64,000 nt of DNA. Origin: Fibrobacterota bacterium (GTDB taxonomy: Bacteria; Fibrobacterota; Fibrobacteria; UBA11236). How positions within the stretch are numbered: position 1 is the stretch's first letter; each line of letters begins with the position of its first letter. A program made the translations under genes and the position numbers. Location: positions 1 to 64,000 of the forward strand of contig JAQBPN010000107.1 in assembly GCA_028287505.1 (NCBI GenBank), written 5' to 3'. The notes under the pieces were generated by a model, which was given only the letters and a program-made list of their open reading frames with translations, did no database searches and was not told the origin of the DNA. Shown one piece after another: positions 1-64,000 of this stretch.

Positions 1-2
1 CC

Positions 3-164
3 GTGCTTGCCAAGAAGCAGGCCTTCAAGGGCGTCGCCTTTTATTTCCAGGCGGCCAACGATCATCTCCGCACCTTCGACTACAACATCAAGCCGATCAA
101 AGTTCCCATCACCGTCCGGCCTTCCGATTGGTACTACCTGTTCCGCATCGAGGTGGGCATCTAG
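3..164 (+). CDS. C-terminal fragment of a protein entering from the left edge, unknown function
   Basis: An open frame runs from the window edge to a TAG at 162-164 and gives the last 53 residues of a protein. The end is rich in aromatic and beta-forming residues and closes with DWYYLFRIEVGI. No motif is recognisable, and the start and most of the protein lie outside the window. It is convergent with the lipoprotein gene whose stop codon is at 170, only 5 bases away. The call rests on an uninterrupted frame and ordinary codon use, so confidence is moderate. Confidence 0.55.
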   Translation: MLAKKQAFKGVAFYFQAANDHLRTFDYNIKPIKVPITVRPSDWYYLFRIEVGI

Positions 165-169
165 GCTCC

Positions 170-2137
170 TCAGTGAGAGATAAATCGGACGCTATTCAAT
201 ACCAATCCGCCCTGAACGCTTTCCACATGCAGATGATGGACGCCGGCTGCAAAATAATATTCACCTTTGGCATCGCTCCAGTTCGCCCCTCCGGGAAGGC
301 TTACCACGGTGACCGCCCCTGTTTCCGCGTCACTCACCCGGACGTCCGTCCGGGCGCTTGACTGATAGCGGAAACCCAGGGTGTAGTTGCCGGTAGCATC
401 AATTTGAATCCAATAATCCGCCCATGCGCCCGGGCCTTGGAATGTGATCACTTCACTATTCTCTTGGGCGTTTGAGCCTAGCATGATATTGTGCGAGTTT
501 TGGTATGCTTCCGCTTCGAGCGCCCCACTGTAGACCCAAGGATGATATGCCGCATTCCCGTTCAGGGTGGACATGAATTCCTCGTTGATGGCCTTCCAGT
601 CGTTGCCGGCTTCGGGAATGTCCACGAAGTCATAGTTCGCACGGGTGGATGGCTTGGATTGCAGCGGCGGCGCCACATAGTCCGAGGCTATTGCGTTACT
701 CCAAAGTTTAGGCTGGAATAGGGCGGCGGCGGCTCCGAATCCGCCGTAAAAGCTTTTGCCCCACGAACCGCGGGTTGTGTCCAACGCATATTGTGATCGC
801 AATGCATCGCCAAGGCGATTGGTAAGAAAGGCATCCGGGATTTTCCAATCGATTCCGGCAGCAGGCCAGGCATAGTTCCGGGCCCAAACGACGAAGCGCG
901 CCTTATGCGCCATCACGGCCAACGACAAGGAATCCTGATTGTTGTAATTGTCGTTGTTGCTACCAAAGACCACGATGCGATCCGCGATGGAGGGATCGAG
1001 GAGAAGCGCCTGCGCAGCCGTTGTGAGCGACGCCCCGCTGATCAGCACCAAAGGCTTGTCGGGTGTGGCATTACGGGCCTCCCGGATCAGGAGAAGCGCG
1101 CCTTCGCTGGTATCCGGCCGGATATCGTCCAGGCTCCCTCCGGGAGACAGGGTAAGCGGGCGACGGGCTCCGGCGATCGCATGCGGAATTCCGGTTATGC
1201 CGCTGTAATTGGCCAAATGGATTAATCGTTCACAATTGGAAATGTTTGCCTGTACGGCCACCGTGCCGGTGTCCGCGCCAAAACTTACGATTGTGCCAAC
1301 CAGATGAGCGTGGCCAAGACTGGACTTGGCCCATAAATAAGCGCCGTCCACGGGATTCTGGAACGCGCTATTCTCCAGGATGATCGGATTGGTGGAGTCA
1401 ATGCCGAGTTCGACGGAGCCGCCGGAAATCCGGAAAGATTGTCTTTGCGCGCGCTGGAGCAAAGTTTCGCCGGCATCGGTGACTCCGCCCTCGGAAACCG
1501 GGATGTCGGCTTTGTCCCCGGGAATGATGAAAGGCTCGAGGCCCGTAAAATGCAAAGCGTATCGGCCATAGGGCACATTTCCGAAGAAGTATGCGCCGGA
1601 TGAATCCGTGACCGCCTTCCGCTCCAAGCCGTATATCCGCACCAGGACGCGGCCGGGCAATCCATCCTGAAAGCGGATTCGCCCCGTTATCGTCCCCACC
1701 TGTTTGACCGTTGCGGTCTGTAAGGTCCATTGGCCATGGTCCCTGTCGATTTTGAATTGGACTGTCACGGCCTTGACCTCGCGTTCGCGCGCCTCCAACA
1801 CGTATTTTCCCATGGCAATGGAATCGAGATAGAAATGCCCTGTGCTGTCGCAAGTATCGTTCAGCACCGTGCCGGACGGGACCGACGCGCCTGATGAATC
1901 AGCGACGGTGGTATCTTTGCTCAGAAAATCGATGGGGCGCAAAAGTATCAAGGCTCCCGCCGCGCCGGTGCCGTCTTCACGGCGGACCAGCCCGGCGACT
2001 TTACGACCCGTATCCGTGTCTATCCATCCGCCGGCCATGGTATCGGGCTCGCGCGAACAAGAGCATAGCAGAACCAGGACCAGCATCCGGAATATGCCGA
2101 TTGCATCCGGGCGACTCCCGTGAAAGCGGCGAATCAT
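170..2137 (-). CDS. Predicted lipoprotein: carboxypeptidase-regulatory-like domains, nucleoside-hydrolase-like fold, C-terminal CBM-like domain
   Basis: 655 aa. The N-terminus is a hydrophobic signal with cysteines in an LCSC lipobox-like context. Two carboxypeptidase-regulatory-like beta domains follow (about 46-140 and 148-205). Residues about 290-520 resemble the inosine/uridine nucleoside hydrolase fold: an N...R..H segment leading into AGARRPL, then KPLVLISGASLTTAAQALL. However, the Ca-binding DxDxxxDD motif normally at the start of that fold is not visible, so catalysis is doubtful. The last ~117 residues (from ALEAEAYQ) look like a CBM6/CBM35-type beta sandwich. The ATG overlaps the stop of the upstream TIGR02147 gene in an ATGA arrangement, implying translational coupling. 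A surface-exposed carbohydrate-binding lipoprotein is the likeliest role; the exact ligand is unknown. Confidence 0.7.
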   Translation of the reverse strand: MIRRFHGSRPDAIGIFRMLVLVLLCSCSREPDTMAGGWIDTDTGRKVAGLVRREDGTGAAGALILLRPIDFLSKDTTVADSSGASVPSGTVLNDTCDSTGHFYLDSIAMGKYVLEAREREVKAVTVQFKIDRDHGQWTLQTATVKQVGTITGRIRFQDGLPGRVLVRIYGLERKAVTDSSGAYFFGNVPYGRYALHFTGLEPFIIPGDKADIPVSEGGVTDAGETLLQRAQRQSFRISGGSVELGIDSTNPIILENSAFQNPVDGAYLWAKSSLGHAHLVGTIVSFGADTGTVAVQANISNCERLIHLANYSGITGIPHAIAGARRPLTLSPGGSLDDIRPDTSEGALLLIREARNATPDKPLVLISGASLTTAAQALLLDPSIADRIVVFGSNNDNYNNQDSLSLAVMAHKARFVVWARNYAWPAAGIDWKIPDAFLTNRLGDALRSQYALDTTRGSWGKSFYGGFGAAAALFQPKLWSNAIASDYVAPPLQSKPSTRANYDFVDIPEAGNDWKAINEEFMSTLNGNAAYHPWVYSGALEAEAYQNSHNIMLGSNAQENSEVITFQGPGAWADYWIQIDATGNYTLGFRYQSSARTDVRVSDAETGAVTVVSLPGGANWSDAKGEYYFAAGVHHLHVESVQGGLVLNSVRFISH

Positions 2138-2967
2138 TCCGGCTCCACCTTTTGGCTAACAGGGATCATGCTGATATTGAGCTGATAGACGCGTTCGGGA
2201 TGCCTGTCATGGCCCACTATTTCGGCCAGCCCGTCGCGGAAGTCCCTGATTTTATCGACTATGAGCTCGAATGCATCCTGAGATACGCCCATGGTAGTCG
2301 TGGAGGTCATGCGCTCTTGCGCCCGGCAACGCTCATAGGCTTCAATCGACATTTGCATCATGCGTATCTGATGGCGGATCACCTGAAAGTCCTGGCTGCC
2401 ATGCCCGGTGGTCATCACCGGGTCGATTTGCACGTAGCGTCCATTTTCCTTTTTAAGAAAACCCAATTCCAGAAGCACCTTCACGGATTTCTCGGCCATT
2501 TCGGAGGTGATGGGCGGACTGAGCATCTGCCCCAAACGCATCCAATCGTTTGAAAAATCCGCCATGGTCACCAATTCACGAATGACGCAATGGTACCACT
2601 CATGGAAAAAGTTGAGTTGATTGTTTTTGATTCGCGGAATATTCTTATGCCGCTGCAATGCAATCAGCTTGCTTAAAACCAGGTCCTTTTCTTCCATGGT
2701 TTTGGCCTGGTTGAAAAAGACCAGCTGCTCGAAGTATTCGGCCTCCCTGCCCTTGATATTGAAGGCGATGCAGGTTTTTAAAATGGATTGTGCAGTCAGG
2801 TTGCGCTTACCGTCTATCACAAACTTGAAGAATGCGGAAGAGTTAATGCCTGCCTTGGCTGAAAGCGAGCGGTATGTAAATCCACTACCTCCGGTACTCT
2901 TGCACTTTTCGTATTGATCTTTAAGATACTGCCGGAAGCTCGAATACGAATAGATGTCGCTGCTCAT
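2134..2967 (-). CDS. TIGR02147 family protein (putative regulator typical of Fibrobacterota)
   Basis: 277 aa, about the usual length for TIGR02147. Family features are the N-terminal YSYSSFRQYLKDQYE segment, a helix-turn-helix-like stretch around residues 30-75 (SLSAKAGINSSAFFKFVIDGKRNLT), and the C-terminal LLELGFLKKENGRYVQIDP region that acts like a winged-helix module. The family is expanded in Fibrobacter-type genomes and is usually considered a DNA-binding regulator, but its function is not established. The gene is followed with a 4-base overlap by the lipoprotein gene, so the two probably form one operon. A decayed copy of the same family lies at 5899-6099. Confidence 0.85.
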   Translation of the reverse strand: MSSDIYSYSSFRQYLKDQYEKCKSTGGSGFTYRSLSAKAGINSSAFFKFVIDGKRNLTAQSILKTCIAFNIKGREAEYFEQLVFFNQAKTMEEKDLVLSKLIALQRHKNIPRIKNNQLNFFHEWYHCVIRELVTMADFSNDWMRLGQMLSPPITSEMAEKSVKVLLELGFLKKENGRYVQIDPVMTTGHGSQDFQVIRHQIRMMQMSIEAYERCRAQERMTSTTTMGVSQDAFELIVDKIRDFRDGLAEIVGHDRHPERVYQLNISMIPVSQKVEPE

Positions 2968-3077
2968 TCTGTCCGTCTAATGCTTAACACTAAATCTATG
3001 CATCAATTGTCTTCCGGCGCCTGGATTATCGGATTTCCGTTTACACCAGTGAACACTGCTTGATTTTAGAGGTTTTT

Positions 3078-4195
3078 CTAGGCTTGCCGCCCAAAAGGAT
3101 TCTTCCTATGGTAGCGGGAGATGGGCCCGGTGATGGGAACAGCGCCTCCCCGCAAGAAACCAGTCCAAGGGTTGTTTAGGCTGTCCTTGCCGTACGCCAG
3201 AATGGACGGGCGCGCAGGCGGAAGTTGTTTCAGCCCGGTGTTGTATTTCGAATTGTTCACCGGGGCGTTCTTGTCGAAAAAAGCCCCTGCCTTGTTGGCG
3301 ACATAGTCGAAATTATTGTACGGCAGGTTCGGTCCCATGAACATGGGCCAACCGAAATTTCCCGCCGTCCTGGTGGCGTTGAATTCATCCATGCCGGCCG
3401 GGCCTTTTTGCGCGGAAAAGGCCGGAGCCTGGGGACCGACGTCCGCCCGCGTCCCGGCCATTCCCGCTGGGAACAGGTTTCCCTCCGGAACGGTATAGGA
3501 GCCGTCCGGCTCGGGATGGATGCGGTTGATTTTGCCCCGGAGATCGTTGGTGTTTCCCGCGGTCCGGAGCGAGTTGTACCAAATGCGGGTCTCATCGATG
3601 TTGCCATAGTTCAGCTCCCACCAGGAGTTTTCCCCTGTGGCGAAATACAGGTTCCCCTGCGCGTCGAATGCCATTCTCCCTCCGGAATGATCCACCCGCA
3701 TGGCGCCGGCCTCCTTCAAAATATCCGCGGTATACTCGATCAGCTTCTTTCCCGATGCCATATCCAGTTTGCCGGCCGCCAGTGTATAACGCCAGAGGTG
3801 ATAGGGTACGGTGGTATCCCCCGTTGCGGCTTTCGGATTGTAGAGCAGGTACATCCAGCCATTGGTGAGGAATCCGGGATCGAGTACCATGCCGACGAGG
3901 CCGAAAACGCTGCCGCCGCCTTGCACCGAAAGGGTCGCTATGGTGGTCGTGGCCTGGGTGGCCGGATCGTACATCCAGACCATCCCTGCTCCGGTCGCGA
4001 AAAACATCCGCCCGTCCGCCGCGATTTGCATTTTCGTCGGAGCTGCCGGATGGGTGATGTTCAAATCCACTTTCCGGAAATCACTTGCTGCAAGATCCGC
4101 GCAACCGGTCCACGTAAGACCCGATGGGCGTTGGGCCCGGGCAAACGCGATGGCGGCGAAAAAAGGCCGAAAACGCGTCGATACATTGGTTTCAT
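3078..4195 (-). pseudogene. Glucose/sorbosone dehydrogenase-like beta-propeller protein, frameshifted signal peptide and truncated 3' end
   Basis: The main frame encodes a six-bladed propeller of the glucose/sorbosone (PQQ) dehydrogenase-like type, with MQIADGRMFF-like strands, GLVGMVLDPGF, the DHSGGRMAFD blade and a GNFGWPMFMGP segment. Two defects are visible. First, the ATG at 4195, with purine-rich AAGAGG just upstream, starts a signal peptide in a different frame. Adding one T to the T6 run (A6 on the plus strand, 4159-4164) would join MKPMYRRVFGLF directly to FAAIAFARAQ. Second, the protein stops soon after GAVPITGPISRYH, where relatives continue for several hundred residues. An in-frame start farther upstream exists (to 4301), but it encodes a basic, non-signal leader. 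The gene follows the VCBS gene by 42 bases and was probably in its operon. A sequencing error in the homopolymer cannot be excluded. Confidence 0.7.
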
Positions 4196-4237
4196 ACCTC
4201 TTCCCCCGTAAATAATTCCGGTACGTGTGAATCCCGT

Positions 4238-5773
4238 TCAATACGAAATGAAATAGGCGCCGTTTTCCGCAGGCTTTCCGGATGCGTCCCTGCCGTTCCA
4301 AACGGCCAAGTCAGAGGGCATTCCGATGCGGATTTCCACCGGCACGCGGACGACCTCCCGACCCCGGCTATCAACCACCCAAGCGCTTCCGTCGCTCCTC
4401 CGGGATTGCATGCTCTGGATGCCGATGATGAGTTGACCCGCGTCCGGTTGCACGTCCAGGATTATGGGTCGCCGGGAAAATAGGTTGGATTTGGGGAAGC
4501 CGGCACCGCCCGTCCCCTGGTTCAGAAACACATTCGTCCCGGCCTTGGAGCTGACGACGATGTCGATTTTACCGTCACCGTTCATGTCCACGGTTTCCAT
4601 ATTCACCCCCGAACCCGCAGTGCTGTCGATCAACCAAGGCTTGAAAACAATCGCTCCGGCCGGGGATTTCGTCCATTGGAACCAATAAAGGACGGGTGTT
4701 CCACTGTTCTCCGGATCGGCGGGATTGGGGTCGTTATGGGCCCACCAGCGCTTTCCGGCTATGATATCCTTATGCCCGTCGCCGTCGATATCGGCGAATC
4801 CCAGCGAATGCAATTGCGAAAACGCGACCCCGTAGGCCGCCTCCGAGGCGCGATCGAACATGATAGGATGGGGCGTGAAGGAAATCGAACCGTCCGTCGC
4901 CTTGATCTGTTCAAACCAATCGAGGCCCCAACCATGCCCGGCCAAGCTCGCTACCACATCCGAATCGCCGTCGCCATCCACGTCGGTCGTGTACATCTGC
5001 GAACCTCCCTGGCTTTTCCTTGTGCTGAAGTCATAGATATGGCGCTCCCAAATCGGAAAATTCGCGACCGAAGCCGGTTGCTCAAACCAGCAATTTTGAA
5101 CCATGATGTCGTTCCTTCCATCCCCGTTGATGTCGGCGATTCCCAGACCATGGCCGAACTCGCTGGTCCAAATGGCGGGTGTGGCGTCCTCGCTGATGGG
5201 ATGGAATGTCCAAAGGGCCTTGGGATCGGAGGGGTTGGGGGTGCTGTATCCTAACCGGAGGTTCCCGGCGTCATTTATTTTCAGGAAGCTCACCAATTCG
5301 TTTTTGCCGTCCTTGAAGATGTCGGCCAGGGTGGCGGTTTCATGGGCGACCCGGTTCATAAAAGCGGTTTTGGTCCACACGGCATTGGCCCCGCCGACAT
5401 TCTTGGGATTTTCGAACCAATACAGCGTCGAGTAGCCGGCGCCCGTGGTGAAAAGCAGATCATTCCATCCGTCGCCATTCACGTCTATGCTCTTTAGGGC
5501 CAGGTAATTAGCCACGTAGGTGGTTTTCACATTGGCGGAATCGGCGCCCGTGGTGAATTTGTGTCTGACCGTGAAAGCCGGTCCTTCCCACCAAAACGTT
5601 CCCGCCGCGAAATCCGGTTTACCATCCTTGTTGAAATCGCCGACGCTCGGTCCCTCGCCGAAGAAGCTCGAGGTGAGGTGGATTTTCTGGAAGGGGACCT
5701 GTGACATCACCGAAGCGGTAAAGATTGAGACGTAAAGGAACAAACCACGAATCCACTGTTTGCTTGTAACCAC
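4238..5773 (-). CDS. Secreted VCBS/FG-GAP repeat protein with FlgD-like C-terminal Ig domain
   Basis: 511 aa from a GTG at 5773, chosen because AAGGGGAG lies about six bases upstream and the leader SKQWIRGLFLYVSIFTASVMSQ is a normal signal peptide. An in-frame ATG farther upstream would add a non-signal extension. The body consists of FG-GAP/VCBS blades with Ca-binding-like loops: DFNKDGKPD, DVNGDGWND, DINGDGRND, DVDGDGDSD, DIDGDGHKD and DMNGDGKID. These form an integrin-like propeller. The C-terminus (VWNGRDASGKPAENGAYF) is the FlgD-like Ig fold often found at the end of secreted proteins in Fibrobacterota and Bacteroidota. An extracellular, probably carbohydrate-related surface role is inferred. 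The next gene downstream is the damaged sorbosone-dehydrogenase-like gene. Confidence 0.8.
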   Translation of the reverse strand: MVTSKQWIRGLFLYVSIFTASVMSQVPFQKIHLTSSFFGEGPSVGDFNKDGKPDFAAGTFWWEGPAFTVRHKFTTGADSANVKTTYVANYLALKSIDVNGDGWNDLLFTTGAGYSTLYWFENPKNVGGANAVWTKTAFMNRVAHETATLADIFKDGKNELVSFLKINDAGNLRLGYSTPNPSDPKALWTFHPISEDATPAIWTSEFGHGLGIADINGDGRNDIMVQNCWFEQPASVANFPIWERHIYDFSTRKSQGGSQMYTTDVDGDGDSDVVASLAGHGWGLDWFEQIKATDGSISFTPHPIMFDRASEAAYGVAFSQLHSLGFADIDGDGHKDIIAGKRWWAHNDPNPADPENSGTPVLYWFQWTKSPAGAIVFKPWLIDSTAGSGVNMETVDMNGDGKIDIVVSSKAGTNVFLNQGTGGAGFPKSNLFSRRPIILDVQPDAGQLIIGIQSMQSRRSDGSAWVVDSRGREVVRVPVEIRIGMPSDLAVWNGRDASGKPAENGAYFISY

Positions 5774-5898
5774 GGGTACTCCCCTTTTAGCATTTTCGAT
5801 CGGAGGCCAAATCCATCCGTAAACCCTTTTGCAATATAATGCCTGACCGGCACCGGCTTCCGGCTTCAACAAAGTTTGCGTTTTCAAATGTGAACAAT

Positions 5899-6099
5899 AG
5901 CGCCCGCCTGGCGTCAAAGGCCGAAGAATCAGTCAGTCTGCCCCTCGAATTGGGATTCCTGAAAATCGTCGACGGCCGGTATGCGCAGATCGATCCAGTG
6001 CATACCACGGGCCCGGGCGAGCACGATTATCAGATCATCCGACACCAGATCCGGATGTTGCAATTGGCGTTGGAGTCCTTAGAAAGATGCCGCGCCAGG
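5899..6099 (+). pseudogene. Relic of a TIGR02147 gene (C-terminal part only)
   Basis: In one plus-strand frame the segment reads AEESVSLPLELGFLKIVDGR followed by YAQIDPVHTTGPGEHDYQII and RHQIRMLQLALESLERCRAR. This matches position for position the C-terminal half of the intact TIGR02147 protein encoded at 2134-2967 (AEKSVKVLLELGFLKKENGR and onward). The N-terminal DNA-binding half is missing, the frame upstream of about 5899 is unrelated, and the frame ends abruptly just after the RCRAR helix, where the antitoxin frame takes over. It is therefore a deletion remnant rather than a gene, and points to rearrangement in this zone. Confidence 0.75.
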
Positions 6100-6395
6100 T
6101 CAACTGGGGCGGAAGTATATCCAACGTATCAGTAGCCCAGGCACGGAAGGATTAAGCCGACTTGGTAAGTCGTGCATCATACGGCAAAGAACGAATTGTG
6201 GTCGAGAAACACGGCAAGCCTGTTTGCGCAATCATCCCAATTGAAGCGTTAAAGGCTCTGGAGGAATGGGAGCGAATGGAAGACAAGTCCGATTTGAAAT
6301 CGATCGAAGCCCGTCGAGGAGAACCCTCTCGCCCATGGGAAGCCGTGAAGAAGACACTGAACGGCGGTAAGAAGAAAAAGGCACGGGCGGCCTGA
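6087..6395 (+). pseudogene. Phd/YefM-type antitoxin interrupted by a TAA codon
   Basis: Translated through, the frame reads VSVAQARKD-stop-ADLVSRASYG, then KERIVVEKHGKPVCAIIPIE. This is the standard Phd/YefM antitoxin pattern. The TAA at 6153-6155 stands exactly where the family has a leucine (ARKDLADLV), so a single T-to-A change (TTA to TAA) explains it. A possible original ATG is at 6087. Translation could restart at TTG 6162, which has GGAAGGA about ten bases upstream and gives 77 aa. That product would lack the N-terminal part of the DNA-binding domain but keep the toxin-binding C-terminal region. The toxin gene starts on the base after this gene's TGA. Confidence 0.75.
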
Positions 6396-6656
6396 TTGGC
6401 TTACAGGATTGAAATCCAATGGAGCGCTGAAAAGGAACTGGCGGCGCTTTCATCAACTTTACAGGCACGAGTTTTCAAAGGGTTTGATGGCCTTGTCACG
6501 GAGCCTCGGCCCAATGGATGCAAGAAATTATCAGGTGCGAAAAATGCCTATCGTATCCGGGTCGGGGAATACCGGATCGTATATGAAATCTATGATGGGA
6601 TCTTGGTGGTGATTGTTATCCGGGTTGCGCATATGCGCGAGGTGTATAGGGACTAA
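6396..6656 (+). CDS. RelE/ParE-family toxin
   Basis: 86 aa starting at a TTG immediately after the antitoxin stop codon, as expected for a coupled toxin-antitoxin operon. The family pattern is clear: an N-terminal beta strand (YRIEIQWSAEKELAAL), a KKLSGAKNAYRIRVGEYRIV core and a C-terminal VVIVIRVAHMREVYRD strand. RelE/ParE proteins of this type are ribosome-dependent mRNA interferases or gyrase poisons; the sequence does not decide which. The arginine-rich core is intact, so the toxin looks functional even though its antitoxin frame is interrupted. Its survival suggests either that the shortened antitoxin still neutralises it or that the toxin is not expressed. Confidence 0.85.
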   Translation: MAYRIEIQWSAEKELAALSSTLQARVFKGFDGLVTEPRPNGCKKLSGAKNAYRIRVGEYRIVYEIYDGILVVIVIRVAHMREVYRD

Positions 6657-6895
6657 AACAAAAAGGGCCGGCCGCTCCCGCCTTTCTAGAACTCTCCGTT
6701 TTTTCAGCTCCGCCTTATTACGCATGCGCCATCCGCATTATCCGTTCTCCGGCAGGAGACCGGCCTACAGCGCCGAAAACAAAAGCCTTAGCGGGCGGGA
6801 TCGAAATCTGGGAAAGGATTGTTCTCTATCAGATGCACAGACATTGGGGGGGGATTTTTTTATTATCGGCCTTCCCGAAATCCCGGAGATCCTTC

Positions 6896-9800
6896 ATGCA
6901 TCGCATCCCCCCTTCTTTGAAATCACTCCCCATCGCCTTGGCCTTCTGGGCCGCCTTCGGCTCCCCGCTCCATGCGCGGGTCGAGCCCACGGGAACGGCC
7001 ACGCCCGCGGTGGCGGAATCGGACGACGAAGAAGAAAGGGAGGATCCGGCCGCGCGCCAGCGGTTCCGCCTGCTGACCCTCAATTCCGGGAATCGGCAAT
7101 ACGATCCCAATGATCTGGTCAAGGCGAAAAAGCATGTGAAAACCATGAGCTACCAAGCCTCGGCCTGGCCGCAGGGGCAGGTGGCGGCCCAGGGCGTGGT
7201 CATGCCCTTGACGGCGGGCATCCAGCCCTCCGATTGGACACCCCTGGGACCGGGAAATATCGGAGGCAGGACGCGTTCCCTGGTCATCCACCCCACCAAT
7301 CCCGCCATCATGTACCTGGGCTCGGTGGGCGGCGGCATCTGGAAGACCGTGAACGGCGGCACGAATTGGACCGTCCTGAACGACTTCATGCCCAGCCTCG
7401 CCATCGGGGCCTTGATCATGGATCGCAACAACCCGAACATCCTCTACGCGGGCACCGGCGAGTCCTATCCCGGTGACGGCCTGCGCGGGGCGGGCATTTT
7501 CAAGACGACGGACGGAGGCGTCACCTGGAACCAGCTCTTCTCCACCGCCAACTCGAACTTCTACTATACCAACCGCCTGGCGATCAGCCCCGTGAACAGC
7601 CAAATCCTGCTTGCGGCCACCCAGACCGGTATATATCGGTCCACGGATGGCGGCGTCAACTGGACGCTGGTCCTGAATGATATCAGCACGGATCTGGAAT
7701 GGCACCCCACGGACGGGAACCTGGTCGTCGCCTCCGGCAACTCGAGCGCCTCCTACTGGTCCGCCAATGCCGGCGTCACCTGGACCGCCTCCACGGGCAT
7801 GCCACCCTTCGGCCGCGTGGAGCTCGCGGTCGCGAAATCCTCCCCCAACACCATCTATGCTTCGGTCAACCAGAACAGCGGCGAAGTCTACCGGTCCACG
7901 GACGGCGGGCATACTTTCAGCCTGCGGAACACGGGCAGCAACCTACTGAGCAACCAGGGCTGGTACGACAATACCATCTGGGTGGATCCCCTTAGCCCGA
8001 ACAACCTGTTGCTGGGCGGCGTCGGAATCTCCGCCAGTACGGACGCTGGGGCGACCTGGACAAACGTTTGGGTGGGGAATTTGCACGCCGACCAGCATTA
8101 CCTTCTCGAGGTGGGCGGCTATTCGGCGAGCAACCGCGGCGTTTATCTCACCAATGACGGCGGCATCTTCCGCACGGACAATTTCCTGAACATCATGGGC
8201 GGTTCCTTCTGGTACAGCGTGAACCATGATCTGGGGGTCACGCAGTTCTATGCGGGAACGGGCAACCCGAGCAATGGCATGTATGCGGGCGGCACCCAGG
8301 ACAACGGCACCCCGCGCTACAACGGCACCTACAACGGATGGCTGGACATGTTCTGCTGCGACGGCGGCTGGACCGCTACCGATCCCAATCTCGCCGCGGA
8401 CGGTTCTTCCTACTGGTACGGCGAGACCCAGGGTTGGGGCACCATGCGCGCGCATCTGGACGTTTCCGGAAACGTGCTGGACAATACCTCCTTCAGCAAC
8501 ACCAGCGACAACGGGTTTTTCATCCCCCCGATGATCCTGGATCCGAACAACCCCCAGCGGCTCTATAAGGGAGGCTCGCAGCTGTGGCGCCTGGACAACG
8601 CCCGCACCGCGGTCGGGAACGCCGCCTGGGCCATCGCCCGGCCTTCCGGCGAGACCATCTCCGCCATCGCCGTGGCGCCCGGCAATTCCAATATCATCTG
8701 GGTCGGGCATTTCGGATCGGTCATGTCCACGGCGAACGGCCTGGCGGCCAATCCCACCTGGACCACGCGCGGCGCGGGCGCCCTGCCGTCGGAGTTCTGC
8801 ACGCGCATCACCATCGATCCCACCAACATCAACAGGATCTACGTCACCTACGGCGGCTTCAATCACAACAACGTCTGGAAGAGCGAGGACGGCGGCAACA
8901 CCTGGACCGACATCACCTCCAACCTGCCCGCGGTGCCCTGCCGCACTTTGGTGGTGAACAAGTGGGACAACAACCGCATCTACGTGGGTACGGAAATCGG
9001 CGTTTTCGCGAGCGAGAACCGCGGCGGTACCTGGTCTCCCGGGAACGACGGCCCCGCCAATGCCTCCGTGGATGAATTGTTCTGGGTCGGGAACAAGCTG
9101 ACGGCCGCCACCCACGGACGCGGGATGTTCCGCATCACCGTGAACACGCCTCCCACCGCGGCCATCACCGTTCCGGCCAACAATGCCAACTTCGCCGCGG
9201 GTTCCAACATCGCCATCACCGCCACCGCGAGCGATCCGGACGGCTCCATCACCAAGGTGGAGTTCTTCCAGGGCGTCACCAAGATCGGTGAGGACGCTTC
9301 CAGCCCCTATCAGGCCACCTTCTCCAACGCCCCGGCGGGCGCTTACGCGCTGACCGCCCGGGCCACGGACAACGACGGCGGCACGTTCACTTCCGCGGCG
9401 GTCAACATCACCGTGGGGACTTCCGCCATCGCCTTGCCGGGCCGCCTCCAGGCCGAGAGCTACAGGAACGGGGGCGAAGGCGTGGGCTACCATGACCTCA
9501 CCGCCGTCAACACGGGCGGGCAGTTCCGCACCGACGGAGTGGACATCGAGGCCACCACCGATGCGGGAGGGGGATACAACGTCGGCTGGATCGACGCGGG
9601 CGAATGGCTCGAATACGACGTGAACGTCGCCGCGGCCGGCACCTACACCTTGACCGCGCGCATGGCTTCGGGATCGGCAGGGACCAAGACGGTCAACGTG
9701 ACCGTGGACGGCGCTCCCAAGGGCACCTTCAACTTCACCGACGCCACCGGCTGGCAGAGCTGGAAGGACGTCACCGTCACGGGCGTCAGCCTGGCCGCGG

Positions 9801-11779
9801 GAACCCATATCCTGCGCATCGCCATGACCACGGGCGGATTCAACTTGAATTATCTCGACGTGATCGCGCCGGCCAACCAGGCCCCCGTCGCGAACGCGGG
9901 CGCCGATCGCACCGTCAACGTCAACACCCTGGTGACCCTGGACGGCCGCGCCTCTTCCGATCCGGACAACGGGCCGTCGCCTCTCGCCTACGCCTGGACG
10001 AAGGTTTCGGGCCCGGCGGCGACGCTGAACAACGCCAACACCTCGCAGCCCTCCTTCACGCCCTCCGCCACCGGCGTCTATACCTTCCGACTGACCGTAA
10101 GCGACGGCGCGCTCAGCGCCACCGACGACGTCGTGGTCACGGTGAATTCCGGGGTGGTCTACATCAACCTCCCGGGGCGCCTGCAGGCCGAAGACTACAA
10201 GGCCGGCGGCGAAAACGTGGGTTACCATGATCTGACCACGGGCAATACCGGAAACGCGTACCGCACGGACAATGTGGACATCGAAGCCACCACCGACGTG
10301 GGAGGCGGCTTCAACGTAGGCTGGATCCAGACCGGCGAATGGCTGGAATACGACATCAACGTGACCGCCGCCGGGACCTACGGCTTCACGGCGCGGATGG
10401 CTTCCGGGGCGGCCGGCACCAAAACGGCGACCGTGACCGTGGACGGCGCGACCAAGGGGACCTACAACCTCACCGATGCCTCGGGCTGGCAGAGCTGGAA
10501 GGACGTGACCGTATCCGGGCTCAGCCTGTCGGCGGGCACCCACGTCCTGCGCATCACCATGACGGTAGGCGACTTCAACCTCAATTACCTGGACGTGATA
10601 TCCGCGGCCAACCAGGTCCCCGTCGCGAACGCGGGCGCAGACCGGACCGTCAACACCAACACCCTTGTCACCTTGGACGGCCGCGCCTCTTCGGATCCGG
10701 ACAACGGGCCTTCGCCGCTGACCTACGCATGGACCCAGGTTTCCGGAACGGCCGTGACCCTGAGCGGGGCCAACACCTCCCAGCCTTCCTTCACCCCCGC
10801 CGCCGCGGGAACGTACGTGTTCCGCCTGACGGTGAACGACGGCGCCGCCACCGCCACCGACGACATCCAAGTGACGGTCAATACCGGCACGGTCTTCATC
10901 AACCTCCCGGGCCGCATCCAGGCCGAGGGTTACAAGGCCGGCGGTGAGGGCGTGGGCTACCATGATCTCACGACCGGCAACACCGGCGGCCAATATCGCA
11001 CGGACAACGTGGACATCGAAGCCACCACCGACGCGGGCGGCGGCTTCAACGTGGGCTGGACCCAGGCCGGCGAATGGCTCGCCTATGACGTGAACGTGGC
11101 CTCGGCCGGAACCTACACTCTGACCGCCCGGATGGCTTCCGGGGCCGCAGGCACCAAGTCCATGGCCTGGTCCGTGGACGGCGGCCCGGCCTCGACCTTT
11201 TCCTTTACGGACGCTTCCGGCTGGCAGAGCTGGAAGGACGTGGTCCTGACCGGCATCAGCCTAACCGCCGGCAACCACGTGGTGACCCTGACCATGAACA
11301 CGGCCGATTTCAACGTCAACTATGTGGATGTTGCCGCGGGCGCCGCCAACCTGCTCCAGAACGGCGACTTCGCCAACGGGATCGTTTCCTGGAACCCCTA
11401 CTTCGCTTCGCCGGCCACTGGGACCATGGCCAACGAAGCCGGCTCGGCCCGCATCACCATCACCAACGCTGGCGTGAACGAGTTCGACATTCAGCTTTGG
11501 CAGGGGGTAGCCCTCACGGCCGGGAAGGCCTACACCCTGGACTTCGACGTGAAGGCCGAGGCCACCCCGAAGAACTTCAAGATCGTGGTGGAGCACAACG
11601 GTAGCCCGTGGACGAAGTACGTAGAGCAGGCGAAGACCATTACGGTCGCCGCCAACACCTACCAGCATTACACCGTGACCTGGACCCAGGGCGTGGACGA
11701 TTCGGGCGGGCGCGTGATCTTCGACTTCGGGGCCCAGAACGTGAACGACCTTTGGGTCGACAACGTGGTCTTGAAATAG
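6896..11779 (+). CDS. Very large secreted protein: BNR/sortilin-like propeller, Ig-like domain, three CBM6, two PKD and a C-terminal CBM4/9-like domain
   Basis: 1627 aa from ATG 6896 (CGGAG upstream, signal peptide MHRIPPSLKSLPIALAFW). Residues about 95-745 form a BNR/sortilin-type propeller with repeated GGxxWK and STDGGVNWT-like Asp-box motifs, as in xyloglucan-active GH74-like or other sialidase-fold proteins. A bacterial Ig-like domain follows (751-842). Then come CBM6 (about 845-985), PKD (995-1075), CBM6 (1088-1230), PKD (1241-1325) and CBM6 (1335-1480). A CBM4/9-like sandwich closes the protein (1484-1627, NLLQNGDFANGIVSWN). The array suggests tight binding to a polysaccharide; hydrolytic activity of the propeller is unproven. 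There is no FlgD-like or other sorting tail. The receptor gene starts nine bases after the stop, so the two are probably cotranscribed. Confidence 0.85.
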   Translation: MHRIPPSLKSLPIALAFWAAFGSPLHARVEPTGTATPAVAESDDEEEREDPAARQRFRLLTLNSGNRQYDPNDLVKAKKHVKTMSYQASAWPQGQVAAQGVVMPLTAGIQPSDWTPLGPGNIGGRTRSLVIHPTNPAIMYLGSVGGGIWKTVNGGTNWTVLNDFMPSLAIGALIMDRNNPNILYAGTGESYPGDGLRGAGIFKTTDGGVTWNQLFSTANSNFYYTNRLAISPVNSQILLAATQTGIYRSTDGGVNWTLVLNDISTDLEWHPTDGNLVVASGNSSASYWSANAGVTWTASTGMPPFGRVELAVAKSSPNTIYASVNQNSGEVYRSTDGGHTFSLRNTGSNLLSNQGWYDNTIWVDPLSPNNLLLGGVGISASTDAGATWTNVWVGNLHADQHYLLEVGGYSASNRGVYLTNDGGIFRTDNFLNIMGGSFWYSVNHDLGVTQFYAGTGNPSNGMYAGGTQDNGTPRYNGTYNGWLDMFCCDGGWTATDPNLAADGSSYWYGETQGWGTMRAHLDVSGNVLDNTSFSNTSDNGFFIPPMILDPNNPQRLYKGGSQLWRLDNARTAVGNAAWAIARPSGETISAIAVAPGNSNIIWVGHFGSVMSTANGLAANPTWTTRGAGALPSEFCTRITIDPTNINRIYVTYGGFNHNNVWKSEDGGNTWTDITSNLPAVPCRTLVVNKWDNNRIYVGTEIGVFASENRGGTWSPGNDGPANASVDELFWVGNKLTAATHGRGMFRITVNTPPTAAITVPANNANFAAGSNIAITATASDPDGSITKVEFFQGVTKIGEDASSPYQATFSNAPAGAYALTARATDNDGGTFTSAAVNITVGTSAIALPGRLQAESYRNGGEGVGYHDLTAVNTGGQFRTDGVDIEATTDAGGGYNVGWIDAGEWLEYDVNVAAAGTYTLTARMASGSAGTKTVNVTVDGAPKGTFNFTDATGWQSWKDVTVTGVSLAAGTHILRIAMTTGGFNLNYLDVIAPANQAPVANAGADRTVNVNTLVTLDGRASSDPDNGPSPLAYAWTKVSGPAATLNNANTSQPSFTPSATGVYTFRLTVSDGALSATDDVVVTVNSGVVYINLPGRLQAEDYKAGGENVGYHDLTTGNTGNAYRTDNVDIEATTDVGGGFNVGWIQTGEWLEYDINVTAAGTYGFTARMASGAAGTKTATVTVDGATKGTYNLTDASGWQSWKDVTVSGLSLSAGTHVLRITMTVGDFNLNYLDVISAANQVPVANAGADRTVNTNTLVTLDGRASSDPDNGPSPLTYAWTQVSGTAVTLSGANTSQPSFTPAAAGTYVFRLTVNDGAATATDDIQVTVNTGTVFINLPGRIQAEGYKAGGEGVGYHDLTTGNTGGQYRTDNVDIEATTDAGGGFNVGWTQAGEWLAYDVNVASAGTYTLTARMASGAAGTKSMAWSVDGGPASTFSFTDASGWQSWKDVVLTGISLTAGNHVVTLTMNTADFNVNYVDVAAGAANLLQNGDFANGIVSWNPYFASPATGTMANEAGSARITITNAGVNEFDIQLWQGVALTAGKAYTLDFDVKAEATPKNFKIVVEHNGSPWTKYVEQAKTITVAANTYQHYTVTWTQGVDDSGGRVIFDFGAQNVNDLWVDNVVLK
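9424..11340 (+). repeat. Intragenic CBM6-PKD repeat array
   Basis: Three units starting near 9424, 10159 and 10900 encode near-identical CBM6 domains. Each contains the conserved LPGR[LI]QAE, VGYHDLT, DNVDIEATTD and GWQSWKDV segments. Two PKD domains (VANAGADRTVN and LVTLDGRASSDPDNGPS) separate them. The unit length of about 740 bases and the high similarity at DNA level indicate recent internal duplication, and copy number may vary between strains. Confidence 0.85.
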
Positions 11780-11788
11780 GCGGATGAC

Positions 11789-14326
11789 ATGGCACGGTCC
11801 CTCATCACGGCCCTGCTTCTCTCCGCCTCCGCCTTCGGGCAGGTTTCCGAATCGTCGCTTTCCGGCCGGATCGCCTCAGCGGACGGCACCGCCTGCCCGG
11901 AGTCCCCCCCGGCTGGGCCCGGTGCTTCTCCGCGCATCCTACTGCGGGAGGTCTCCACGGCGCAAGTCGTCATGGAGACCCACGCGGACGCTTCGGGCCG
12001 CTTCCGTTTCCGCAACGTCCCCTACGCGTCCTATACCCTGGAAGCCCGTAACGGGGATAAAACCTGGGCCTCCCGCACCGTGAAGGTGGCGAACCCGTCC
12101 ACGGCGGGAGCGGATTTCCCCTGCCCCGCGGCCGTGGAGGAGGTTTCGGGCCTGCAATTGCCGGACCGCGTGGTCAAGGCCCGCGCGGAGGCGTCCCCGC
12201 TGGAAACCTCCGGGCACCTTTTCTATGCCGCAGAGGACATCCGCGGTCTGTTGGCGCCCTCCCGCGAAAACGCGGTGGAGGCCCTCCTGCTCCAGTCCGC
12301 GGACGTAGTCCCGGACGAAGACGGCCGCCTGCATGCCCGCGGGGAAGACGCCCAGATCCAATATGTGGTGGACGGCATACCCTGGTCCGGCAACCCCACC
12401 CGCGTCTACTCCAGCCTCTTCCATGCCGACATGGCGAAATCCATCGACGTCCTGTCGGGAGGGTTGCCGGCCCGGTACGGGGCCGGTTCCGCGGTGGTCA
12501 ACGTCGTCACGCGCGACGGATTGGACATTCCCTTCTCGGTGCGCGCGAGCGCCGGCGCCGCGTCGCATGGCACGCGGGAAGCCGACGTCGCAGCCGGCGG
12601 AAGGTTGGGGGAACGTGTGGGCCTTTCCCTCAGCGCCTCGCGGAGTACCTCGGAACGCTATCTCGATCCCATTTCGGGATTCGACGCCATCCACGATGAG
12701 GGCGAGGGGAACCATGCCTTCGCAAAGCTCACGGCGGTTCCTGTGGAAAGCGCCGAGCTCAGGATCATGGGCGGCTATGACGCCACCAAATACGACATCC
12801 CGAACCTTTTCTCCCGCAACCCGGCGCAAGACCAGGCGCAGGACCTGCTCTCCTACCTGGTGGGCGCGCGCCTGGACGTCGATCCGGGAACGAATGTCCA
12901 CATGGCCGCGGCGCTGTATTCGCGGGGGACCCAAGCCGATCTCAGGAGTGGAGGACTCTCGACGATTTCGGGCCCCGCCGATTCGGCGAAGGCGCTTTCC
13001 CAGAACGAGCGCTTCTTCCTGGGCGCAGGACGCGAGGAGAACTACAATGGCGGCGCACTGGAGTTGTTCCTGAAGCCCACATTGGGGGGCAAGACGCACC
13101 GCTTCCGCGCGGGCGTGTCGGGCGAATTCAATCCGCTTTCGGAATCCTTCGCCTTTGCCATCACGGATTCCGGCATGTCCGGCCCCGACGGCGACGCCAG
13201 GCTCCGGCCCTACGACATCAGCCGCGGGGGCAGCCCCCTGACCGCGGAACAGAGCGGTTCCGCCTGGGCGGCGGCGGCCTACGTCGAGGACGGATTCGAA
13301 GTGGGCCGCTGGAGCTTCCTGTCCGGCCTGCGCTATGACGTCTTCTCCCTGTTCGAAACCGAGCAGGCGGTGTCCCCGCGCCTGGCGGCGTCTTTCTCCT
13401 CTACCTCGAACCTCGATCTACGGCTCTCCCTCGATTGGCTGGCGGCCCGGGCGCCCCTGGAAAACATCCTCCTATCGAGCTCACCGGCCCTCCTTCCGCT
13501 TTCCGGATCGGAGCAAGGCTCTACTCCGACCACCGTGGGCGCGGAACGCTCCGTGGTGCTGGATCTCGGCGCCAACTACCGCTGGGGATCCTACATCATC
13601 CTGGACGGCGGCATGTACGGCAAATACATCCGCAATTTCCTGGTGAAATCGGAGCTGGGCAACTCCGGTCTCATCTTTCCCATCAACCTCAAGCAAGGCA
13701 TGGTGGCAGGCGGAAAGCTCCAGGCGCGATTACGCGAATGGCGCCGGGTTTCCGGCAGCCTCTCTCTGGGCTCGTGCGTTTCCCTGGGCCTTAAACCCGA
13801 AGACGGATCCAACCCCATAGCCGCGGGACTGCTGGTCGGCGAGGAGGGCCACAATTACGGCCATCCCTTTGCGCGGGAAGACGCCTTCCCCACGGAGCAC
13901 AACCAGCTTTTCACGGGCGTTCTGAACTTGCGCTACCGGATCGTGCGCGGCCTGGCCGGCAGCTTCGGGGCGCGCTTCGACTCGGGCCTGCCTTTCGATC
14001 TCGTGGCCGCGGATGGTTCCACCCTGGATGAGGCGCAGTCCCGGGCGGAGCTGAAGCGTAGGGGGTACGGCGATGACGTGATCGATCTCCTCGCCCTGGA
14101 GCCGGAAGAGCCTGGATCTCCGGACAAGAGCGTGGCCCCTCATGCCGTCTTCGACCTGGGGCTGGAATACCGGCTGCCCCTGGGCCCGGGACCTGCGCTG
14201 GAATTGCGCGCCGTGGTGCTGAACGTGCTCGACACGCCCTATCTCTACAAGTTCGAATCGAGTTTCGGCAGCACCCATTTCGGCCGGCCGCGCACCCTGG
14301 GATTCTGGGCTTCTCTGGATTACTGA
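11789..14326 (+). CDS. TonB-dependent receptor-like outer-membrane protein
   Basis: 845 aa with a signal peptide (MARSLITALLLSASAFGQ). An N-terminal carboxypeptidase-regulatory-like domain is seen at about 24-115 (GRFRFRNVPYASYTLEA). A plug domain follows, with the family signature IQYVVDGIPW ... SIDVLSGGLPARYGAGSAVVNVVTR at about 185-245. The remainder is a beta-barrel with alternating strands, ending in GFWASLDY, an aromatic terminal residue suited to Bam-mediated insertion. It resembles the SusC/OAR-like receptors used for uptake of oligosaccharides or other bulky ligands. Its close spacing behind the secreted CBM6 protein suggests it may import a product released or captured by that protein (inference). 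No SusD partner is present. Confidence 0.85.
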   Translation: MARSLITALLLSASAFGQVSESSLSGRIASADGTACPESPPAGPGASPRILLREVSTAQVVMETHADASGRFRFRNVPYASYTLEARNGDKTWASRTVKVANPSTAGADFPCPAAVEEVSGLQLPDRVVKARAEASPLETSGHLFYAAEDIRGLLAPSRENAVEALLLQSADVVPDEDGRLHARGEDAQIQYVVDGIPWSGNPTRVYSSLFHADMAKSIDVLSGGLPARYGAGSAVVNVVTRDGLDIPFSVRASAGAASHGTREADVAAGGRLGERVGLSLSASRSTSERYLDPISGFDAIHDEGEGNHAFAKLTAVPVESAELRIMGGYDATKYDIPNLFSRNPAQDQAQDLLSYLVGARLDVDPGTNVHMAAALYSRGTQADLRSGGLSTISGPADSAKALSQNERFFLGAGREENYNGGALELFLKPTLGGKTHRFRAGVSGEFNPLSESFAFAITDSGMSGPDGDARLRPYDISRGGSPLTAEQSGSAWAAAAYVEDGFEVGRWSFLSGLRYDVFSLFETEQAVSPRLAASFSSTSNLDLRLSLDWLAARAPLENILLSSSPALLPLSGSEQGSTPTTVGAERSVVLDLGANYRWGSYIILDGGMYGKYIRNFLVKSELGNSGLIFPINLKQGMVAGGKLQARLREWRRVSGSLSLGSCVSLGLKPEDGSNPIAAGLLVGEEGHNYGHPFAREDAFPTEHNQLFTGVLNLRYRIVRGLAGSFGARFDSGLPFDLVAADGSTLDEAQSRAELKRRGYGDDVIDLLALEPEEPGSPDKSVAPHAVFDLGLEYRLPLGPGPALELRAVVLNVLDTPYLYKFESSFGSTHFGRPRTLGFWASLDY

Positions 14327-14505
14327 GCGTCCGCCGCCATTCCCCTAGGCTCCCAGAGGGACCGCCCTCCGCGGCCCCCATCAAAAGGCCCTCAACACCG
14401 CGGTGGCCGCCGACGGGCACAGGATCACTCCCTCACAACTTCCCCAAAATCTGGCCAAGCTTGCCATTTTTTCCACAAATACCTCAAATTATTTAGGCTT
14501 TAAGC

Positions 14506-14534
14506 TTGGCTTTCCAATAGAAACCAAGTATACT
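14506..14534 (+). promoter_or_regulatory. Predicted sigma70 promoter of vapBC
   Basis: TTGGCT at 14506-14511 and TATACT at 14529-14534 are separated by 17 bases and lie about 40 bases upstream of the antitoxin ATG. The -10 box is the left half of the 16-bp palindrome, so a protein bound there would block RNA polymerase. Confidence 0.55.
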
Positions 14535-14544
14535 TTAAAGTATA
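14529..14544. promoter_or_regulatory. Perfect 16-bp palindromic operator upstream of vapBC
   Basis: TATACTTTAAAGTATA is a perfect inverted repeat overlapping the -10 box, about 26 bases before the antitoxin ATG. Ribbon-helix-helix antitoxins typically bind such dyads and repress their own operon, so autoregulation is inferred. Confidence 0.6.
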
Positions 14545-14570
14545 AGTGCCTTTGCCACAAGGAGCTCTCT

Positions 14571-14801
14571 ATGTCCCAACTGACCATCTACCTCGATGAC
14601 GAGAGCATCAGAAAAATTGAAACCGCCGCCGCTCTTGAAAAAAGTTCCGTTTCCAAATGGGTCAAAAACAGGCTGATTCAATCATTGGAAAACCAGTGGC
14701 CGACAAATTATTTCAGCCTATTCGGCTCTCTGGCGGAAAACGATTTGCCGGCCGTTTCCAAATTGGATTTCTCTCAAGACGCACCCAGGGAATCTCTCTG
14801 A
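14571..14801 (+). CDS. VapB-type ribbon-helix-helix antitoxin
   Basis: 76 aa from ATG 14571, with AAGGAG six bases upstream. The N-terminus SQLTIYLDDESIRKIETAAA and the KSSVSKWVKNRLI helix form a ribbon-helix-helix (CopG/MetJ-like) DNA-binding unit. The C-terminal tail (about 45-76) would wrap the toxin. The stop TGA is directly followed by the toxin ATG. It should neutralise the PIN toxin and, by binding the palindrome at 14529-14544, repress the operon. Base composition is clearly more AT-rich than the receptor gene before it, which fits horizontal acquisition. Confidence 0.85.
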   Translation: MSQLTIYLDDESIRKIETAAALEKSSVSKWVKNRLIQSLENQWPTNYFSLFGSLAENDLPAVSKLDFSQDAPRESL

Positions 14802-15200
14802 ATGCACTTACTGGACACCAATATCTGCATCTACCTCCTGAAGGGAATGTTTCTGGCGTTGAAGATGCGACTGGAATCCCATTCGCCATCCACGATAGCC
14901 ATCCCCGCCATCGTCAAAGCTGAACTTTATTTCGGAGCGAACAAAAGCCAGAGTAAAGAGAAGACGTTAAAAGTTTTGAATGCTTTTTTAGCTCCTTTAC
15001 CGATTATTCCATTTGGCGATGAGGAGTCCATCTTTTATGGCCGTATTCGCGCCGATATGGAATTGGAAGGCCAACCCATTGGCCCGAATGATTTGCTGAT
15101 CGCCTCAACCGCGTTGGCCCGCGGAGCTGTTCTTGTCACCCATAACGTAAAAGAGTTCCAAAGAGTGAAGGGGTTGGTTTGGGAGGATTGGACCATCTAG
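14802..15200 (+). CDS. VapC-type PIN-domain ribonuclease toxin
   Basis: 132 aa, about normal for VapC. The metal-binding acidic residues of the PIN fold are present: Asp5 in LLDTN, Glu41 in VKAELYFGA, Asp97 in GPNDLLIAS, and the THNVKEF segment near the C-terminus. VapC toxins cleave specific RNAs, often initiator tRNA or the 23S sarcin-ricin loop; the target here is unknown. The gene begins on the base after the VapB stop and is followed by a hairpin terminator at 15291-15331. All catalytic positions look intact, so the module is probably active. Confidence 0.88.
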   Translation: MHLLDTNICIYLLKGMFLALKMRLESHSPSTIAIPAIVKAELYFGANKSQSKEKTLKVLNAFLAPLPIIPFGDEESIFYGRIRADMELEGQPIGPNDLLIASTALARGAVLVTHNVKEFQRVKGLVWEDWTI

Positions 15201-15290
15201 GTTCCAGTGGAATAGAACGGGGCAATCCACCGTCTTCACCCTGCACCCGCGGAATCACCGGATTTTATCGGACTTACAGATCAAAACAAA

Positions 15291-15331
15291 AAGACCCGGT
15301 TCTTCTTACGGAAAGCCGGTCTTCTTTTTTA
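15291..15331 (+). terminator. Hairpin terminator downstream of vapC (possibly bidirectional; perhaps the original tRNA-Pro terminator)
   Basis: The stem AAGACC(C)GG at 15291-15299 pairs with CCGGTCTT at 15317-15324 and is followed by a T run. An A run precedes it, so it can also work on the minus strand. It abuts the partial tRNA-Pro copy and shares the GACCCGGTT segment with the terminator beside the intact tRNA. This suggests it was the native tRNA terminator before the islet inserted. Confidence 0.6.
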
Positions 15332-15351
15332 GTTGGTCGGGATGGCGGGAG
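15332..15351 (-). repeat. Distal attachment-site-like copy of the tRNA-Pro 3' end
   Basis: The 20 bases AGTTGGTCGGGATGGCGGGA are identical to 20236-20255, which contains the 3' end, including CCA, of the tRNA-Pro gene. The two copies are in direct orientation and the sequence diverges immediately beyond 15351. A partial tRNA 3' end some 4.9 kb downstream of the intact gene is the usual trace left by site-specific integration at a tRNA. Confidence 0.65.
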
Positions 15352-15446
15352 TACGTACCCAAGTACGTAAATTTTTCAGCGTATCGATTCTCCAGTAGCC
15401 CCCTCCTCGCGAGCCCCCCAAAGCATATTGTTTTGTTCGGCTGAGT

Positions 15447-18400
15447 CTATTCGCCGGCGGCGGACGCTGGGCGACTGCCACTTTGCGCGCCCTGCCGGGC
15501 GCTACGTGAGGCAGCCACCTTCTGTCGCTTAAGTTTACGCATCATTTGCTGTGCCTTAAGCACGGGAGCATCGGTTACTCCAGCTGGTATCTCTACTTCG
15601 TCGGTCTCCTGTATGCCCACAAAGAAATGGTTGCTGTCATCAACCTGCCAGGCGGGAATAACGGTGAGCTTAGTTTTCAAAATAGCTCCATGGCGCAATA
15701 GATCTTTTGCACTAGGTCTTTGCGATCGAAAGATAGGATGGAGGAGGTATTTGCCTTGGCGTTTATAGGCATCGAAGAAAGCTTGCATTGGGCCGGGATT
15801 CGCCGAATCAAGCGTTTTTATCTGCGCCATGAATGTTGCATACCTTCCGTCTTCGCGGAGGCTTTCCGGATTGGAAGTAAGCACTACTCGGTAACGGCCT
15901 GGGACTTTCTTTGAAATACCCGTGATGATCGCAATCGAGATTTGCTCATCCTTGTCCTCCTTTCCGATGATGCGAAGCCATTCATTAAAAATGGCTATCC
16001 CGCTTTTCATCTCATCAAATATTAATCCCAACAGTGGAGGAGTATCCTCATTGGGAGAGCTGCCAAAACTAAGCCCCAGCCAATCCGCCTGGCTCCAGTT
16101 CGTGCCATTGATAACTGGCGAAATCACCATGTTACGATGCGCGTGGAGATCCGCTTCTCGCCTTGTCGCCGGCTGCTCCACCTTCATTGAAGTTTTCGCA
16201 GCCCCTTTCGGCGATGGGGATTCTTGTATTTCAGCGGGCGGAACGGTTAGGTACCATGCTTTCTGGCGAACCATAGGGAGTTCAATTACATCCGTAGACC
16301 CTAAAAAATCCTGAAGCGACCGCTTGGGACTGTCACCTAGGGTATCATAAATGGCCGTTCCAATATTTTCAAAATTGAATGCCCTGGCAAAGACCAGCTC
16401 ATTTTGGGCGAGGTCCTCCAGAAATGCCTTTATATCCTTGGATCGAACGACACGGGCAACGATTTCAGAAACGGAACCTATAACCCATGCATGGTGAGCC
16501 TCGCGCTCTTCAAGAGTGCCATATTTAAGGAACCCCGGATGTTGAATTGTAAAGTCAATTGGGCCGCCATCCTCAAGAGCGATGTAGTCTATTTTTTGCG
16601 ATCGGACATTTTTCGAAATTTGGACAGTAAAGGAGGCTCGTTGTGCGAAGACGTCCTTTTCAATGCTCGTCGCAAGGAAACCCTCGAGGGCTGACAAAAG
16701 TATTTCCCCGACCTCCATCGACACCGGGTCCGGTTCGCTCTGCACGGAAATATTGCAACCCAATAGAATTGTTGTCATGGTGACCGGAGTTGTCAAAAAA
16801 TATTCAGGATGACTGGGTATTTTTCGGCCTTCGGGGTGAAGTAACCATTTGCGAAAATGGTCTTCGATTGCACCTGTTGGATTGATCGCCTTGTAAGTTT
16901 CATCGGAAAGGATTCTGTCAACGTGACCAAGAGCAAATAAAGCGGCGTGCCAGGCCAGGGGCAGGCCCATTTTCTCAAGAAGGCCGGGTAGTTGCCCAAG
17001 TCGCAATAAATCCTCGCGGGAGGATTTTAAAATCAGGTGCCCCAGGACAAATTCTTGGTTCTCCCACTCCTCATTAAATCTGCGCCGCTGGTCTCTGTCA
17101 TGGATGACAGCTTTTGCAAGAAGTGCGGTTACCTGCATCCACTCAAGGGCATACCAAATACGGCCGAGATGCAGTTCGATCCAGACAAGTTTTAATGCAC
17201 TAAAGGCAAGGGGCCGGCGGAAGATGCCCTTTCTCCAGCGTTCTGCAGCGGAAATGTGGGCGGCGCCAAGCATATAGCTCCTTGCAATCCAGTACAGCCC
17301 TATTTTTTCGAACGACTCCGCACACGCCACAAGCGCGAGCTCGTACTCGTCTTTTGTCTCTTCCTTCCCAAGAGAGAATTGCGCCTTGCCTAAATATCGA
17401 ATCGCATCGAAATGCCTTTGTGCCCTTTGGGACGCGATCCCGCGTTTAAGGTATACTTCACCGGTCCCCGTTTCCTTGTCTCTTTCGCCCATTATATCTG
17501 CAACTAGGTTGAGTACCTCTTCGTATTCGTCGGTGCTTTCCTGTTGCTCCCCAAAGACTTCAAACATTTCGGCAATTGTTTCAAAGGGAAACTCCACCAA
17601 TCCTCGGCAATTTTCGAAAATTTCTTTGTAGCGACCCAAGTAGGTGGAGAATTCCACCTCGGGATAAGTTACTTGATCCATATGAAGCAAAATGGATTGA
17701 GCCCACAAGGAAGCATTGGGCCGATCGGGATACCCACAATGCCGTTCTATTTCCGCGCGGACGTTGCTTATATGCACTTCTTTTACGGCTGCCTCTTGGG
17801 TCACGAGTCCTTTCAGGCCGGCCACATGCAGGGCACACCAGGTATTAAAAAGGAGCTCTATGTCATCTATGGACATGCTACCGGTGGCTAATTGATAAAT
17901 CGGATCAAAAAGGTCCCGCAAGCCCTCTCCATCATCATGCCAATAAAAAGCAGTTCGTGCGCGTTGGTATAACACCCGAAGCTGTTGTTGTCGTTCCCCA
18001 TACTTCTTTGCAAATCTTTCTGCCCTCGAAAAGCGGCCTTCTACTTCATGCCTGGGGTATTCGAGACCGCGGGAGAGAATCGCCGCTTGCAGCGCATCTT
18101 CTATTTTCTGGTAGGGAACGCCGTTATAATAGGTCTCATCGTCCAGATGGGCTTCTATCTCTTCAAGGTCGGAGCGCTTTTCGGCATCATTTGGTCCTAC
18201 CTTTTCAATTGCATTCTGGTTCAAACCTTTTAGTCCCAGCGTCTCAATAGCCAAGCCGAGGCGCTTGTTGTCGTAGACTTTTTCCTCGATCCAATTACGA
18301 TCACAAATCCAAAGGTCCACTCCATCGCTTTTTTGAAGCGTGTCTTTGAGTTCCGCTTGTTCCCTGCTGCTCACTGCCTGGTTGGTCATGAAATAAATCC

Positions 18401-18845
18401 GAGCATAGTTTCGATTGGTACCCTGGATTTTCTTGATGTCGTCCTTGCATTTGGGCTTCCAGTCCTTTTTTGCACTGAAGGCAAATGCCCACCGTTCACC
18501 GGCAGAAGATGCCTCTGCGTCGTACCAATTCTCACTGACCGATTCCGCTACCGGATAGGTTTCTGTATCCACCTTGCCGTCGCCTCCGCCGGTAGGCCCG
18601 GTTTGCGGGATTAGGTTTCGGCAAATTTCCTTTTCGGCGAGCTTGCGGCAAAATCGCTCGAACTCGTATTCCTTCTTTTGGCGGGTCAGATTCTCAAGGT
18701 GATACCCGAAAACGTCTCTGGGGAGCACGGCTTCGGGCGACCATGTAGTGTCTGAAAAAAGGTGCGGGCGGCGGGCGCGCATATACTCGGACGGGAGCAA
18801 TTGCGCGCCGCTCCCGATCTCCTGTTGGTCATTTTCCTGGGTCAT
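15447..18845 (-). CDS. 1132-aa protein with N-terminal restriction-endonuclease-like (Mrr-type) domain and long helical-repeat body; candidate defence protein
   Basis: Start ATG 18845 with GAGGAAG upstream. Residues about 45-215 look like a PD-(D/E)xK nuclease: a leading YEFERFCRKLAEKEI helix, GPTGGGDGKVDTETYPV with the likely metal-binding Asp89, and the core strand AFAFSAKKDW supplying Ser124-x-Lys126. Then come RIYFMTNQAVSSREQAEL and a DRNWIEEKV segment, as in Mrr-type domains fused to defence proteins. Residues about 225-700 are helix-rich and TPR-like. No Walker A motif is present, so it is not a STAND NTPase. A C-terminal domain (about 915-1090, PLLGLIFDEMKSGIAIFNEW) is not recognisable to me. 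It lies in the tRNA-Pro islet next to two small genes. A role in anti-phage defence is inferred from architecture and location only. Confidence 0.7.
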   Translation of the reverse strand: MTQENDQQEIGSGAQLLPSEYMRARRPHLFSDTTWSPEAVLPRDVFGYHLENLTRQKKEYEFERFCRKLAEKEICRNLIPQTGPTGGGDGKVDTETYPVAESVSENWYDAEASSAGERWAFAFSAKKDWKPKCKDDIKKIQGTNRNYARIYFMTNQAVSSREQAELKDTLQKSDGVDLWICDRNWIEEKVYDNKRLGLAIETLGLKGLNQNAIEKVGPNDAEKRSDLEEIEAHLDDETYYNGVPYQKIEDALQAAILSRGLEYPRHEVEGRFSRAERFAKKYGERQQQLRVLYQRARTAFYWHDDGEGLRDLFDPIYQLATGSMSIDDIELLFNTWCALHVAGLKGLVTQEAAVKEVHISNVRAEIERHCGYPDRPNASLWAQSILLHMDQVTYPEVEFSTYLGRYKEIFENCRGLVEFPFETIAEMFEVFGEQQESTDEYEEVLNLVADIMGERDKETGTGEVYLKRGIASQRAQRHFDAIRYLGKAQFSLGKEETKDEYELALVACAESFEKIGLYWIARSYMLGAAHISAAERWRKGIFRRPLAFSALKLVWIELHLGRIWYALEWMQVTALLAKAVIHDRDQRRRFNEEWENQEFVLGHLILKSSREDLLRLGQLPGLLEKMGLPLAWHAALFALGHVDRILSDETYKAINPTGAIEDHFRKWLLHPEGRKIPSHPEYFLTTPVTMTTILLGCNISVQSEPDPVSMEVGEILLSALEGFLATSIEKDVFAQRASFTVQISKNVRSQKIDYIALEDGGPIDFTIQHPGFLKYGTLEEREAHHAWVIGSVSEIVARVVRSKDIKAFLEDLAQNELVFARAFNFENIGTAIYDTLGDSPKRSLQDFLGSTDVIELPMVRQKAWYLTVPPAEIQESPSPKGAAKTSMKVEQPATRREADLHAHRNMVISPVINGTNWSQADWLGLSFGSSPNEDTPPLLGLIFDEMKSGIAIFNEWLRIIGKEDKDEQISIAIITGISKKVPGRYRVVLTSNPESLREDGRYATFMAQIKTLDSANPGPMQAFFDAYKRQGKYLLHPIFRSQRPSAKDLLRHGAILKTKLTVIPAWQVDDSNHFFVGIQETDEVEIPAGVTDAPVLKAQQMMRKLKRQKVAASRSARQGAQSGSRPASAAGE

Positions 18846-18942
18846 CTTTTAGCTTCCTCGCACATAAATATAGCCGGACGGGAAGCTTTGGAGCAAACTC
18901 AAGAAGAGCAGCTATCGGCCATTTCTCGATTGCGTTGGCGAC

Positions 18943-19545
18943 CTATTCGTCGGACAATGCTGAAGCCAAAACTTTCATGCAGAAAGACTGTGCAAAGCGC
19001 GCATGGTCTTCGTCCTGGCAATACATCTTGGCTGCGCGCAATCCAATGGGCTCGAACTTAAGCCGCTCGACAAGGTTTAGCATCTTCCACTCGTTAAAAT
19101 TGTCGTAGTTAATTTTATCGAAGTCCCGTCCGTTGTAAACCAACAACATGGCAGGAACCGCTTCGTCGTTTCCGTATTTATCCGTGCTTGGGGAATAAGC
19201 GAGGATCTTAACGACCGAAAACGAATCCGGCAGGTTTTCCTTGAGAAATTTTCCAAGGGCCAATACTCCACTCGCCATTGTATGGATCCATCCCGCTTCG
19301 TCCCATACAGCCTTTCGGTAAAATTTCACCTTTAAGGTGTCTTTTGACCCCTCCGACGCGAACAGCATGTCGGTCGCTTCCGCAATGGACCGGGCTTGAG
19401 GCGCATCTACATTGTTTGCCTGCACACCACTCTTCACATTGCTGTCTTCCTGGGAAAAAAGGATCCCTAGCACAAGTAAGGCGATAAATCCCATTCCGAG
19501 TAGAACAAACTTTGTAAGTGCTGGATTACTGGACGGCCCCGGCAT
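18943..19545 (-). CDS. Membrane-anchored protein of unknown function (islet)
   Basis: 200 aa, start ATG 19545 with AAAGGG six bases upstream. One N-terminal transmembrane segment (about 11-31, KFVLLGMGFIALLVLGILF) is followed by a mixed alpha/beta domain of about 150 residues, probably outside the cytoplasm. Two cysteines near the C-terminus (YCQDEDHARFAQSFC) could form a disulfide or bind metal. No family is recognised. It is co-directional with the large nuclease-domain gene, 97 bases upstream of it, so the two may be cotranscribed. A 13-base dyad lies about 30 bases before its start. Confidence 0.65.
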   Translation of the reverse strand: MPGPSSNPALTKFVLLGMGFIALLVLGILFSQEDSNVKSGVQANNVDAPQARSIAEATDMLFASEGSKDTLKVKFYRKAVWDEAGWIHTMASGVLALGKFLKENLPDSFSVVKILAYSPSTDKYGNDEAVPAMLLVYNGRDFDKINYDNFNEWKMLNLVERLKFEPIGLRAAKMYCQDEDHARFAQSFCMKVLASALSDE

Positions 19546-19574
19546 ATTTTGCCCTTTCGATCTGCAACCCGATA

Positions 19575-19587
19575 CTTTAGACTAAAG
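19575..19587. promoter_or_regulatory. Possible operator dyad upstream of the islet genes
   Basis: CTTTAGACTAAAG is a perfect 6-bp dyad around a single central base. It sits between the divergent islet genes, 30 bases upstream of the 200-aa membrane protein. A DNA-binding role is only suggested by symmetry and position; the core promoter elements nearby are weak. Confidence 0.3.
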
Positions 19588-19726
19588 GATAATAAGCTAG
19601 GCGCTTGCATTGTATGACTTCATCGCTATAAAGAAGAATTTGCGGAGGTTTTCGATAGCTATATCCTCTTCGCCCTTTGCGGCCGCCGTCCGAACTATAT
19701 TTTGTAATTGAACTCAGGAGGTATAG

Positions 19727-20125
19727 TTGAGAATAGATCATGACCTGATAAAGCTGTTGTTGAATGCCTTTGAAGCACTTCCGGAAACCTTCGTCACCTT
19801 GGAATTGGTGGCTAAGCAAGCACGGAGAGATATTGAAGATGAAGTGGTTTTACACCAATTCCAAATGATGCAAGATGCGGGTTACATTCTTCGCCATGAC
19901 GGGAAGAACGGCGTCGGGATTGTTATTGGCTCCGATGGACATAAAGCGCTGAATACGGGGATCCCATTTCGACTTACTGCACATGGTCACGAATTCCTCG
20001 CGAGCATTAATAATCCTGAAATATGGACCAAAGCGAAGGCGAAATTCGGTACCTTGGGAATGGAAGCGATGAAGGAAGGCGTCAAAGGGCTTACTAAAAC
20101 TCTTGTTCAAAGCATCCTTTCCTGA
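19727..20125 (+). CDS. DUF2513-like protein (islet)
   Basis: 132 aa from a TTG at 19727, supported by AGGAGG five bases upstream. The N-terminus RIDHDLIKLLLNAFE and the VVLHQFQMMQDAGYI and PFRLTAHGHEFLASINN segments match the DUF2513 pattern (MxxDxDLIRxILxxIE ... LTxxGHEFL). DUF2513 proteins are small winged-helix-like proteins common on prophages and mobile islands; their function is unknown. It is divergent from the other two islet genes and ends about 110 bases before the tRNA-Pro end. It could regulate the islet, but that is conjecture. Confidence 0.7.
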   Translation: MRIDHDLIKLLLNAFEALPETFVTLELVAKQARRDIEDEVVLHQFQMMQDAGYILRHDGKNGVGIVIGSDGHKALNTGIPFRLTAHGHEFLASINNPEIWTKAKAKFGTLGMEAMKEGVKGLTKTLVQSILS

Positions 20126-20195
20126 GCGACTTTAGAGATGAAACAAAAAGGCCCGGCCCCCTCGCGGAAAACCAGGCCTCTTCCAAAACCCCAGG

Positions 20196-20232
20196 CAAAA
20201 AATAAGGGGACCCGGTTTGCACCAGGCCCCCT
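20196..20232 (-). terminator. Rho-independent terminator of tRNA-Pro
   Basis: On the minus strand, immediately after the tRNA, AGGGGGCCTGGT pairs with ACCGGGTCCCCT (12 bp with two G-T pairs) around a GCAA tetraloop, followed by TTATTTTTTG. It lies inside the proposed islet boundary, so it may have been supplied by the islet. Confidence 0.7.
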
Positions 20233-20235
20233 CTA

Positions 20236-20255
20236 AGTTGGTCGGGATGGCGGGA
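20236..20255 (-). repeat. Proximal attachment-site-like repeat within tRNA-Pro
   Basis: These 20 bases are identical to 15332-15351. They cover the CCA tail, the discriminator, the 3' acceptor strand and the start of the T arm of the tRNA, plus three bases beyond the gene. Confidence 0.65.
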
Positions 20256-20315
20256 TTCGAACCCACGACCACCTGAACCCCATTCAGGTACTCTACCAGA
20301 CTGAGCCACATCCCG
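20239..20315 (-). tRNA. tRNA-Pro (anticodon GGG)
   Basis: 77 bases folding as a full cloverleaf. The acceptor stem CGGGATG pairs with CATCCCG, the D arm is GGCTCAGTCTGGTAGAG, and the anticodon stem CCTGA/TCAGG encloses ATGGGGT. The T arm is GTGGG TTCGAAT CCCGC, and CCA is encoded. Anticodon GGG reads proline codons CCC and CCT. The 3' end is the apparent integration site of the islet. Confidence 0.95.
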
Positions 20316-20586
20316 AAACTTTAAAGCCATCCCCTTTCAGGGCTGCCTTTAAAATGGCTGGGATAATCTACTCAAAAGGGTCCGATTTCGTCAATAAAAG
20401 GGCTCCACTGTGGGAAAGCCCGCCTTTGCGGGCCCATCGGGCGAATTGATGCGGCCGAAACGCTCCGCCTCTCGGATTTCCGGCCCCGGAAAATTATTTT
20501 TCGCTGCCTATATTCCCTATTCAGCCGGGCCCCTGCCCGGGGCGGCCCGACTGGGATCGCCCCTTCACTCCGCAAAGGACGTTACC

Positions 20587-22236
20587 GTGAGCCAAGTCTC
20601 CATCCTCGAAAAGCATCGCAAGCAATACCAGCCCAAAGTCCCCCCCTCCCTGCGCCAAGGCATCGCCAAGGTCAAGGTGTTGGAAGGCGCGGCGGCCGAA
20701 CCCGCCAAGGATAGAGAGACCATCCGGAAAAGCTTTCCCAATACCTACGGCACGCCCCTGCTTTCATTCCAGATCGGCGATGCCTCGGGCGAGGCCAAGC
20801 CGCTTCGCATCGGCGTGGTGCTTTCCGGCGGCCAGGCTCCCGGCGGCCACAACGTCATCGCGGGCCTTTTCGACAGCGTCAAGTCCGTGCATGCCCAGAG
20901 CCAGATCTTCGGCTTCCTGGGCGGACCCAGCGGCCTGGAGAAGGGCAAGTACGAAACCATCACCCAGGAGAAGATGGATGCCTACCGCAATACGGGCGGC
21001 TTCGACATCATCGGGTCCGGGCGCACCAAGCTGGAAACCCCGGAACAATTCGATCGCTGCATCGAGGTGATCAAGAGCCTTGAGCTCAACGCCGTGGTCA
21101 TCATCGGCGGGGACGATTCCAACACCAACGCCGCCATCCTGGCGGAATACCTCAAAGCGAAGGGGCTCACCACCTCCGTCATCGGGGTGCCCAAGACCAT
21201 CGACGGCGATCTCAAGAACCCGCACATCCCCGTCTCCTTCGGCTTCGACACCGCGGTCAAGACCTATTCGGAGCTGATCGGCAACATCGCCCGGGACGCC
21301 GGATCGGCCAAGAAATACTGGCACTTCATCAAGCTGATGGGCCGCTCCGCCAGCCATATCGCCCTGGAAGCGGGCCTCCAGACCCATGCCAACGTCACCC
21401 TGGTCTCGGAAGAGGTCGAGAAGAAGAACCTGAGCCTGGAACAGATCGTGGACGATATCGCCCGGGTGATTTCCGCCCGCGCCGATGCCGGCAAGAATTA
21501 CGGCGTGGTCCTGATTCCCGAGGGCCTGATCGAGTTCATCCCCTCCTTCAAGACCCTGATCGGCAGCCTGAACGATCTGTTGGCCAAGAACGAAGCCGCC
21601 TTCGCCAAGCTGGAAACCGCGGACGCGAAAATCGCGGCCATGTCCGACTGGCTCGAAGGCGCCCTGGGGGCCACCTTCGCCACCCTCCCCAAGACCATCC
21701 AGCTCCAGTTGCTGCTGGACCGGGATCCCCACGGTAACGTGCAGGTTTCCCTGATCGAAACGGACTCGCTCCTGGCCGAACTGGTGGGCCGCAAGCTCAA
21801 GGGTTCCCCCTCCTTCAAGGGCAAGTTCTCCTCCCAGCGGCATTTCTTCGGATATGAAGGCCGGGCGGCCGCCCCGTCCAATTTCGACGCCGACTATTGC
21901 TACAGCCTGGGCTGCGTGGCCGCCGTCCTGGTGCGCAGCGGCAGGACCGGATACATGGCTTCCATCCGCAATGTGTCCAAGGGCGTGGACCAATGGGCCG
22001 CCGGCGGCATTCCCATCTCCATGATGTTCAACATGGAACAGCGCCATGGCCATTTGAAGCCGGTCATCCAGAAAGCCCTGGTGGAGTTGGAAGGTCCCGC
22101 CTTCAAGGCCCTGGTCCAGAGCAGGGCCAAATGGGAAATCGAAGACGCCTTCATCTACCCCGGCCCCATCCAATACTTCGGCCCCTCCGAAGTCTGCGAC
22201 GCCATCACTAAGACGTTGGAGTTGGAGCAGGGGTGA
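20587..22236 (+). CDS. pfp: Diphosphate (PPi)-dependent 6-phosphofructokinase, long beta-type
   Basis: 549 aa from GTG 20587 (AAAGGA seven bases upstream). The PFK signatures are complete: GGQAPGGHNVI (about 80-90), GGDDS at 174-178, PKTIDGDL at 202-209 and MGRSASHIALE from 251. The Asp in GGDDS, where ATP enzymes have Gly, and the Lys in PKTIDGDL are the known markers of pyrophosphate specificity. The length matches the ~550-aa group of spirochaetes, chlamydiae and the plant beta subunit. It catalyses reversible phosphorylation of fructose 6-phosphate by PPi in glycolysis. It stands alone, downstream of the tRNA-Pro gene on the opposite strand. Confidence 0.93.
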   Translation: MSQVSILEKHRKQYQPKVPPSLRQGIAKVKVLEGAAAEPAKDRETIRKSFPNTYGTPLLSFQIGDASGEAKPLRIGVVLSGGQAPGGHNVIAGLFDSVKSVHAQSQIFGFLGGPSGLEKGKYETITQEKMDAYRNTGGFDIIGSGRTKLETPEQFDRCIEVIKSLELNAVVIIGGDDSNTNAAILAEYLKAKGLTTSVIGVPKTIDGDLKNPHIPVSFGFDTAVKTYSELIGNIARDAGSAKKYWHFIKLMGRSASHIALEAGLQTHANVTLVSEEVEKKNLSLEQIVDDIARVISARADAGKNYGVVLIPEGLIEFIPSFKTLIGSLNDLLAKNEAAFAKLETADAKIAAMSDWLEGALGATFATLPKTIQLQLLLDRDPHGNVQVSLIETDSLLAELVGRKLKGSPSFKGKFSSQRHFFGYEGRAAAPSNFDADYCYSLGCVAAVLVRSGRTGYMASIRNVSKGVDQWAAGGIPISMMFNMEQRHGHLKPVIQKALVELEGPAFKALVQSRAKWEIEDAFIYPGPIQYFGPSEVCDAITKTLELEQG

Positions 22237-22294
22237 AAAGACCGGTAGGGCGGCTGCAGTGCTTTGGTAACAACCAGAAAGCATTGTAGCTGCG

Positions 22295-22354
22295 TTTCGT
22301 CGGGCGACCAGGCCGCCCTCCTGGAGCCGACGCTACGCCCGTCGCCCGACGAAA
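22295..22354. repeat. REP-like inverted repeat
   Basis: TTTCGTCGGGCGAC at 22295-22308 is a perfect 14-bp inverted repeat of GTCGCCCGACGAAA at 22341-22354, with a 32-base spacer. The right arm and its flank (CGCCCGACGAAATG, 22343-22356) recur exactly at 61259-61272 in another palindromic element, which suggests a dispersed repeat family in this genome. Confidence 0.7.
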
Positions 22355-22579
22355 TGTTTCCCAGGGCGCCTCCGCTTCAAATCCCCACCCCCCGCTTCCC
22401 CACCACGTATTCTAACGTTTTCCATCGGTTTTCAACATTTTTTGTGAATAGACGAATGGGGAATTTCGCCGAATTAAATGGCTGATTCAGCCAAACAACG
22501 GCATCTCCTGGACTATCGGAATCGCCTAAGCCCTGCTTTTTCCTGAAGTTGCACGCAGATCCTCGCGCGCGACTTTTTC

Positions 22580-22595
22580 CATGTTTTTAAACATG
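22580..22595. promoter_or_regulatory. Possible operator dyad upstream of nrdR
   Basis: CATGTTTTTAAACATG contains a 7-bp inverted repeat (CATGTTT/AAACATG) around TT, 50 bases before the nrdR ATG. It does not match the NrdR-box consensus, and its role is unknown. Confidence 0.3.
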
Positions 22596-22644
22596 CCTGT
22601 TGATTAACTGTTAGGAGTTGGATATATTAAGGTCGAAATCCCCT

Positions 22645-23103
22645 ATGAAGTGTCCATTCTGTACATGCGAAGAAGACAAGGTGGTCGACTCCCGATCCAG
22701 CCGGGAAGGCAAGGCCATTCGCCGCCGCCGGGAATGTCTGAGTTGCGGGCAGAGGTTCACCACCTATGAGTACGTGGAAACCATCCCCCTGACCATTGTC
22801 AAGGCCGATGGACGCCGCGAGCCCTACGACCGGCAGAAGATCCTGGGAGGCCTGCATACGGCCTGCAAGAAGCGCCCGGTCTCTACGGAGACCATCGACC
22901 AGATGGTGGATCAAATCGAAAACGCCATCCAGGCCATGCCCGAAAGCGAAATCGATTCCAAGGTGATCGGGGAATTGACCATGAAGGCGCTGTTTCCGGT
23001 GGACGAAGTGGCGTATATCCGCTTCGCTTCGGTTTACCGCAAGTTCAAAGAGATCAAGGAATTCCTGTCCGAAATCAGCGTCATGCAGCAGAACCTTACC
23101 TAG
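22645..23103 (+). CDS. nrdR: Transcriptional repressor NrdR
   Basis: 152 aa, the usual length. The N-terminal zinc ribbon (MKCPFC, VVDSRSSREGKAIRRRRECL, SCGQRFTTYE) is followed by an ATP-cone domain (about 47-140: VKADGRREPYDRQKILGGLH ... VAYIRFASVYRKF). NrdR senses dATP/ATP through the cone and represses ribonucleotide reductase genes. ATG 22645 is chosen because the family begins M-x-CPFC; the upstream in-frame TTG adds non-family residues. In the zinc ribbon the first pair is CPFC and the second CLSC, so all four ligands are present. Confidence 0.95.
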   Translation: MKCPFCTCEEDKVVDSRSSREGKAIRRRRECLSCGQRFTTYEYVETIPLTIVKADGRREPYDRQKILGGLHTACKKRPVSTETIDQMVDQIENAIQAMPESEIDSKVIGELTMKALFPVDEVAYIRFASVYRKFKEIKEFLSEISVMQQNLT

Positions 23104-23198
23104 GTTCCCCTGCTTCGCTCACGGACCGCGACAGGCTCGCGATCCCCTCCCCCCCTCGACAAGCTCTTAACGAACCCACAAGGTCGGGGAAATCCGTC

Positions 23199-23531
23199 CT
23201 ACAACGTCCCCCGCCGGGCGCCCCGAAGCAAGGCCTTGACCTGCTTGGCATTCAGTTCGTTCGGATCCTTTTTCTTCTTGGGAGCGCATTCCTCGCAAAG
23301 GGGAACGTACTCGTTGGACACGGAAACGGCGCCTTCGGCGCGGCCGGTTTCCATGATGGAGAACTTGAGGCAGGGACGGACCTTCTTGCAGCGATAGCAG
23401 GCGACCAGCTCGGGCTTGATCTCGCCCTTGACGAGCTTCTCCTTGAACTTGTCCTTCTTGGAGATATCGTAGGCCTTGGCCAGGCTCTGGTTTTTCCGGA
23501 GGAATCGCGCGTGGTTGTCGTCTTCGGCCAT
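23199..23531 (-). CDS. Small protein with two CxxC pairs (zinc-ribbon-like), unknown function
   Basis: 110 aa from an ATG with GAGGGA upstream. The CYRC and CEEC pairs, about 33 residues apart, suggest one structural zinc site. The rest is very basic (KKDKFKEKLVKGE, CAPKKKKDPNEL, and an RGARRGTL end), which is compatible with RNA or DNA binding. It has no obvious relatives in the window. It is convergent with nrdR and follows the SGNH-like gene by 105 bases on the same strand, so it may share its transcript. A nucleic-acid-associated role is a guess from charge and zinc ligands. Confidence 0.7.
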   Translation of the reverse strand: MAEDDNHARFLRKNQSLAKAYDISKKDKFKEKLVKGEIKPELVACYRCKKVRPCLKFSIMETGRAEGAVSVSNEYVPLCEECAPKKKKDPNELNAKQVKALLRGARRGTL

Positions 23532-23636
23532 AATCCCTCTTGCTGTGCGGCTGTGGTTTAAGCCTTGGTGGATATAGGAAATTTTGCCGGGCCTGGCTAA
23601 CCGGCACAGGCTATTTCAGGGCGCGTTGGCCCAATT

Positions 23637-24272
23637 TCAGAAGGGCACCGGGGGTTCAACGTCCGGCGTACCGGTCACCCCCACCGGCGTACCGGTCGCT
23701 TCGACCGGCCAGGTAATTAGGTCGAAAGCGTGATGGGCCATAAATAAGCGCCCGAGGGGAGTCAGGCGATTGCGGTCCAGGTGCAGGGAATGCTTCTCTC
23801 CAGGCCCCTGTTTGTGCTCCGCCAGGAACCATTCCACGCGGCCTTCCAGGTCCACCAGGCTGACCCGGGGTCCCGATAGGTCCCGCAGCCGGCGATTGAG
23901 GGCATGACAGCGTTCCCGGTCCGCCTCTTCGGAAAAGAAACTGGACACGGCTGAGAGCAGGCAGATGCGGGACTGGGTTTTCTGGAGCATCAGGGTGACC
24001 ACCCCCTGGGCGGACTGGGCTATCTCGTCCGGGGTCCGGCCCGCGGTCAAATCCGTGTAGCCGAATCCCAGCACCACCAGGACCGGAGCCTTGCCAATGA
24101 CATGCAAAGGCGTTTCCTTGACCGCATCCTGCCAAGTGGCCGTTTCCCCTCCGTACAACGAGGTTGAGACATCCGCGCGGGGATGGTGCAGAAAAATATG
24201 GTTGGAGAGTAGTTCGGCGAAGCCGGAGGGCCCGGCCAGGATTCCATCGCCCCAAAAAATGATTTTCTTCAC
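23637..24272 (-). CDS. SGNH-hydrolase-like protein with substituted catalytic residues
   Basis: 211 aa from GTG 24272. The fold pattern is that of SGNH/GDSL esterases, but all three diagnostic blocks are altered. Block I reads FWGDGILAG (GDS to GDG, nucleophile Ser lost). Block III reads LGFGYTDL (GxND to GYTD). Block V reads LHLDRNRLTPLG (DxxHLT to DRNRLT, catalytic His lost). The surrounding hydrophobic framework, including VLVVLGFGYTDL and ICLLSAVSSF, is intact. The protein is therefore probably a non-catalytic binding member rather than an esterase. The C-terminus carries a short TGTPV/TGTPD repeat encoded by a 14-base direct repeat. The tRNA-Ile gene lies 22 bases upstream on the same strand. 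Confidence 0.7.
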   Translation of the reverse strand: MKKIIFWGDGILAGPSGFAELLSNHIFLHHPRADVSTSLYGGETATWQDAVKETPLHVIGKAPVLVVLGFGYTDLTAGRTPDEIAQSAQGVVTLMLQKTQSRICLLSAVSSFFSEEADRERCHALNRRLRDLSGPRVSLVDLEGRVEWFLAEHKQGPGEKHSLHLDRNRLTPLGRLFMAHHAFDLITWPVEATGTPVGVTGTPDVEPPVPF

Positions 24273-24294
24273 GGCAGCCGTCCGGGGGTTTAAG

Positions 24295-24368
24295 TGGGCC
24301 CACTCCGGCTTGAACGGAGGACCAAGCGATTATGAGTCGCGTGCTCTAACCAACTGAGCTATGGGCCC
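24295..24368 (-). tRNA. tRNA-Ile (CAT anticodon, lysidine type)
   Basis: 74 bases without an encoded CCA. The acceptor stem GGGCCCA pairs with TGGGCCC, the D arm is AGCTCAGTTGGTTAGAGC, and the anticodon loop is CTCATAA in a GCGACTCATAATCGCTTGG arm like that of E. coli ileX. That arm, rather than the elongator-Met pattern, favours tRNA-Ile2, in which TilS modifies C34 to lysidine. Elongator tRNA-Met remains possible. Confidence 0.85.
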
Positions 24369-24529
24369 TGAACCCTGAAAGTTATAAAAAAGCCTGAAAT
24401 ATGCGCACAAAACACGGCCATCTTACGTTATTTTTTGTCATCATGGTTTTGGCCTGAAGCGGTGATCCTTCGCGAACGCCGGGAAACCCGGGCCGCAATT
24501 CCACTCATGATGTAAGCAAAGGACGAACG

Positions 24530-25534
24530 ATGATCAGACCCACGGTGACGCTTTTCGCCGGTCTCAGCCTGGCCTTCCTCCTAACCAGCTGCCGCTCGCG
24601 CCAGGAAGCTGCCGGAGACAAATACCGGAAAGCCGGTGACCCCATCCACGCCCTGATGAATTACGAGGAAGCGTTGAAGCGCGGGAAGCTGTCCAAGGAG
24701 TTCTACAAGAACTACACCTTCATCAACATCCAGGCCATGGCCTTCCGCGCCAAGGAAGATCCCACCGCCGAGTTCCTGGACATTCTCAAGGATACGGTGG
24801 CCAGCCTCCTGGGCCAGCATCCCGATCCCGCCAACCAGGAGCTGTTCGTCACCACCCTGGAGAGCATCGCCGCCCAGCGCATGAAGATCGGCTCATCGGA
24901 CGCGGTCGAAGGCGGATTCCGCTTCATCCAGACCGCGGAAAAGGTGAGCGGAAAAACCGGAGCCGCCGCCAACGCCCAGAAACAGGTCGTTGCCGCCAAG
25001 CTGAAGGAAATCGAGGACGATTACCGCGAAGCCTCCTCCTCCCCCACCTCCGGCATCATCGCCGACTACAAGCTGAACAAGCTGGCCCTCATGGTCGGCG
25101 GCGAGACCGCGGAAATGAAGGACCTCTGGTCCAAGGTCCGCAAGCTGAACCTCAACACCTATCTCATGTACGACAATGACGATGTGGATTTGGGCGAACG
25201 CCCGGATTCCCGCATCAACAAGTACGGCATCCTGCTCGGCATCGTGAAATACGAACCGGGCAAGACCACCACCAAGATCCAGGTCAAAGCCTGGAACGGC
25301 ACCTCCGGTCCCATGAAGTTCATCGGTGACAGCTTCACCCTGGTCGACAAGGACGGCAACGTCTTCAAGGCCAGCGGGAAAATCGGCGGCTTCGCCAAGA
25401 CCGACAAAGACCTGATTGCCAAGGGCGAAGAATCCAAGACCGGCGGACTAACCTTCAACCACCCGGCCGGCACCGTGCCCTCCTATCTGGAGTTCAAGGG
25501 CGTTTCCGGAACCACCCGCAAGTACCTCCCATAA
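24530..25534 (+). CDS. Lipoprotein of unknown function
   Basis: 334 aa. The signal peptide ends in a clear lipobox (FLLTSC, Cys at about residue 21), so the protein is membrane-anchored. Residues about 25-210 are helix-rich and TPR-like (DPIHALMNYEEALKRGKLS). The last ~110 residues (KYGILLGIVKYEPGK ... YLEFKGVSGTTRKYLP) form a beta domain resembling the DUF4352-type Ig-like fold that carries exposed loops. SD AAAGGACG precedes the ATG. The gene stands alone and ends at a strong terminator (25592-25623). No function can be assigned. Confidence 0.8.
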   Translation: MIRPTVTLFAGLSLAFLLTSCRSRQEAAGDKYRKAGDPIHALMNYEEALKRGKLSKEFYKNYTFINIQAMAFRAKEDPTAEFLDILKDTVASLLGQHPDPANQELFVTTLESIAAQRMKIGSSDAVEGGFRFIQTAEKVSGKTGAAANAQKQVVAAKLKEIEDDYREASSSPTSGIIADYKLNKLALMVGGETAEMKDLWSKVRKLNLNTYLMYDNDDVDLGERPDSRINKYGILLGIVKYEPGKTTTKIQVKAWNGTSGPMKFIGDSFTLVDKDGNVFKASGKIGGFAKTDKDLIAKGEESKTGGLTFNHPAGTVPSYLEFKGVSGTTRKYLP

Positions 25535-25591
25535 GCCACGCGCAAGCGTAACTGCCTAAACGGCCGGATGCATTCCGGATTGCATGACCAG

Positions 25592-25623
25592 AGCGACCGG
25601 ACAATGTCCGGTCGCTTTTTTTT
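25592..25623 (+). terminator. Rho-independent terminator
   Basis: AGCGACCGGAC pairs perfectly with GTCCGGTCGCT (11 bp) around an AAT loop, followed by an eight-T run. It ends the lipoprotein transcript 58 bases after its stop and would stop read-through into the antisense strand of the protease gene. Confidence 0.93.
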
Positions 25624-25644
25624 GTACAGCGGTTAAGGGGTGGG

Positions 25645-25671
25645 TTATCGGGATATCACCAGGACGTTGCG
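25645..25671 (-). repeat. Vestigial copy of the protease 3' end
   Basis: In the minus direction this segment encodes RNVLVISR-stop, a near copy of the last eight codons of the adjacent protease (RNTLVISR-stop). It lies 45 bases beyond that protease's own stop. The same arrangement occurs at 29950-29976 behind the second protease. Confidence 0.65.
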
Positions 25672-25689
25672 GGCGCAACACTCCGGGGC

Positions 25690-28600
25690 CTAACGGGATA
25701 TCACCAGAGTGTTGCGCTTGGAGCTCAAGGTCCGGTATTCCGGACGGGCATTGAAGTCGGTGAGGATTTGGCGGGCCGTGACCTTGTAGAAATATACCCC
25801 GTTAGCCAGCAGGTTACCCCAATTGTCATGCCCGTCCCAACTGGTCTGACCGGATATGGCCTTGGGGAATATGCGCACCAGATTGCCGCTCTGGTTGAAG
25901 ATCCGGATTTCATATTCCAACCGGTCCTTGCCCGCATCCGGATCCCCGAACTCCAGATCGGCGGGCGGCATGAGAGTGCCGAAATGGAAGGTGGTGCCAT
26001 CGCGCTTCATGGGATTGGGGAAGTTGTAGGCGCTGAATACCGCGATGGAACTGTCCACGGTCAAGTCCATCTGCAATTGCCGCTGGCTGATATTGCCATA
26101 GCCGTCCCGGGCGGAGACCTTGAGCAGATGCGGGCCCGGTTGGATGCTCTTTTTGTTCAGGGAGAATTGATAGGACTTGAGATTCAGCTCATCGATACCG
26201 GGCAAGGGATGGAAGGGATCGAGCACGCCGGGGATTTCCAGCGTGGTGCCTTCATCCGGCCCCTCCGCCGAAAGCACGCCACCCAAAGAGTCTTGGACAT
26301 AGATTTGCATGCAGTACGGCAGGGACAGTTTCACGTGATCGGGGAAGTCCAGGTTGGCCGTCTCCTTGGTTTCGCAGCCGGTGATACGGATGCGGGGCCC
26401 TTTGCCATCCGAATCGGTGGCGCAGGCACTTTGGGCCGTGCCGTTGATATGCAAATTCAATCTGGCGGTGGTCCCTTCCATCTCCACGCTATCGTCCCAG
26501 GCGAAGACCTGGACCTGGGCGGTGGTGTCGCCGAAGGAAATCTGCTTGGGGATGAAATACTCCGTCGAGAAGGCGCCGTCCTTGTAAGGGAATGTCCTCT
26601 CGAACAGGATATTGCCCCGCTTGTCCGCATCCTGGGGATTGGTGCCTTCGGATTTATAGTGCTTGTGTACCGAACCGGCGACGATTTTCACGTTGACCTT
26701 GCCGGTGCCCGAGCCTCCGGTGATGCGGCCCTTGAGGGTGCTGCAGTCCAGGGCCTGGATGGAGTCCATTACCTGGGTCATGGACACGTTGAGCTGGGGC
26801 TTGCGGAGCAGCAGGACAGGCTCGCCAAGCAGGTTGTATTTGGAGTCATTATTGATGTTTCCTGATGCACCTGAGTTTTTCGCTTCCCGTAATGCGTCTC
26901 CCACAGTTACGACCATTCCGGTGGAGTCCGGAGGAAAGACGCGATCATAGAAGGCATGTGCCAGCGCGACATTTTCCAGCGGATAGGATTCCCGCGTCGC
27001 GGAGATGGCGGCTATCGCGCCTACCCCTTGATGTTTCACGAACTGTTCACTCATACCCTCGCTGGTCAGGCTTTCAAAGCGCCCCACGGTGCAGGAGAAG
27101 GCATTCACCATAGGGGTGCGGCCTTCATTGTGCATGCGGGATAGGGCATTGTCGGTCTGGAGCAGTACTTCGTCCGCCCATTGGTTGGAGGCGCCATGGC
27201 CCACGTAATTGATCATCAGGGCGCCGCGGTTGATCAGGGACAGCAGGTCTTGGGCGGCTTCCGGCTTGTGGTAAGCGGAATTCATCGGGTAATCCAGGAG
27301 ATAGATCTTGTCGATGGTGACGCCTTTTTCATTGCTGGAAATCCGCCGCCCCAAATCGTCCGAAGAGGTGGTGTGTCCGTAAATGATCGGATCTATGTCC
27401 CCTGGTGCGCCACGCTGAATGTTGTCGTCCGCTACCATCACTACACGGCCGCGCCATTCCCCGGCCAGGGCCGGATTTTCAAAATCCGCCATCTTCTTGA
27501 GGTAATTCGCGGCTTCATCCGTGTTCTGTACCGGCAACCGGCCCAGGGCCACGTCAAGTCCGTCCGAGGGCCCGATGTCGCCCGGGTCGAGCATTCCATA
27601 GAAGTCATCGGAAGCCGTTGCCTCCCCGTCAATGTTGAACTCATTGGGCGGAATGAGATTGGGCGGCGAGGATTTCATCTGGGAAGCGCGGATGTTGCGG
27701 CAATCGTAGTTGCCATCGCCAAAGAAGACCACGTACTTGAGCCGGCCGGATGCGGATTTGTTCCCCCAGCCGTTGTACGCATAGCGGAGGAAGTCGCGGA
27801 TGGCCGGGACCGACATGCGACCGCTGGAAAACTGGCGGTAGATATCCTCCACCAGCACCACTTCCGTCTTCACCTGGAAGGCGCGCTTGGCCGAGTTGCG
27901 GTAGTCCCGCAGGGCGAAGGCCTGCTCCAACAGGGGCCGAGGCGCCACGATCAGATATTCCGGATTCTTTCCGTCCCCGGTGCCAAGGTTCCGGATGGCT
28001 CCGGTCGCGGGGAGGCCTTCCATTTCCATGGAAGCCGCGGTAAGGGGCACCGCATTCCGGAACAGAAAATATTTCGCATCCGCATTCAGTACCAGGCTGT
28101 CGGTGAAAATACCCTGACCATCCAGGGTCATCAGGCGTCCGGCCACGCCATCCTCGATGCGGAGGCAGGTCAACCCCGCCCCGCCCTGTACTTTGTAGGA
28201 CACGGTCTTTCCGGTTTCAGGTGGGAAAATCCAAAGCGGGTCGCCCGTGAAGACATGGTTTTTCCGGTACCGGATCGTGTACCCTTTAAAGCCCATTTTG
28301 CGACCGCGCCATTGCAGTTTGTCCAATTGGAAAGCCGGCGGGGAGGCCAATGGACCCGTCCACACATACCAGGCTCCCGGGGATCCGGTATTGGGCAGGT
28401 AGTCCAACTTTTTCCCATTTTCCCCGTAATAGGGCGTGAAATCGTCATTGGTGCTCGAAGTGTAAACGTAGAATCCGAGCAACAGTGAATCATTCCCATT
28501 GCTTGCCGCGAGATTGGGCAATGTCGCGGTCTCTTCGCTGAACAGGTTCTGGCGGGTCAGAGTGATTTCCGTGTCCGGGTTTTCACATCGGCCCTTCCAG

Positions 28601-29853
28601 TACCAGAACCAATCGTCGCCGGTTTCTTCATCTTTATGACTGGGACGAGATAGATCGCATCCCCCCGTCTGCAAATCCTTTCCCGCGCGAAGGAAACCGT
28701 AAGAGTTGGTCAGGAGAGAGCCCGTGGCAGGAGATGCCGCGGAAGCCGTCAGCCGTGGACCCGCCGCTATCCCGCTGGCGTAGTCGAGGTAGTAGCCGTT
28801 CTCAAAAGAATAAGGATCGTTGGAAAACTCGAATTGGATCCTGGCGGTATCGGACTGGCGTCTCCACACGCTGGTTCCGTGGCCGAAGAAGCGGATCGAA
28901 TCCTGGTCGTCGAAGGTGCCGTTATCGTTCTTGTCCACCACTTCCATGGGAATCTCCCGCAAGGTGCCGGAAGCCGGCTCGGTCGAATCCATATGGCGGG
29001 ACAGGGTGTCGTTGATGCCCGTGAGCAGGCGCAGGTTCCCGATCTTGACGCCGCTCAATTCCAGCCCGCTCGCCACCTTGGACAGTTCGGAAAAGGAAAC
29101 CGAGTACATCCGATCTTCCCTGAAGCTCTCCACCGCCTTGTCCCCGATCCTGATCTTGATGAACTTGGCCCCAAGCGAATCCCGGGCGGCGGTCGTCTTG
29201 GCCAAAGGGCGCGGCCGCGGCGAGGGATAGAGATAAGCGCCCCCGTCGGGATTCTTGACCTCCCGGCGGTAATTGCCCGTCAGGCGCAGCGTGGAAGGGC
29301 GCGGCAGGACAGTGCCGAAGTCCACCTGCACCTGCATGCGTTTGATGAGGGTGAGGGTTTTGGACGCTTCGGACCAGAGGGCCAAGGGCACTTCCAATCC
29401 ACGCACGGGAGCCCCGCGCAGATAGCGGATGTCGAAGGACCGGGCGATGAGGCCGCGGGCATCCCGGTAGGATTCGGGATCGACGTGGTATTCCCATTTG
29501 GAAGGCGTGGGTGTTTTCGGATAGGGCGCGATGCCTTCGGGCACGGGGCGGGTTTCCGACTCAAGGATGCGGAAGGTGACGGTGGGGACATTGGGGCCGG
29601 TGAGAACATTGAAGCGATAGACGGGGAGGTCGGGAGCGCCGGGACGACCCGATTCCAGGCAGCCTTCACAGGTGACCTTCATGCCCGGAGTGACGCCAAC
29701 GGGCTGCAGGGATGGGGTGGGAACCGTGAGCTCCAGGACCAGGCGGCCGGGGCTGTCTTCCAGCACCTTGTCCAGGTGGGTGCCAGGCCCCGCGGCCTCC
29801 ACAACGGCGTGAAGGCAAAGGAGCAGCAAGGGTATGCATTCGTATTTGATCAT
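25690..29853 (-). CDS. Gingipain-type C25 cysteine peptidase, copy 1
   Basis: 1387 aa with an N-terminal signal peptide (KYECIPLLLLCLHAVVEAA). A long N-terminal region (about 30-600) contains beta-rich propeptide-like domains. The C25 peptidase domain follows, with the catalytic pair visible: His886 in NYVGHGASNQW and Cys921 in NAFSCTVGRF. The LKYVVFFGDGNYD strand lies upstream of it. The C-terminal ~90 residues are a FlgD-like Ig fold (TSWDGHDNWGNLLANGVYFY). Size and layout resemble PorU, the sortase of the type IX secretion system, more than classic gingipains. Location would be the cell surface. The neighbouring gene is a close paralogue. Which of the two, if either, acts as sortase cannot be told from sequence. 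Confidence 0.88.
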   Translation of the reverse strand: MIKYECIPLLLLCLHAVVEAAGPGTHLDKVLEDSPGRLVLELTVPTPSLQPVGVTPGMKVTCEGCLESGRPGAPDLPVYRFNVLTGPNVPTVTFRILESETRPVPEGIAPYPKTPTPSKWEYHVDPESYRDARGLIARSFDIRYLRGAPVRGLEVPLALWSEASKTLTLIKRMQVQVDFGTVLPRPSTLRLTGNYRREVKNPDGGAYLYPSPRPRPLAKTTAARDSLGAKFIKIRIGDKAVESFREDRMYSVSFSELSKVASGLELSGVKIGNLRLLTGINDTLSRHMDSTEPASGTLREIPMEVVDKNDNGTFDDQDSIRFFGHGTSVWRRQSDTARIQFEFSNDPYSFENGYYLDYASGIAAGPRLTASAASPATGSLLTNSYGFLRAGKDLQTGGCDLSRPSHKDEETGDDWFWYWKGRCENPDTEITLTRQNLFSEETATLPNLAASNGNDSLLLGFYVYTSSTNDDFTPYYGENGKKLDYLPNTGSPGAWYVWTGPLASPPAFQLDKLQWRGRKMGFKGYTIRYRKNHVFTGDPLWIFPPETGKTVSYKVQGGAGLTCLRIEDGVAGRLMTLDGQGIFTDSLVLNADAKYFLFRNAVPLTAASMEMEGLPATGAIRNLGTGDGKNPEYLIVAPRPLLEQAFALRDYRNSAKRAFQVKTEVVLVEDIYRQFSSGRMSVPAIRDFLRYAYNGWGNKSASGRLKYVVFFGDGNYDCRNIRASQMKSSPPNLIPPNEFNIDGEATASDDFYGMLDPGDIGPSDGLDVALGRLPVQNTDEAANYLKKMADFENPALAGEWRGRVVMVADDNIQRGAPGDIDPIIYGHTTSSDDLGRRISSNEKGVTIDKIYLLDYPMNSAYHKPEAAQDLLSLINRGALMINYVGHGASNQWADEVLLQTDNALSRMHNEGRTPMVNAFSCTVGRFESLTSEGMSEQFVKHQGVGAIAAISATRESYPLENVALAHAFYDRVFPPDSTGMVVTVGDALREAKNSGASGNINNDSKYNLLGEPVLLLRKPQLNVSMTQVMDSIQALDCSTLKGRITGGSGTGKVNVKIVAGSVHKHYKSEGTNPQDADKRGNILFERTFPYKDGAFSTEYFIPKQISFGDTTAQVQVFAWDDSVEMEGTTARLNLHINGTAQSACATDSDGKGPRIRITGCETKETANLDFPDHVKLSLPYCMQIYVQDSLGGVLSAEGPDEGTTLEIPGVLDPFHPLPGIDELNLKSYQFSLNKKSIQPGPHLLKVSARDGYGNISQRQLQMDLTVDSSIAVFSAYNFPNPMKRDGTTFHFGTLMPPADLEFGDPDAGKDRLEYEIRIFNQSGNLVRIFPKAISGQTSWDGHDNWGNLLANGVYFYKVTARQILTDFNARPEYRTLSSKRNTLVISR

Positions 29854-29949
29854 CAGGACATTTCCGCGCGTGCCCTAGATGAATACCAAGGTCGCGGAAC
29901 GATGTCACGCCGGAAACCGGATTTGAGAGCGGTTTTTTTTACCGGGGGA

Positions 29950-29976
29950 TCAGCGGGATATCACCAGGATGTTGCG
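29950..29976 (-). repeat. Vestigial copy of the protease 3' end (second)
   Basis: This encodes RNILVISR-stop in the minus direction, 45 bases after the stop of the upstream protease copy, exactly as at 25645-25671. It shows that the duplicated unit already contained this small terminal repeat. Confidence 0.65.
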
Positions 29977-29994
29977 GGCGCAACACTCCGGGGC

Positions 29995-32900
29995 CTAACG
30001 GGATATCACCAGAGTATTGCGCTTGGAACTCAAAGTCCGGTAGTCCGGTTTCGCGTTGAAGTCGGTGAGGATTTGGCGGGCCGTGACCTTGTAGAAATAC
30101 ACGCCGTTGGCCAGCAGGTTACCCCAATTGTCATGCCCGTCCCAGTTCGTCTGGCCCGATACGGCTTTCTGGAAGATCCGCACCACGTTGCCGCTCTGGT
30201 TGAAGATCCGGATTTCATATTCCAACCGATCCTTGCCCGCATTGGGATCCCCGAACTCCAGATCGGCGGGCGGCATGAGGGCGCCGAAATGGAAGGTGGT
30301 GCCGTCGCGCTTCATGGGATTGGGGAAGTTGTAGGCGCTGAATACCGCGATGGAACTGTCCACGCCCAGGTCCATCTGCAATTGGCGTTGGCTGATGTTG
30401 CCGTAGCCGTCCCGGGCGGAGACCTTGAGCAGATGTGGGCCCGGCTGGATGGATTTCTTGTTCAGCGAGAACTGATAGGACTTGAGATTCAGTTCATCGA
30501 TGCCGGGCAAGGGATGGAAGGGATCGAGCACGCCGGGAATCTCAAGCGTAGTGCCCTCATCCGGGCCCTCGGCCGAGAGCACGCCGCCCAGGGAATCCTG
30601 CACGTAGATCTGCATGCAGTACGGCAGGGTAAGCCTCACGTGATCGGGGAAGTCCAGGTTGGCCGTCTCCTTGGTCTCGCAGCCGGTGATGCGGATGCGC
30701 GGGCCCTTGCCGTCCGAATCGGTGGCGCAGGCGCTTTGGGCGGTGCCGTTGATGCGCAGGTTCTGCTTGGCGGTGGAGCCTTCCATCTCCACGCTGTCGT
30801 CCCAGGCGAAGACCTGGACCTGGGCGGTGGAGTCGCCGAAAGAGATTTGCTTGGGGATGAAATACTCCGTCGAGAATGCTCCATTGGTATACGGGAATGT
30901 CCGTTCGAACAGGATATTGCCGCGCTTGTCCACTTCCTGCGGGCTGGTGCCTTCCGCCTTGTAGGTCTTGTGGATGGAACCCGCGACGATTTTCACGTTG
31001 ACCTTGCCGGCGCCCGAGCCCCCCGCAATGCGGCCCTTGAGAGTGCTGCAATCCAGGGCCTGGATGGAATCCATCACCTGGGTCAGGCCCACGTTGAGCT
31101 GGGGCTTACGAAGGAGAAGGACCGGCTCGCCCAGCAATTGGTATTTCAAATCGTTCAGGTTGTCGATATTGGTCTCGCCCCCGTTCTTGGCTTCCCGCAA
31201 GGCGTCTCCCACCGCGACCACCAGACCCGAGGAGTCTTCGGGAAATGCCAATTGATAAAAGGCATGGGCCAGCGCGATATTGGGCGCGGGAAAGGATTCC
31301 CGGGTGGCGGAGATGGCGCCTATCGCGCCTATGCCTTTCTGCTTCACGAACTGTTCGCTCATGCCTTCGCTGGTCAGGCTTTCAAAGCGGCCTACGGTGC
31401 AGGAGAAAGCATTCACCATGGGCGTGCGGCCTTCATTGTGCATGCGGGAAATGGCATCGTTGGTCTGGAGCAGCACTTCATCCGCCCATTGGTTGGAGGC
31501 GCCGTGGCCGACATAATTGATCATCAGGGTGCCGCGGTTGATCAGGGACAGCAGGTCCTGGGCGGCTTCCGGCTTGTGGTAGGCGGAGTTCATCGGGTAG
31601 TCGAGGAGATAGATCTTGTCGACGGTGACGCCTTTTTCATTGTCGGTGATCCGCCGTCCCAATTCGTCCGAATCGGTGGTGTGCCCGCGGGAAATCAGAT
31701 CGATATCTCCCGGGTTTCCGCGCTGGATGTTGTCGTCGGCGGCCATCACCACACGGGAGCGCCATTCGCCGGCCATGGCGGGGCTTTCGTAATCCGAGAT
31801 TTTTTTGAGGTAATCGACCGCCTCATCGGCTGTCTGGATGGGAACACGGCCCAATGCCAAGTCCAGCTTGCCGCCCGTATAGCCGAAGTCGCCCGGGTCC
31901 AGCATCACGTAGAAGTCGTCGGAAGCCACTTCCTCCCGGCCGCCGTCCACGATGAACTCGAAGGGGGGGATGAGGTTGGGCGGCGCAGCTTTCATCTGGG
32001 AAGCGCGAATGTTACGGTAATCGTAGTTGCCATCGCCGAAGAAGACCACGTACTTGAGCCGGCCGGATGCGGCATTGTTCCCCCAACCGTTGTAGGCGTA
32101 GCGGAGGAAGTCGCGGATGGCCGTGACCGACATGCGGCCGCTGGAAAACTGGCGGTAGATATCCTCCACCAGCACCACTTCCGTCTTCACCTGCAAGGCC
32201 CGCTTGGAGGAGTTGCGATAGTCTCGCAAGACCGCGGCTTGTTCCAACAGGGGCCGGGAGGTCACAATCAGATATTCCGGGTTCTTGAGGTCCCCATTTC
32301 CCAGGTTGCGGAGGGCTCCCGCCGAAGGCAGGCCGTCCATCTCGAGGGAAGCGGCGGTCAAAGGGACGGCGTTCCGGAACAGGTAATATCTTGCATTCGC
32401 ATTCGAGGCCAGGCTGTCCGTGAAAATCCCCTGACCGTCCAGGGTCATTCTGCGGGTAGCCACGCCGTCCTCGATGCGGAGGCAGGTCAACCCCGCCCCG
32501 CCCTGCACTTTGTAGGAAAGGGGCTTTCCGGTTTCAGGAGGGAAAATCCACAGCGGCTCTCCCGAAAAGACATTGTTACGGCGATACCGGACGGTAAAGC
32601 CTTCGAACCGCATTTCGCGTCCACGCCACTGAAGCTTGTCCAAGGCAAGGGCGGGAGCACCGGGCAGCGGATGTGTCCATACGAACCAGGTGCCGGGGGA
32701 TCCGGTATCCCGGTAGGGCTCCAGGGTGTCCCCCGACCCGCCGAAGTAAGCCGTGAAGACACTGTCCGAATGGGAGGCGTAAGTGTAGAACCCCAGGAAC
32801 AGGGAATCGTCCGGGCCGGTGCGGATGTAGTCCGGGAGGGTGGCGGTCTCTTCGCTGGTCAGGTTCTGCCGGGTCAGGATGACTTCCGTGTCCGCATAGG

Positions 32901-34179
32901 TTTCACACCGGCCTTTCCAATACCAGAACCAATCGTAGCCGGTTTCTTCATCCTTATGCATGGATGGATCACATCCCGCGGTCAGCAGATCCTTTTCCGC
33001 CCGGAGGTATGAGTAGGAGTTCGTCAGAGGGGTACCCGTGGCGGGAGATGACGCGGAAACGGAGAGCCTCGGGCCTGCTTCGATACCGCTTGAGAAGTCG
33101 AGATAGTACCCGTTCTCGAAGGAATAGGGATCGGAGGAAAATTCGAATTGGATCTTGGCGGTATCGGCAAGGCGCTTCCAGACGCTGGTCCCATGGCCGA
33201 AGAAGCGCAGCGAGTCCTGATCATCGAAGGTGCCGTTGTCGTTCTTGTCCACCACTTCCATGGGGATCTCCCGCAAGGTGCCGGAAACCGGTTCGGTCGA
33301 ATCCATGTGGCGGGGCAAAGTGTCGTTGATGCCCGTGAACAGACGCAGATTTTTGATCTTGACGCCGTTCATTTCCCCGCCGGCCACCTTGGACAGTTCG
33401 GAAAAGGAAACCGAGTACAGGCGGTCTTCCTTGAAGCTCTCCAACGCCTTGTCCCCGATCTTGATCTTGATGAATCTGCTTCCCAGGGAATCCCGGGCAG
33501 CCGTCCTCTTGGCCAGGGCGCGCGGGCGCGGCGAGGGATAGAGATACGCTCCCCCATCGGGATTCTTCACCTCCCGGCGGTAATTCCCGGTCAGACGCAG
33601 GGAGGACGGACGCGACAGGATGTTGGCGAAGTCCACCTGCACTTGCATGCGCTTGATGAGCGTGAGGGTTTTGGAATCTTCGGACCAAAGGGCCAAGGGC
33701 ACTTCCAATCCGCGAACGGGGGTCCCGCGCAGGTAGCGGATGTCGAAGGGCCGGGCGATGAGGCCGCGGGCGGCCCGGTAGGATTCGGGATCGACGTGGT
33801 ATTCCCATTTGGAAGGCGTGGGTGTTTTCGGATAGGGCGCGATGCCTTCGGGCACGGAGCGGGTTTCCGACTCAAGGATACGGAAGGTGACGGTGGGAGG
33901 ATTGGGCCCGCTCAAGACATCGAAGCGGTAGACGGGCAGATCGGGGGCGCCGGGGCGCCCGGATTCGAAGCACCCGGGACAGGTGACCTTCATGCCCGGG
34001 GTGACGCCCACGGGATGCAGGGACGGGGCGGGGACGTTGAGTTCCAGGATCAGGCGGCCGGGGCTGTCTTCCAGCACCTTGTCGAGAGGGGCGGCGGCGA
34101 GGGCGGGAACGGCAGCGGACAGCAACCCAAGGAGCAGGAAAGGAACCCATGAACCGATCCGTTTACCGATGCCTGTCAT
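29995..34179 (-). CDS. Gingipain-type C25 cysteine peptidase, copy 2
   Basis: 1394 aa and colinear with copy 1 over its full length, with most differences clustered in the N-terminal signal, a segment around residues 380-520 and the linker before the C25 domain. The catalytic residues are His892 (NYVGHGASNQW) and Cys927 (NAFSCTVGRF). The signal peptide differs (GSWVPFLLLGLLSAAVPALAA), and the C-terminal FlgD-like domain is nearly identical. This is the upstream gene of the tandem pair, 141 bases before copy 1. Conservation of the active site in both copies suggests both are functional, perhaps with different substrates or dosage effects. Confidence 0.88.
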   Translation of the reverse strand: MTGIGKRIGSWVPFLLLGLLSAAVPALAAAPLDKVLEDSPGRLILELNVPAPSLHPVGVTPGMKVTCPGCFESGRPGAPDLPVYRFDVLSGPNPPTVTFRILESETRSVPEGIAPYPKTPTPSKWEYHVDPESYRAARGLIARPFDIRYLRGTPVRGLEVPLALWSEDSKTLTLIKRMQVQVDFANILSRPSSLRLTGNYRREVKNPDGGAYLYPSPRPRALAKRTAARDSLGSRFIKIKIGDKALESFKEDRLYSVSFSELSKVAGGEMNGVKIKNLRLFTGINDTLPRHMDSTEPVSGTLREIPMEVVDKNDNGTFDDQDSLRFFGHGTSVWKRLADTAKIQFEFSSDPYSFENGYYLDFSSGIEAGPRLSVSASSPATGTPLTNSYSYLRAEKDLLTAGCDPSMHKDEETGYDWFWYWKGRCETYADTEVILTRQNLTSEETATLPDYIRTGPDDSLFLGFYTYASHSDSVFTAYFGGSGDTLEPYRDTGSPGTWFVWTHPLPGAPALALDKLQWRGREMRFEGFTVRYRRNNVFSGEPLWIFPPETGKPLSYKVQGGAGLTCLRIEDGVATRRMTLDGQGIFTDSLASNANARYYLFRNAVPLTAASLEMDGLPSAGALRNLGNGDLKNPEYLIVTSRPLLEQAAVLRDYRNSSKRALQVKTEVVLVEDIYRQFSSGRMSVTAIRDFLRYAYNGWGNNAASGRLKYVVFFGDGNYDYRNIRASQMKAAPPNLIPPFEFIVDGGREEVASDDFYVMLDPGDFGYTGGKLDLALGRVPIQTADEAVDYLKKISDYESPAMAGEWRSRVVMAADDNIQRGNPGDIDLISRGHTTDSDELGRRITDNEKGVTVDKIYLLDYPMNSAYHKPEAAQDLLSLINRGTLMINYVGHGASNQWADEVLLQTNDAISRMHNEGRTPMVNAFSCTVGRFESLTSEGMSEQFVKQKGIGAIGAISATRESFPAPNIALAHAFYQLAFPEDSSGLVVAVGDALREAKNGGETNIDNLNDLKYQLLGEPVLLLRKPQLNVGLTQVMDSIQALDCSTLKGRIAGGSGAGKVNVKIVAGSIHKTYKAEGTSPQEVDKRGNILFERTFPYTNGAFSTEYFIPKQISFGDSTAQVQVFAWDDSVEMEGSTAKQNLRINGTAQSACATDSDGKGPRIRITGCETKETANLDFPDHVRLTLPYCMQIYVQDSLGGVLSAEGPDEGTTLEIPGVLDPFHPLPGIDELNLKSYQFSLNKKSIQPGPHLLKVSARDGYGNISQRQLQMDLGVDSSIAVFSAYNFPNPMKRDGTTFHFGALMPPADLEFGDPNAGKDRLEYEIRIFNQSGNVVRIFQKAVSGQTNWDGHDNWGNLLANGVYFYKVTARQILTDFNAKPDYRTLSSKRNTLVISR

Positions 34180-34284
34180 GAGTCTCCGCCGGTGCTCCTG
34201 GACACCCGCTAAAGGGGCGAAATTGCGTCCAATATACTTACAAAGTCCGGCTGGGAGGGGAAAGCGGGGATGGGGTTTTTGTGC

Positions 34285-35199
34285 CTATTTCCAGATGAAG
34301 TAGGTGCCTTGGCGGACCGAAGGCAGCCAATCCCTCGCGGCTTCGGCGAGGGGTCCGAAGGAAGAGGACGTTTTCGAGGCCAAGGCGTTTTCAATCCATG
34401 ATTTGGAGGGTGGTTCCCTCACGACGATGGGCTCGCCTTCCAGCTTCACCAGGCCGGCCAGGTAATGCTTGGCTTCCTGATACCCGCCCAGGGTGTCCAC
34501 CAGGCCGTAGGCTTTGGCCTGGCTGCCGGTCAGGATGCGCCCATCGGCTATTTTCATGAGTTCGGATCTTTCGATCTTCCGGCTGGCCAGGATATCCGAG
34601 ATGAACTGCCCGTAGGTATTGTCGATGACCGTCTGGAGATAACGGATTTCTTCCGGCGTGGGCGGCCGCGCGAAGTTGCCCACGTCCTTGAGGGCGCCGC
34701 TCTTGATGGTATTCATCTTGATGCCGACCTTCTCCATCAGCTTTTCCGCTTCCGGGAATTGCAGGATCACGCCGATGCTGCCCGTCAGGGTCCCGGCGTT
34801 GGAGAAGATGCGATCGCCGGCCAGGGACACATAGTAGCCGCCGGAAGCGGCCAGATTCCCCTGGCTGACCACGATGGGCAGACCTTTGGCCTTGAGGGTT
34901 TTCAGCGCCGAATGGATTTCCTGGGAGGCCCCCACGGCGCCGCCGGGAGAATCGATGCGGAGCAGGATGCCTTTGCAGCTCTTGTCCTCCGAGATGCGCT
35001 GGATGCTCTCCATATAGGTGTCCGAGCTCATGATGGGGCCTTCCAGCCGGAGCTCGGTGATGTGGGCGCGGCGTTCCTTGAACCCGTCGGTATTGGCGGC
35101 CAGGCGCCCGAACAGGGCGAAGACCGATCCCAGGAAAAAGAACACGGAGATGACCAATATAATCGCGAGGGCGGCCATGATTTTGGCGAATCGGCTCAT
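34285..35199 (-). CDS. sppA: Signal peptide peptidase SppA, short (67K-less) form
   Basis: 304 aa, the short single-domain form. A transmembrane anchor (about 7-30) is followed by the S49 peptidase domain. The catalytic Ser119 lies in NLAASGGYY, and Lys171 is 52 residues later in SGALKDVG, the same spacing as in Bacillus SppA. IDSPGG and GSIGVI are further family landmarks. It degrades leftover signal peptides in the membrane. The SD GGAGGG precedes ATG 35199. It follows the lytic transglycosylase gene by 25 bases and probably shares its transcript. Confidence 0.93.
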   Translation of the reverse strand: MSRFAKIMAALAIILVISVFFFLGSVFALFGRLAANTDGFKERRAHITELRLEGPIMSSDTYMESIQRISEDKSCKGILLRIDSPGGAVGASQEIHSALKTLKAKGLPIVVSQGNLAASGGYYVSLAGDRIFSNAGTLTGSIGVILQFPEAEKLMEKVGIKMNTIKSGALKDVGNFARPPTPEEIRYLQTVIDNTYGQFISDILASRKIERSELMKIADGRILTGSQAKAYGLVDTLGGYQEAKHYLAGLVKLEGEPIVVREPPSKSWIENALASKTSSSFGPLAEAARDWLPSVRQGTYFIWK

Positions 35200-35224
35200 G
35201 AGAGGGTACCCTCCGGTGGATGGA

Positions 35225-37462
35225 TTATTTGACCCGGACCCGGGTGCCGGGCCTTAGGACCGACGCCAGCTTGCCGTTCAGGTCCTTGAGTTTCTGTACG
35301 GTAGTGCGGTATTTCACGGAGATGTCCCACAGGCTGTCTCCGTCCTTGACGACGTAGAAGACTTTCTCTTCCTTGGCGGGCGGAACGCGTGGGCTGATGA
35401 AACCGGCCGAAGCCATCGGGGCCATTTTGGCGGACTTGAGCGCCTGCGCCGCGGCCGCGGGGGATTTGTACTCGGGGTCGTCGGAGCTGTCGTCGCCGTC
35501 GGAGGCGTCGGCTTTCCCGGAAGCGGAAGCCGCCTTGTCGGGCTCGTTCCCGCCCTTGGGGGCCACGTACTTCAGCTTCTGCCCCACCTGGATGCGGTTG
35601 CCCTCGAGGTTGTTCCATTGGCGGAGATCATCCTCGCTCACTCCCAGCGAACGGGTCAGGGAATACAGGGTCTCCCCCGTCTCCACGGTATGCACGCCGA
35701 ACTTTCCCGCGGGAGGCGCCACTACGTTGCCGGGGGTTTCCACGGCGCGCGGGGCTTTCTCCCTGGGAATGATGGCCATGGCGGCGACCGGAGGTTCACG
35801 ATGGATTTCAGGCTCATCGGATCCGTAGCCGGACTGGGCCTTGCCGGACAGCTTCAGCCGCTGGCCCGCCCTGATGAGCGTTCCCCGCGACATGTTGTTG
35901 GCCGCCAGCAACGCGGAAACCGTGGTGCCGAAACGTCTCGCGATATCGAAGAGGTTGTCGCCGGATCTCACTCGGTAAGTCCCGCCCTTGAATTTGGATT
36001 GGCGCGCCGGAGCTTCCGCCACGTCCTGCTCAAGATATTTTCCCGCATCCTCGGGAGCCAGCGGAATCAGGAGACTTTGGCCCTTCTTGAGCCGATTGCC
36101 TTTGATCTTGTTGGTGGCCCGGATGGCCGCCACGGAAACCCGGTATTTGGAGGCGATGCCGGAGAGGTTTTCGCCCTTGCCCACGATATGGTGGCGCCAA
36201 TTGACCAGTTGGGACTTGTCCAGGAGTTCGTAGTTGCGGCAGAATAGGTCCCGGCTGCCGGTGGGCAGATAGAGGATATGGGCGATGCGGTTGGGGGGCG
36301 TGCACCAGCGGCGCAAGGAGGGATTCAGGGAAAGGATGGTATCCTCGCTCACCCCTGCCGATTTGGCGATGGTGGCGATGGTGAGGCAATTGGTCACGGT
36401 GACGGTATCGAAAGAGAGGGCGGACTCGGGATTTTCGATCTTGAACCCGTAACGCTCCGGGTTGTGCCCGATGATCATGGCGGCCAGGATCTTGGGGACG
36501 TAGAAGCGCGTTTCCTGGGGCAAGGGCATCTTCCAATACCCGCGCGTGGAATCCTGGGCCAGGTATTTCCGGATCTTGCCTTCGCCGCAATTGTAGGCGG
36601 CCATGGCCATGTGCCAATCCTGGAACTCATCGTGCAGGTCGTTCAGGTACTCCAGGGCCGCATCGGTGGCCAACATGGGATCCCGGCGCGGATCGTACCA
36701 CCAGTCGTCCGCCAGGCCGTAACGCCTGCCCGTACCGCTGATGAACTGCCACATGCCGCTGGCGGACGCCTTGGACCAGGCTTTGGGGTTGAACCCGCTC
36801 TCCACCATCGCCAGGTAGATCAGGTCCTTGGGCATGCCCTTTTCCTCGAGCTTTTTATGGACCAGGCCCTCGTAGCGGGATTTGCGCGTCAGCCATTTGG
36901 TGAAATACCCCTTGCCCGGTCCCATGAAGACCGCCATCGCCTGCAGGATGCGGGGCTCCAGCGGAGTGGTCAGGGGCAATTCGTAATTACGGGGATCGAT
37001 CTGGTGGGTGATCGAATCCATGGCCTTGACCGAGGAATCCGGGACCTCTTCCATCTCCTCGTTGAACTGGGCGGTCCAGGGCACGGGCTGGGCCATCTGG
37101 CTGGTCATGGCCACGGTGAAGATCAGCAGCTTCTGGACGCTGTCCCGGTAGCCCTTGATGTGGGAAAGCACCGTGGGGCTCAGGGAATCGGTGGCCTCCA
37201 GGGCGGACAGGCGCGTCAAAGCGCTGTCGAAGTCCTCCCCGGCCTGGAACCACAGGGAATCCTTGATGCTCTCGTGGCCCAGATTGACGAACTCGGCCAC
37301 TTCCGAAAAGAGCATCTGCTCTTCCGGGACCAGGACGGGCGCCTTGGTGACGGCGGCGGCGGAATCGGCCTTCAACACCGAGGCCTTTTGGGCCGGCGGT
37401 TTACTACCCGAGCAGGCCCACAGGAAAGCGAGGGCCGATAGCAGGCATAACTGCTTTTTCAA
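35225..37462 (-). CDS. MltD-like lytic transglycosylase lipoprotein with four LysM domains
   Basis: 745 aa from a TTG (GAGG six bases upstream) with lipobox LWAC (Cys17). The SLT transglycosylase domain spans about 200-330. Catalytic Glu221 is in MVESGFNPKAWS, followed by ASGMWQFISGTGRRYGL and MAAYNCGEGKI. Four LysM peptidoglycan-binding modules follow at about 428-472, 495-540, 595-640 and 700-745, with the YxVxxGDxLxxIA pattern. It cleaves glycan strands to 1,6-anhydromuramyl ends at the outer-membrane inner face. MltD normally has two LysM domains, so four is an expanded form. Acid-rich and alanine-rich linkers separate the modules. It lies in the co-directional envelope block. Confidence 0.92.
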   Translation of the reverse strand: MKKQLCLLSALAFLWACSGSKPPAQKASVLKADSAAAVTKAPVLVPEEQMLFSEVAEFVNLGHESIKDSLWFQAGEDFDSALTRLSALEATDSLSPTVLSHIKGYRDSVQKLLIFTVAMTSQMAQPVPWTAQFNEEMEEVPDSSVKAMDSITHQIDPRNYELPLTTPLEPRILQAMAVFMGPGKGYFTKWLTRKSRYEGLVHKKLEEKGMPKDLIYLAMVESGFNPKAWSKASASGMWQFISGTGRRYGLADDWWYDPRRDPMLATDAALEYLNDLHDEFQDWHMAMAAYNCGEGKIRKYLAQDSTRGYWKMPLPQETRFYVPKILAAMIIGHNPERYGFKIENPESALSFDTVTVTNCLTIATIAKSAGVSEDTILSLNPSLRRWCTPPNRIAHILYLPTGSRDLFCRNYELLDKSQLVNWRHHIVGKGENLSGIASKYRVSVAAIRATNKIKGNRLKKGQSLLIPLAPEDAGKYLEQDVAEAPARQSKFKGGTYRVRSGDNLFDIARRFGTTVSALLAANNMSRGTLIRAGQRLKLSGKAQSGYGSDEPEIHREPPVAAMAIIPREKAPRAVETPGNVVAPPAGKFGVHTVETGETLYSLTRSLGVSEDDLRQWNNLEGNRIQVGQKLKYVAPKGGNEPDKAASASGKADASDGDDSSDDPEYKSPAAAAQALKSAKMAPMASAGFISPRVPPAKEEKVFYVVKDGDSLWDISVKYRTTVQKLKDLNGKLASVLRPGTRVRVK

Positions 37463-37573
37463 AAATGCCTCGCTGCCGGGGTGGGCAACACTGGAATATG
37501 GGACGGCGACGGGAAGGCGGAAGCCCGCTTATGCAGGCTGGGCAGGGGGAAAGGCCCGGGGAACGGGGCCCTG

Positions 37574-37780
37574 CTACTCCTCGAAATCCAAATCCTCGGC
37601 GTAATCATTCCACATGTCGGTCTTCTTGAACTTGGGATTGTCGAAATCGACTTCTTCGTTTTCGTCCTCTTCCTCGTCATCCTCGTCGACCTCGTCCTCT
37701 TCGTTTTCGAAAGGTTCCAAGTCGTCGAAGTCGTCGTGCTTCGGACGTCTGCCAGCTTCCCATTTGTCGGCATTCTCCAT
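37574..37780 (-). CDS. Small highly acidic protein
   Basis: 68 aa from an ATG with a strong AGGAGG. About half the residues are Asp or Glu, with a central acidic run (DEVDEDDEEEDENEEVDFD) and an aromatic C-terminus (MWNDYAEDLDFEE). No homologous family is recognised. It has no signal peptide, so it is cytoplasmic. Such proteins often act as decoys, chaperone-like partners or regulators of basic proteins, but nothing here decides among these. It sits 111 bases upstream of the transglycosylase gene. Confidence 0.7.
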   Translation of the reverse strand: MENADKWEAGRRPKHDDFDDLEPFENEEDEVDEDDEEEDENEEVDFDNPKFKKTDMWNDYAEDLDFEE

Positions 37781-37986
37781 ACTGGCCTCCTACAATTTTA
37801 TCATAATTTTTGCAAATATATCTTGGGTTCCAGGATTGTCAAGCTATTTATCGGACGCGGCAAGGCATTTCTTGGCCTGGGACCGGGGGATCCTGGAAAT
37901 GGGATTTGAGGTAAAGTAAAAAAATGCAAAGGCCGAAAACAACGGCAACGTCGTCCCGGGTTCCGCAGCCCGGCTTGGATGGCCCT

Positions 37987-39561
37987 TCATTGCTTGTTCA
38001 CGAACTGCATGGGAAATGACACGGGGACGTCCCCGTTGGCGTTCGGGTCCGCCCGGAACCGCCATTTCCGGACGTTTTGCAGCACTTCCGAGTTGAATCC
38101 GGAATTGTCGATGGTGCTCTTCTCGTTCACGATGCGTGCGTCCTTGACTGCGCCGGTGGGGTCGATGAGTATACGAATGGTAAGATTTCCCTCAAAGACG
38201 ATGCCCTTGCGCATGAATTTCTGGTAAAGGAACTCCAGCTCGCCCTGGTTGTTCTCGATGGTGCCGAAGATAGCTTCCTGACGCATGGGATCGGCAATGA
38301 TTTTCGCGACCGCCCTTTTCGCTTGCACGTCCTTTTTCAGGGTGAAGGCGATTTTCTCGGCCTCGGCCTTCACGGCCTTGTCCTTCTTGTCCTTTTCGGT
38401 CTTCATCGCGGCGGTGTCCAACTTTTCCATCTTCTCCAGCTTGACCGCGGCCACCTCCTCGACGGGAACCGCCGCGACCGGTTTGGGCCTGGCCACGTCC
38501 AGGGTCTTCAGGCTGTTGATGAACTTGAAGTCCTGATACTGCTCGATCTTCTTCAGGGCCGATTTGGCGAGATCCTCGTCGTTGCTGTAGAACTTGCCCA
38601 GGACGTACAGCCGGCGGTTGGCCTTCTTGGCCTCCTCGGAATTCGGCGCCGATTGGATGACGCTGCGGTAGGTCAGGACGGCATCGCTATCCTGGCCCAT
38701 TTCCTCCTGGGACCTGGCGTACAGGTACCGGCTCTGGAGCTTTTCCGCGGGATCCGACTCCGGATTGGAAATGACCTTCTGGAGGCTCTTGGCGGCCTCG
38801 GTGTAATTGGCCAGGAGGAAGAGCTGGCGTCCCGCGGCGAAGGGCGTTTGCTTGCTGTCCTTGGCCAGGCGGACCTGTTCTTCGAGCCCATGGGTCAGTT
38901 CCCGCAATTTGATGGCGACGTGCGCTTCCTCGGTTTCCGGGACCAGGGACACTACGCTGGTGAAATCCTCCTTCGCCTTGCGGTAGTCGCCGGTGAGGCT
39001 GGAGCAGAAGCCGCGATGCAGCAACAGGGTGGCGGAGATTTCCGGGGACAGGTTGGGGCCGTTCAGCCCTTTGGTGTAGATTTCTATGGCCTTATCGTAT
39101 TTGCGCGATCGCTCGAAGAAGTAGGCCGCTTCCAGATCCTGCTGCACCACGTTGGGCACTTCGGCCTTGGCCCGCTTCTTACCCAGGATGAATCCGACGG
39201 TGCCGATGGCGGCCCCGATAATCCTGGACTTGAGGCTGGATTCCCGGTTATCCGCCACCAGCAGCTTGCCCGACGCCAGGGACTGCATCTTGAGCTCCAT
39301 GGCGGTCTCGTCCTCTTCGGGCTGGTTCTGGCGCCGCTTGATCAGTTCGAAACGGGCCAGCATGTTCAGGGCATGGCTGGAGTTGGAGGTCTGCGACAGG
39401 GTTTCCATCGCCCGGTTGTACTCGTTCATGCGGTACTGGATGATGGCTTCGTTGGTGTACAGCGAGAAAAGAATCAGCGCGATGATGAGAACGATGGGCC
39501 GGTAATTGTGCCAGAGGTTGCTGATGTAACCGAACTGGGATTGGCCGGGGGAGTCGCCCAC
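37987..39561 (-). CDS. Membrane protein with TPR repeats and TonB/AgmX-type C-terminal domain
   Basis: 524 aa from GTG 39561. One N-terminal transmembrane helix (about 21-38, PIVLIIALILFSLYT) is followed by TPR-like repeats (about 150-330). A Lys/Glu/Ala-rich linker (380-420) resembles the periplasm-spanning region of TonB. The last ~100 residues (GNLTIRILIDPTGAVKDARI ... VLQNVRKWRFRADPNANGDV) have the AgmX/PglI and TonB-C fold that links inner- to outer-membrane partners. The gene starts one base after the cyclase gene ends, so it is translationally coupled. It could energise or bridge a surface process such as gliding or secretion (inference). Confidence 0.8.
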   Translation of the reverse strand: MGDSPGQSQFGYISNLWHNYRPIVLIIALILFSLYTNEAIIQYRMNEYNRAMETLSQTSNSSHALNMLARFELIKRRQNQPEEDETAMELKMQSLASGKLLVADNRESSLKSRIIGAAIGTVGFILGKKRAKAEVPNVVQQDLEAAYFFERSRKYDKAIEIYTKGLNGPNLSPEISATLLLHRGFCSSLTGDYRKAKEDFTSVVSLVPETEEAHVAIKLRELTHGLEEQVRLAKDSKQTPFAAGRQLFLLANYTEAAKSLQKVISNPESDPAEKLQSRYLYARSQEEMGQDSDAVLTYRSVIQSAPNSEEAKKANRRLYVLGKFYSNDEDLAKSALKKIEQYQDFKFINSLKTLDVARPKPVAAVPVEEVAAVKLEKMEKLDTAAMKTEKDKKDKAVKAEAEKIAFTLKKDVQAKRAVAKIIADPMRQEAIFGTIENNQGELEFLYQKFMRKGIVFEGNLTIRILIDPTGAVKDARIVNEKSTIDNSGFNSEVLQNVRKWRFRADPNANGDVPVSFPMQFVNKQ

Positions 39562-39562
39562 G

Positions 39563-40876
39563 TCAGTTGGTCCGCTTATCGATGGCGTACGTGCTGCCTT
39601 CCGTCTTCTTGACGAATTTCTTCATCTCGGCGGCGATGGACACGATGGCGCGGTGATCGGTGACGGGACGGTAATGGTTGCTGGCCACCGCCAGCGAGAT
39701 GGACATCAGGGGGAAGCGCATGCGCCGGCCCTGGCGGTCCAGGGATTCGATGAATCCGGACTTGGCGTCGGTCTCGTTGTAGAACTGCTTCACATCGCTG
39801 TCGAAAGCGGTGATGATGCCTTTGCAGATCTCTTCCCAGTTGTTGTACCCGGTCACGATCACGAAATCGTCGCCGCCCTCGTGGCCCACGAAGGTGTACG
39901 CGTCGCCGAAGCGCTTGGCCGCGTCCAGGAAGGAATCGCGGCAGTAGAGGATGGCGTCATCGCCCTTGGAGAATCCGTACTTGTCGTTGTAGGCCTTGAA
40001 GTTGTCCAAGTCCCCGTAGATGACCGCGAACTCGTAATTGTGGTGGATCATTTCCTCGATCTTCGCCACGATGACGTTGTTGCCCGGCAGGCCCGTGAGC
40101 GGATTGGCGCCCTTGGCTTCTTCGCGGATGCGCACCAGGCTCAGCATCATTTCCTTGAAGGCGTTGGCCAGCAGGCCTATCTCGTCGTCCTGTTTGATGT
40201 CGATGGCCTGGTTGAAGTCGCCCTTGGAGACTTCGTGGGTGATCTTCTCGAGCTTGGAAATCGGCACGATCACGATTTTGCGCAGGAACAGGGCGAAGAT
40301 GAACTGCAGGAAAATAACGATGACGGTGACGAGCAGGCACAAGCGGAGGAGGACGTTCTTCTCTTCTTCCAGGCTTTTGACCTTGATGGGGAATTTCCCC
40401 ACGATGACTTCGCCGGTTTTCAGCGAGAGCGGGATGTAGAGGTTGATCAGCCGCTCTTTGATGTGGATGTCGTGGTAGAACTCTTTGTCCTCGAGTTCCG
40501 ATTTGGCGATGGCGCGGTTGAGGACGATTTTCTCGTCCGCGTCGGCCTTTACGTTTTTTCCCGTGCCCCGGTAATAGAGGACGTCTCCCTTCTCGGTGAA
40601 GACCGTGAGCTCCTTGAATCCGTCCTGGGCGGCCGCTTCGGAGATGCGCTTGTAGGCGTCGGGATTGGTCTTGTCGGTGATGAGGTCGCGCTGCTTGGCG
40701 AACAGGTTCTTGAGCTTGACCGATTGGTTCTCGGAAATCAGCTGCTGGTTGCGCGTGATTAGATCGCTCTGATTCTCCCAAATGATGAAATTGAAGATGG
40801 AAGTGATGACGATGGTGAGGACGATGTACAGGATCGCCGTCTTGTACGACAGCGAGTTCCTTCGGATTCCCAGCAC
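39563..40876 (-). CDS. Membrane-bound HAMP-GGDEF diguanylate cyclase
   Basis: 437 aa from GTG 40876. Two transmembrane helices (13-31 and 178-199) flank a ~145-residue extracytoplasmic sensor of the double-Cache type. HAMP covers about 200-250 (PISKLEKITHEVSKGDF), followed by a GGDEF domain beginning at NPLTGLPGN. The active-site motif is GGDDF (334-338), an accepted variant in which metal-binding acids remain. The YGDLDNFKAYNDKYGF segment supplies the substrate site. Cyclic-di-GMP synthesis is likely. The start lies seven bases after the stop of the histidine kinase gene, so the kinase, cyclase and TPR/TonB-C genes form one unit. Confidence 0.9.
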   Translation of the reverse strand: MLGIRRNSLSYKTAILYIVLTIVITSIFNFIIWENQSDLITRNQQLISENQSVKLKNLFAKQRDLITDKTNPDAYKRISEAAAQDGFKELTVFTEKGDVLYYRGTGKNVKADADEKIVLNRAIAKSELEDKEFYHDIHIKERLINLYIPLSLKTGEVIVGKFPIKVKSLEEEKNVLLRLCLLVTVIVIFLQFIFALFLRKIVIVPISKLEKITHEVSKGDFNQAIDIKQDDEIGLLANAFKEMMLSLVRIREEAKGANPLTGLPGNNVIVAKIEEMIHHNYEFAVIYGDLDNFKAYNDKYGFSKGDDAILYCRDSFLDAAKRFGDAYTFVGHEGGDDFVIVTGYNNWEEICKGIITAFDSDVKQFYNETDAKSGFIESLDRQGRRMRFPLMSISLAVASNHYRPVTDHRAIVSIAAEMKKFVKKTEGSTYAIDKRTN

Positions 40877-40883
40877 TGAAACC

Positions 40884-42413
40884 TCAGTTGTTCCTTTGCC
40901 GCCGGTCGAATCCGACGATTCCCTGAAGTTTATCGAATAACTCCTTCGGGGTGCAAGGCTTTTCTAGCAACTGGAATCCCAGGTACCTGCGCACTTCCTT
41001 GTCCTCATCCGTCATGCCGGAATTGATCAAAAGCGCGCAGCGGGCGTCGGCGCTCAATCCGGAAAGGCCGAGCAGATAATAGTCGCGGCCAAATTCCTCA
41101 AACCCGGGCGCCTCGTTGATGAGCAGGAAATCGAAGCGCGGGAGCGGGGTCTTGTTCCAGTCCCGCAAGGGAGCGGAAACGTAGTCCACCTGGAAATTGC
41201 CCAGCTCCGCCTCCGCGGCGGCTTCCTTGAGGCCCGGCATGTCCCGGCCCAGATCCAGGATGAGCAGGCGGCGCTGGATCTGCCGCAGCGCCGAGGTCTT
41301 CCGCTTTTCCACCGGCAGGTGCACGATGAAAACCGATCCCTTGTGGCGGGTGGATTCGACGAACAGCCTGCCGCCGTGCAACTCCACGAACGACTTGCTG
41401 ATGGCCAGCCCCAGCCCGTGCCCCTTCCCCGCCAGGTTGCTGCCCGCGCCGGTATGGAACTTCTCGAAGATGGCTTCCAGGTCCGCGGGGGCGATGCCCG
41501 GGCCGGTGTCCTGGATGGAAAGGGCGAGCACGTTGTCCTGTTGCTTGGAGCGCACCACGATTTTGCCGTTGGCCTTGGTGAACTTGATGGCGTTGCCGAG
41601 GATGTTGGAGAGCACGCGGCTCACCTTCTGCACGTCCAGGTACATGTCCTGCACCGGGTCCAGGGAGAATTCGATCTGGATGTTCTTGGCGTTGGCCAGG
41701 CCGCGCAGGGACTGGACGGCCAGTTCGACTTCCTTGTTGAAGTCCACCTTTTCCAGCTTGAGCTGGAGCTTGCCGGCGCCGATCTTGGCGGAGTCCAGCA
41801 GATCCGTGACCATGTCGATCAGGAACTGGCAGTTGCGGTGGATGGTGCGGATGGGTTCCAGCTGCGTGGCCTGCAGATTGCCCAATACGCCTTCCATCAG
41901 CAGCTCGGCATAGCAGATCATGGCGGCCAGAGGCGAACGCAGATCATGCACGGCCATGTGCAGGAAGTCGCTTTGGTGCTTGATGTTGTTGCCCTGGGAC
42001 TCGATGCGTACGCGCAGGCGGCGGTTCACTATCTGCTGGGCCAGCAGTTTCGACTTCAACGCCAGGAGGGCATGCAGGCGGACGCGCAAAGAGGGCAGGG
42101 AATCCGGGCCTTCGGAAACCAGGGAATACCCCATCTCGAAGAGGGAGACCTTTTCCTCCATGCTCAAGGGTTCCGGAGAGACGGCGACGGAGTTGGCGAG
42201 CACGTAGAGCGCGTCCGCGTCCTTGTCCAGCATGGCGGGAAATTCCCGGGCGATGCGGGCGTCCACCAGGCACACCTGGCTGGAGTCCCCGCCGGGCGTG
42301 GTCTCCCCTTCGGCGAACGGAAATGCATCCAACGCTTTGCGGTACCGGACTTCCCACTCGGGATCCTTCGTGACAATCAGGATTTTAGGGGGCTCGGCCG
42401 CGACGGTACTCAA
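40884..42413 (-). CDS. Histidine kinase flanked by two receiver-like domains
   Basis: 509 aa from TTG 42413, chosen because GAGGAGG precedes it at a proper distance. Upstream in-frame starts would extend beyond the SD. The N-terminal 120 residues are receiver-like, with Asp51 in VCLVDARIA as a possible phosphoacceptor. HisKA follows with His156 in MAVHDLRSPLAAM. HATPase_c carries NILGNAIKFT and DTGPGIAPADLEAIFEKF, then GHGLGLAIS. The C-terminal ~115 residues are a second receiver-like fold in which the acceptor Asp is replaced by Asn (FDFLLINEAPG), while Lys in LLEKPCTP is kept. It has no transmembrane segment, so it is cytoplasmic. It leads the kinase-cyclase-TonB-C unit. Confidence 0.88.
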   Translation of the reverse strand: MSTVAAEPPKILIVTKDPEWEVRYRKALDAFPFAEGETTPGGDSSQVCLVDARIAREFPAMLDKDADALYVLANSVAVSPEPLSMEEKVSLFEMGYSLVSEGPDSLPSLRVRLHALLALKSKLLAQQIVNRRLRVRIESQGNNIKHQSDFLHMAVHDLRSPLAAMICYAELLMEGVLGNLQATQLEPIRTIHRNCQFLIDMVTDLLDSAKIGAGKLQLKLEKVDFNKEVELAVQSLRGLANAKNIQIEFSLDPVQDMYLDVQKVSRVLSNILGNAIKFTKANGKIVVRSKQQDNVLALSIQDTGPGIAPADLEAIFEKFHTGAGSNLAGKGHGLGLAISKSFVELHGGRLFVESTRHKGSVFIVHLPVEKRKTSALRQIQRRLLILDLGRDMPGLKEAAAEAELGNFQVDYVSAPLRDWNKTPLPRFDFLLINEAPGFEEFGRDYYLLGLSGLSADARCALLINSGMTDEDKEVRRYLGFQLLEKPCTPKELFDKLQGIVGFDRRQRNN

Positions 42414-42478
42414 TCGAGAATCCTCCTCAGGGCCCAACTAGATTCAACCCGCATTTCCCCCTAAAAGCGAGGAGCGGG

Positions 42479-42500
42479 CAGTTTGCCCTTTGGCAAACTG
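42479..42500. other. Intergenic hairpin between the NtrC-type regulator and the kinase
   Basis: CAGTTTGCC pairs perfectly with GGCAAACTG (9 bp) around a CTTT loop. There is no T run on the minus strand, so it is not a standard terminator. It could stabilise the upstream mRNA or attenuate transcription between the two units. Confidence 0.5.
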
Positions 42501-42526
42501 TATAGCGACGAGCCATTCTACGGGCC

Positions 42527-43885
42527 CTATGGATCCTGCAATTTATATTCGTGCAGCTTATTTCGCAGGGTGCGGATGCTGATATTCAGCATTTCCGCGG
42601 CCTTGGTGCGGTTGTCCCCGCAGGCTTCCAGGGTCTTGATAATCAGGATGCGCTCGGCTTCCGCCACGCTCATGCCGGGAGTCAGTCCCGAAGAGGACTC
42701 TCCGGGAGCGGTCTTCTGCGCTCCGTCCAGGCGCAAATGCTCGGTGGAGATGTCCCCCGCCTTGGCGAACACCACCGCGCGCTGGATGACGTTTTCCAAT
42801 TCGCGCACGTTTCCGGGCCAGGCATGGGTCTTGAGGCGGGACAGGGCGTCCGGTTTCATTCCGGTTACCGTGAATCCGTTCTCCTTGTTGTACTTGGCGA
42901 TGAAATGCTGCGCCAGCGGTTCGATGTCCGACATGCGCTCCCGCAAGGGAGGCACTTCCAGGGGAATGACGTTGAGCCGGTAGTACAAATCCTCCCGGAA
43001 GGTGCCTTTCTTGACCTCTTCCTGCAGGTTGCGGTTGGTGCTGCACACGATGCGCACGTCGATGGCGATCTCGTCGCTGCCGCCGATCTTGGTGATTTCC
43101 CTTTCCTGGAGCACGCGCAGCAGCTTGGTCTGGGCGTACAGGGGCATGTCCCCTATTTCGTCCAGCAGCAGGGTGCCGCCGTTGGCCAGTTCGAACTTGC
43201 CGATGCGTGTCTTGATGGCGCCGGTATAGGCGCCCTTTTCATGGCCGAAGAGTTCGCTTTCGATCAGGCTCTCCGGAATGGCGGCGCAGTTGATCTTCAC
43301 GAAGGGGAAGCTGCTGCGGCGGCTCTTGGTATGGATGGCCTGGGCCAGCAACTCCTTGCCGGTACCGGATTCGCCCGAAATCATGACGGTGGAATTGGAG
43401 CTCGCCACCTCTTCGATGGTTTTCATCAGGCCGTCCACCACGGCGCTGGCTCCCACGAACTTGTAGCGTTCGCCCAACGTCTCGCGCAGGCGGCGGTTCT
43501 CGCTCTTGAGGCTGCCTATCTGAAGCACCTGCGACACCGTGTGCTCCAGCATTTCCACGCGGAAGCCCTTCTCCACGTCCTTTTCGATGAAGTCCTGCAC
43601 GCCCACCTTCATGGCCTTCACCGCGGTTTCGATGGTTCCATAGGCGGTCATGAGGATGATGAGCGCGGACGGATCCGAGGCCAGCATCTTTTCGGCCATT
43701 TCCAGGCCGGTCATGCCGGGCATCTTGAAATCGGAAATCACCAGATCGAAACGCCCCGTTTCATAGGTCTCCAGGGCTTCCGGTCCGCTCTTGCATGCCT
43801 TCATCTTGTGGCCCAAGCGGCCCAGGCTGGTGGTGATGAGATCGCGGATCAGGGATTCGTCGTCGACTACCAGGATTTCAGCCAT
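42527..43885 (-). CDS. NtrC-family sigma54-dependent response regulator
   Basis: 452 aa from ATG 43885 (MAEILVVDDES). The receiver domain has Asp8/Asp9 and phosphoacceptor Asp52 in VISDFKMPG. The AAA+ domain has Walker A GESGTGKE (171-178), GAYTGA (218-223, the usual GAFTGA with F to Y, accepted in sigma54 activators) and NGGTLLLDEIGDM (Walker B). A Fis-type helix-turn-helix closes it (NRTKAAEMLNISIRTLRNKL). It activates sigma54 promoters when phosphorylated. Its start overlaps the end of the upstream kinase gene by eight bases, marking the pair as cognate. AtoC/FlrC/ZraR-like; target genes unknown. Confidence 0.93.
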   Translation of the reverse strand: MAEILVVDDESLIRDLITTSLGRLGHKMKACKSGPEALETYETGRFDLVISDFKMPGMTGLEMAEKMLASDPSALIILMTAYGTIETAVKAMKVGVQDFIEKDVEKGFRVEMLEHTVSQVLQIGSLKSENRRLRETLGERYKFVGASAVVDGLMKTIEEVASSNSTVMISGESGTGKELLAQAIHTKSRRSSFPFVKINCAAIPESLIESELFGHEKGAYTGAIKTRIGKFELANGGTLLLDEIGDMPLYAQTKLLRVLQEREITKIGGSDEIAIDVRIVCSTNRNLQEEVKKGTFREDLYYRLNVIPLEVPPLRERMSDIEPLAQHFIAKYNKENGFTVTGMKPDALSRLKTHAWPGNVRELENVIQRAVVFAKAGDISTEHLRLDGAQKTAPGESSSGLTPGMSVAEAERILIIKTLEACGDNRTKAAEMLNISIRTLRNKLHEYKLQDP

Positions 43886-45176
43886 GCACGCTACCCCGCG
43901 TATCGATGCGTATCTCGAATCGCGTGAACCGTCCAGGCTCGCTGGTGACCGTGATGGTGCCGCCATGCAGGGTCACGATGCGCTGCACGATGGCCAGTCC
44001 CAGGCCGGTCCCCTGTTCCTTGGTGGTGAAGAAGGGATTGAAGATTTTGTCCATGATGTCCTTGGGGATTCCCTTTCCGTCGTCGATGATGGCTATTCTC
44101 AGGAAATCCTTTTCGTCAAGGTCCGCCCGGATGGTGATGCGCCCCTTGCCCTCGATGGATTGGATGGCGTTGAAGATCAGGTTCAGGAAGACCTGCTGGA
44201 ACTTCTCGGGATCGATGCGCGCTTCCATCCGTTCGAACCTGTAATCGCGCGCGATGGCGATATCCTTGTTCTCCTTGGCGATCTCGATCTCGGCGTAGTT
44301 CAGGATCTCCTCCATCCACTCGATGAAGTCGACGCGCTGCAGGTTCAATTCCATGTGCCGGGTGTAGACCAGCAGGTTGGACACGATTTTGTTGAGGCTG
44401 GAGACGCCCTGGACGATTTTCTTGACCAGCGCGCGCCGCGGGTCGTCGCCTTCCAGATCGCGCTCCAACAGGCCCGCGAAGCCGCCGATGCCGGCCAGGG
44501 GATTGCGGATCTCATGGGCCACGGTGGCGGCCATCTCCCCCAGGGCCGCAAGCGTCTTGGCGTGCTGCATCTGGTTCTGCATCTGCTTGATATTGGTGAG
44601 GTCGGTGGAAATCTCCACGGCCCCCAGCACTTTGCCGTCGCGGTTCTTGACCACGCTGGTGGTATATCCGATGGGCTTGCCGCCCCCGCCTATTTTCCAG
44701 TATTTCTCGTGGCCCAGCAGATTGCGTTGGTGGCGCAGGGTTTCGATGAGGGGGAAATGCGCGTCGGCCTGGGTTCGGAACACTTCCGCATAAGACTTGC
44801 CCAAGGCATCTTCCGGCTTCATGGCGTAGATGCGTTCGGCGGAACGGTTGAACAAGGTGATGCGTTCCTCGGTGTCGATCATGACCACGCTGGAATCCAG
44901 GCTTTCCAGGACGGAACGGAGCTGGTTCTCGACCCGATCGGTCTCGCTGAAGGAGGCTTCCAGCTTCTGATTCTTCTCTTCCAGCTCCTGGCTGATCTTG
45001 TCGAACTTGACGCCCAGATCCTTATAGGCTCCTTCGAGCTTGGCGACATTGTCGTTGAACCATTGGAAGACCTGATCGAGTTGGGCGCGGGTCTCGCCGG
45101 GAAGTCCGTTTCCAGGGGATGCGGAGGCGTCCGGGGGCATTTCATTCGGAAGGTTCTGCATGGCGGCGCGGACCAT
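43878..45176 (-). CDS. PAS-domain sensor histidine kinase partner of the NtrC-type regulator
   Basis: 432 aa and cytoplasmic, with no transmembrane segment. An N-terminal coiled coil (about 45-90, KFDKISQELEEKNQKLEASF) leads into a PAS domain (about 90-195, SSVVMIDTEERITLFNRSAE). HisKA has His221 in VAHEIRNPLAGIGGF. HATPase_c has NLIFNAIQSI, DDGKGIP and TGLGLAIV. The layout is that of FlrB/AtoS/NtrB-type kinases that pair with sigma54 activators. The gene begins one codon after the stop of the coiled-coil gene at 45180 and overlaps the regulator gene by eight bases. Confidence 0.92.
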   Translation of the reverse strand: MVRAAMQNLPNEMPPDASASPGNGLPGETRAQLDQVFQWFNDNVAKLEGAYKDLGVKFDKISQELEEKNQKLEASFSETDRVENQLRSVLESLDSSVVMIDTEERITLFNRSAERIYAMKPEDALGKSYAEVFRTQADAHFPLIETLRHQRNLLGHEKYWKIGGGGKPIGYTTSVVKNRDGKVLGAVEISTDLTNIKQMQNQMQHAKTLAALGEMAATVAHEIRNPLAGIGGFAGLLERDLEGDDPRRALVKKIVQGVSSLNKIVSNLLVYTRHMELNLQRVDFIEWMEEILNYAEIEIAKENKDIAIARDYRFERMEARIDPEKFQQVFLNLIFNAIQSIEGKGRITIRADLDEKDFLRIAIIDDGKGIPKDIMDKIFNPFFTTKEQGTGLGLAIVQRIVTLHGGTITVTSEPGRFTRFEIRIDTRGSVHG

Positions 45177-45179
45177 GTC

Positions 45180-45626
45180 TTACTGCATCGAGCGGTAGAT
45201 ATTGATCATCTGGGAAAGGTCCGGCTCTTTGGCGGCGGGCTGCTGGGGTTGGCCGCCTTGTCCGGGCGCGGCTTGCGCGCCGGCGTCCTCGGCTCCGAAC
45301 ATGGCCTGATGCCTGGCCTGGATCCCCTGGGCCACGGTTTCCAGGGCCTCCAGGATTTCCCCCGGACGTCCCGCCCGCAACCCGGCGCGCGCCTCCGGCT
45401 GCAGACCTTCCCATTGATCCAGGAAGGGGCGCAGTTCGCCCTTTTCCTTGGCGATGGCCGCGAGGATTTCCTGTTGCCTGGCCAGCATGGCCGTGAGACC
45501 CTCCAGACCCTGGCTCTTGACGCCCTCCAAGGCGGTCATTTGCAGGCGTTCCAGCTCCCGGAAGGTATCCAGGTGCTTTGCCAGCAGGCCGGTGAAGGTA
45601 TCCAATGGGAATTGGCCGCTAATCAA
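45180..45626 (-). CDS. Coiled-coil protein, FlgN-like in pattern
   Basis: 148 aa from TTG 45626, which overlaps the stop of the upstream TPR gene (CTTGATTAG), though GAGGAGG is only three bases away. Other TTG codons close by are possible. The body is helical with a FlgN-like rhythm: a FTGLLAKHLDTFRELERLQM helix, a ARQQEILAAIAKEKGELRPF helix and a low-complexity Gln/Pro/Ala tail before DLSQMINIYRSMQ. FlgN is the export chaperone for flagellar hook proteins, but no flagellar structural gene is in the window, so I would not name it. It sits between the TPR protein and the PAS kinase in one transcript. Confidence 0.6.
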   Translation of the reverse strand: MISGQFPLDTFTGLLAKHLDTFRELERLQMTALEGVKSQGLEGLTAMLARQQEILAAIAKEKGELRPFLDQWEGLQPEARAGLRAGRPGEILEALETVAQGIQARHQAMFGAEDAGAQAAPGQGGQPQQPAAKEPDLSQMINIYRSMQ

Positions 45627-47637
45627 GAACCTCCTCGTACTCTTTCTGCCAAATGGTGTCTTCGCGCTTCCATTTGGCCTGGGAAGCCCAGTAACTATCA
45701 GGATAATTATCAATTACCCTCTTGTACTCATTCAAGGCCGACTCGAAGTTGTTCGTCAACTTGTAGATGTTCGCCATCTGGTAATGGACCCAGGCGGATT
45801 CCTTGTGATTGGGATATTTGGCCGCGAATTGGCGGTATTGGTTCATGGCGCCCTTCCAATCCTTTTTCCGGAACGCCATGTCCGCCAGGCGCAGCTGGGA
45901 TTCGGCGCAGAGCTCCCCCAAGGCCGGGTCCTTGCAATCGATCATGGACTTGCGGAAATAGTCCATGGCGCGATCGGATCCGCCGTACTTGGCGTGCAGG
46001 AATCCCAGTTGCTGGGCCAGGGCGGCCTTGCGGGCCGGTTCCTTGGCGCTGGCGTAGGCCTTTTCCAGGTAGGCGGACCATTTCTTGCTGTCCTGCAAAA
46101 GCTCCCCGGCCTGGGAAAGGCGATAGTCGATCTCCTCCCGGGAAGGACCGGTGGCGGCATCTTTTCCCTCTCCCGATCCGGGTTTGATTTTCAACAACGC
46201 CTTCTCCGCCTTTTCGCCGTCCTTGAGTCCCAGGTTGGCCATGGCGGAAATATACCGGGCCGCGTCGTGGTACTTGGCGGAGTCCCCGGAGGCGGAACCC
46301 AGATAATCGTTGATGCGGTCGCGGGCGTTCTCCCAGAGGCCCAGCCGGAGGTAGACGGAAGCCAGATCGATGTTGGCGGCCTCGGCGTTGTCGGACCCGC
46401 CGTAGTTGAGCACGGTTTCTTTGAGCGTGTTCACGGCCTTTTCGAATTTCTCCTTCTTGCAAAGGTCATAAGCTTCCTGGAGTTTCCTTCCCGAAGGCGA
46501 CGCATTATCCGGGATGAGAAAGAAAAAGGAACCGTCCCGGCCGAGCACCAGGGCCTTGGCCTCCTCGGCGGGGGTCTTGGGGGTGGCGGGAGGATGGGCC
46601 TCGCGCGTCTCCGCGGACGCGCTGTCCCCGCGCTTGCCTTCGCCGGCCTTGGCCGTATCCCCGGCGGCCTCGGCTTGAGCCTGGGCCTCGGGAGCCGCCT
46701 CCTGCTTGGCGGGCGCCCCACCCCGCATCTGGGCGAGGTAGGCTTCCGCCTGTTTGCGGCCGGGCTCGGATTTGGTGAGGGCGAGGTATTTTTCGAAAGC
46801 GGCGATGGCTTCGGGGAAGCGCTCCTGGCGCTGGAAGATGCGGCCCATGTAGAAATAGGAATTGAAGCCGCGATCGGGATAGGCGGTGGCGCGCTTGAAG
46901 TTGAACAGGGCCTTGGCGTATTCCCCTTTCTCGTAGCGCATCACGCCGCCCAGATAATAGGCGCCGGGGTGGCCCGGGGTCTTGGCAAGGCAGCGGCGCA
47001 GGGCCCCCGCCATGGCGTCGGTCTTGTTGTCGCGGTACAGGGCCAGCGCTTCCAGGAATTCCTTTTGCGCGTAGATGCCTTCCGCGCCCTTGGAGGGTAT
47101 GGAGTCCAGGGCGGGCGAAAACACGGCTTCGGCGGCGGCGGCGTCCCTGGGGACGGCCGGAGCGCCCTGGCGGGGCGGCGGATTTCCCGCGGAGGTATCC
47201 TTGGGGTTACCCGGCTTGGCGGCCGGCGCGCCCGCGGGTTGCTTGGGCAGTTGGTGCAGCTTCTTGCGCTCTTCCTCCGCCCTGACCTTGTCCCCGGCCT
47301 TCTCGTAGGCCATCGCCAGACCTTCCCGCGCTTCCGCGAGATTGGGATTCTTGGCCAAGGCGATCTTATAGTTCTCCCCCGCCAATTTGAAGTTGCCCTG
47401 TTTCATGCGCAAGCCGCCGATGCGGGCGTAGATTTCCGGGGAATCGGGGTGTTCGCCCAGGTAGACCCTGAGCTCTTGGACCGCTTTATCGTATTCGCCC
47501 TTTTCCGCCCATTGGCGCGCCACCTCCAGACGGAGTTCGTCCTCCTTGGGGCGGGCATGACCTAAGGACAGGCACAAAGCCAAGGCCAGCAAGGTTTTGC
47601 GGAAAAAGGATGCGGGAAGAAGAACCATTCGCGTCAT
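45619..47637 (-). CDS. Secreted or periplasmic TPR-repeat protein
   Basis: 672 aa from ATG 47637; ATG 47628 is an alternative. The signal peptide is MVLLPASFFRKTLLALALCLSLGHA. TPR repeats run through the protein: about 25-130 (EKGEYDKAVQELRVYLGEHP), 190-340 (YFYMGRIFQRQERFPEAIAA) and 390-670 (KEFEKAVNTLKETVLNYGGS, AKYGGSDRAMDYFRKSMIDC). A proline- and alanine-rich linker lies between. The last ~100 residues (YRQFAAKYPNHKESAWVHYQ) resemble BamD-like or YbgF-like outer-membrane TPR units. A scaffold role in envelope assembly or gliding is plausible. It heads the co-directional block that continues to the protease pair. Confidence 0.85.
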   Translation of the reverse strand: MTRMVLLPASFFRKTLLALALCLSLGHARPKEDELRLEVARQWAEKGEYDKAVQELRVYLGEHPDSPEIYARIGGLRMKQGNFKLAGENYKIALAKNPNLAEAREGLAMAYEKAGDKVRAEEERKKLHQLPKQPAGAPAAKPGNPKDTSAGNPPPRQGAPAVPRDAAAAEAVFSPALDSIPSKGAEGIYAQKEFLEALALYRDNKTDAMAGALRRCLAKTPGHPGAYYLGGVMRYEKGEYAKALFNFKRATAYPDRGFNSYFYMGRIFQRQERFPEAIAAFEKYLALTKSEPGRKQAEAYLAQMRGGAPAKQEAAPEAQAQAEAAGDTAKAGEGKRGDSASAETREAHPPATPKTPAEEAKALVLGRDGSFFFLIPDNASPSGRKLQEAYDLCKKEKFEKAVNTLKETVLNYGGSDNAEAANIDLASVYLRLGLWENARDRINDYLGSASGDSAKYHDAARYISAMANLGLKDGEKAEKALLKIKPGSGEGKDAATGPSREEIDYRLSQAGELLQDSKKWSAYLEKAYASAKEPARKAALAQQLGFLHAKYGGSDRAMDYFRKSMIDCKDPALGELCAESQLRLADMAFRKKDWKGAMNQYRQFAAKYPNHKESAWVHYQMANIYKLTNNFESALNEYKRVIDNYPDSYWASQAKWKREDTIWQKEYEEVLD

Positions 47638-47665
47638 TATATGTAATGAGAGGGTGCGAAAGCAA
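47636..47665 (-). promoter_or_regulatory. Predicted promoter of the TPR gene, possibly giving a leaderless mRNA
   Basis: On the minus strand TTGCTT (47665-47660) and a perfect TATAAT (47641-47636) are 18 bases apart. The -10 box overlaps ATG 47637. The expected start point, about seven bases later, coincides with the in-frame ATG at 47628, and no Shine-Dalgarno sequence is visible for either ATG. Confidence 0.45.
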
Positions 47666-47719
47666 AGCCGGGCTTGGGAAACGGGTTCAGGAAACCCGAA
47701 AGCGGCCCCGCCCGGCCGG

Positions 47720-47740
47720 AAAAGGGCGCCCACGCGCCCT
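47720..47740 (-). terminator. Weak terminator of serA
   Basis: On the minus strand AGGGCGC pairs with GCGCCCT (7 bp, GTGG loop) and is followed by four T residues and CC. It starts seven bases after the serA stop. The short T run makes it weak. Confidence 0.5.
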
Positions 47741-47746
47741 GATTTT

Positions 47747-48934
47747 TCACTTCAGAGGGAACCTGAGCACCCGGACCCGGACCACGTTGCCGATGGACTT
47801 GATGGAAGCCACCAGGGATTCCGGCAGGTCCTTTTCCAGGTCGATGATGTTGTAGCCGACCTTGCCGTTGCTCGCATTCGTGAAGGACACGATGTTGAGC
47901 CCCGCATTGCCGATCACCTGGGTGATCTGGGCGATCATGTTGGGGACATCCTTGTTGATGACCACCACGCGGGTGCGGGTAGAGGCTTCCGGATAGATTT
48001 CAATTCCCGGGAAATTCACGGAGTTGGCCACGATGCCGTACTCCAGGTAGTTCCGCAGCTGGTTCACGGCCATCACGGCGCAATTCTCTTCCGACTCCGC
48101 GGTGCTGGCGCCCAAATGCGGGGTGCAGATCACGTTGGGCTTGCCGAGCAGGGCCTTGGAGGGGAAGTCGTTGATGTAGCCCCCGACCTTGCCGGAGTCC
48201 AGCGCCGCAATCACGGCCGCATCGTCGTAAATGCCTTTGCGGGCATAGTTCATCAGGATCACGCCGTTCTTGGCCTTCTTCAATTGCGCTTCGCCGATCA
48301 GATTGCGGGTCTTGTCGGAGAGCGGCACGTGCACGGAAATCACGTCCGCCTGGGAGATCACATCGTCCAGCTTGTGGGCGAGTTCCACGCGGGGATTGAG
48401 CAGATGCACGTTGGCGACCGTCGGGAACGGATCGTATCCGATCACCCGCATGCCGTGCTGGAGGCCGGCGTTGGAGGCCAGCACGCCTATCTTGCCCAGG
48501 CCGATGATGCCCAGGGTCTTACCTTGCAGTTCGAAACCGGAAAAGCTGGCCTTGCCTTTTTCCACCTTTTCGGAAATGGCCTTGTCGTCCGTTTCGGCGG
48601 CAAGGGCGTTGGAGAACTCCAGGCTCTTATGGATCTTGCGGGCATGGATGCCGAGCATGATGAAAACCAGTTCGGCGACCGCATTGGCGTTGGCGCCCGG
48701 AGTATTGAAGACGCATACGCCCTTTTCCGTGGCCTTTTCGATGGAGATGTTGTTGGTCCCGGCGCCCGCGCGGGCGATGGCCTGCATGCTGGGAATCTCG
48801 TCCGTGTCCACGATGGCGCTACGCACCAGCACCGCGTCCGGGGACGCGGTATCACCGGCAACCGCGTAATTGTCTCCGAAAAGCTTGAGCCCAAGGGGCG
48901 AAATGTTGTTCAGTGTTTTGATTTTGAAAGGCAT
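47747..48934 (-). CDS. serA: D-3-phosphoglycerate dehydrogenase
   Basis: 395 aa, the short form with a C-terminal ACT domain. The NAD-binding Rossmann motif GIIGLGKIG (about 145-153) and the catalytic Arg/Glu/His set are present: NYARKG, and CTPHLGAST with the catalytic His. The segment ARAGAGTNNISIEKATEKGV is typical of the substrate domain. The ACT domain spans about 325-395 (VVINKDVPNMIAQITQVIGN), the serine-sensing part. It makes 3-phosphohydroxypyruvate, the first step of serine synthesis. It is monocistronic or the first of its own transcript, since a terminator-like hairpin and the TPR promoter follow. Confidence 0.94.
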   Translation of the reverse strand: MPFKIKTLNNISPLGLKLFGDNYAVAGDTASPDAVLVRSAIVDTDEIPSMQAIARAGAGTNNISIEKATEKGVCVFNTPGANANAVAELVFIMLGIHARKIHKSLEFSNALAAETDDKAISEKVEKGKASFSGFELQGKTLGIIGLGKIGVLASNAGLQHGMRVIGYDPFPTVANVHLLNPRVELAHKLDDVISQADVISVHVPLSDKTRNLIGEAQLKKAKNGVILMNYARKGIYDDAAVIAALDSGKVGGYINDFPSKALLGKPNVICTPHLGASTAESEENCAVMAVNQLRNYLEYGIVANSVNFPGIEIYPEASTRTRVVVINKDVPNMIAQITQVIGNAGLNIVSFTNASNGKVGYNIIDLEKDLPESLVASIKSIGNVVRVRVLRFPLK

Positions 48935-49043
48935 CGGTCATCCTTCTTCAGGTTGGGTCGGGTTTGGGCCCTAAAGATAAAATAAACGCAGATGGAAAGG
49001 CCGAACTATGCGTCCGGCCCAGGGGGGAAATGGGGATTAAACC

Positions 49044-49706
49044 CTAATTGGGATGGGTGGGAAAGGTGGGCAGGAAATCCACCGACTCGGCCGGCGGTTT
49101 GTAGAAATAATAATAACCGGCATATCCGGCCCCGCCCAGGAAGGCCAAGGCCAGGGGGAACTGCCAGTAGATGGCCCTGCTCTTGCGCTTGAAGGCGTTT
49201 TCCGTATGCTTGTTCCATTTGAAATTCATGGTGATCACGCCATAGTCTTCCTGGATATCGTATTCCAGGTCGTAGGCGGTAAACAGGCTTACGCGCACCA
49301 CATCGCGGATATCCGGCTTGAGGCCGGACACGTCCTTGTTCAAATCGAGCTTGAACAATTCCACCGTGCTGTTCGTGATCGGGTGCTCATGGATCGGTTC
49401 CATGATGCTCTCGCCGATATGCGTGTCGTAGAAATCGAACACCACGGCTTTTTTGATGGGGTCGTAATAATTGAAATAGGCTGAGGGCTTTTCCGTAAGG
49501 AGGAAAACGATGCTCAGTTCCTTGGAGCCCTCGGTGGGGCCGGGCTTTTTGGTGAACTGCACGCCTTCGATGGTGCAGATGACGCCTTCTTCATCCTTGG
49601 TGCGGGTGGGAGCGTCGGGGAAATCCACCAAATCCTCGTATTGGGCCGAGGCGGGGAGAATACAGGAGAGTGTAAAGAGCAAGTAGACGGGAAAACCTAT
49701 GCGCAC
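49044..49706 (-). CDS. Secreted or membrane-anchored protein of unknown function
   Basis: 220 aa from GTG 49706 (GGAAAGG six bases upstream). The signal peptide is RIGFPVYLLFTLSCILPASA. The central domain (about 40-165) is beta-rich and shows a pattern like an AMIN/secretin-associated domain (TIEGVQFTKKPGP ... VRVSLFTAYDLEYDIQEDYG). A basic stretch and a transmembrane helix near the C-terminus (KRKSRAIYWQFPLALAFLGG) follow. The short tail is proline-rich. The AMIN resemblance, if right, would place it at the cell wall or outer-membrane secretion machinery. It is divergent from the ABC importer genes. Confidence 0.65.
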   Translation of the reverse strand: MRIGFPVYLLFTLSCILPASAQYEDLVDFPDAPTRTKDEEGVICTIEGVQFTKKPGPTEGSKELSIVFLLTEKPSAYFNYYDPIKKAVVFDFYDTHIGESIMEPIHEHPITNSTVELFKLDLNKDVSGLKPDIRDVVRVSLFTAYDLEYDIQEDYGVITMNFKWNKHTENAFKRKSRAIYWQFPLALAFLGGAGYAGYYYFYKPPAESVDFLPTFPTHPN

Positions 49707-49912
49707 AATCTACCTTTCCGGAGCAAACCCTATCCCCAAGATAAGCCAATTCCCACCCAAGTCAATCGACAAGTATGGCCAAAGGCGCTCTTTTGACCGC
49801 CTGATTACCCTTCGATTGGGCTCGAAAAGATATAAAATCGACCCTGGATGTCCCCTATGTTCAATAAATTTTTACCAAACGGACGGTTTCCCAAATCGGA
49901 AGGACTCCCCGC

Positions 49913-51265
49913 CTGACTCGCAACCGACCCTTGCTGATTTTCCTCGCCTGCCTGGGGCTGGCCTGCGGACTGGGCGGCCTGCACTTTTTCAGGGATGCGA
50001 CCGGGTCCGCCCCTACCCTATCCATACTCACGCCCCACGGGGACAATATCCGCCAGGAAGTGGGGGCGGCCTTCCAGGCCTGGTATCAGACCCGATATGG
50101 GGACGCCCCGGAACTGAGCTGGATCGATCAGGGAGGCACTTCCGAAGACCTCCGCTATGTCCAGTCCCGATTCTCCAAAACTCCGGCCTCGATAGGAATC
50201 GACCTGTTTTTCGGCGGAGGCACTCCCCCCTTCCGGACTCTGGCCCGGGACGGACTCCTGCGGGGAAAGGCCATTTCCCCCGCCTCTTTGGCGGAAGTCC
50301 CCTTGGAAGTGGGAGGCACCCGGGTGTATTCGGATTCCGAGGGCTGGTACGGGGTGGCCCTGTCCGGTTTCGGCATCCTGTACAACCGTTCCCTGCTGGC
50401 GGAAAAAGCGATGCCGGTTCCCGTTTCCTGGTCGGACCTGGCGGACTTCCGCGCCAATCAATGGGTGGCGAGCGTGGATCCGCGCGGCAGCGGATCCGCC
50501 CATGTCATCTACGAAATCATCCTCCAGAAGTTCGGCTGGGAAAAAGGCTGGCGGATGCTGATGCGCATCGCGGCCAACTCCAACCATTTCACCAAAGGCG
50601 CCTCCGCGGTAATGCCTCTGGTGTCCACGGGCGAGGCCGCTTATACCATCGCCATCGATCAATACGCCTGGTCCTTGATCGAAAAGCTGGGCGCGGATCG
50701 CGTGGGCTTCGTCCTGCCGCCCGGGGAAACCGTCACCACGCCCGATCCGGTGGCCATGCTCAAGGGCGCGCCCCATCCGGAAACCGCCGCCCGCTTCATC
50801 GAGTTCCTGCTCTCGGAACGCTGCCAGCTGCTTTGGGTTCTGAAGGCGGGCGTTCCCAACGGTCCCGCCCACCTTTCCCTCAACCGCATGAGCGTGCTTC
50901 CCAAGGTCGCCGACAAGCTGGATACCACCACCAGTTTCGTGCGCGGGAATCCCTTCCGGGAGGCCGGGAGCATGGACTGGGCCTATTCGGATTCCCTGAC
51001 GGAGTCCCGCTGGGCCCTGGTGAACGATGCCTTGGGACTGTGGATGGTGGACAGTCATGCGGCGGCGCGCAAGGATTGGGAAGCGATCAACGCGGGAACG
51101 CCCAAGGAAAAAGACTCCACGGCGTGGGAGGCCGCCCTGCAGGCGGACCGCTTCTTCCGGCCTCCGGCATCCTGGGAGGAAATCGATCGGTACGCGGGAA
51201 AATGGAAGGACGAATCCTTCCGCAACGAAACCATGGCCAGGTGGGCACGGGAGCTGAATGATTGA
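49913..51265 (+). CDS. ABC importer solute-binding protein, Fe(III)-type family
   Basis: 450 aa. The start is set at CTG 49913, seven bases after GGAAGGA, because it supplies the basic n-region (TRNRP) before the hydrophobic stretch LLIFLACLGLACGLGG. TTG 49931 is the alternative, without positive charges. The body is a two-lobe periplasmic binding protein: LSILTPHGDNIRQEVGAAFQ, DLFFGGGTPPF, GFGILYNRSLL, and AYTIAIDQYAWSL. This layout matches the Fe(III)/2-aminoethylphosphonate/putrescine cluster. The tyrosines that bind iron in FbpA cannot be confirmed by eye. The end overlaps the ATPase gene by eight bases, giving a three-gene coupled operon. Confidence 0.88.
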   Translation: MTRNRPLLIFLACLGLACGLGGLHFFRDATGSAPTLSILTPHGDNIRQEVGAAFQAWYQTRYGDAPELSWIDQGGTSEDLRYVQSRFSKTPASIGIDLFFGGGTPPFRTLARDGLLRGKAISPASLAEVPLEVGGTRVYSDSEGWYGVALSGFGILYNRSLLAEKAMPVPVSWSDLADFRANQWVASVDPRGSGSAHVIYEIILQKFGWEKGWRMLMRIAANSNHFTKGASAVMPLVSTGEAAYTIAIDQYAWSLIEKLGADRVGFVLPPGETVTTPDPVAMLKGAPHPETAARFIEFLLSERCQLLWVLKAGVPNGPAHLSLNRMSVLPKVADKLDTTTSFVRGNPFREAGSMDWAYSDSLTESRWALVNDALGLWMVDSHAAARKDWEAINAGTPKEKDSTAWEAALQADRFFRPPASWEEIDRYAGKWKDESFRNETMARWARELND

Positions 51266-52298
51266 AGTCAAAGGCATTCGCAAGACGTTCGGCGTCGGCG
51301 TACAAGTGCTGCGGGACGTGGACCTGGCCATCGCCGACGGGGAATTCTTCTGCCTGCTGGGACCCTCCGGATGCGGCAAGACCACCTTGCTGCGCGTGGT
51401 GGCGGGATTGGAAAAACCCGATGCGGGCACGGTGGCGGTGGGCGGGAAGGATGTCACGCAGGCGCCGCCCCATCTGCGCGGATGCGCCCTGGTGTTCCAG
51501 AATTACGCGCTCTGGCCGCATCTTACGGTGGCCGAGAACATCGCCTATGGATTGGAAGTGCAACGCAAGCCCAAGGCGGAAATCCGCGCGACCCTGGCCG
51601 ATGCCTTCCGGGCCTATCAATTGGAAGGGCTGGAAGCGCGCTATCCCCATGAGCTTTCCGGAGGCCAGCAACAAAGGGTGGCTCTGGCGCGGGCCATGGC
51701 CATCCGGCCCCGGGCGGTCTTGATGGACGAACCGCTTTCCAATCTGGACGCGGCCCTGCGCAAGTCGTTGCGGCGGGAGTTGCTGGAATTCCACCGCCGC
51801 GCGGGCAGCACCATCCTTTACGTGACCCACGATCAGGAAGAGGCGTTGGCCCTGTCGGATCGCATCGCCGTGATGATGGCCGGAAAAATCATCGAACTGG
51901 GAAAGCCGGAGGATCTCTATGCCCGGCCGCGGACATTGGAGACGGCGCTTTTCCTGGGGGATATGAACTTGCTGCGGGACGGAAACATCCCCGCCTCCAT
52001 GGACCGGTCCGCGGGATCCGGCCTGGCGGCCCCGGCGGCCATGAGCGCTCTCTGCATCCGTCCCGAAAACGTACGCGTGCATCCGCACGTGAGCGGCAGC
52101 TCCGAAGGGGCGGATGCCTCAGGCTTCCTGAAGGGAACCCTGGCCTTCACCGAGTTCATGGGAACCCATGCCACCTTGGGCGTGGATACGGCTTCCGGAC
52201 GCATCCTGGCGCGCTCAGATCTTTCCCAGGCGCAGAGCTTGGATAAGGGGGCGACCCTGTTCCTGGAATTCCCCCCGGAGTATCGCCTATGGTACTGA
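51258..52298 (+). CDS. ABC importer ATPase, FbpC/PotA type
   Basis: 346 aa. All nucleotide-binding motifs are present: Walker A GPSGCGKT (about 36-43), Q-loop FQNYALWPHL, signature LSGGQQQR, Walker B AVLMDEPLS, and H-loop YVTHDQEEALALSDR. The C-terminal TOBE-like domain (about 245-346) is typical of FbpC/PotA/MalK-type importers. It drives uptake of the ligand bound by the product of the preceding gene. It overlaps both neighbours (8 and 10 bases), so translation is coupled through the operon. Confidence 0.94.
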   Translation: MIEVKGIRKTFGVGVQVLRDVDLAIADGEFFCLLGPSGCGKTTLLRVVAGLEKPDAGTVAVGGKDVTQAPPHLRGCALVFQNYALWPHLTVAENIAYGLEVQRKPKAEIRATLADAFRAYQLEGLEARYPHELSGGQQQRVALARAMAIRPRAVLMDEPLSNLDAALRKSLRRELLEFHRRAGSTILYVTHDQEEALALSDRIAVMMAGKIIELGKPEDLYARPRTLETALFLGDMNLLRDGNIPASMDRSAGSGLAAPAAMSALCIRPENVRVHPHVSGSSEGADASGFLKGTLAFTEFMGTHATLGVDTASGRILARSDLSQAQSLDKGATLFLEFPPEYRLWY

Positions 52299-53974
52299 AA
52301 CCGGGCGCGGAGGCGATGCAAGTGTGGGCGCAGAGGCTTTTCCTGGGCGCCCTGTTGGGAACCTTTCTGGTCGCGCCGGCGCTGCTGATCCTGGCGGAAG
52401 CGTTTTTTCCGGGAGGCGATTTCAGCCTGGGATTGTTCCGCTCCATGGCCGTCAATCCGGTGCTCAGGCGCGCGCTCTTGAACAGCCTGGCCATCGCTTG
52501 CGGCGCCACCCTGCTTTCCGTGTGCCTGGCCCTGCCCTTCGCGGCCCTGCTGGGCCGTTACCGATTGCCCGGACGCAGCCTGCTCAAGACCGGTGTGATG
52601 ATTCCCCTGCTGCTTCCGCCCTTCGCCGGGGCCATCGCGTTGCGACAATTGCTGGGGCGCTACGGCTCCCTCAACATCCTGCTCCAGAACATGGGTTGGA
52701 TCCATTCCCCCGTGGATTGGCTGGGCGGAGGCATGCCGGGCGTGATCCTGCTGGAAGGCCTGCACCTCTTCCCCATCCTCTACTTTTCCCTGATCAACCA
52801 CTTTGCCGCCCTCAACGGGGACAGCGAAGAAGCGGCCCTTTGTTTCGGCGGGAAGACCTCCGCGTACTACCGGAAAATCCTGTTGCCGGAAATCCGTCCG
52901 GGACTCCTGGCAGGCATGGCCCTGGTGTTCGTCTGGTCCTTCACCGATCTGGGCACGCCTCTGTTGATGGAATACCGCGACGTGATTCCCTACCAGGCAT
53001 TCTCCCTGATCACGGATCTCAACCGGAACCCGATGGGCTACGCCCTGACCACGGTGATGGGCGTGGTGGGATTGGGCGGATATTGGATCAGCCAAGCGCT
53101 ATCGCGCGGGCAGACGCGCTACCAGGGCAAAGGCATCCGGCCCGCGGCGGAAAAGGTTCCCGGGCCCATCTCCGGATCGATAGCCAGCATTGCTTTGGGA
53201 TCGCTCCTGCTCCTGGCGTTCCTTCCCGTGGGCGCCATCATCGTCTTGGCTGTCGCCAAGGGCTGGTTCCTTTCGGTGGCGCCGGAAAGCTATACCACCG
53301 AGTATTTCACCCAGCTGTTCCACCATCGCATCACGCGGGGCAGCATACAGACGAGCCTGTTCCTCTCCAGCCTGGCGGTGTTGGCTGATCTTTTCCTGGG
53401 ATGGTGGCTGGCGCGCATGGTCTTGGGCTCGCGCGGCTTCTGGGCGCGATTGTGGGAGACCCTGGCCATGGCGCCCTTGGCGCTGCCCGGAATCATCCTC
53501 GCGTTCGGATACGTAGCCATGTTCGCGGGGACGCCTTTGGACCCGGCGGGAAACCCGCTGTTCCTGCTGGTGATGGCGTATTCCATGCGGCGGGTCCCGT
53601 TCGCGTTCCGCAGCATCCTGACGGGCTACCGCACCTTGCCGGCGCAAATCGACGAGGCCGCGCAGACTCTGGGACAGGGGTTCTGGGGACGGGTCTGGAA
53701 CATCCACTTGCCCCTGCTGACTCCGTATTTCCTGGCGTCCGGCCTGCTGGTGTTCGCCTTTTCCATGCTGGAGGTGAGCGATTCGCTCATCCTGGCCATG
53801 AAGGAATTCTACTACCCCATCACCAAGGCGATGTATTTCCTGACCACGCGGGCCGGGGATGGGAACAACCTGGCCGCAGCGCTCGCCGTGGTGGGCATGG
53901 TGATCCTGGCGGGAGCGATTTTCGTGGCCAACAGGCTGCTGGGAAACCGGTTCGGGGAAATGTTCAAGGGATAG
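52289..53974 (+). CDS. ABC importer permease, fused double-domain FbpB type
   Basis: 561 aa with about twelve transmembrane helices in two homologous halves, the FbpB/SfuB arrangement for Fe(III) import. Each half has an EAA-type loop that docks to the ATPase: EAALCFGGKTSAYYRKILLP (about 190-210) and EAAQTLGQGFWGRVWNIHLP (about 455-475). The first half begins near residue 15 and the second near 295. The end is 18 bases from the convergent methyltransferase gene. With the two preceding genes it forms a complete importer, most likely for ferric iron; a polyamine or phosphonate ligand is not excluded. Confidence 0.92.
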   Translation: MVLKPGAEAMQVWAQRLFLGALLGTFLVAPALLILAEAFFPGGDFSLGLFRSMAVNPVLRRALLNSLAIACGATLLSVCLALPFAALLGRYRLPGRSLLKTGVMIPLLLPPFAGAIALRQLLGRYGSLNILLQNMGWIHSPVDWLGGGMPGVILLEGLHLFPILYFSLINHFAALNGDSEEAALCFGGKTSAYYRKILLPEIRPGLLAGMALVFVWSFTDLGTPLLMEYRDVIPYQAFSLITDLNRNPMGYALTTVMGVVGLGGYWISQALSRGQTRYQGKGIRPAAEKVPGPISGSIASIALGSLLLLAFLPVGAIIVLAVAKGWFLSVAPESYTTEYFTQLFHHRITRGSIQTSLFLSSLAVLADLFLGWWLARMVLGSRGFWARLWETLAMAPLALPGIILAFGYVAMFAGTPLDPAGNPLFLLVMAYSMRRVPFAFRSILTGYRTLPAQIDEAAQTLGQGFWGRVWNIHLPLLTPYFLASGLLVFAFSMLEVSDSLILAMKEFYYPITKAMYFLTTRAGDGNNLAAALAVVGMVILAGAIFVANRLLGNRFGEMFKG

Positions 53975-53992
53975 GAAAAGGCGGGCTCCGGA

Positions 53993-55093
53993 TCAGGGCC
54001 GGCCGAGACGGAAGATTTTTTCCACGAAGGCTCCCACCAAGTCATCCTGGCCCTTGTAGATCTCCTGCCAGGCGGGCCGATAGGGAAACTCGTTGACACC
54101 CAGGCGAAAGCCGGGTTTTTGGCTTACTCCATACCCCTTCAGATACAGCCAAGCGGGCCCGACCCGTTCGATGAGGTTGAAATACTCCTTCACCTGATCG
54201 GGACTCATTTCATCCAGGGAACTGACATTGAGGATGAGGTCGAAGTACCCCTCCGGAATCTTGTTCATCTGTCCGGGAAGCAGGAATTTCATCCGGCTGT
54301 CATGGAAGGGCGGGTTCTCGGAATAGGGCGCCACCGCCTCCGGTCCGAACACGGTTTCCAGGTAATTCTGGGAAACGGCCAGCGCGGGAGGAATGTCGAT
54401 AATGGTGTATTCGATGTCGGGAAACATCTGGCGGAACAGGTATCCCAGGCGGCCATACCCGGCCCCGATTTCCAACACCCGGCGGATTTTCCCCATGGGA
54501 ATCCGGGATGCCATCCGGTTCAGTTCCATGGAGCTGAGGGCCAGATCCTGGGAAATGATCCGTCCCTCGAACGGCACGGGAAGCGGGCTGCCGAAGGCCG
54601 GTTCCGGGACCTTTTCCAGGCAGCCTAGGTTGTCCTCGGTCTGGGCGTATTGCCATAACAGTGTGCAGTAGATGGCGTAGGCCCGGAACCGCGCCCCGCC
54701 TCCGATCGGGGAAGTGTTGAAAGGCTTTCCGGTGATGGAGTCGATCTCATCGGACCAGACTATGTCGTTGATCACGTTTTCGATTCCCTTGACGTTCTCG
54801 TCGGTATAGGAGAAAACCCAGGCGAGGGATTCCACGGGCAGGTTTTTCTTTTGCAGCAACAGGGATATCAGCCTGAGGACTTTCGGCTCACTCAGGGTGG
54901 TGACGCCCCATTGGGAGTATTCGAAATTGACGGTCCGCTTGAACTTTTCGAATCCGTACTTGCGGATGATGGCGGAGTGTTTCTCGCCCAGGCCTATCCA
55001 AAACCTGTTGCCCTCGGGGACCGCGGAAGACCGGTCATGTGCCGCCAGCATGGTCTGGATATCCTGCAATACTTTCTGGTCGATTGCGCTCAT
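53993..55093 (-). CDS. Putative sugar O-methyltransferase (TIGR04371-like)
   Basis: 366 aa from ATG 55093 (AGGGG upstream). The SAM-binding site reads VLEIGAGYGRLGYLFRQMFP (about 219-238), followed by YTIIDIPPALAVSQNYL and the FDLILNVSSLDEM strand. The N-terminal ~200 residues are helical and typical of the putative sugar O-methyltransferase family found in surface-polysaccharide clusters. The next genes upstream are a protein-repair methyltransferase and a glycosyltransferase, which fits a role in glycan decoration. The exact acceptor is unknown. Confidence 0.8.
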   Translation of the reverse strand: MSAIDQKVLQDIQTMLAAHDRSSAVPEGNRFWIGLGEKHSAIIRKYGFEKFKRTVNFEYSQWGVTTLSEPKVLRLISLLLQKKNLPVESLAWVFSYTDENVKGIENVINDIVWSDEIDSITGKPFNTSPIGGGARFRAYAIYCTLLWQYAQTEDNLGCLEKVPEPAFGSPLPVPFEGRIISQDLALSSMELNRMASRIPMGKIRRVLEIGAGYGRLGYLFRQMFPDIEYTIIDIPPALAVSQNYLETVFGPEAVAPYSENPPFHDSRMKFLLPGQMNKIPEGYFDLILNVSSLDEMSPDQVKEYFNLIERVGPAWLYLKGYGVSQKPGFRLGVNEFPYRPAWQEIYKGQDDLVGAFVEKIFRLGRP

Positions 55094-55189
55094 GGGAACC
55101 CCTGTTTAGCAGGAATTGTATCATTCCCGTTCCGGGACGGACAACCCCTTGCAAGCGGCCGAATCAGGGAAACGGGCGCGGAGTCCGGC

Positions 55190-55825
55190 CTATTTCTCCC
55201 AGCCCTCTTTGCCCAACAAAGGCACGAACCGGCAGTCGCCGAGATCGGTTTCCCGGAAAGTCGAGCCGATCCGATCCACGCACAGCAGTTTTTGGGATTC
55301 CCTGCCGCCCGTCGGGATCAACATGCGGCCGCCGTCGGTGAGCTGGAGTTTCAGCTTTTCCGAAACCACGGGCGCTCCCGCGGTCACGATGATGCGATCG
55401 TAAGGCGCCCAGCTTTCCCAGCCCAGGCTGCCGTCCCCGGTCTTGTAGATGACGTTGCGGAATCCCAGCTGCTCCAGGAGCGCCTGGGCCCGTTTGGACA
55501 AGGCCGGGATGCGCTCTACCGAGTAGAGCCTCGGAGTGTAATGGGCCAGGATGGCGGTCTGATATCCCGACCCCGTGCCGATCTCCAGGATCTTGTCGCC
55601 CTTGCGGGGAACCAGGGCGTTGGTCATCATGGCCACCATGGATGGCTGGGAAATGGTCTGCTCCGCCCCGATGGGCAGGGAAATGTCCGAGTAGGCCTTG
55701 GAGCCGAGGGCGGAATCCAGGAACAGGTGCCGGGGAACCGCCGCCATTACCGCCTTCAATTCCTCGTTCTGCAGACCCAAGCGTTTCCAGACGCCTTCCA
55801 CCATGTGCCTTCTGGCGGTGATCAT
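55190..55825 (-). CDS. pcm: Protein-L-isoaspartate O-methyltransferase
   Basis: 211 aa from ATG 55825, which overlaps the TGA of the glycosyltransferase gene in an ATGA arrangement. A TTG at 55834 with GGAGG five bases upstream is an alternative. The family blocks are clear: VPRHLFLDSALGSKAYSDIS, ISQPSMVAMM, the SAM motif ILEIGTGSGYQTAILA, and YDRIIVTAGAPVV. It repairs isoaspartyl residues in damaged proteins. Length is normal for bacterial Pcm. Confidence 0.92.
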   Translation of the reverse strand: MITARRHMVEGVWKRLGLQNEELKAVMAAVPRHLFLDSALGSKAYSDISLPIGAEQTISQPSMVAMMTNALVPRKGDKILEIGTGSGYQTAILAHYTPRLYSVERIPALSKRAQALLEQLGFRNVIYKTGDGSLGWESWAPYDRIIVTAGAPVVSEKLKLQLTDGGRMLIPTGGRESQKLLCVDRIGSTFRETDLGDCRFVPLLGKEGWEK

Positions 55826-56508
55826 GGCATCCAAGCCAGCCTCCAATACATTTTCAGAAAACGGTACGAGTCGATTAGGAGGCGCATATGCGAACCATTA
55901 TCGGTATACACGGTGGCAATGTCCACGGGTACCACGGAAAAGCCGTTGCGGCATGCGAGCACCAGCGCCTGGGACTCCCATTCGAAGCGGCCCTGGCGCG
56001 GATAGCCCGCCGCGGCCAGCGCGTCCAGGCGGTACATGCGGAAACCGCATTGGGCATCGTACACGGGTTTGCCGGCCAGCCGGGAGATCATGCGCGTGGT
56101 CAGGGCATTGCTGAAGCGGCGATGCCAGGGCATGGGCGAACCGCGTATGCCGCGCCTTCCCACCACCACCACGGTATCCTCCTTGATCGCGGCTTGCCAA
56201 AAGGACCGCAAGTCCTCGGGCGCATGCTGGCCGTCCGCATCCATGGTCACGGCCCAGCGCCAGCCTTTTTCCCGGGCCCAAAGCAGGCCCGTCATCAACG
56301 CCGAGCCCTTTCCCTGGTTGGTCCCATGTCGCAGGCAGGTTACGCCCGCGCGTTCGGCCCGGTCCGCAGTCCCGTCCGAGGATCCGTCATCGATCACGGC
56401 GATGCGCGCCGGATCCGCGTGCTTCAGCAGTCCTTCCAGGGTGGTCCCCAGGAAAGCCTCCGCATTGTAGGCCGGAATGATGATGCCGGTGGAATCGCGA
56501 AAATCCAT
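55822..56508 (-). CDS. Family 2 glycosyltransferase, dolichyl-phosphate-mannose-synthase-like
   Basis: 228 aa, a single GT-A domain. Motifs are GIIIPAYNAEAFLGTTLEGL (N-terminal strand and helix), VIDDGSSDGTAD (nucleotide-binding Asp pair), TMDADGQHAPEDL (the metal-binding DxD) and YDAQCGFRMYRLDAL. There is no transmembrane segment. The pattern is that of DPM1/GtrB-like enzymes that charge a polyprenyl carrier or decorate glycans. It is followed with overlap by pcm. A strong hairpin (56520-56578) lies just upstream of its ATG. Confidence 0.9.
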   Translation of the reverse strand: MDFRDSTGIIIPAYNAEAFLGTTLEGLLKHADPARIAVIDDGSSDGTADRAERAGVTCLRHGTNQGKGSALMTGLLWAREKGWRWAVTMDADGQHAPEDLRSFWQAAIKEDTVVVVGRRGIRGSPMPWHRRFSNALTTRMISRLAGKPVYDAQCGFRMYRLDALAAAGYPRQGRFEWESQALVLACRNGFSVVPVDIATVYTDNGSHMRLLIDSYRFLKMYWRLAWMP

Positions 56509-56519
56509 GCTGTCGTCCG

Positions 56520-56578
56520 GGACGCTCGGGACGAGCGGGTGCTCGCCCGTTTCGAGCGTCCGCTCGTCCCGAGCGTCC
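56520..56578. repeat. Strong intergenic palindrome (19-bp arms)
   Basis: The 19 bases GGACGCTCGGGACGAGCGG (56520-56538) are a perfect inverted repeat of 56560-56578, with a 21-base loop. The loop itself carries a GAGCGTC copy. It lies 12 bases before the glycosyltransferase ATG, in the 5' region of that mRNA, and 150 bases before the divergent MFS gene. Folded in RNA it would strongly affect translation; it may also be a REP-like element. Confidence 0.75.
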
Positions 56579-56729
56579 GGAACGTCCTCCCTCGCAATAG
56601 CTTGTTTCGGTCCAAGGGCCGTCGCCCACCAATGGGCGGTGCCATCAATAGTAAAAATTTCACGGCGGATCGGATTTCATCGCCGCGGACGGGAAATATT
56701 TTTTAGTTAAGCCGCATGGGTCCGCACCG

Positions 56730-57923
56730 GTGAGCCTGCTCGTTCCATTCTCCTTTCTGGCCTTTATCGCCTTGGGTCTGCCCGACGGTCTGCTCGGGAT
56801 CGCCTGGCCCGGCCTCCAAGCCGATTTCGGCCTGCCCCTGGATGCCTTGGGAATCCTGCTCGCCTTTTCGATGACGGGTTATATCCTGTCCAGCTTCGGT
56901 TGCGGCAAACTCCTCGCTCGCATGGGCATCGGGCCGTTGCTCGCCTCCAGCACCTTGCTCGCCGCCATCAGCCTGGCCGGTTTCGCCTTGCTCCCCGGTT
57001 TCCGATTCCTGTTGGCGGCCGCCTTTTTGGCCGGCCTGGGCGGAGGCGCAGTGGATTCGGCCCTGAATACATATGCGGCTTTCCGCTTCAGTCCCCGCGC
57101 CTTGAATTGGCTGCATGCTTCCTACAGTCTGGGGGCGCTGCTGGGGCCCCTGACCCTTTCCGCCGTTATGCACGCGGGCCTTTCCTGGAGGTGGGGCTAT
57201 GGATTCGTCGCCATCGTCCAATCCGCCCTCGGGATTTTTTTCTTCGCGACCCGGCGGACCTGGAACGCAGCCCTGGCGGCGTCCGGTTCCGCACCGGCCG
57301 AAGCGGCGACCGCATCCTACCGCGAGACGCTTTCCCTGGGCGCGGTATGGCCCGGGGTACTGGCCTTTTTCGCCTACGCGGGATTGGAGTATGCCGTGGG
57401 GCAATGGTCGTTCACCCTGTTGACCAAGGGAAGAGCCATCGACCCGGGAAAAGCCGCGCTCTGGATGAGCGTCTATTGGGGCGGGTTTTTCGGGGGCCGG
57501 GTGCTGGCGGGACTGTCGCCCCTGGGCGACAGGATCCGGACCTTGCTTTGGTTATGTGCTGCGGGGATGATTGCGGGTACGGCGCTTATCGCCGCCGGCG
57601 GATCGGGACCGGCGGCGTTGGCGGGTCTTTTCCTTACGGGCCTGGCCTTCGCTCCGGTATTCCCCACCCTGATTGCGCTGACCCCCTTGCGCCTGGGGGC
57701 GCGGCATGCGGGGAACGCCATGGGCTTCCAGGTTTCCGCCGCCACCGTGGGGCAGGCGGTGGTGCCGGGGCTCATCGGCGTCGCCGCCCAACGCGCGGGC
57801 GTGGAGGCCATCGCCCGATCTTTCGTCCTGTCGGCCATTTTCGTACTGATATGCCTGGCCCTGCTGATGCGCGGCGGGAAGGCTTCCGAGGCGCCGGTCC
57901 GGGATCAGCGCGACAGCTTGTAG
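56730..57923 (+). CDS. MFS transporter
   Basis: 397 aa from GTG 56730 with about twelve transmembrane helices and a short central loop (about 185-205). The N-terminal half has GLPDGLLGIAWPGLQADFGL and an A-like GYILSSFGCGKLLARMGIG segment. The LGGGAVDSALNTYAA region recalls the fucose-permease/YfkF-like branch of MFS transporters for sugars or drugs. It overlaps the convergent methyltransferase gene by 19 bases. Substrate unknown; sugar or small-molecule transport is the broad guess. Confidence 0.88.
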   Translation: MSLLVPFSFLAFIALGLPDGLLGIAWPGLQADFGLPLDALGILLAFSMTGYILSSFGCGKLLARMGIGPLLASSTLLAAISLAGFALLPGFRFLLAAAFLAGLGGGAVDSALNTYAAFRFSPRALNWLHASYSLGALLGPLTLSAVMHAGLSWRWGYGFVAIVQSALGIFFFATRRTWNAALAASGSAPAEAATASYRETLSLGAVWPGVLAFFAYAGLEYAVGQWSFTLLTKGRAIDPGKAALWMSVYWGGFFGGRVLAGLSPLGDRIRTLLWLCAAGMIAGTALIAAGGSGPAALAGLFLTGLAFAPVFPTLIALTPLRLGARHAGNAMGFQVSAATVGQAVVPGLIGVAAQRAGVEAIARSFVLSAIFVLICLALLMRGGKASEAPVRDQRDSL

Positions 57924-58576
57924 ACCCGGATGTTCCGGTCACCGGAGCGTATCGGTACCATGCATGTTTCTACCGCGAACCCGGCCGCGATGGCGGATTC
58001 CAGGAACCCTTCCGCCGCCGAGCGGCCCGGATCGGCGAACAAAGCGGTTCCCCCGGTCGCCAGATGGCGTCCCAGGAAGGCCAGCAGGGGAAGCTGGTTC
58101 TCCCGGGCGTAGAGCATCTCCCCGCCCAGCACCAGGCCGAAAACCGCTTTCGCGGGAAAGGATCGGAAGTCCGCGCAAAAGACCCGGCCCACCGAAGGCA
58201 GCGACCCGTTGCGACGCACGTTATGGGCCGCCAGCCGGCATGCATCTCCATTGAAATCGCAACTGAACGGCTCGATGTCGAAACGGAGCCGGAGATATGC
58301 GGCCAGGACTCCGGATCCGCAGCCGAGGTCCAGAACCGGGCCCGGCCACCGGGCCGGATCCTCGCCGTCCAGGATTTCCGCCAAAGCGTAAGTGGCGGGC
58401 CAATCCTCCAGCCAATAGGGCCAGGCTCGCTCTTTCAGCCCGACCAGGCCCACAATCCGGTCCAATTCGGCGGGAGAGTAGGGCACGGTATCCAGGTTCA
58501 CGGTCCGGCCCGCCAGGACAATCGGTCGCTCCACCAGGGGAAATCGGGTCCCGCTTATGATAAAATGGGATTGCAT
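57905..58576 (-). CDS. Class I SAM-dependent methyltransferase
   Basis: 223 aa from ATG 58576 (MQSHFIISG), with AAAGAGG a few bases upstream. The SAM site is VLDLGCGSGVLAAYLRLRF (about 96-114), followed by CDFNGDACRLAAHNVRRNG and LVLGGEMLYARENQL. This layout, with an N-terminal WPYWLEDWPATYALAEIL segment, is that of the METTL18/METTL20-type protein lysine/histidine methyltransferases. The target is unknown. Its start codon overlaps the start codon of the divergent lipoprotein gene within GCATGC, so the two genes are head to head with no leader between them. Confidence 0.8.
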   Translation of the reverse strand: MQSHFIISGTRFPLVERPIVLAGRTVNLDTVPYSPAELDRIVGLVGLKERAWPYWLEDWPATYALAEILDGEDPARWPGPVLDLGCGSGVLAAYLRLRFDIEPFSCDFNGDACRLAAHNVRRNGSLPSVGRVFCADFRSFPAKAVFGLVLGGEMLYARENQLPLLAFLGRHLATGGTALFADPGRSAAEGFLESAIAAGFAVETCMVPIRSGDRNIRVYKLSR

Positions 58577-60152
58577 GCGCCTCTTTCCGATTTCCCGCTC
58601 CGTCGGGGTGTTGTTCTGCCTTTGGCTTTGCCGATGCTCCTTGAGCATCGAGAATCCGGAGTCGGACGCCAGGAAAAAAATAGAAAAGGTGATCCCCACC
58701 ACCATGGAGGCTTTGGTGGGCCGTTGGACCGCCGATTCCACCTTCACCGTCGACGACACCCACGCCTCCCGCCTCAAGGATCAGGGAGTGCTGCTGGAAA
58801 TATTCGCGGACACCAGCTACTCGCAATTGGATACCACCCATCTGGCTTTCCAAGGGAAATCCGACGGGGAATACTATCTCTCCGGCGACACGCTCATCGT
58901 CTTCCCGACGGCCGCGGCTCCCGACACCTTTCTGGTCAAGCTCCGGTTCCTGGGCAATTACCTGGAACTGGATCATCCCGCCGATCAGCGCTTCACTTTT
59001 TTCCACAAGGTCAAAGCGCAGGATTCCGCCACCCAGCGGGAGATGCTGAAGGACAGCCTCTGGCGCATGCAGGGACGCCGCCCGGACCCGGGGATTTTCC
59101 AGGCCGAGCCGCTGGACAGGAACTTTTCCTATCTGCGATTCTCCGGCGACAGCATGTGGGCGGATACGCGCCTCAACGGAATCATCCGCCTCGATTCGGG
59201 GCTTCTGGAGAAGTCGGGATTCACCTGGACCTGGAAGGCCGCGGGCGGCACCCGCCTGTTCATCGCCGACCTGGTGAAAGAGGATTCCCTGAGAATGTGG
59301 CCCCTGACGGACGGGCGTCCCGATTCAGGCTACGCTCTGTATATCCGGACCTCCGCCCATCACCGCAACGATCTGGACATGCGTCCCCTGCTGGGACATT
59401 TGCGATCGGACAGCATGGTGTATGCGAGCGGCACGATGGAAAACCACTACGGACGCTTTTACGATTGGATTCTCGGGGAAGATCACAAGGTGGGGATCGA
59501 AACCAACATGAAAACCGCGCCCCTCTTCGAGACCTGGAGCCTCGACTCGGGATTCCTCTCCCTGGCCGCTCCGGGAATACCGGCCACGCGCTTCCGGGTG
59601 GACACCTCGGGCGGGGCCTTGAAACTGTCCGCCGATTCGGGAAAAGCTTTCGGCAAAAGCCTATCGATCTACCAGACCCGGGTGGATCCGGAAAGGTTCC
59701 GGAACAAGCCTTTCGAACGGTTCCAACAGGCCAGCTACTTCCAGTTGGTGGTAGCCGGGGACACGAGCGACTATTTCTTCAACGTGAACGGCATCAACGA
59801 CGGGTTCGAAATCGCCGACGTGGACGAGGACACCACGCTTTGGACCTCGCTGATCCTGAACAAGGCCCAGGAAACCTTTCAGAGCAGCCAGGCCGGGTTT
59901 TTCTTCGCCTTGCAGGGACGGACCCGGACGCTCGGAGGCTTTACCTGCAAATCGGCGCCTGACAAGGACCTGGTCATCAGGCTGACGGGCGCCGCCGATC
60001 CGCTCATGGCCCAGGGATTGGTGCAAGGCGCCTGCCGCATCCTGTCCGCCGATTCGACCATCGCCGATTCCAGTTTGACCTTGGAAGGCTCCTTCCGCCT
60101 GAAGCGGAAGATCACCGGCATCCGGGCCTCGCCGCTTTGGAAACTGCAATGA
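58575..60152 (+). CDS. Predicted lipoprotein of unknown function
   Basis: 525 aa from ATG 58575; an in-frame ATG at 58557 would give six more residues (MIKWDC). The N-terminus RLFPISRSVGVLFCLWLCRCSLS is a signal with cysteines near a non-canonical lipobox. The body (about 45-525) consists of three similar beta-rich segments that each contain a pattern such as LVGRWTADSTF, LKDSLWRMQGRRPD and LLGHLRSDSMVYA. These look like lipocalin-like units measuring threshold or deviation from a target, but no family is recognised. It is coupled to the glycosyltransferase gene by an ATGA overlap, so it may act in the same surface-glycan pathway. Confidence 0.7.
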   Translation: MRLFPISRSVGVLFCLWLCRCSLSIENPESDARKKIEKVIPTTMEALVGRWTADSTFTVDDTHASRLKDQGVLLEIFADTSYSQLDTTHLAFQGKSDGEYYLSGDTLIVFPTAAAPDTFLVKLRFLGNYLELDHPADQRFTFFHKVKAQDSATQREMLKDSLWRMQGRRPDPGIFQAEPLDRNFSYLRFSGDSMWADTRLNGIIRLDSGLLEKSGFTWTWKAAGGTRLFIADLVKEDSLRMWPLTDGRPDSGYALYIRTSAHHRNDLDMRPLLGHLRSDSMVYASGTMENHYGRFYDWILGEDHKVGIETNMKTAPLFETWSLDSGFLSLAAPGIPATRFRVDTSGGALKLSADSGKAFGKSLSIYQTRVDPERFRNKPFERFQQASYFQLVVAGDTSDYFFNVNGINDGFEIADVDEDTTLWTSLILNKAQETFQSSQAGFFFALQGRTRTLGGFTCKSAPDKDLVIRLTGAADPLMAQGLVQGACRILSADSTIADSSLTLEGSFRLKRKITGIRASPLWKLQ

Positions 60153-61129
60153 CGTCCGGGGCGGCCAACCCCTTGCCGGTTTCCGTGATCATCCCGACCT
60201 ATATGCGCGATAAGGTGCTGTGGGACAGCGTGGAAGCCCTGCGCGGACAAATGCGGGAGGGGGACGAATTGCTGGTGGTGGATCAGAACCGGCCCCCGTT
60301 GCGGGCGCCGCCGGGATTGGAGGGCCCTTGGCTGCGCCTATGCCGGCTGGAAACGCCCTCCCTGACCCGGGCCCGCAACCTCGGCATCAACCTGGCGCGG
60401 CATGACCGCGTCATCTTCCTGGACGACGACATCATCCCGGACGCGAACCTCCTGGACCGTCTCAAGCAGGTTACCCTGGAGCATCCCGATCGGATCCTGA
60501 CGGGCGTGGTCGACCAGGACGACAAACCGGAAGACGTGCCCACGCCGGGTTACGTGAATCTGGAAACCGGGGAAATCCGCACCAACTTCAGCCGGCCCCA
60601 TGCCGGGGAGGTCCCGTTCTTTCCCGGCTGCCTTTCCCTGGTGCCCAAGGCCTGCCTGCCTCCGGAGCCCTACTTCTGCCCCGCCTTCCGGGGCGCGTCC
60701 CAGGGCGAGGAGATCGATTTCTCCCTGCGCGTCCGCGCGCGCGGCGTGCGCATCCTGTCCGACCCGTCCATCCGCATCTTCCATCTCAAGGTGGTGGAAG
60801 GCGGCTGCCGCTCTCCGGAATTCCGCCGGCGGTTCTTCCTCGATCAGGTATTCAACCAAAGCCTTTTCTTCGCGCGGCATGGCGTGCTCGCGCATCTGCC
60901 TGCTTTTTTCAAAAGGCTGAAGGGCTTCATCGAATTCCACACGCGTAATGAGGAAAACCGATCCCATTCACCCTTGATGGTGACATTCGCGTTTGTGCGA
61001 TTGGCGTGGGGTTTATCAGTGGGACTAAGATTTCGGTGGGGCGATGCCATGGGAATGCGCTGGGGCGATGCTGCCGACGTCGGGCGTCCGGCTCCCTTGG
61101 AGCCGTCGGCGTCGGGCGTCGGGCGTTAA
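60149..61129 (+). CDS. Family 2 glycosyltransferase
   Basis: 326 aa; ATG 60149 overlaps the lipoprotein TGA (ATGA). The GT-A domain has SVIIPTYMRDKVLWDSVEAL, VVDQNRPPLRA, TRARNLGINLARHDRVIFLD, the DDD motif of FLDDDIIPD and the EEIDFSLRVRARG acceptor-side block. The C-terminal ~30 residues are unusual: a WGDAMGMRWGDAADVGRPAP stretch followed by a tail (SASGVGR) encoded by the left arm of a palindromic repeat (61110-61125). This suggests the repeat inserted into or just at the original 3' end. It probably adds a sugar to a lipid-linked or surface glycan. Confidence 0.88.
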   Translation: MTSGAANPLPVSVIIPTYMRDKVLWDSVEALRGQMREGDELLVVDQNRPPLRAPPGLEGPWLRLCRLETPSLTRARNLGINLARHDRVIFLDDDIIPDANLLDRLKQVTLEHPDRILTGVVDQDDKPEDVPTPGYVNLETGEIRTNFSRPHAGEVPFFPGCLSLVPKACLPPEPYFCPAFRGASQGEEIDFSLRVRARGVRILSDPSIRIFHLKVVEGGCRSPEFRRRFFLDQVFNQSLFFARHGVLAHLPAFFKRLKGFIEFHTRNEENRSHSPLMVTFAFVRLAWGLSVGLRFRWGDAMGMRWGDAADVGRPAPLEPSASGVGR

Positions 61130-61267
61130 GAAAAACCAAGCCCGGTCAATCTGGGGAGCTTCCTGGTTTTTTCTTTACGCCCGAAACCGCGGACCAAGGG
61201 TCCGGGGCGCCATGCCGATGTTTTTCAATTCTTGCGCTCGCACGCGCCGGTCGCCCGACGCCCGACG
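61110..61267. repeat. REP-like long inverted repeat
   Basis: CGTCGGGCGTCGGGCG at 61110-61125 is a perfect 16-bp inverted repeat of 61252-61267, with a 126-base spacer. The left arm is coding, at the end of the glycosyltransferase. The right arm continues into GAAATG, so that CGCCCGACGAAATG (61259-61272) is identical to 22343-22356. It lies between convergent genes, a typical position for REP/BIME elements. Confidence 0.7.
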
Positions 61268-61310
61268 AAATGCCGCCCAAAGCATCAATGTGTCGGGATC
61301 CTCGAAATCT

Positions 61311-62162
61311 CTACAACCCTTCTTCTTCCCCCGCCGAGCGCCGCAGATAGAACCTGCCCTCTTCCCACACCAGCCATACCGGAACCGTGTCCAGCCGGAT
61401 GGGCGTACCGGCCAGCAGGATTTGCAGAGCGGGATGGTGGTCCGCGCCGTAGGCGGAATGGTGTTCCAGGATGATGCGGACGGAACTGGCGCCCTTGATG
61501 AGGGCTTTGCTCTCGGAGCCCGAGGTCCAGAATTCGCCCAGCCGCGCTTTCCAGGTGGGATCGATGAAGTGCGGCTTGTAGGTCACGTGCGGGAATGCCT
61601 CGCGCATCACCTTGAAGCTTTCCAGGTTCTCGCGGCTGTCGTCGTAGAAGGAAATATCGTTGAACCCCCTCCCCACCAGGTCCTGGGCGATGACCATGGC
61701 CTTGCGCTGGGAGACGGACAGGCTGGAGAAGGGCGCCGAGCCGGCCATGCCGCCGCGGTCCTTATAGCCGGAAAAGCGCCGGTCGGATACGGCGAAAATG
61801 AGTTCGTTGGACAGGCGAACGCCGAAGATGGAACGGAAAAGCCGGATCAGGAAAGGAGCGTGCAACTTCTTGTCGGCGCGGGCGGTGAGGATGCCGAACT
61901 CGCTATGGGTTCCGTGTTTCAGAATGGTATCGATGATGGTTTTGGTGTATTTCACGATGATTCCCCGGGACAACACTCCCAGGTCCGAGAACTCCCGGAA
62001 ATCGAAAACCTCGCCTTCCGCGGCCTGATAGACCGTGAACTCGGACGGGGCGAGGGCGCGCAGCAACCCGCCCTGGGCGTCGCGCACCAGGACGCGGGCC
62101 TCCGTCCGGATCAAGGTATCGTCGAGGTCGAAAAGGTGGATGCTTTTCCGTTGGCCGTCCAT
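61311..62162 (-). CDS. HAD-superfamily hydrolase
   Basis: 283 aa. HAD motif I is FDLDDTLI (Asp nucleophile at about residue 12), motif II is GILTARADK, and motif IV is SFYDDSRENL (about 170). The fold is decorated by a cap region between motifs I and II. Such proteins are phosphatases or related phosphotransferases; the small-molecule or protein substrate cannot be inferred. It starts 137 bases before, and divergent from, the RND exporter gene, and is convergent with the glycosyltransferase. Confidence 0.82.
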   Translation of the reverse strand: MDGQRKSIHLFDLDDTLIRTEARVLVRDAQGGLLRALAPSEFTVYQAAEGEVFDFREFSDLGVLSRGIIVKYTKTIIDTILKHGTHSEFGILTARADKKLHAPFLIRLFRSIFGVRLSNELIFAVSDRRFSGYKDRGGMAGSAPFSSLSVSQRKAMVIAQDLVGRGFNDISFYDDSRENLESFKVMREAFPHVTYKPHFIDPTWKARLGEFWTSGSESKALIKGASSVRIILEHHSAYGADHHPALQILLAGTPIRLDTVPVWLVWEEGRFYLRRSAGEEEGL

Positions 62163-62299
62163 GCTGCATCAATTTATCAAACTTAACGCCCGGTAGGCAT
62201 GGCGTACGGGGCCGGATTGGAGACTCCCCCCTTTATTAATGCTAAATTAGCGGTGGCCGTTTTTGCGGTCCTTTTTACGGTCCGATAGCGTCAAAAACC

Positions 62300-64000
62300 A
62301 TGTTCACCTACCTCTGTAAACTGTTCCACCACTTGCACTCCCGGCCGCGCACCGTGCTGGCCTTGGCCGTTCTGCTGACCCTGGCCGCCATCTTCCCCCT
62401 CAAGCGGCTGGAAACCCGCATGAACATCACCGATTTGCTCCCGGAAGAGTTTTCCAGCGTCAAGACCTGGCGGCAGATCGGGGAAAAGTTCGGCGGTCTG
62501 GGTCATCTGGCCATCGTGGTGCATTCGGAGGACTCCGCCGCCAATGCGGCCGCCATCGATTTCCTCGCCGATCACCTCCGCAACCATCCGGACGTCAATT
62601 TCCTGGAGTATCGCACGGAGGCGGAATTCTACAAGGCCCACAAGCTGCTCTATATCACCCTGAAGGATCTGCAGGAAGTGGATAAGCGGGTGGAAACCGG
62701 TTTCTACCTGAGCCGGAAAAAGCGCAACCCCCTGATCCTGGATCTGCTCGACGAGGACGAAAAGGAAAGCTCTTTCGAAGCCACCAGCCTGGACGATCTG
62801 CAGAAGAAATATTTCGCGCGCCTGCAAGGTTACCTGGGAACCCCGGACGGCAAAACCCTGGTGCTGCGCGTGTACCCCAATTTCGACATCAGCGACATCG
62901 CCCGCTGCCGGGCCTTCCACCATGACGTGAAGACGGTGACGACGCAATTCCGGGAAATGGCTCCCAACCAGCCGGAAATGCTCTTTACGGGCGATATGAT
63001 GCGCAACATCCAGAATGAAGGCCGCCTCTATTCGGAAATCATCGACTCCGCCAAGAGCTCCCTTTATCTGACCGCGCTCCTGCTCCTGCTTTATTTCATA
63101 CGCATTCCCGTGGGCGCCATCCTGTCGTTGATTCCCTTGGCCATGGCCACCATCTGGACCCTGGCCATCACCTCCAAGGTGGTCGGCTATCTCAGCCTGG
63201 TCACGGGACCGTTGAGTCTCCTCCTGGTGGGCATCGGATTGGAGTCCGCCATCCAATTGCTGGCGCGCTGGCGGGAGGAGCGGCGCAAGAACTTCAGCGC
63301 GGCGGTCGCATTCGAAACCATCATCCTGGAAACGGGCCCCGCCATCACCACCGGCGTGCTGGTAAGCGCGGCCGCGTTCCTCACCCTGATGATCACTGAC
63401 TTCCGGGGCTTCGCCCAGTTCGGCCTGATGGCCGGCATCGGCATGCTCTGCACCCTGGTGGCGGTGCTGGGGGTTTTCCCGTGCATCCTGATCATCGTGG
63501 AATCCTACGGCGTGCTGCCCCCCATGGGCAGCCGCATCTACAACTTCAACCTGTTCCGCAGCCGTCCCTACAGGAAATGGCGCTGGCACCTGGCCGCCCT
63601 CTGCGTCTTCACCCTGTTCGCGGTGCATCGCGGCATCCAGCTCAAGTTCCAGTTCAACTTCGACAAACTCACCTTCCCCAACGGAAACCTCCAAGCGGAC
63701 AGCCTGGTCCAGGCCGCCGGCGAAGCCATCGTGCCGCCCGCGGTGGTGATCACGAAGGACTACGGGGAAGCCCAATCCGTGGCGGATGCGGTGCGCCGCA
63801 TGATGCGGGAAGACACCCTGACGCCTACCATCCAATCGGTCACAACCATGACGGATCTGCTGCCCGCGGACCAGGACGAGAAGCTGGCGATCATCGCCAA
63901 GCTGAAAAAAGCCGTAACCCCGGCCGTGATCGCCAGCGCGCCCGGTCCTTTGGGCGAGAACCTGGAAAAGCTGCGGGACGCCTGGGAAACGCGCAAATTG
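62300..64000 (+). CDS. RND/MMPL-family exporter, truncated by the right window edge
   Basis: An open frame from ATG 62300 continues to the last base (567 codons seen). The first transmembrane helix (about 20-36, TVLALAVLLTLAAIFPL) is followed by RMNITDLLPEEFSSVKTWRQ, a periplasmic loop of ~220 residues, and then a helix cluster (about 255-400) with LYLTALLLLLYFIRIPVGAI, GIGLESAIQLLARW and FAQFGLMAGIGMLCTLVAVL. This is the Patched/MMPL/HpnN layout of lipid or hydrophobe exporters. The second half and its second loop lie outside the window, starting after about residue 430. The ATG has no strong SD. Confidence 0.85.
   Translation, partial: MFTYLCKLFHHLHSRPRTVLALAVLLTLAAIFPLKRLETRMNITDLLPEEFSSVKTWRQIGEKFGGLGHLAIVVHSEDSAANAAAIDFLADHLRNHPDVNFLEYRTEAEFYKAHKLLYITLKDLQEVDKRVETGFYLSRKKRNPLILDLLDEDEKESSFEATSLDDLQKKYFARLQGYLGTPDGKTLVLRVYPNFDISDIARCRAFHHDVKTVTTQFREMAPNQPEMLFTGDMMRNIQNEGRLYSEIIDSAKSSLYLTALLLLLYFIRIPVGAILSLIPLAMATIWTLAITSKVVGYLSLVTGPLSLLLVGIGLESAIQLLARWREERRKNFSAAVAFETIILETGPAITTGVLVSAAAFLTLMITDFRGFAQFGLMAGIGMLCTLVAVLGVFPCILIIVESYGVLPPMGSRIYNFNLFRSRPYRKWRWHLAALCVFTLFAVHRGIQLKFQFNFDKLTFPNGNLQADSLVQAAGEAIVPPAVVITKDYGEAQSVADAVRRMMREDTLTPTIQSVTTMTDLLPADQDEKLAIIAKLKKAVTPAVIASAPGPLGENLEKLRDAWETRKL

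Follow-up and report, generated by a model that had tools for sequence, protein, structure and literature searches.

A widespread protein family combining a PD-(D/E)XK-type nuclease, a TPR-like solenoid and a bSEFIR-type C-terminal domain: a probable single-gene antiphage sensor-nuclease without an NTPase

The window analysed here (the whole stretch of 64,000 nucleotides from contig JAQBPN010000107.1 of the Fibrobacterota assembly GCA_028287505.1) contains an ORF at 15447–18845 (− strand) that starts with ATG, is not interrupted and encodes a protein of 1132 amino acids, with no further copy in its own genome. The ORF, its full-length homologues and an AlphaFold model together describe a protein composed of a nuclease domain, a TPR-like solenoid and a bSEFIR-type C-terminal domain. 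Upstream on the same strand lies a gene whose 200-aa product is predicted to have one hydrophobic segment, at the N-terminus (18943–19545, −), and a DUF2513 protein is encoded in the same insertion at 19727–20125 (+; Pfam PF10711, 2.9e-12). These three genes are enclosed by two exact 20-bp direct repeats of the 3´ end of a tRNA-Pro (ggg) gene (20239–20315, −; ARAGORN), the insertion target. The right boundary is the 3´ end of the tRNA gene itself (20236–20255), the left one its duplication (15331–15350), and the similarity extends to about 30 nt at 90%; both repeats are putative attachment sites. The insertion (15331–20255) comprises 4.9 kb and does not carry an integrase of its own.

The GC content of the stretch with the 1132-aa gene is about 0.49–0.52, in comparison with 0.60–0.66 in the flanks. 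The side formed by PFK, NrdR and tRNA-Met is syntenic in four congeneric genomes, and the island genes were not found in the sequence examined of these four. Because of the GC contrast, the tRNA-Pro 3´-end repeats and the absence from congeneric genomes, the gene is placed in variable, inserted DNA. The full-length gene is present in one of the six genomes of the genus and in one of the 168 of the phylum. A search of the 4.9-kb insertion for other known defence genes found none. Just beyond it, at 14403–15200, lies a pair composed of an RHH antitoxin-like protein and a VapC toxin of the tRNA-fMet endonuclease type (NCBIfam 1.6e-44); this VapBC pair was rejected as part of the same unit, being outside the tRNA-Pro repeats. 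Elsewhere in the genome (L112; G000 C112, 43500–62500), a stretch of about 16 kb extends between a tRNA-Pro (cgg) gene and a copy of its 3´ end. It opens with a tyrosine integrase adjoining the tRNA gene (L112 1498–2763), contains four large ORFs (947, 244, 329 and 557 aa) with no Pfam match above the cut-off, and is probably a second element with the same attachment core.

Direct searches of the 1132-aa protein against Pfam, NCBIfam, PADLOC, PHROGs and PDB sequences gave no meaningful match, and its architecture was analysed by structure prediction. The full-length AlphaFold model, built with 79 homologues in the alignment, reached a pLDDT of 86.5 and a pTM of 0.85. A PD-(D/E)XK-type nuclease domain occupies residues 43–205 (18231–18719, −), as indicated by AlphaFold, Foldseek and profile comparison. 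It is followed by a TPR-like α-solenoid at residues 218–675 (16821–18194, −), where about 22 helices fill about 460 residues, 40% of the protein; the estimate of some 450 residues of TPR-like helices, made earlier from the sequence alone, was accurate. By Foldseek the full-length model matches TPR proteins, including LGN, with probabilities up to 1.00. Only the TPR part was matched in this search, hence the N-terminal domain was modelled separately, and in a BFVD search with the full model the matches were confined to repeat proteins, apart from a few weak ones to endonucleases. The solenoid leads into an unplaced α/β domain at residues 688–850 (16296–16784, −), with conserved G696, E721, T726 and R821, and then into a probably disordered linker at residues about 860–900 (16146–16268, −; pLDDT below 50 at 869–899). 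The C-terminal α/β domain, of bSEFIR type by BLASTP and hhalign, covers residues about 903–1070 (15636–16139, −). A Walker A motif was found in none of the 89 full-length family members, and the window protein has no Pfam or PADLOC match to a STAND NTPase, in agreement with the original remark that no P-loop NTPase stands between the nuclease and the repeats.

The N-terminal region modelled alone (residues 14–215) reached a pLDDT of 84.4 and a pTM of 0.77. Its best PDB matches by Foldseek were a chain of Avs4 (8dgf; probability 1.00, TM by query 0.49) and the restriction enzymes EcoT38I and AspBHI (0.97 each), with FokI and BamHI further down among the first 12 matches. The scores are modest (best E 2.1e-3, TM by query 0.38–0.49), but three nucleases at the top are not a chance pattern. 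The entry 8dgf is the Avs4–portal structure, and length and domain type suggest that the aligned part is the N-terminal nuclease of Avs4. By Foldseek the model has a restriction-endonuclease-like fold, at modest E-values. The sequence-only reading, which had proposed a nuclease-like N-terminus and had staked it on a nuclease-fold match for this region, is borne out on both counts.

The three motifs picked out by that reading, GGGDGKVD (86–93), AFSAKKDW (122–129) and DRNWIEEKV (182–190), are located where it had placed them and are conserved beyond chance. The first lies within GGGDGKVDTE (residues 86–95; 18561–18590, −), which provides the metal-binding candidates Asp89 and Asp93; the second overlaps SAKKDWKPK (residues 124–132; 18450–18476, −). 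E63, G88, D89, D93 and K132 are invariant in 12 family members, picked without motif selection, and in seven distant relatives. In nine plasmid homologues, found by tblastn and likewise without motif selection, the invariant positions are G86–G88, D89, K91, D93, S124, K126, W129, K132, D136, D182 and W185. Furthermore, 27 of the 79 motif-selected full-length homologues miss the retrieval pattern near GGGD, yet have GGGDxKxD. Asp89 and Lys126 had been put forward as catalytic residues: the former stands, while the latter is not kept, since the window protein has Lys at position 126, but the E. coli homologue has R, Ponticaulis has Q and distant relatives have E, N, Q or A. Lys132 and Asp93 are better candidates. 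The second motif does not have its canonical (D/E)xK form, the conserved lysine standing elsewhere, and alignment of these positions suggests a catalytic set of E63, D89/D93 and K132, the lysine being shifted into the following helix.

At the profile level, the relationship to the Mrr_cat family (PF04471) appears to pass mainly through the distant relatives. The family N-terminus matches Mrr_cat weakly when compared directly (15%, P 0.0017). The distant relatives match the family with 99.7% and Mrr_cat with a probability of 62.6% (E 7e-5, 115 columns); in a control with 19 unrelated clusters no value exceeded 0.2%. The window protein has no Mrr_cat match over the Pfam cut-off, and no Pfam match to Mrr_cat at E ≤ 10 was found among 83 N-terminal domains. 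SMEK and Cap4 were rejected as N-terminal relatives, with hhalign values of 0.3% and 0.1%, respectively, within the control range. Another uncharacterised family, with proteins of about 1000 aa from Mycobacterium and Agrobacterium (L015, L017, L018 and L176), has a related N-terminal nuclease domain (AGGDxGxD...CTLEK) on a different body, and its L015 member adjoins Shedu and a restriction endonuclease. In an acidobacterial tandem (L021; 6726–9917 and 9965–13330), a distant N-terminal-domain relative of 1063 aa is encoded immediately ahead of a full-length family member.

The C-terminal domain, which the earlier reading could not place, is the one that SEFIR/TIR proteins from the bSEFIR family carry at their own C-terminus. 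By BLASTP it matches (E 3e-14) a protein from another genome of the same phylum (G064), in which the same domain stands behind a SEFIR/TIR domain (L002) and whose gene adjoins a type I R-M specificity gene. A second SEFIR/TIR protein with this domain (L178) is encoded on a Lactiplantibacillus plasmid, adjoining an AbiEii-like gene. The C-termini of the family align with those of L002 and L178 at 99.8% (hhalign; E 2e-27, 175 columns), and both of these proteins match PADLOC bSEFIR over nearly the full extent of that model (2e-56 and 6e-57). The window protein itself has no direct PADLOC bSEFIR match, no PADLOC family at E ≤ 1 and no Pfam match to SEFIR or TIR. It possesses the bSEFIR C-terminal domain, with a nuclease instead of the N-terminal SEFIR/TIR effector. 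One C-terminal domain is therefore joined to different effectors, SEFIR/TIR or nuclease. bSEFIR has hardly any other part besides its effector and this C-terminal domain, and the domain would therefore be a natural candidate for sensing or assembly. SEFIR systems have been described to act by depleting NAD+, the phenotype being abortive infection (PMC12322248).

The 1132-aa protein belongs to a widespread uncharacterised family. By tblastn, 12 plasmid records showed homologues with at least 80% coverage and 24–36% identity, in Nostoc, Agrobacterium, Sphingobium, Cohnella, Pseudosulfitobacter, Cupriavidus, Burkholderia, Polymorphobacter and Pantoea. A scan of GTDB species genomes with the family alignment gave 199 family loci, 80 of which were kept, and the same alignment found five relatives in viral contigs, where a scan with the single window sequence had found none. 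A family tree of 76 rows, one of them an archaeal MAG, covers 16 named phyla and places the window protein on a long branch. The tree clusters by phylum, with 21 phylum changes (minimum 15, shuffled 40.8), so that no strong case can be made for rampant transfer between phyla. A homologue is also present in 24 of 5426 complete E. coli genomes. It is a protein of 1083 aa from a lambdoid prophage (L174 and L175, 11524–14775 in each; accession WP_135805009.1 for L174, further accession WP_039268304.1). Its gene directly follows the remnant of an integrase and the gene for tail-fibre assembly, and the protein shares 27% identity with the window protein over 1094 aligned columns, its D81, D85 and K125 corresponding to window D89, D93 and K132. 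One Bradyrhizobium copy (L014, 5920–7193) is split into short ORFs and is likely a pseudogene, with genes for an S8 peptidase, SAVED and Fic nearby. In the literature, of which coverage was incomplete, no sign of a name for the family was found, and searches for bSEFIR and for four homologue accessions gave no result. The DefensePredictor paper (PMC13092281) reports the validation of 13 E. coli systems that contain PD-(D/E)XK domains, and TPR is mentioned there; these systems could include this family.

Defence genes, plasmids and prophages form the surroundings of the homologues; conserved metabolic operons, which would have spoken against a defence role, do not. Genes within two positions of the family gene, taken as two sets of 138 and 129 neighbours, match 253 and 228 PADLOC families (E ≤ 1e-10), against one family for 110 genes elsewhere in the window's genome; the contrast is large, for a tally of families rather than genes and a control from one genome of another lineage, not host-matched. 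The neighbouring defence families include Hachiman, PD-Lambda-4, PD-T7-5, AbiE, Mokosh, SIR2, HerA (SIR2-HerA) and AriAB, together with R-M systems of type I, III and IIG. Integrase-like genes stand beside the family gene in 10 of 97 loci. The context is mobile, as seen in the plasmids, the E. coli lambdoid prophages and the tRNA-Pro insertion of the window. No recurrent partner gene was found in the 97 loci and an obligatory partner was rejected on this basis, so the protein probably acts alone. The 200-aa and DUF2513 neighbours were also rejected as obligatory partners, having no relatives at other family loci. A pair formed by an ATP-binding protein and an S8 peptidase recurs at L011, L014 and L018, beside family members or N-terminal relatives, and may be a defence pair.

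The computed layout, nuclease fold, conserved acids and lysine, missing P-loop, exchanged effector and mobile, defence-rich context are best accommodated by reading the 1132-aa protein as a sensor-nuclease for antiphage defence, encoded by a single gene and lacking an NTPase; we consider this probable. The simpler sensor-nuclease design suggested by the sequence-only reading is supported, the antiphage activity itself being a matter of inference. The nuclease would be kept inactive by the bSEFIR-type C-terminal domain and the TPR-like solenoid. The trigger would be a component of the phage, in all likelihood a protein; its binding to the solenoid, to the C-terminal domain or to both would alter the assembly state and so switch on the nuclease. 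The active enzyme would then cut DNA, that of the phage and possibly that of the host too; cleavage of host DNA would lead to abortive infection, the alternative outcome being phage clearance through direct defence.

A modification-dependent, type IV-like restriction enzyme would present a similar gene. Its nuclease would be constitutively competent, with the C-terminal or solenoid part reading modified DNA in place of a protein trigger. Such an enzyme would fit the single-gene layout with no methyltransferase partner, and EcoT38I is a restriction enzyme and AspBHI, the third Foldseek match, a modification-dependent one. We nevertheless regard it as unlikely, considering that 40% of the protein is a TPR-like body, typical of protein–protein recognition, and that its C-terminal domain is common to SEFIR/TIR proteins, which are known for depleting NAD+ and not for reading DNA. 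Another explanation is a nuclease directed at plasmids or rival prophages or serving plasmid maintenance, instead of acting on virulent phages. ParA/ParB genes adjoin the family gene in five of the 97 loci, many homologues reside on plasmids and one class in lambdoid prophages. However, partition genes are absent at most loci, antiphage systems dominate the neighbours, and cargo behind a prophage tail-fibre assembly gene, the type of site seen in E. coli, is often superinfection defence, which leaves competition between mobile elements a rather improbable main role.

The modest Foldseek scores and the non-standard second motif could also be read as signs of a vestigial nuclease fold in a DNA-repair or regulatory protein with no defence role. 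We find this very improbable, as E63, D89, D93 and K132 are invariant across very distant relatives, and the patchy distribution within the genus and the mobile context are ill-suited to a housekeeping function.

Beyond the sensor-nuclease reading of the family itself, we tentatively raise a broader possibility. The bSEFIR-type C-terminal domain might be a general infection sensor to which evolution has attached two or more killing modules: the SEFIR/TIR NADase in one case, a nuclease on a TPR scaffold in another. Proteins built in this way might form a class of single-protein pattern-recognition immunity that works without an NTPase. If so, this class would span 16 phyla as well as E. coli prophages.

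Among the known systems, Mrr_cat (PF04471) resembles the N-terminal domain in the order of secondary structure, the FE helix and the GGD.xxD acidic motif. It differs in that the lysine position of QxK is lost in the family, the invariant Lys132 being eight residues further on, in the next helix. The Aga REase-TIR of short prokaryotic Argonaute systems is linked only through one distant N-terminal relative (L003), which matches its REase part in PADLOC (E 1e-4); no Argonaute partner is seen.

Avs and other STAND proteins are the best-known large single-protein sensors, in which the NTPase couples recognition to assembly. Avs4 (Mrr-like nuclease, STAND NTPase and TPR-like sensor) and the family are both single polypeptides with an N-terminal nuclease of the same fold and a long helical repeat body. 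However, the family lacks the STAND NTPase and its Walker A motif, has an extra α/β domain and the bSEFIR-type C-terminal domain, and carries its repeats in the middle of the protein, with the effector retained and the bSEFIR-type domain at the C-terminus; the window protein also matches no PADLOC Avs model at the sequence level. Because the NTPase was looked for and is absent, this is not an Avs protein. A widespread nuclease–repeat family of this kind poses the question of how a sensor can switch without nucleotide hydrolysis, and its tail offers a starting point for finding out what bSEFIR detects; with the homologue from E. coli prophages, both questions can be addressed in a laboratory strain. 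In comparison with bSEFIR (SEFIR NADase and C-terminal domain), the family has a nuclease instead of SEFIR/TIR as effector, and a 460-residue solenoid and an α/β domain are inserted, while the C-terminal domain, linked through L002 and L178, is the same.

What the first reader, a model, noticed from the sequence alone, without database searches (positions are those of the whole stretch)
25645..34179. Tandem pair of ~1390-aa C25 (PorU/gingipain-like) proteases
Two colinear genes of 1387 and 1394 aa with intact catalytic His/Cys (His886/Cys921 and His892/Cys927) lie head to tail. They are nearly identical across the C-terminal half but differ in signal peptides and in patches of the N-terminal half. 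This looks like duplication followed by gene conversion or diversifying change at the N-terminal, probably substrate-facing part. PorU is normally single-copy.
Basis: partly seen in the sequence, partly recalled or inferred. Interest (0 to 1): 0.5.

Follow-up and report, generated by a model that had tools for sequence, protein, structure and literature searches.

The report
Twin secretion sortases, one overwritten
Two neighbouring genes in a Fibrobacterota genome encode near-twin copies of PorU, the enzyme that trims and anchors proteins exported by the type IX secretion system, and one copy appears to have had almost its whole body overwritten by the other while keeping its own promoter and signal peptide.

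Summary
Confirmed: two intact PorU-type C25 genes lie head to tail on the minus strand (A, 25690-29853; B, 29995-34179), both with the His/Cys dyad. They are 82.7% identical; near-identity is confined to the last ~250 residues, not the C-terminal half, and two diverged patches lie in the catalytic domain. Synonymous sites form a real mosaic: 66-87% four-fold identity over most of the gene but 39-56%, near the between-species level, in patches. The A slot is older than its body: A's leader matches the A genes at the same place in two relatives (its signal peptide one of them) and not B, whereas A's body is sister to B of the same genome. Identity to B starts just after the signal peptide and stops 41 nt past the stop codon. 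Best reading: B-to-A gene conversion replaced ~4.1 kb of an old tandem paralogue, followed by further conversion. dN/dS is 0.18, so diversifying selection is not supported. Both copies pass the PorU model; translocon, shuttle-family and cargo-tail genes are present. 23 of 167 Fibrobacterota genomes show two or more PorU matches. A functional split between the copies is inferred, not shown.

The parts
25690..29853 (-). PorU copy A (1387 aa), C25 protease, dyad His886/Cys921, C-terminal FlgD/CHU_C-like tail
29995..34179 (-). PorU copy B (1394 aa), C25 protease, dyad His892/Cys927
   Evidence: AlphaFold model of residues 200-1394 matches PorU 6ZA2
29773..29853 (-). signal-peptide end of copy A that is A-type: 35 of the first 60 nt identical to A of G004, 14-17 of 60 to the three B genes compared
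29861..29945 (-). leader of copy A, homologous to the leaders of A in G004 and G005, not to B leaders
25649..29772 (-). stretch of A whose sequence is B-derived (inferred conversion tract, about 4.1 kb)
   Evidence: boundaries; body sister to B
29954..34083 (-). corresponding donor stretch in B
25593..25615 (-). terminator-like hairpin after A, similar to the one after A of G004; lies outside the tract
34227..34244 (-). conserved B leader motif TTTGTAAGTATATTGGAC, shared in form by the B genes of relatives
32539..33144 (-). diverged patch 1 of B (residues ~346-547), synonymous identity to A at between-species level for most of it
31681..31977 (-). diverged patch 2 of B (residues ~735-833), in the C25 domain
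31105..31311 (-). diverged patch 3 of B (residues ~957-1025), starting in the C25 domain after the catalytic Cys
34285..35199 (-). S49 (SppA-like) peptidase gene, syntenic neighbour next to B in all six genus members
35225..37462 (-). LysM + SLT lytic transglycosylase gene, syntenic neighbour
24530..25534 (+). unnamed 334-aa gene, convergent syntenic neighbour on the A side

Best explanation
Two functional type IX secretion sortases (PorU) encoded in tandem. The slot next to SppA (B) and the slot behind it (A) both existed in an ancestor of G000, G004 and G005. In the window's lineage the coding body of A, from just after the signal peptide to 41 nt past the stop codon, was replaced by the body of B through gene conversion, leaving A with its own leader, signal peptide and terminator region. 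Later, shorter conversions re-homogenised much of the length but left patches at roughly the divergence of separate species. Both products are inferred to do the PorU job: cleave the C-terminal tail of cargo outside the outer membrane with the Cys/His dyad and pass the cargo to an amine acceptor or anchor. Because the leaders differ while the bodies are kept alike, the likeliest use is two differently expressed copies of one activity, with some tuning through the patches. Shown here: gene structure, dyad, mosaic, slot orthology, tract ends. Inferred: the order of events, activity, expression and any specialisation.
For: Synteny (PFK, 334-aa gene, PorU, SppA, LysM-SLT) is kept in all six genus genomes, with A present behind B in G000, G004 and G005 and absent in G001, G002 and G003. 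Tree of 19 PorU rows: A and B of G000 are sisters (100/100), while A of G004 and A of G005 form another, deeper clade (100/100). A leaders align with each other (scores 64, 47, 45; 0 of 3000 shuffles each); A of G000 does not align beyond chance with six B-type leaders (B of G000, G001, G002, G003, G004 and the C150 copy of G001; scores 17-20, p 0.09-0.47 at most 0.36 in the leader test). The signal peptide of A matches A of G004 (0 of 5000 shuffles). Sharp ends: identity to B begins at 29772 and ends 41 nt (one mismatch) after the stop. Mosaic of 601 four-fold sites: variance p 5e-5 in 20000 permutations; controls G002-G004B 0.35, B-G002 0.054, B-G004B 0.39; longest identical run 84 nt, p 0.0008; two-state gain 14.9 against a permutation maximum of 2.4. 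Outside the patches all five rival placements of A are rejected (AU p <= 0.0002). Both copies pass NF033707 and the dyad is present in 19 of 19 rows.
Against: In the patches A plus B is still the best tree, and A outside B/G002/G004 is neither best nor rejected (nt, AU 0.122); patch 1 alone rejects it (0.037), patches 2 and 3 are undecided. So the patches are not shown to be relics of the first divergence; import from an unsampled relative or faster change in A remain open. Patches 1 and 2 reject descent from the old A clade (AU 0.038, 0.002). The terminator match holds for A of G004 but not for A of G005 (p 0.74), and G002, which has no A, also gives a weaker match (p 0.0035). A of G005 matches the A signal peptide only weakly (p 0.014). 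The pair G000_A-G002_B also shows heterogeneity (p 0.0013) and B-G005_B marginally (p 0.038). The B leader of G005 was not in the leader test. Function of either copy is untested; the number of PorV-family matches does not follow the number of PorU genes.
Confidence: 0.72

Rival explanations
1. Plain recent tandem duplication of B in the window's lineage, with no older A gene: A is just a diverging duplicate.
For: A and B are sisters over most of the length.
Against: A's leader matches those of A in G004 and G005, and its signal peptide that of A in G004, in the same slot; a duplicate of B would bring or share B's leader or have an unrelated one. Synonymous identity would be uniform; it is not.
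Confidence: 0.12
2. Diversifying (positive) selection on the substrate-facing part produced the patches.
For: A-only codon changes in the patches are richer in nonsynonymous ones (18:25) than elsewhere (10:39).
Against: Synonymous sites in the patches are about as diverged as between species (39-56% four-fold identity), which selection on protein does not give; dN/dS there is 0.14-0.22; patches also lie in the catalytic domain.
Confidence: 0.08
3. The two copies are specialised for different cargo: conversion is tolerated or favoured in shared parts, while the patches set cargo-tail or partner specificity.
For: The region 440-560 is also the most type-specific stretch between the old A and B genes of G004/G005 (within type 51-52%, between types 30-35%). 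Matches to the type A tail model number 42, 36, 28, 30 in the four genus genomes with two PorU genes and 27, 23 in the two with one.
Confidence: 0.3
4. Assembly or binning artefact: two strains' alleles or a chimera placed in tandem.
For: The genome is in 130 contigs and reads are not available.
Against: Two intact ORFs with distinct flanks on one contig; the same two-gene arrangement at the same place in G004 and G005, separate assemblies.
Confidence: 0.04

Closest known systems
PorU, type IX secretion sortase of Porphyromonas gingivalis (PDB 6ZA2; NCBIfam NF033707)
   Same: C25 catalytic domain with His/Cys dyad, long N-terminal beta part, C-terminal tail domain; best Foldseek match of the model (E 1.4e-50), sequence match over 620-1366 (E 6.6e-40)
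   Different: About 17-18% identity in the structural alignments; here two adjacent genes
PorU2 (NCBIfam NF052324, putative second sortase)
   Same: A named paralogous PorU-like family
   Different: A and B score 101 and 117 bits against a cut-off of 450; no paper in the library holds the word PorU2
Gingipains RgpB and Kgp (C25)
   Same: Same catalytic fold (Z 33-38, rmsd 2.2-2.9)
   Different: Cargo proteases, not sortases (recalled); the match covers only model residues 433-934, the catalytic part and what follows

Membership tests
PorU / T9SS sortase (NF033707) | Score over the curated model cut-off (420 bits) | tested here: met
   431.7 (A) and 463.6 (B) for the whole proteins; the six-frame search gave 403.4 for A (below) and 423.6 for B
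PorU / T9SS sortase (NF033707) | C25 domain with catalytic His and Cys | tested here: met
   Peptidase_C25; dyad in 19 of 19 rows
PorU / T9SS sortase (NF033707) | Whole-length PorU architecture with tail domain | tested here: met
   model of B residues 200-1394 (mean pLDDT 78.3) aligns to 6ZA2 over 33-1113 (Z 22.0, rmsd 12.0, 773 aligned); tail hits FlgD_ig and CHU_C just below their cut-offs
PorU / T9SS sortase (NF033707) | Genome encodes the T9SS translocon, shuttle family and cargo tails | tested here: met
   SprA in 61 of 61 genomes, own genome included; PorV family 17 matches in the own genome; 42 type A tail matches. PorZ: best 99 bits against a cut-off of 260; GldM model silent everywhere, uninformative
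PorU / T9SS sortase (NF033707) | Cleaves cargo tails and transfers cargo to an anchor | not testable with these tools
   needs biochemistry
PorU2 (NF052324) | Score over the curated cut-off (450 bits) | tested here: not met
   100.9 and 116.6 bits

The most novel reading that the evidence does not exclude
Conversion keeps the two sortases able to pair: P. gingivalis PorU is held inactive as a dimer, and repeated B-to-A copying may preserve a shared dimer and partner interface so that A, made from its own promoter, acts as a regulatory or latency partner of B (a mixed dimer), with the diverged patches setting the difference.
Probability: 0.12. Interest if true: 0.6.

Novelty: new variant of a known kind. 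Interest (0 to 1): 0.4.

Why it matters
PorU is the gate through which type A cargo of the type IX system passes, and it is mostly studied as a single gene. A lineage that keeps a second copy, and rewrites it from the first while keeping a separate promoter and signal peptide, gives a natural setting to ask whether sortase dose, timing or specificity limits surface display. It also warns that a gene tree of the bodies alone misdates the duplication.

Tried and rejected
Old-A relics in the patches: tested by trees of the patches; rejected for patches 1 and 2, undecided for 3, and A-only residues do not favour the old A genes (13 and 12 of 80 match A of G004 and G005). Link with PorV number: none visible. 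PorU2 membership: not met; literature on PorU2: none. Papers on PorU as sortase, on PorU with paralogues, on Fibrobacter T9SS with PorU, on Fibrobacteres T9SS, on bacterial gene conversion with signal peptides and on two copies were searched; I saw listings only, apart from passages of PMC10202324, PMC11285876, PMC12618676 and PMC11205867 and a find in PMC8545088 without hits. In those listings and passages I saw no report of a tandem PorU pair; this does not prove absence. The PorU latency paper is not held; its statement is taken from passages of PMC10202324. Searches for PorZ, GldM and type B tails in the own genome gave no match over a cut-off. VIA-align rows for complement proteins cover only the beta-rich C-terminal part and were not used.
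Full report
What is there. Two intact genes lie head to tail on the minus strand: copy B (29995-34179, 1394 aa) first in reading direction, then copy A (25690-29853, 1387 aa) after 141 bp. Both carry a Peptidase_C25 domain and both pass NCBI's PorU model NF033707, at 431.7 and 463.6 bits against a cut-off of 420. SprA is found in the own genome, with 17 PorV-family matches and 42 type A tail matches.

Identity along the pair. Overall 1144 of 1384 aligned residues are the same (82.7%). The two halves differ modestly (79% and 87%, my sums's blocks); only the last 247 columns are near-identical (95%). NG86 dN is 0.107 and dS 0.594 (ratio 0.18). Four-fold-site identity between A and B, by stretch of B: 25-340 75%, 340-440 50%, 440-560 39%, 560-660 66%, 660-745 87%, 745-860 50%, 860-945 78%, 945-1050 56%, 1050-1150 72%, 1150-1394 77%. 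Between species it averages 48% for B against G002 and against G004 B. Permutation shows clustering that orthologue pairs mostly lack; the pair A-G002 is also heterogeneous (p 0.0013), and B-G005 marginally so (p 0.038). A two-state segmentation without preset limits finds the longest low stretches at 346-410, 445-547, 735-833 and 957-1025, together with many short ones, so the fine map should not be over-read.

The slot is older than the body. Synteny is kept across the six genomes of the genus: PFK, a 334-aa gene, PorU, SppA, LysM-SLT lytic transglycosylase, TPR-TonB protein (parts run off the fetched stretch in some). G000, G004 and G005 have two PorU genes there; G002 and G003 have one; G001 has one there and another on a different contig. 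In the tree of 19 PorU rows the bodies of A and B of G000 are sisters, whereas A of G004 and G005 form a separate deep clade. Yet the 100 nt before the start of A in G000 align with those of A in G004 and G005 (scores 64 and 47, 0 of 3000 shuffles) and with none of six B-type leaders beyond chance. A's signal peptide matches that of A in G004 (score 46, 0 of 5000 shuffles); 35 of its first 60 nt agree, against 14-17 with the three B genes compared. It matches A of G005 only weakly (p 0.014). B's leader and the start of its signal peptide match B of G002 and G004.

Tract ends. Near-identity between A and B begins at 29772, just behind the signal peptide, and runs on to 41 nt behind the stop codon (40 of 41 the same), where it ends abruptly; beyond it A's flank has a hairpin like that behind A of G004 (0 of 2000 shuffles), not found behind A of G005 (p 0.74) and weakly behind B of G002 (p 0.0035). 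The simplest history is replacement of A's body by B's, about 4.1 kb, with later conversions. What the patches are is open: trees of the patch columns still prefer A with B, reject the old A clade for two of three, and do not settle whether A falls outside B and its orthologues.

Selection. dN/dS in the patches is about 0.14-0.22, so no positive selection is seen. A has more nonsynonymous singletons there than B (18 of 43 against 1 of 15 codons). Both genes look maintained.

How common. In 167 Fibrobacterota genomes searched with the PorU model at E <= 1e-60, 161 have a match and 23 have two or more. At most four candidates per genome were scored, some genomes are 5-8% contaminated, and genes cut by contig ends may count twice. 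Neighbouring pairs on one contig were seen in G000, G004, G005, G012 and G087. In G012 and G014 the two copies pair across genomes, an older duplication without such overwriting.

Function. The model of B residues 200-1394 (mean pLDDT 78.3) has the dimeric latent PorU of P. gingivalis, 6ZA2, as best Foldseek match. From passages of the review PMC10202324: PorU cleaves the cargo tail with a Cys/His dyad, transfers cargo to A-LPS or releases it, and is inhibited on dimerisation. By homology both copies should do this. That A and B have separate leaders but converted bodies points to separate expression of one activity; no experiment here tests it. The dimer idea in the novel case rests on 6ZA2 and that review alone.

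Noticed in passing
window 25649-25689 and 29954-29994: Behind the stop of both PorU genes, 41 nt end in a near-repeat of the last codons of the gene (N-x-L-V-I-S-R), as if the gene's end had been duplicated before conversion.
   Followed up: partly
window 34227-34244 and relatives: B genes of G000, G002, G004, G001 and (in part) G003 share the leader motif TTTGTA..TAT.TTGGAC or a close form, perhaps a promoter type of this group; only one match in the window.
   Followed up: partly
L039:9341-13546 (G001:C150): G001 has a second PorU on another contig, sister to its own syntenic copy, with a B-like leader: a separate, dispersed duplication.
   Followed up: partly
G087:C257:2191-9619: Another tandem PorU pair in a different family of the phylum.
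   Followed up: no
window 6833-14326: A 1648-aa protein with several carbohydrate-binding and PKD domains and a TonB-dependent receptor, in a GC-rich stretch (65%) beside a 1132-aa gene of about 49% GC without Pfam or NCBIfam hits (15447-18845).
   Followed up: no
G000:C101, C39, C16: Further C25 proteins in the own genome with open frames of 1684, 594 and 775 aa.
   Followed up: no
G000:C76:44940-51131: A PorV-family match and a 754-aa PorZ-like protein with a type A tail lie within about 6 kb, a possible attachment-complex locus.
   Followed up: no
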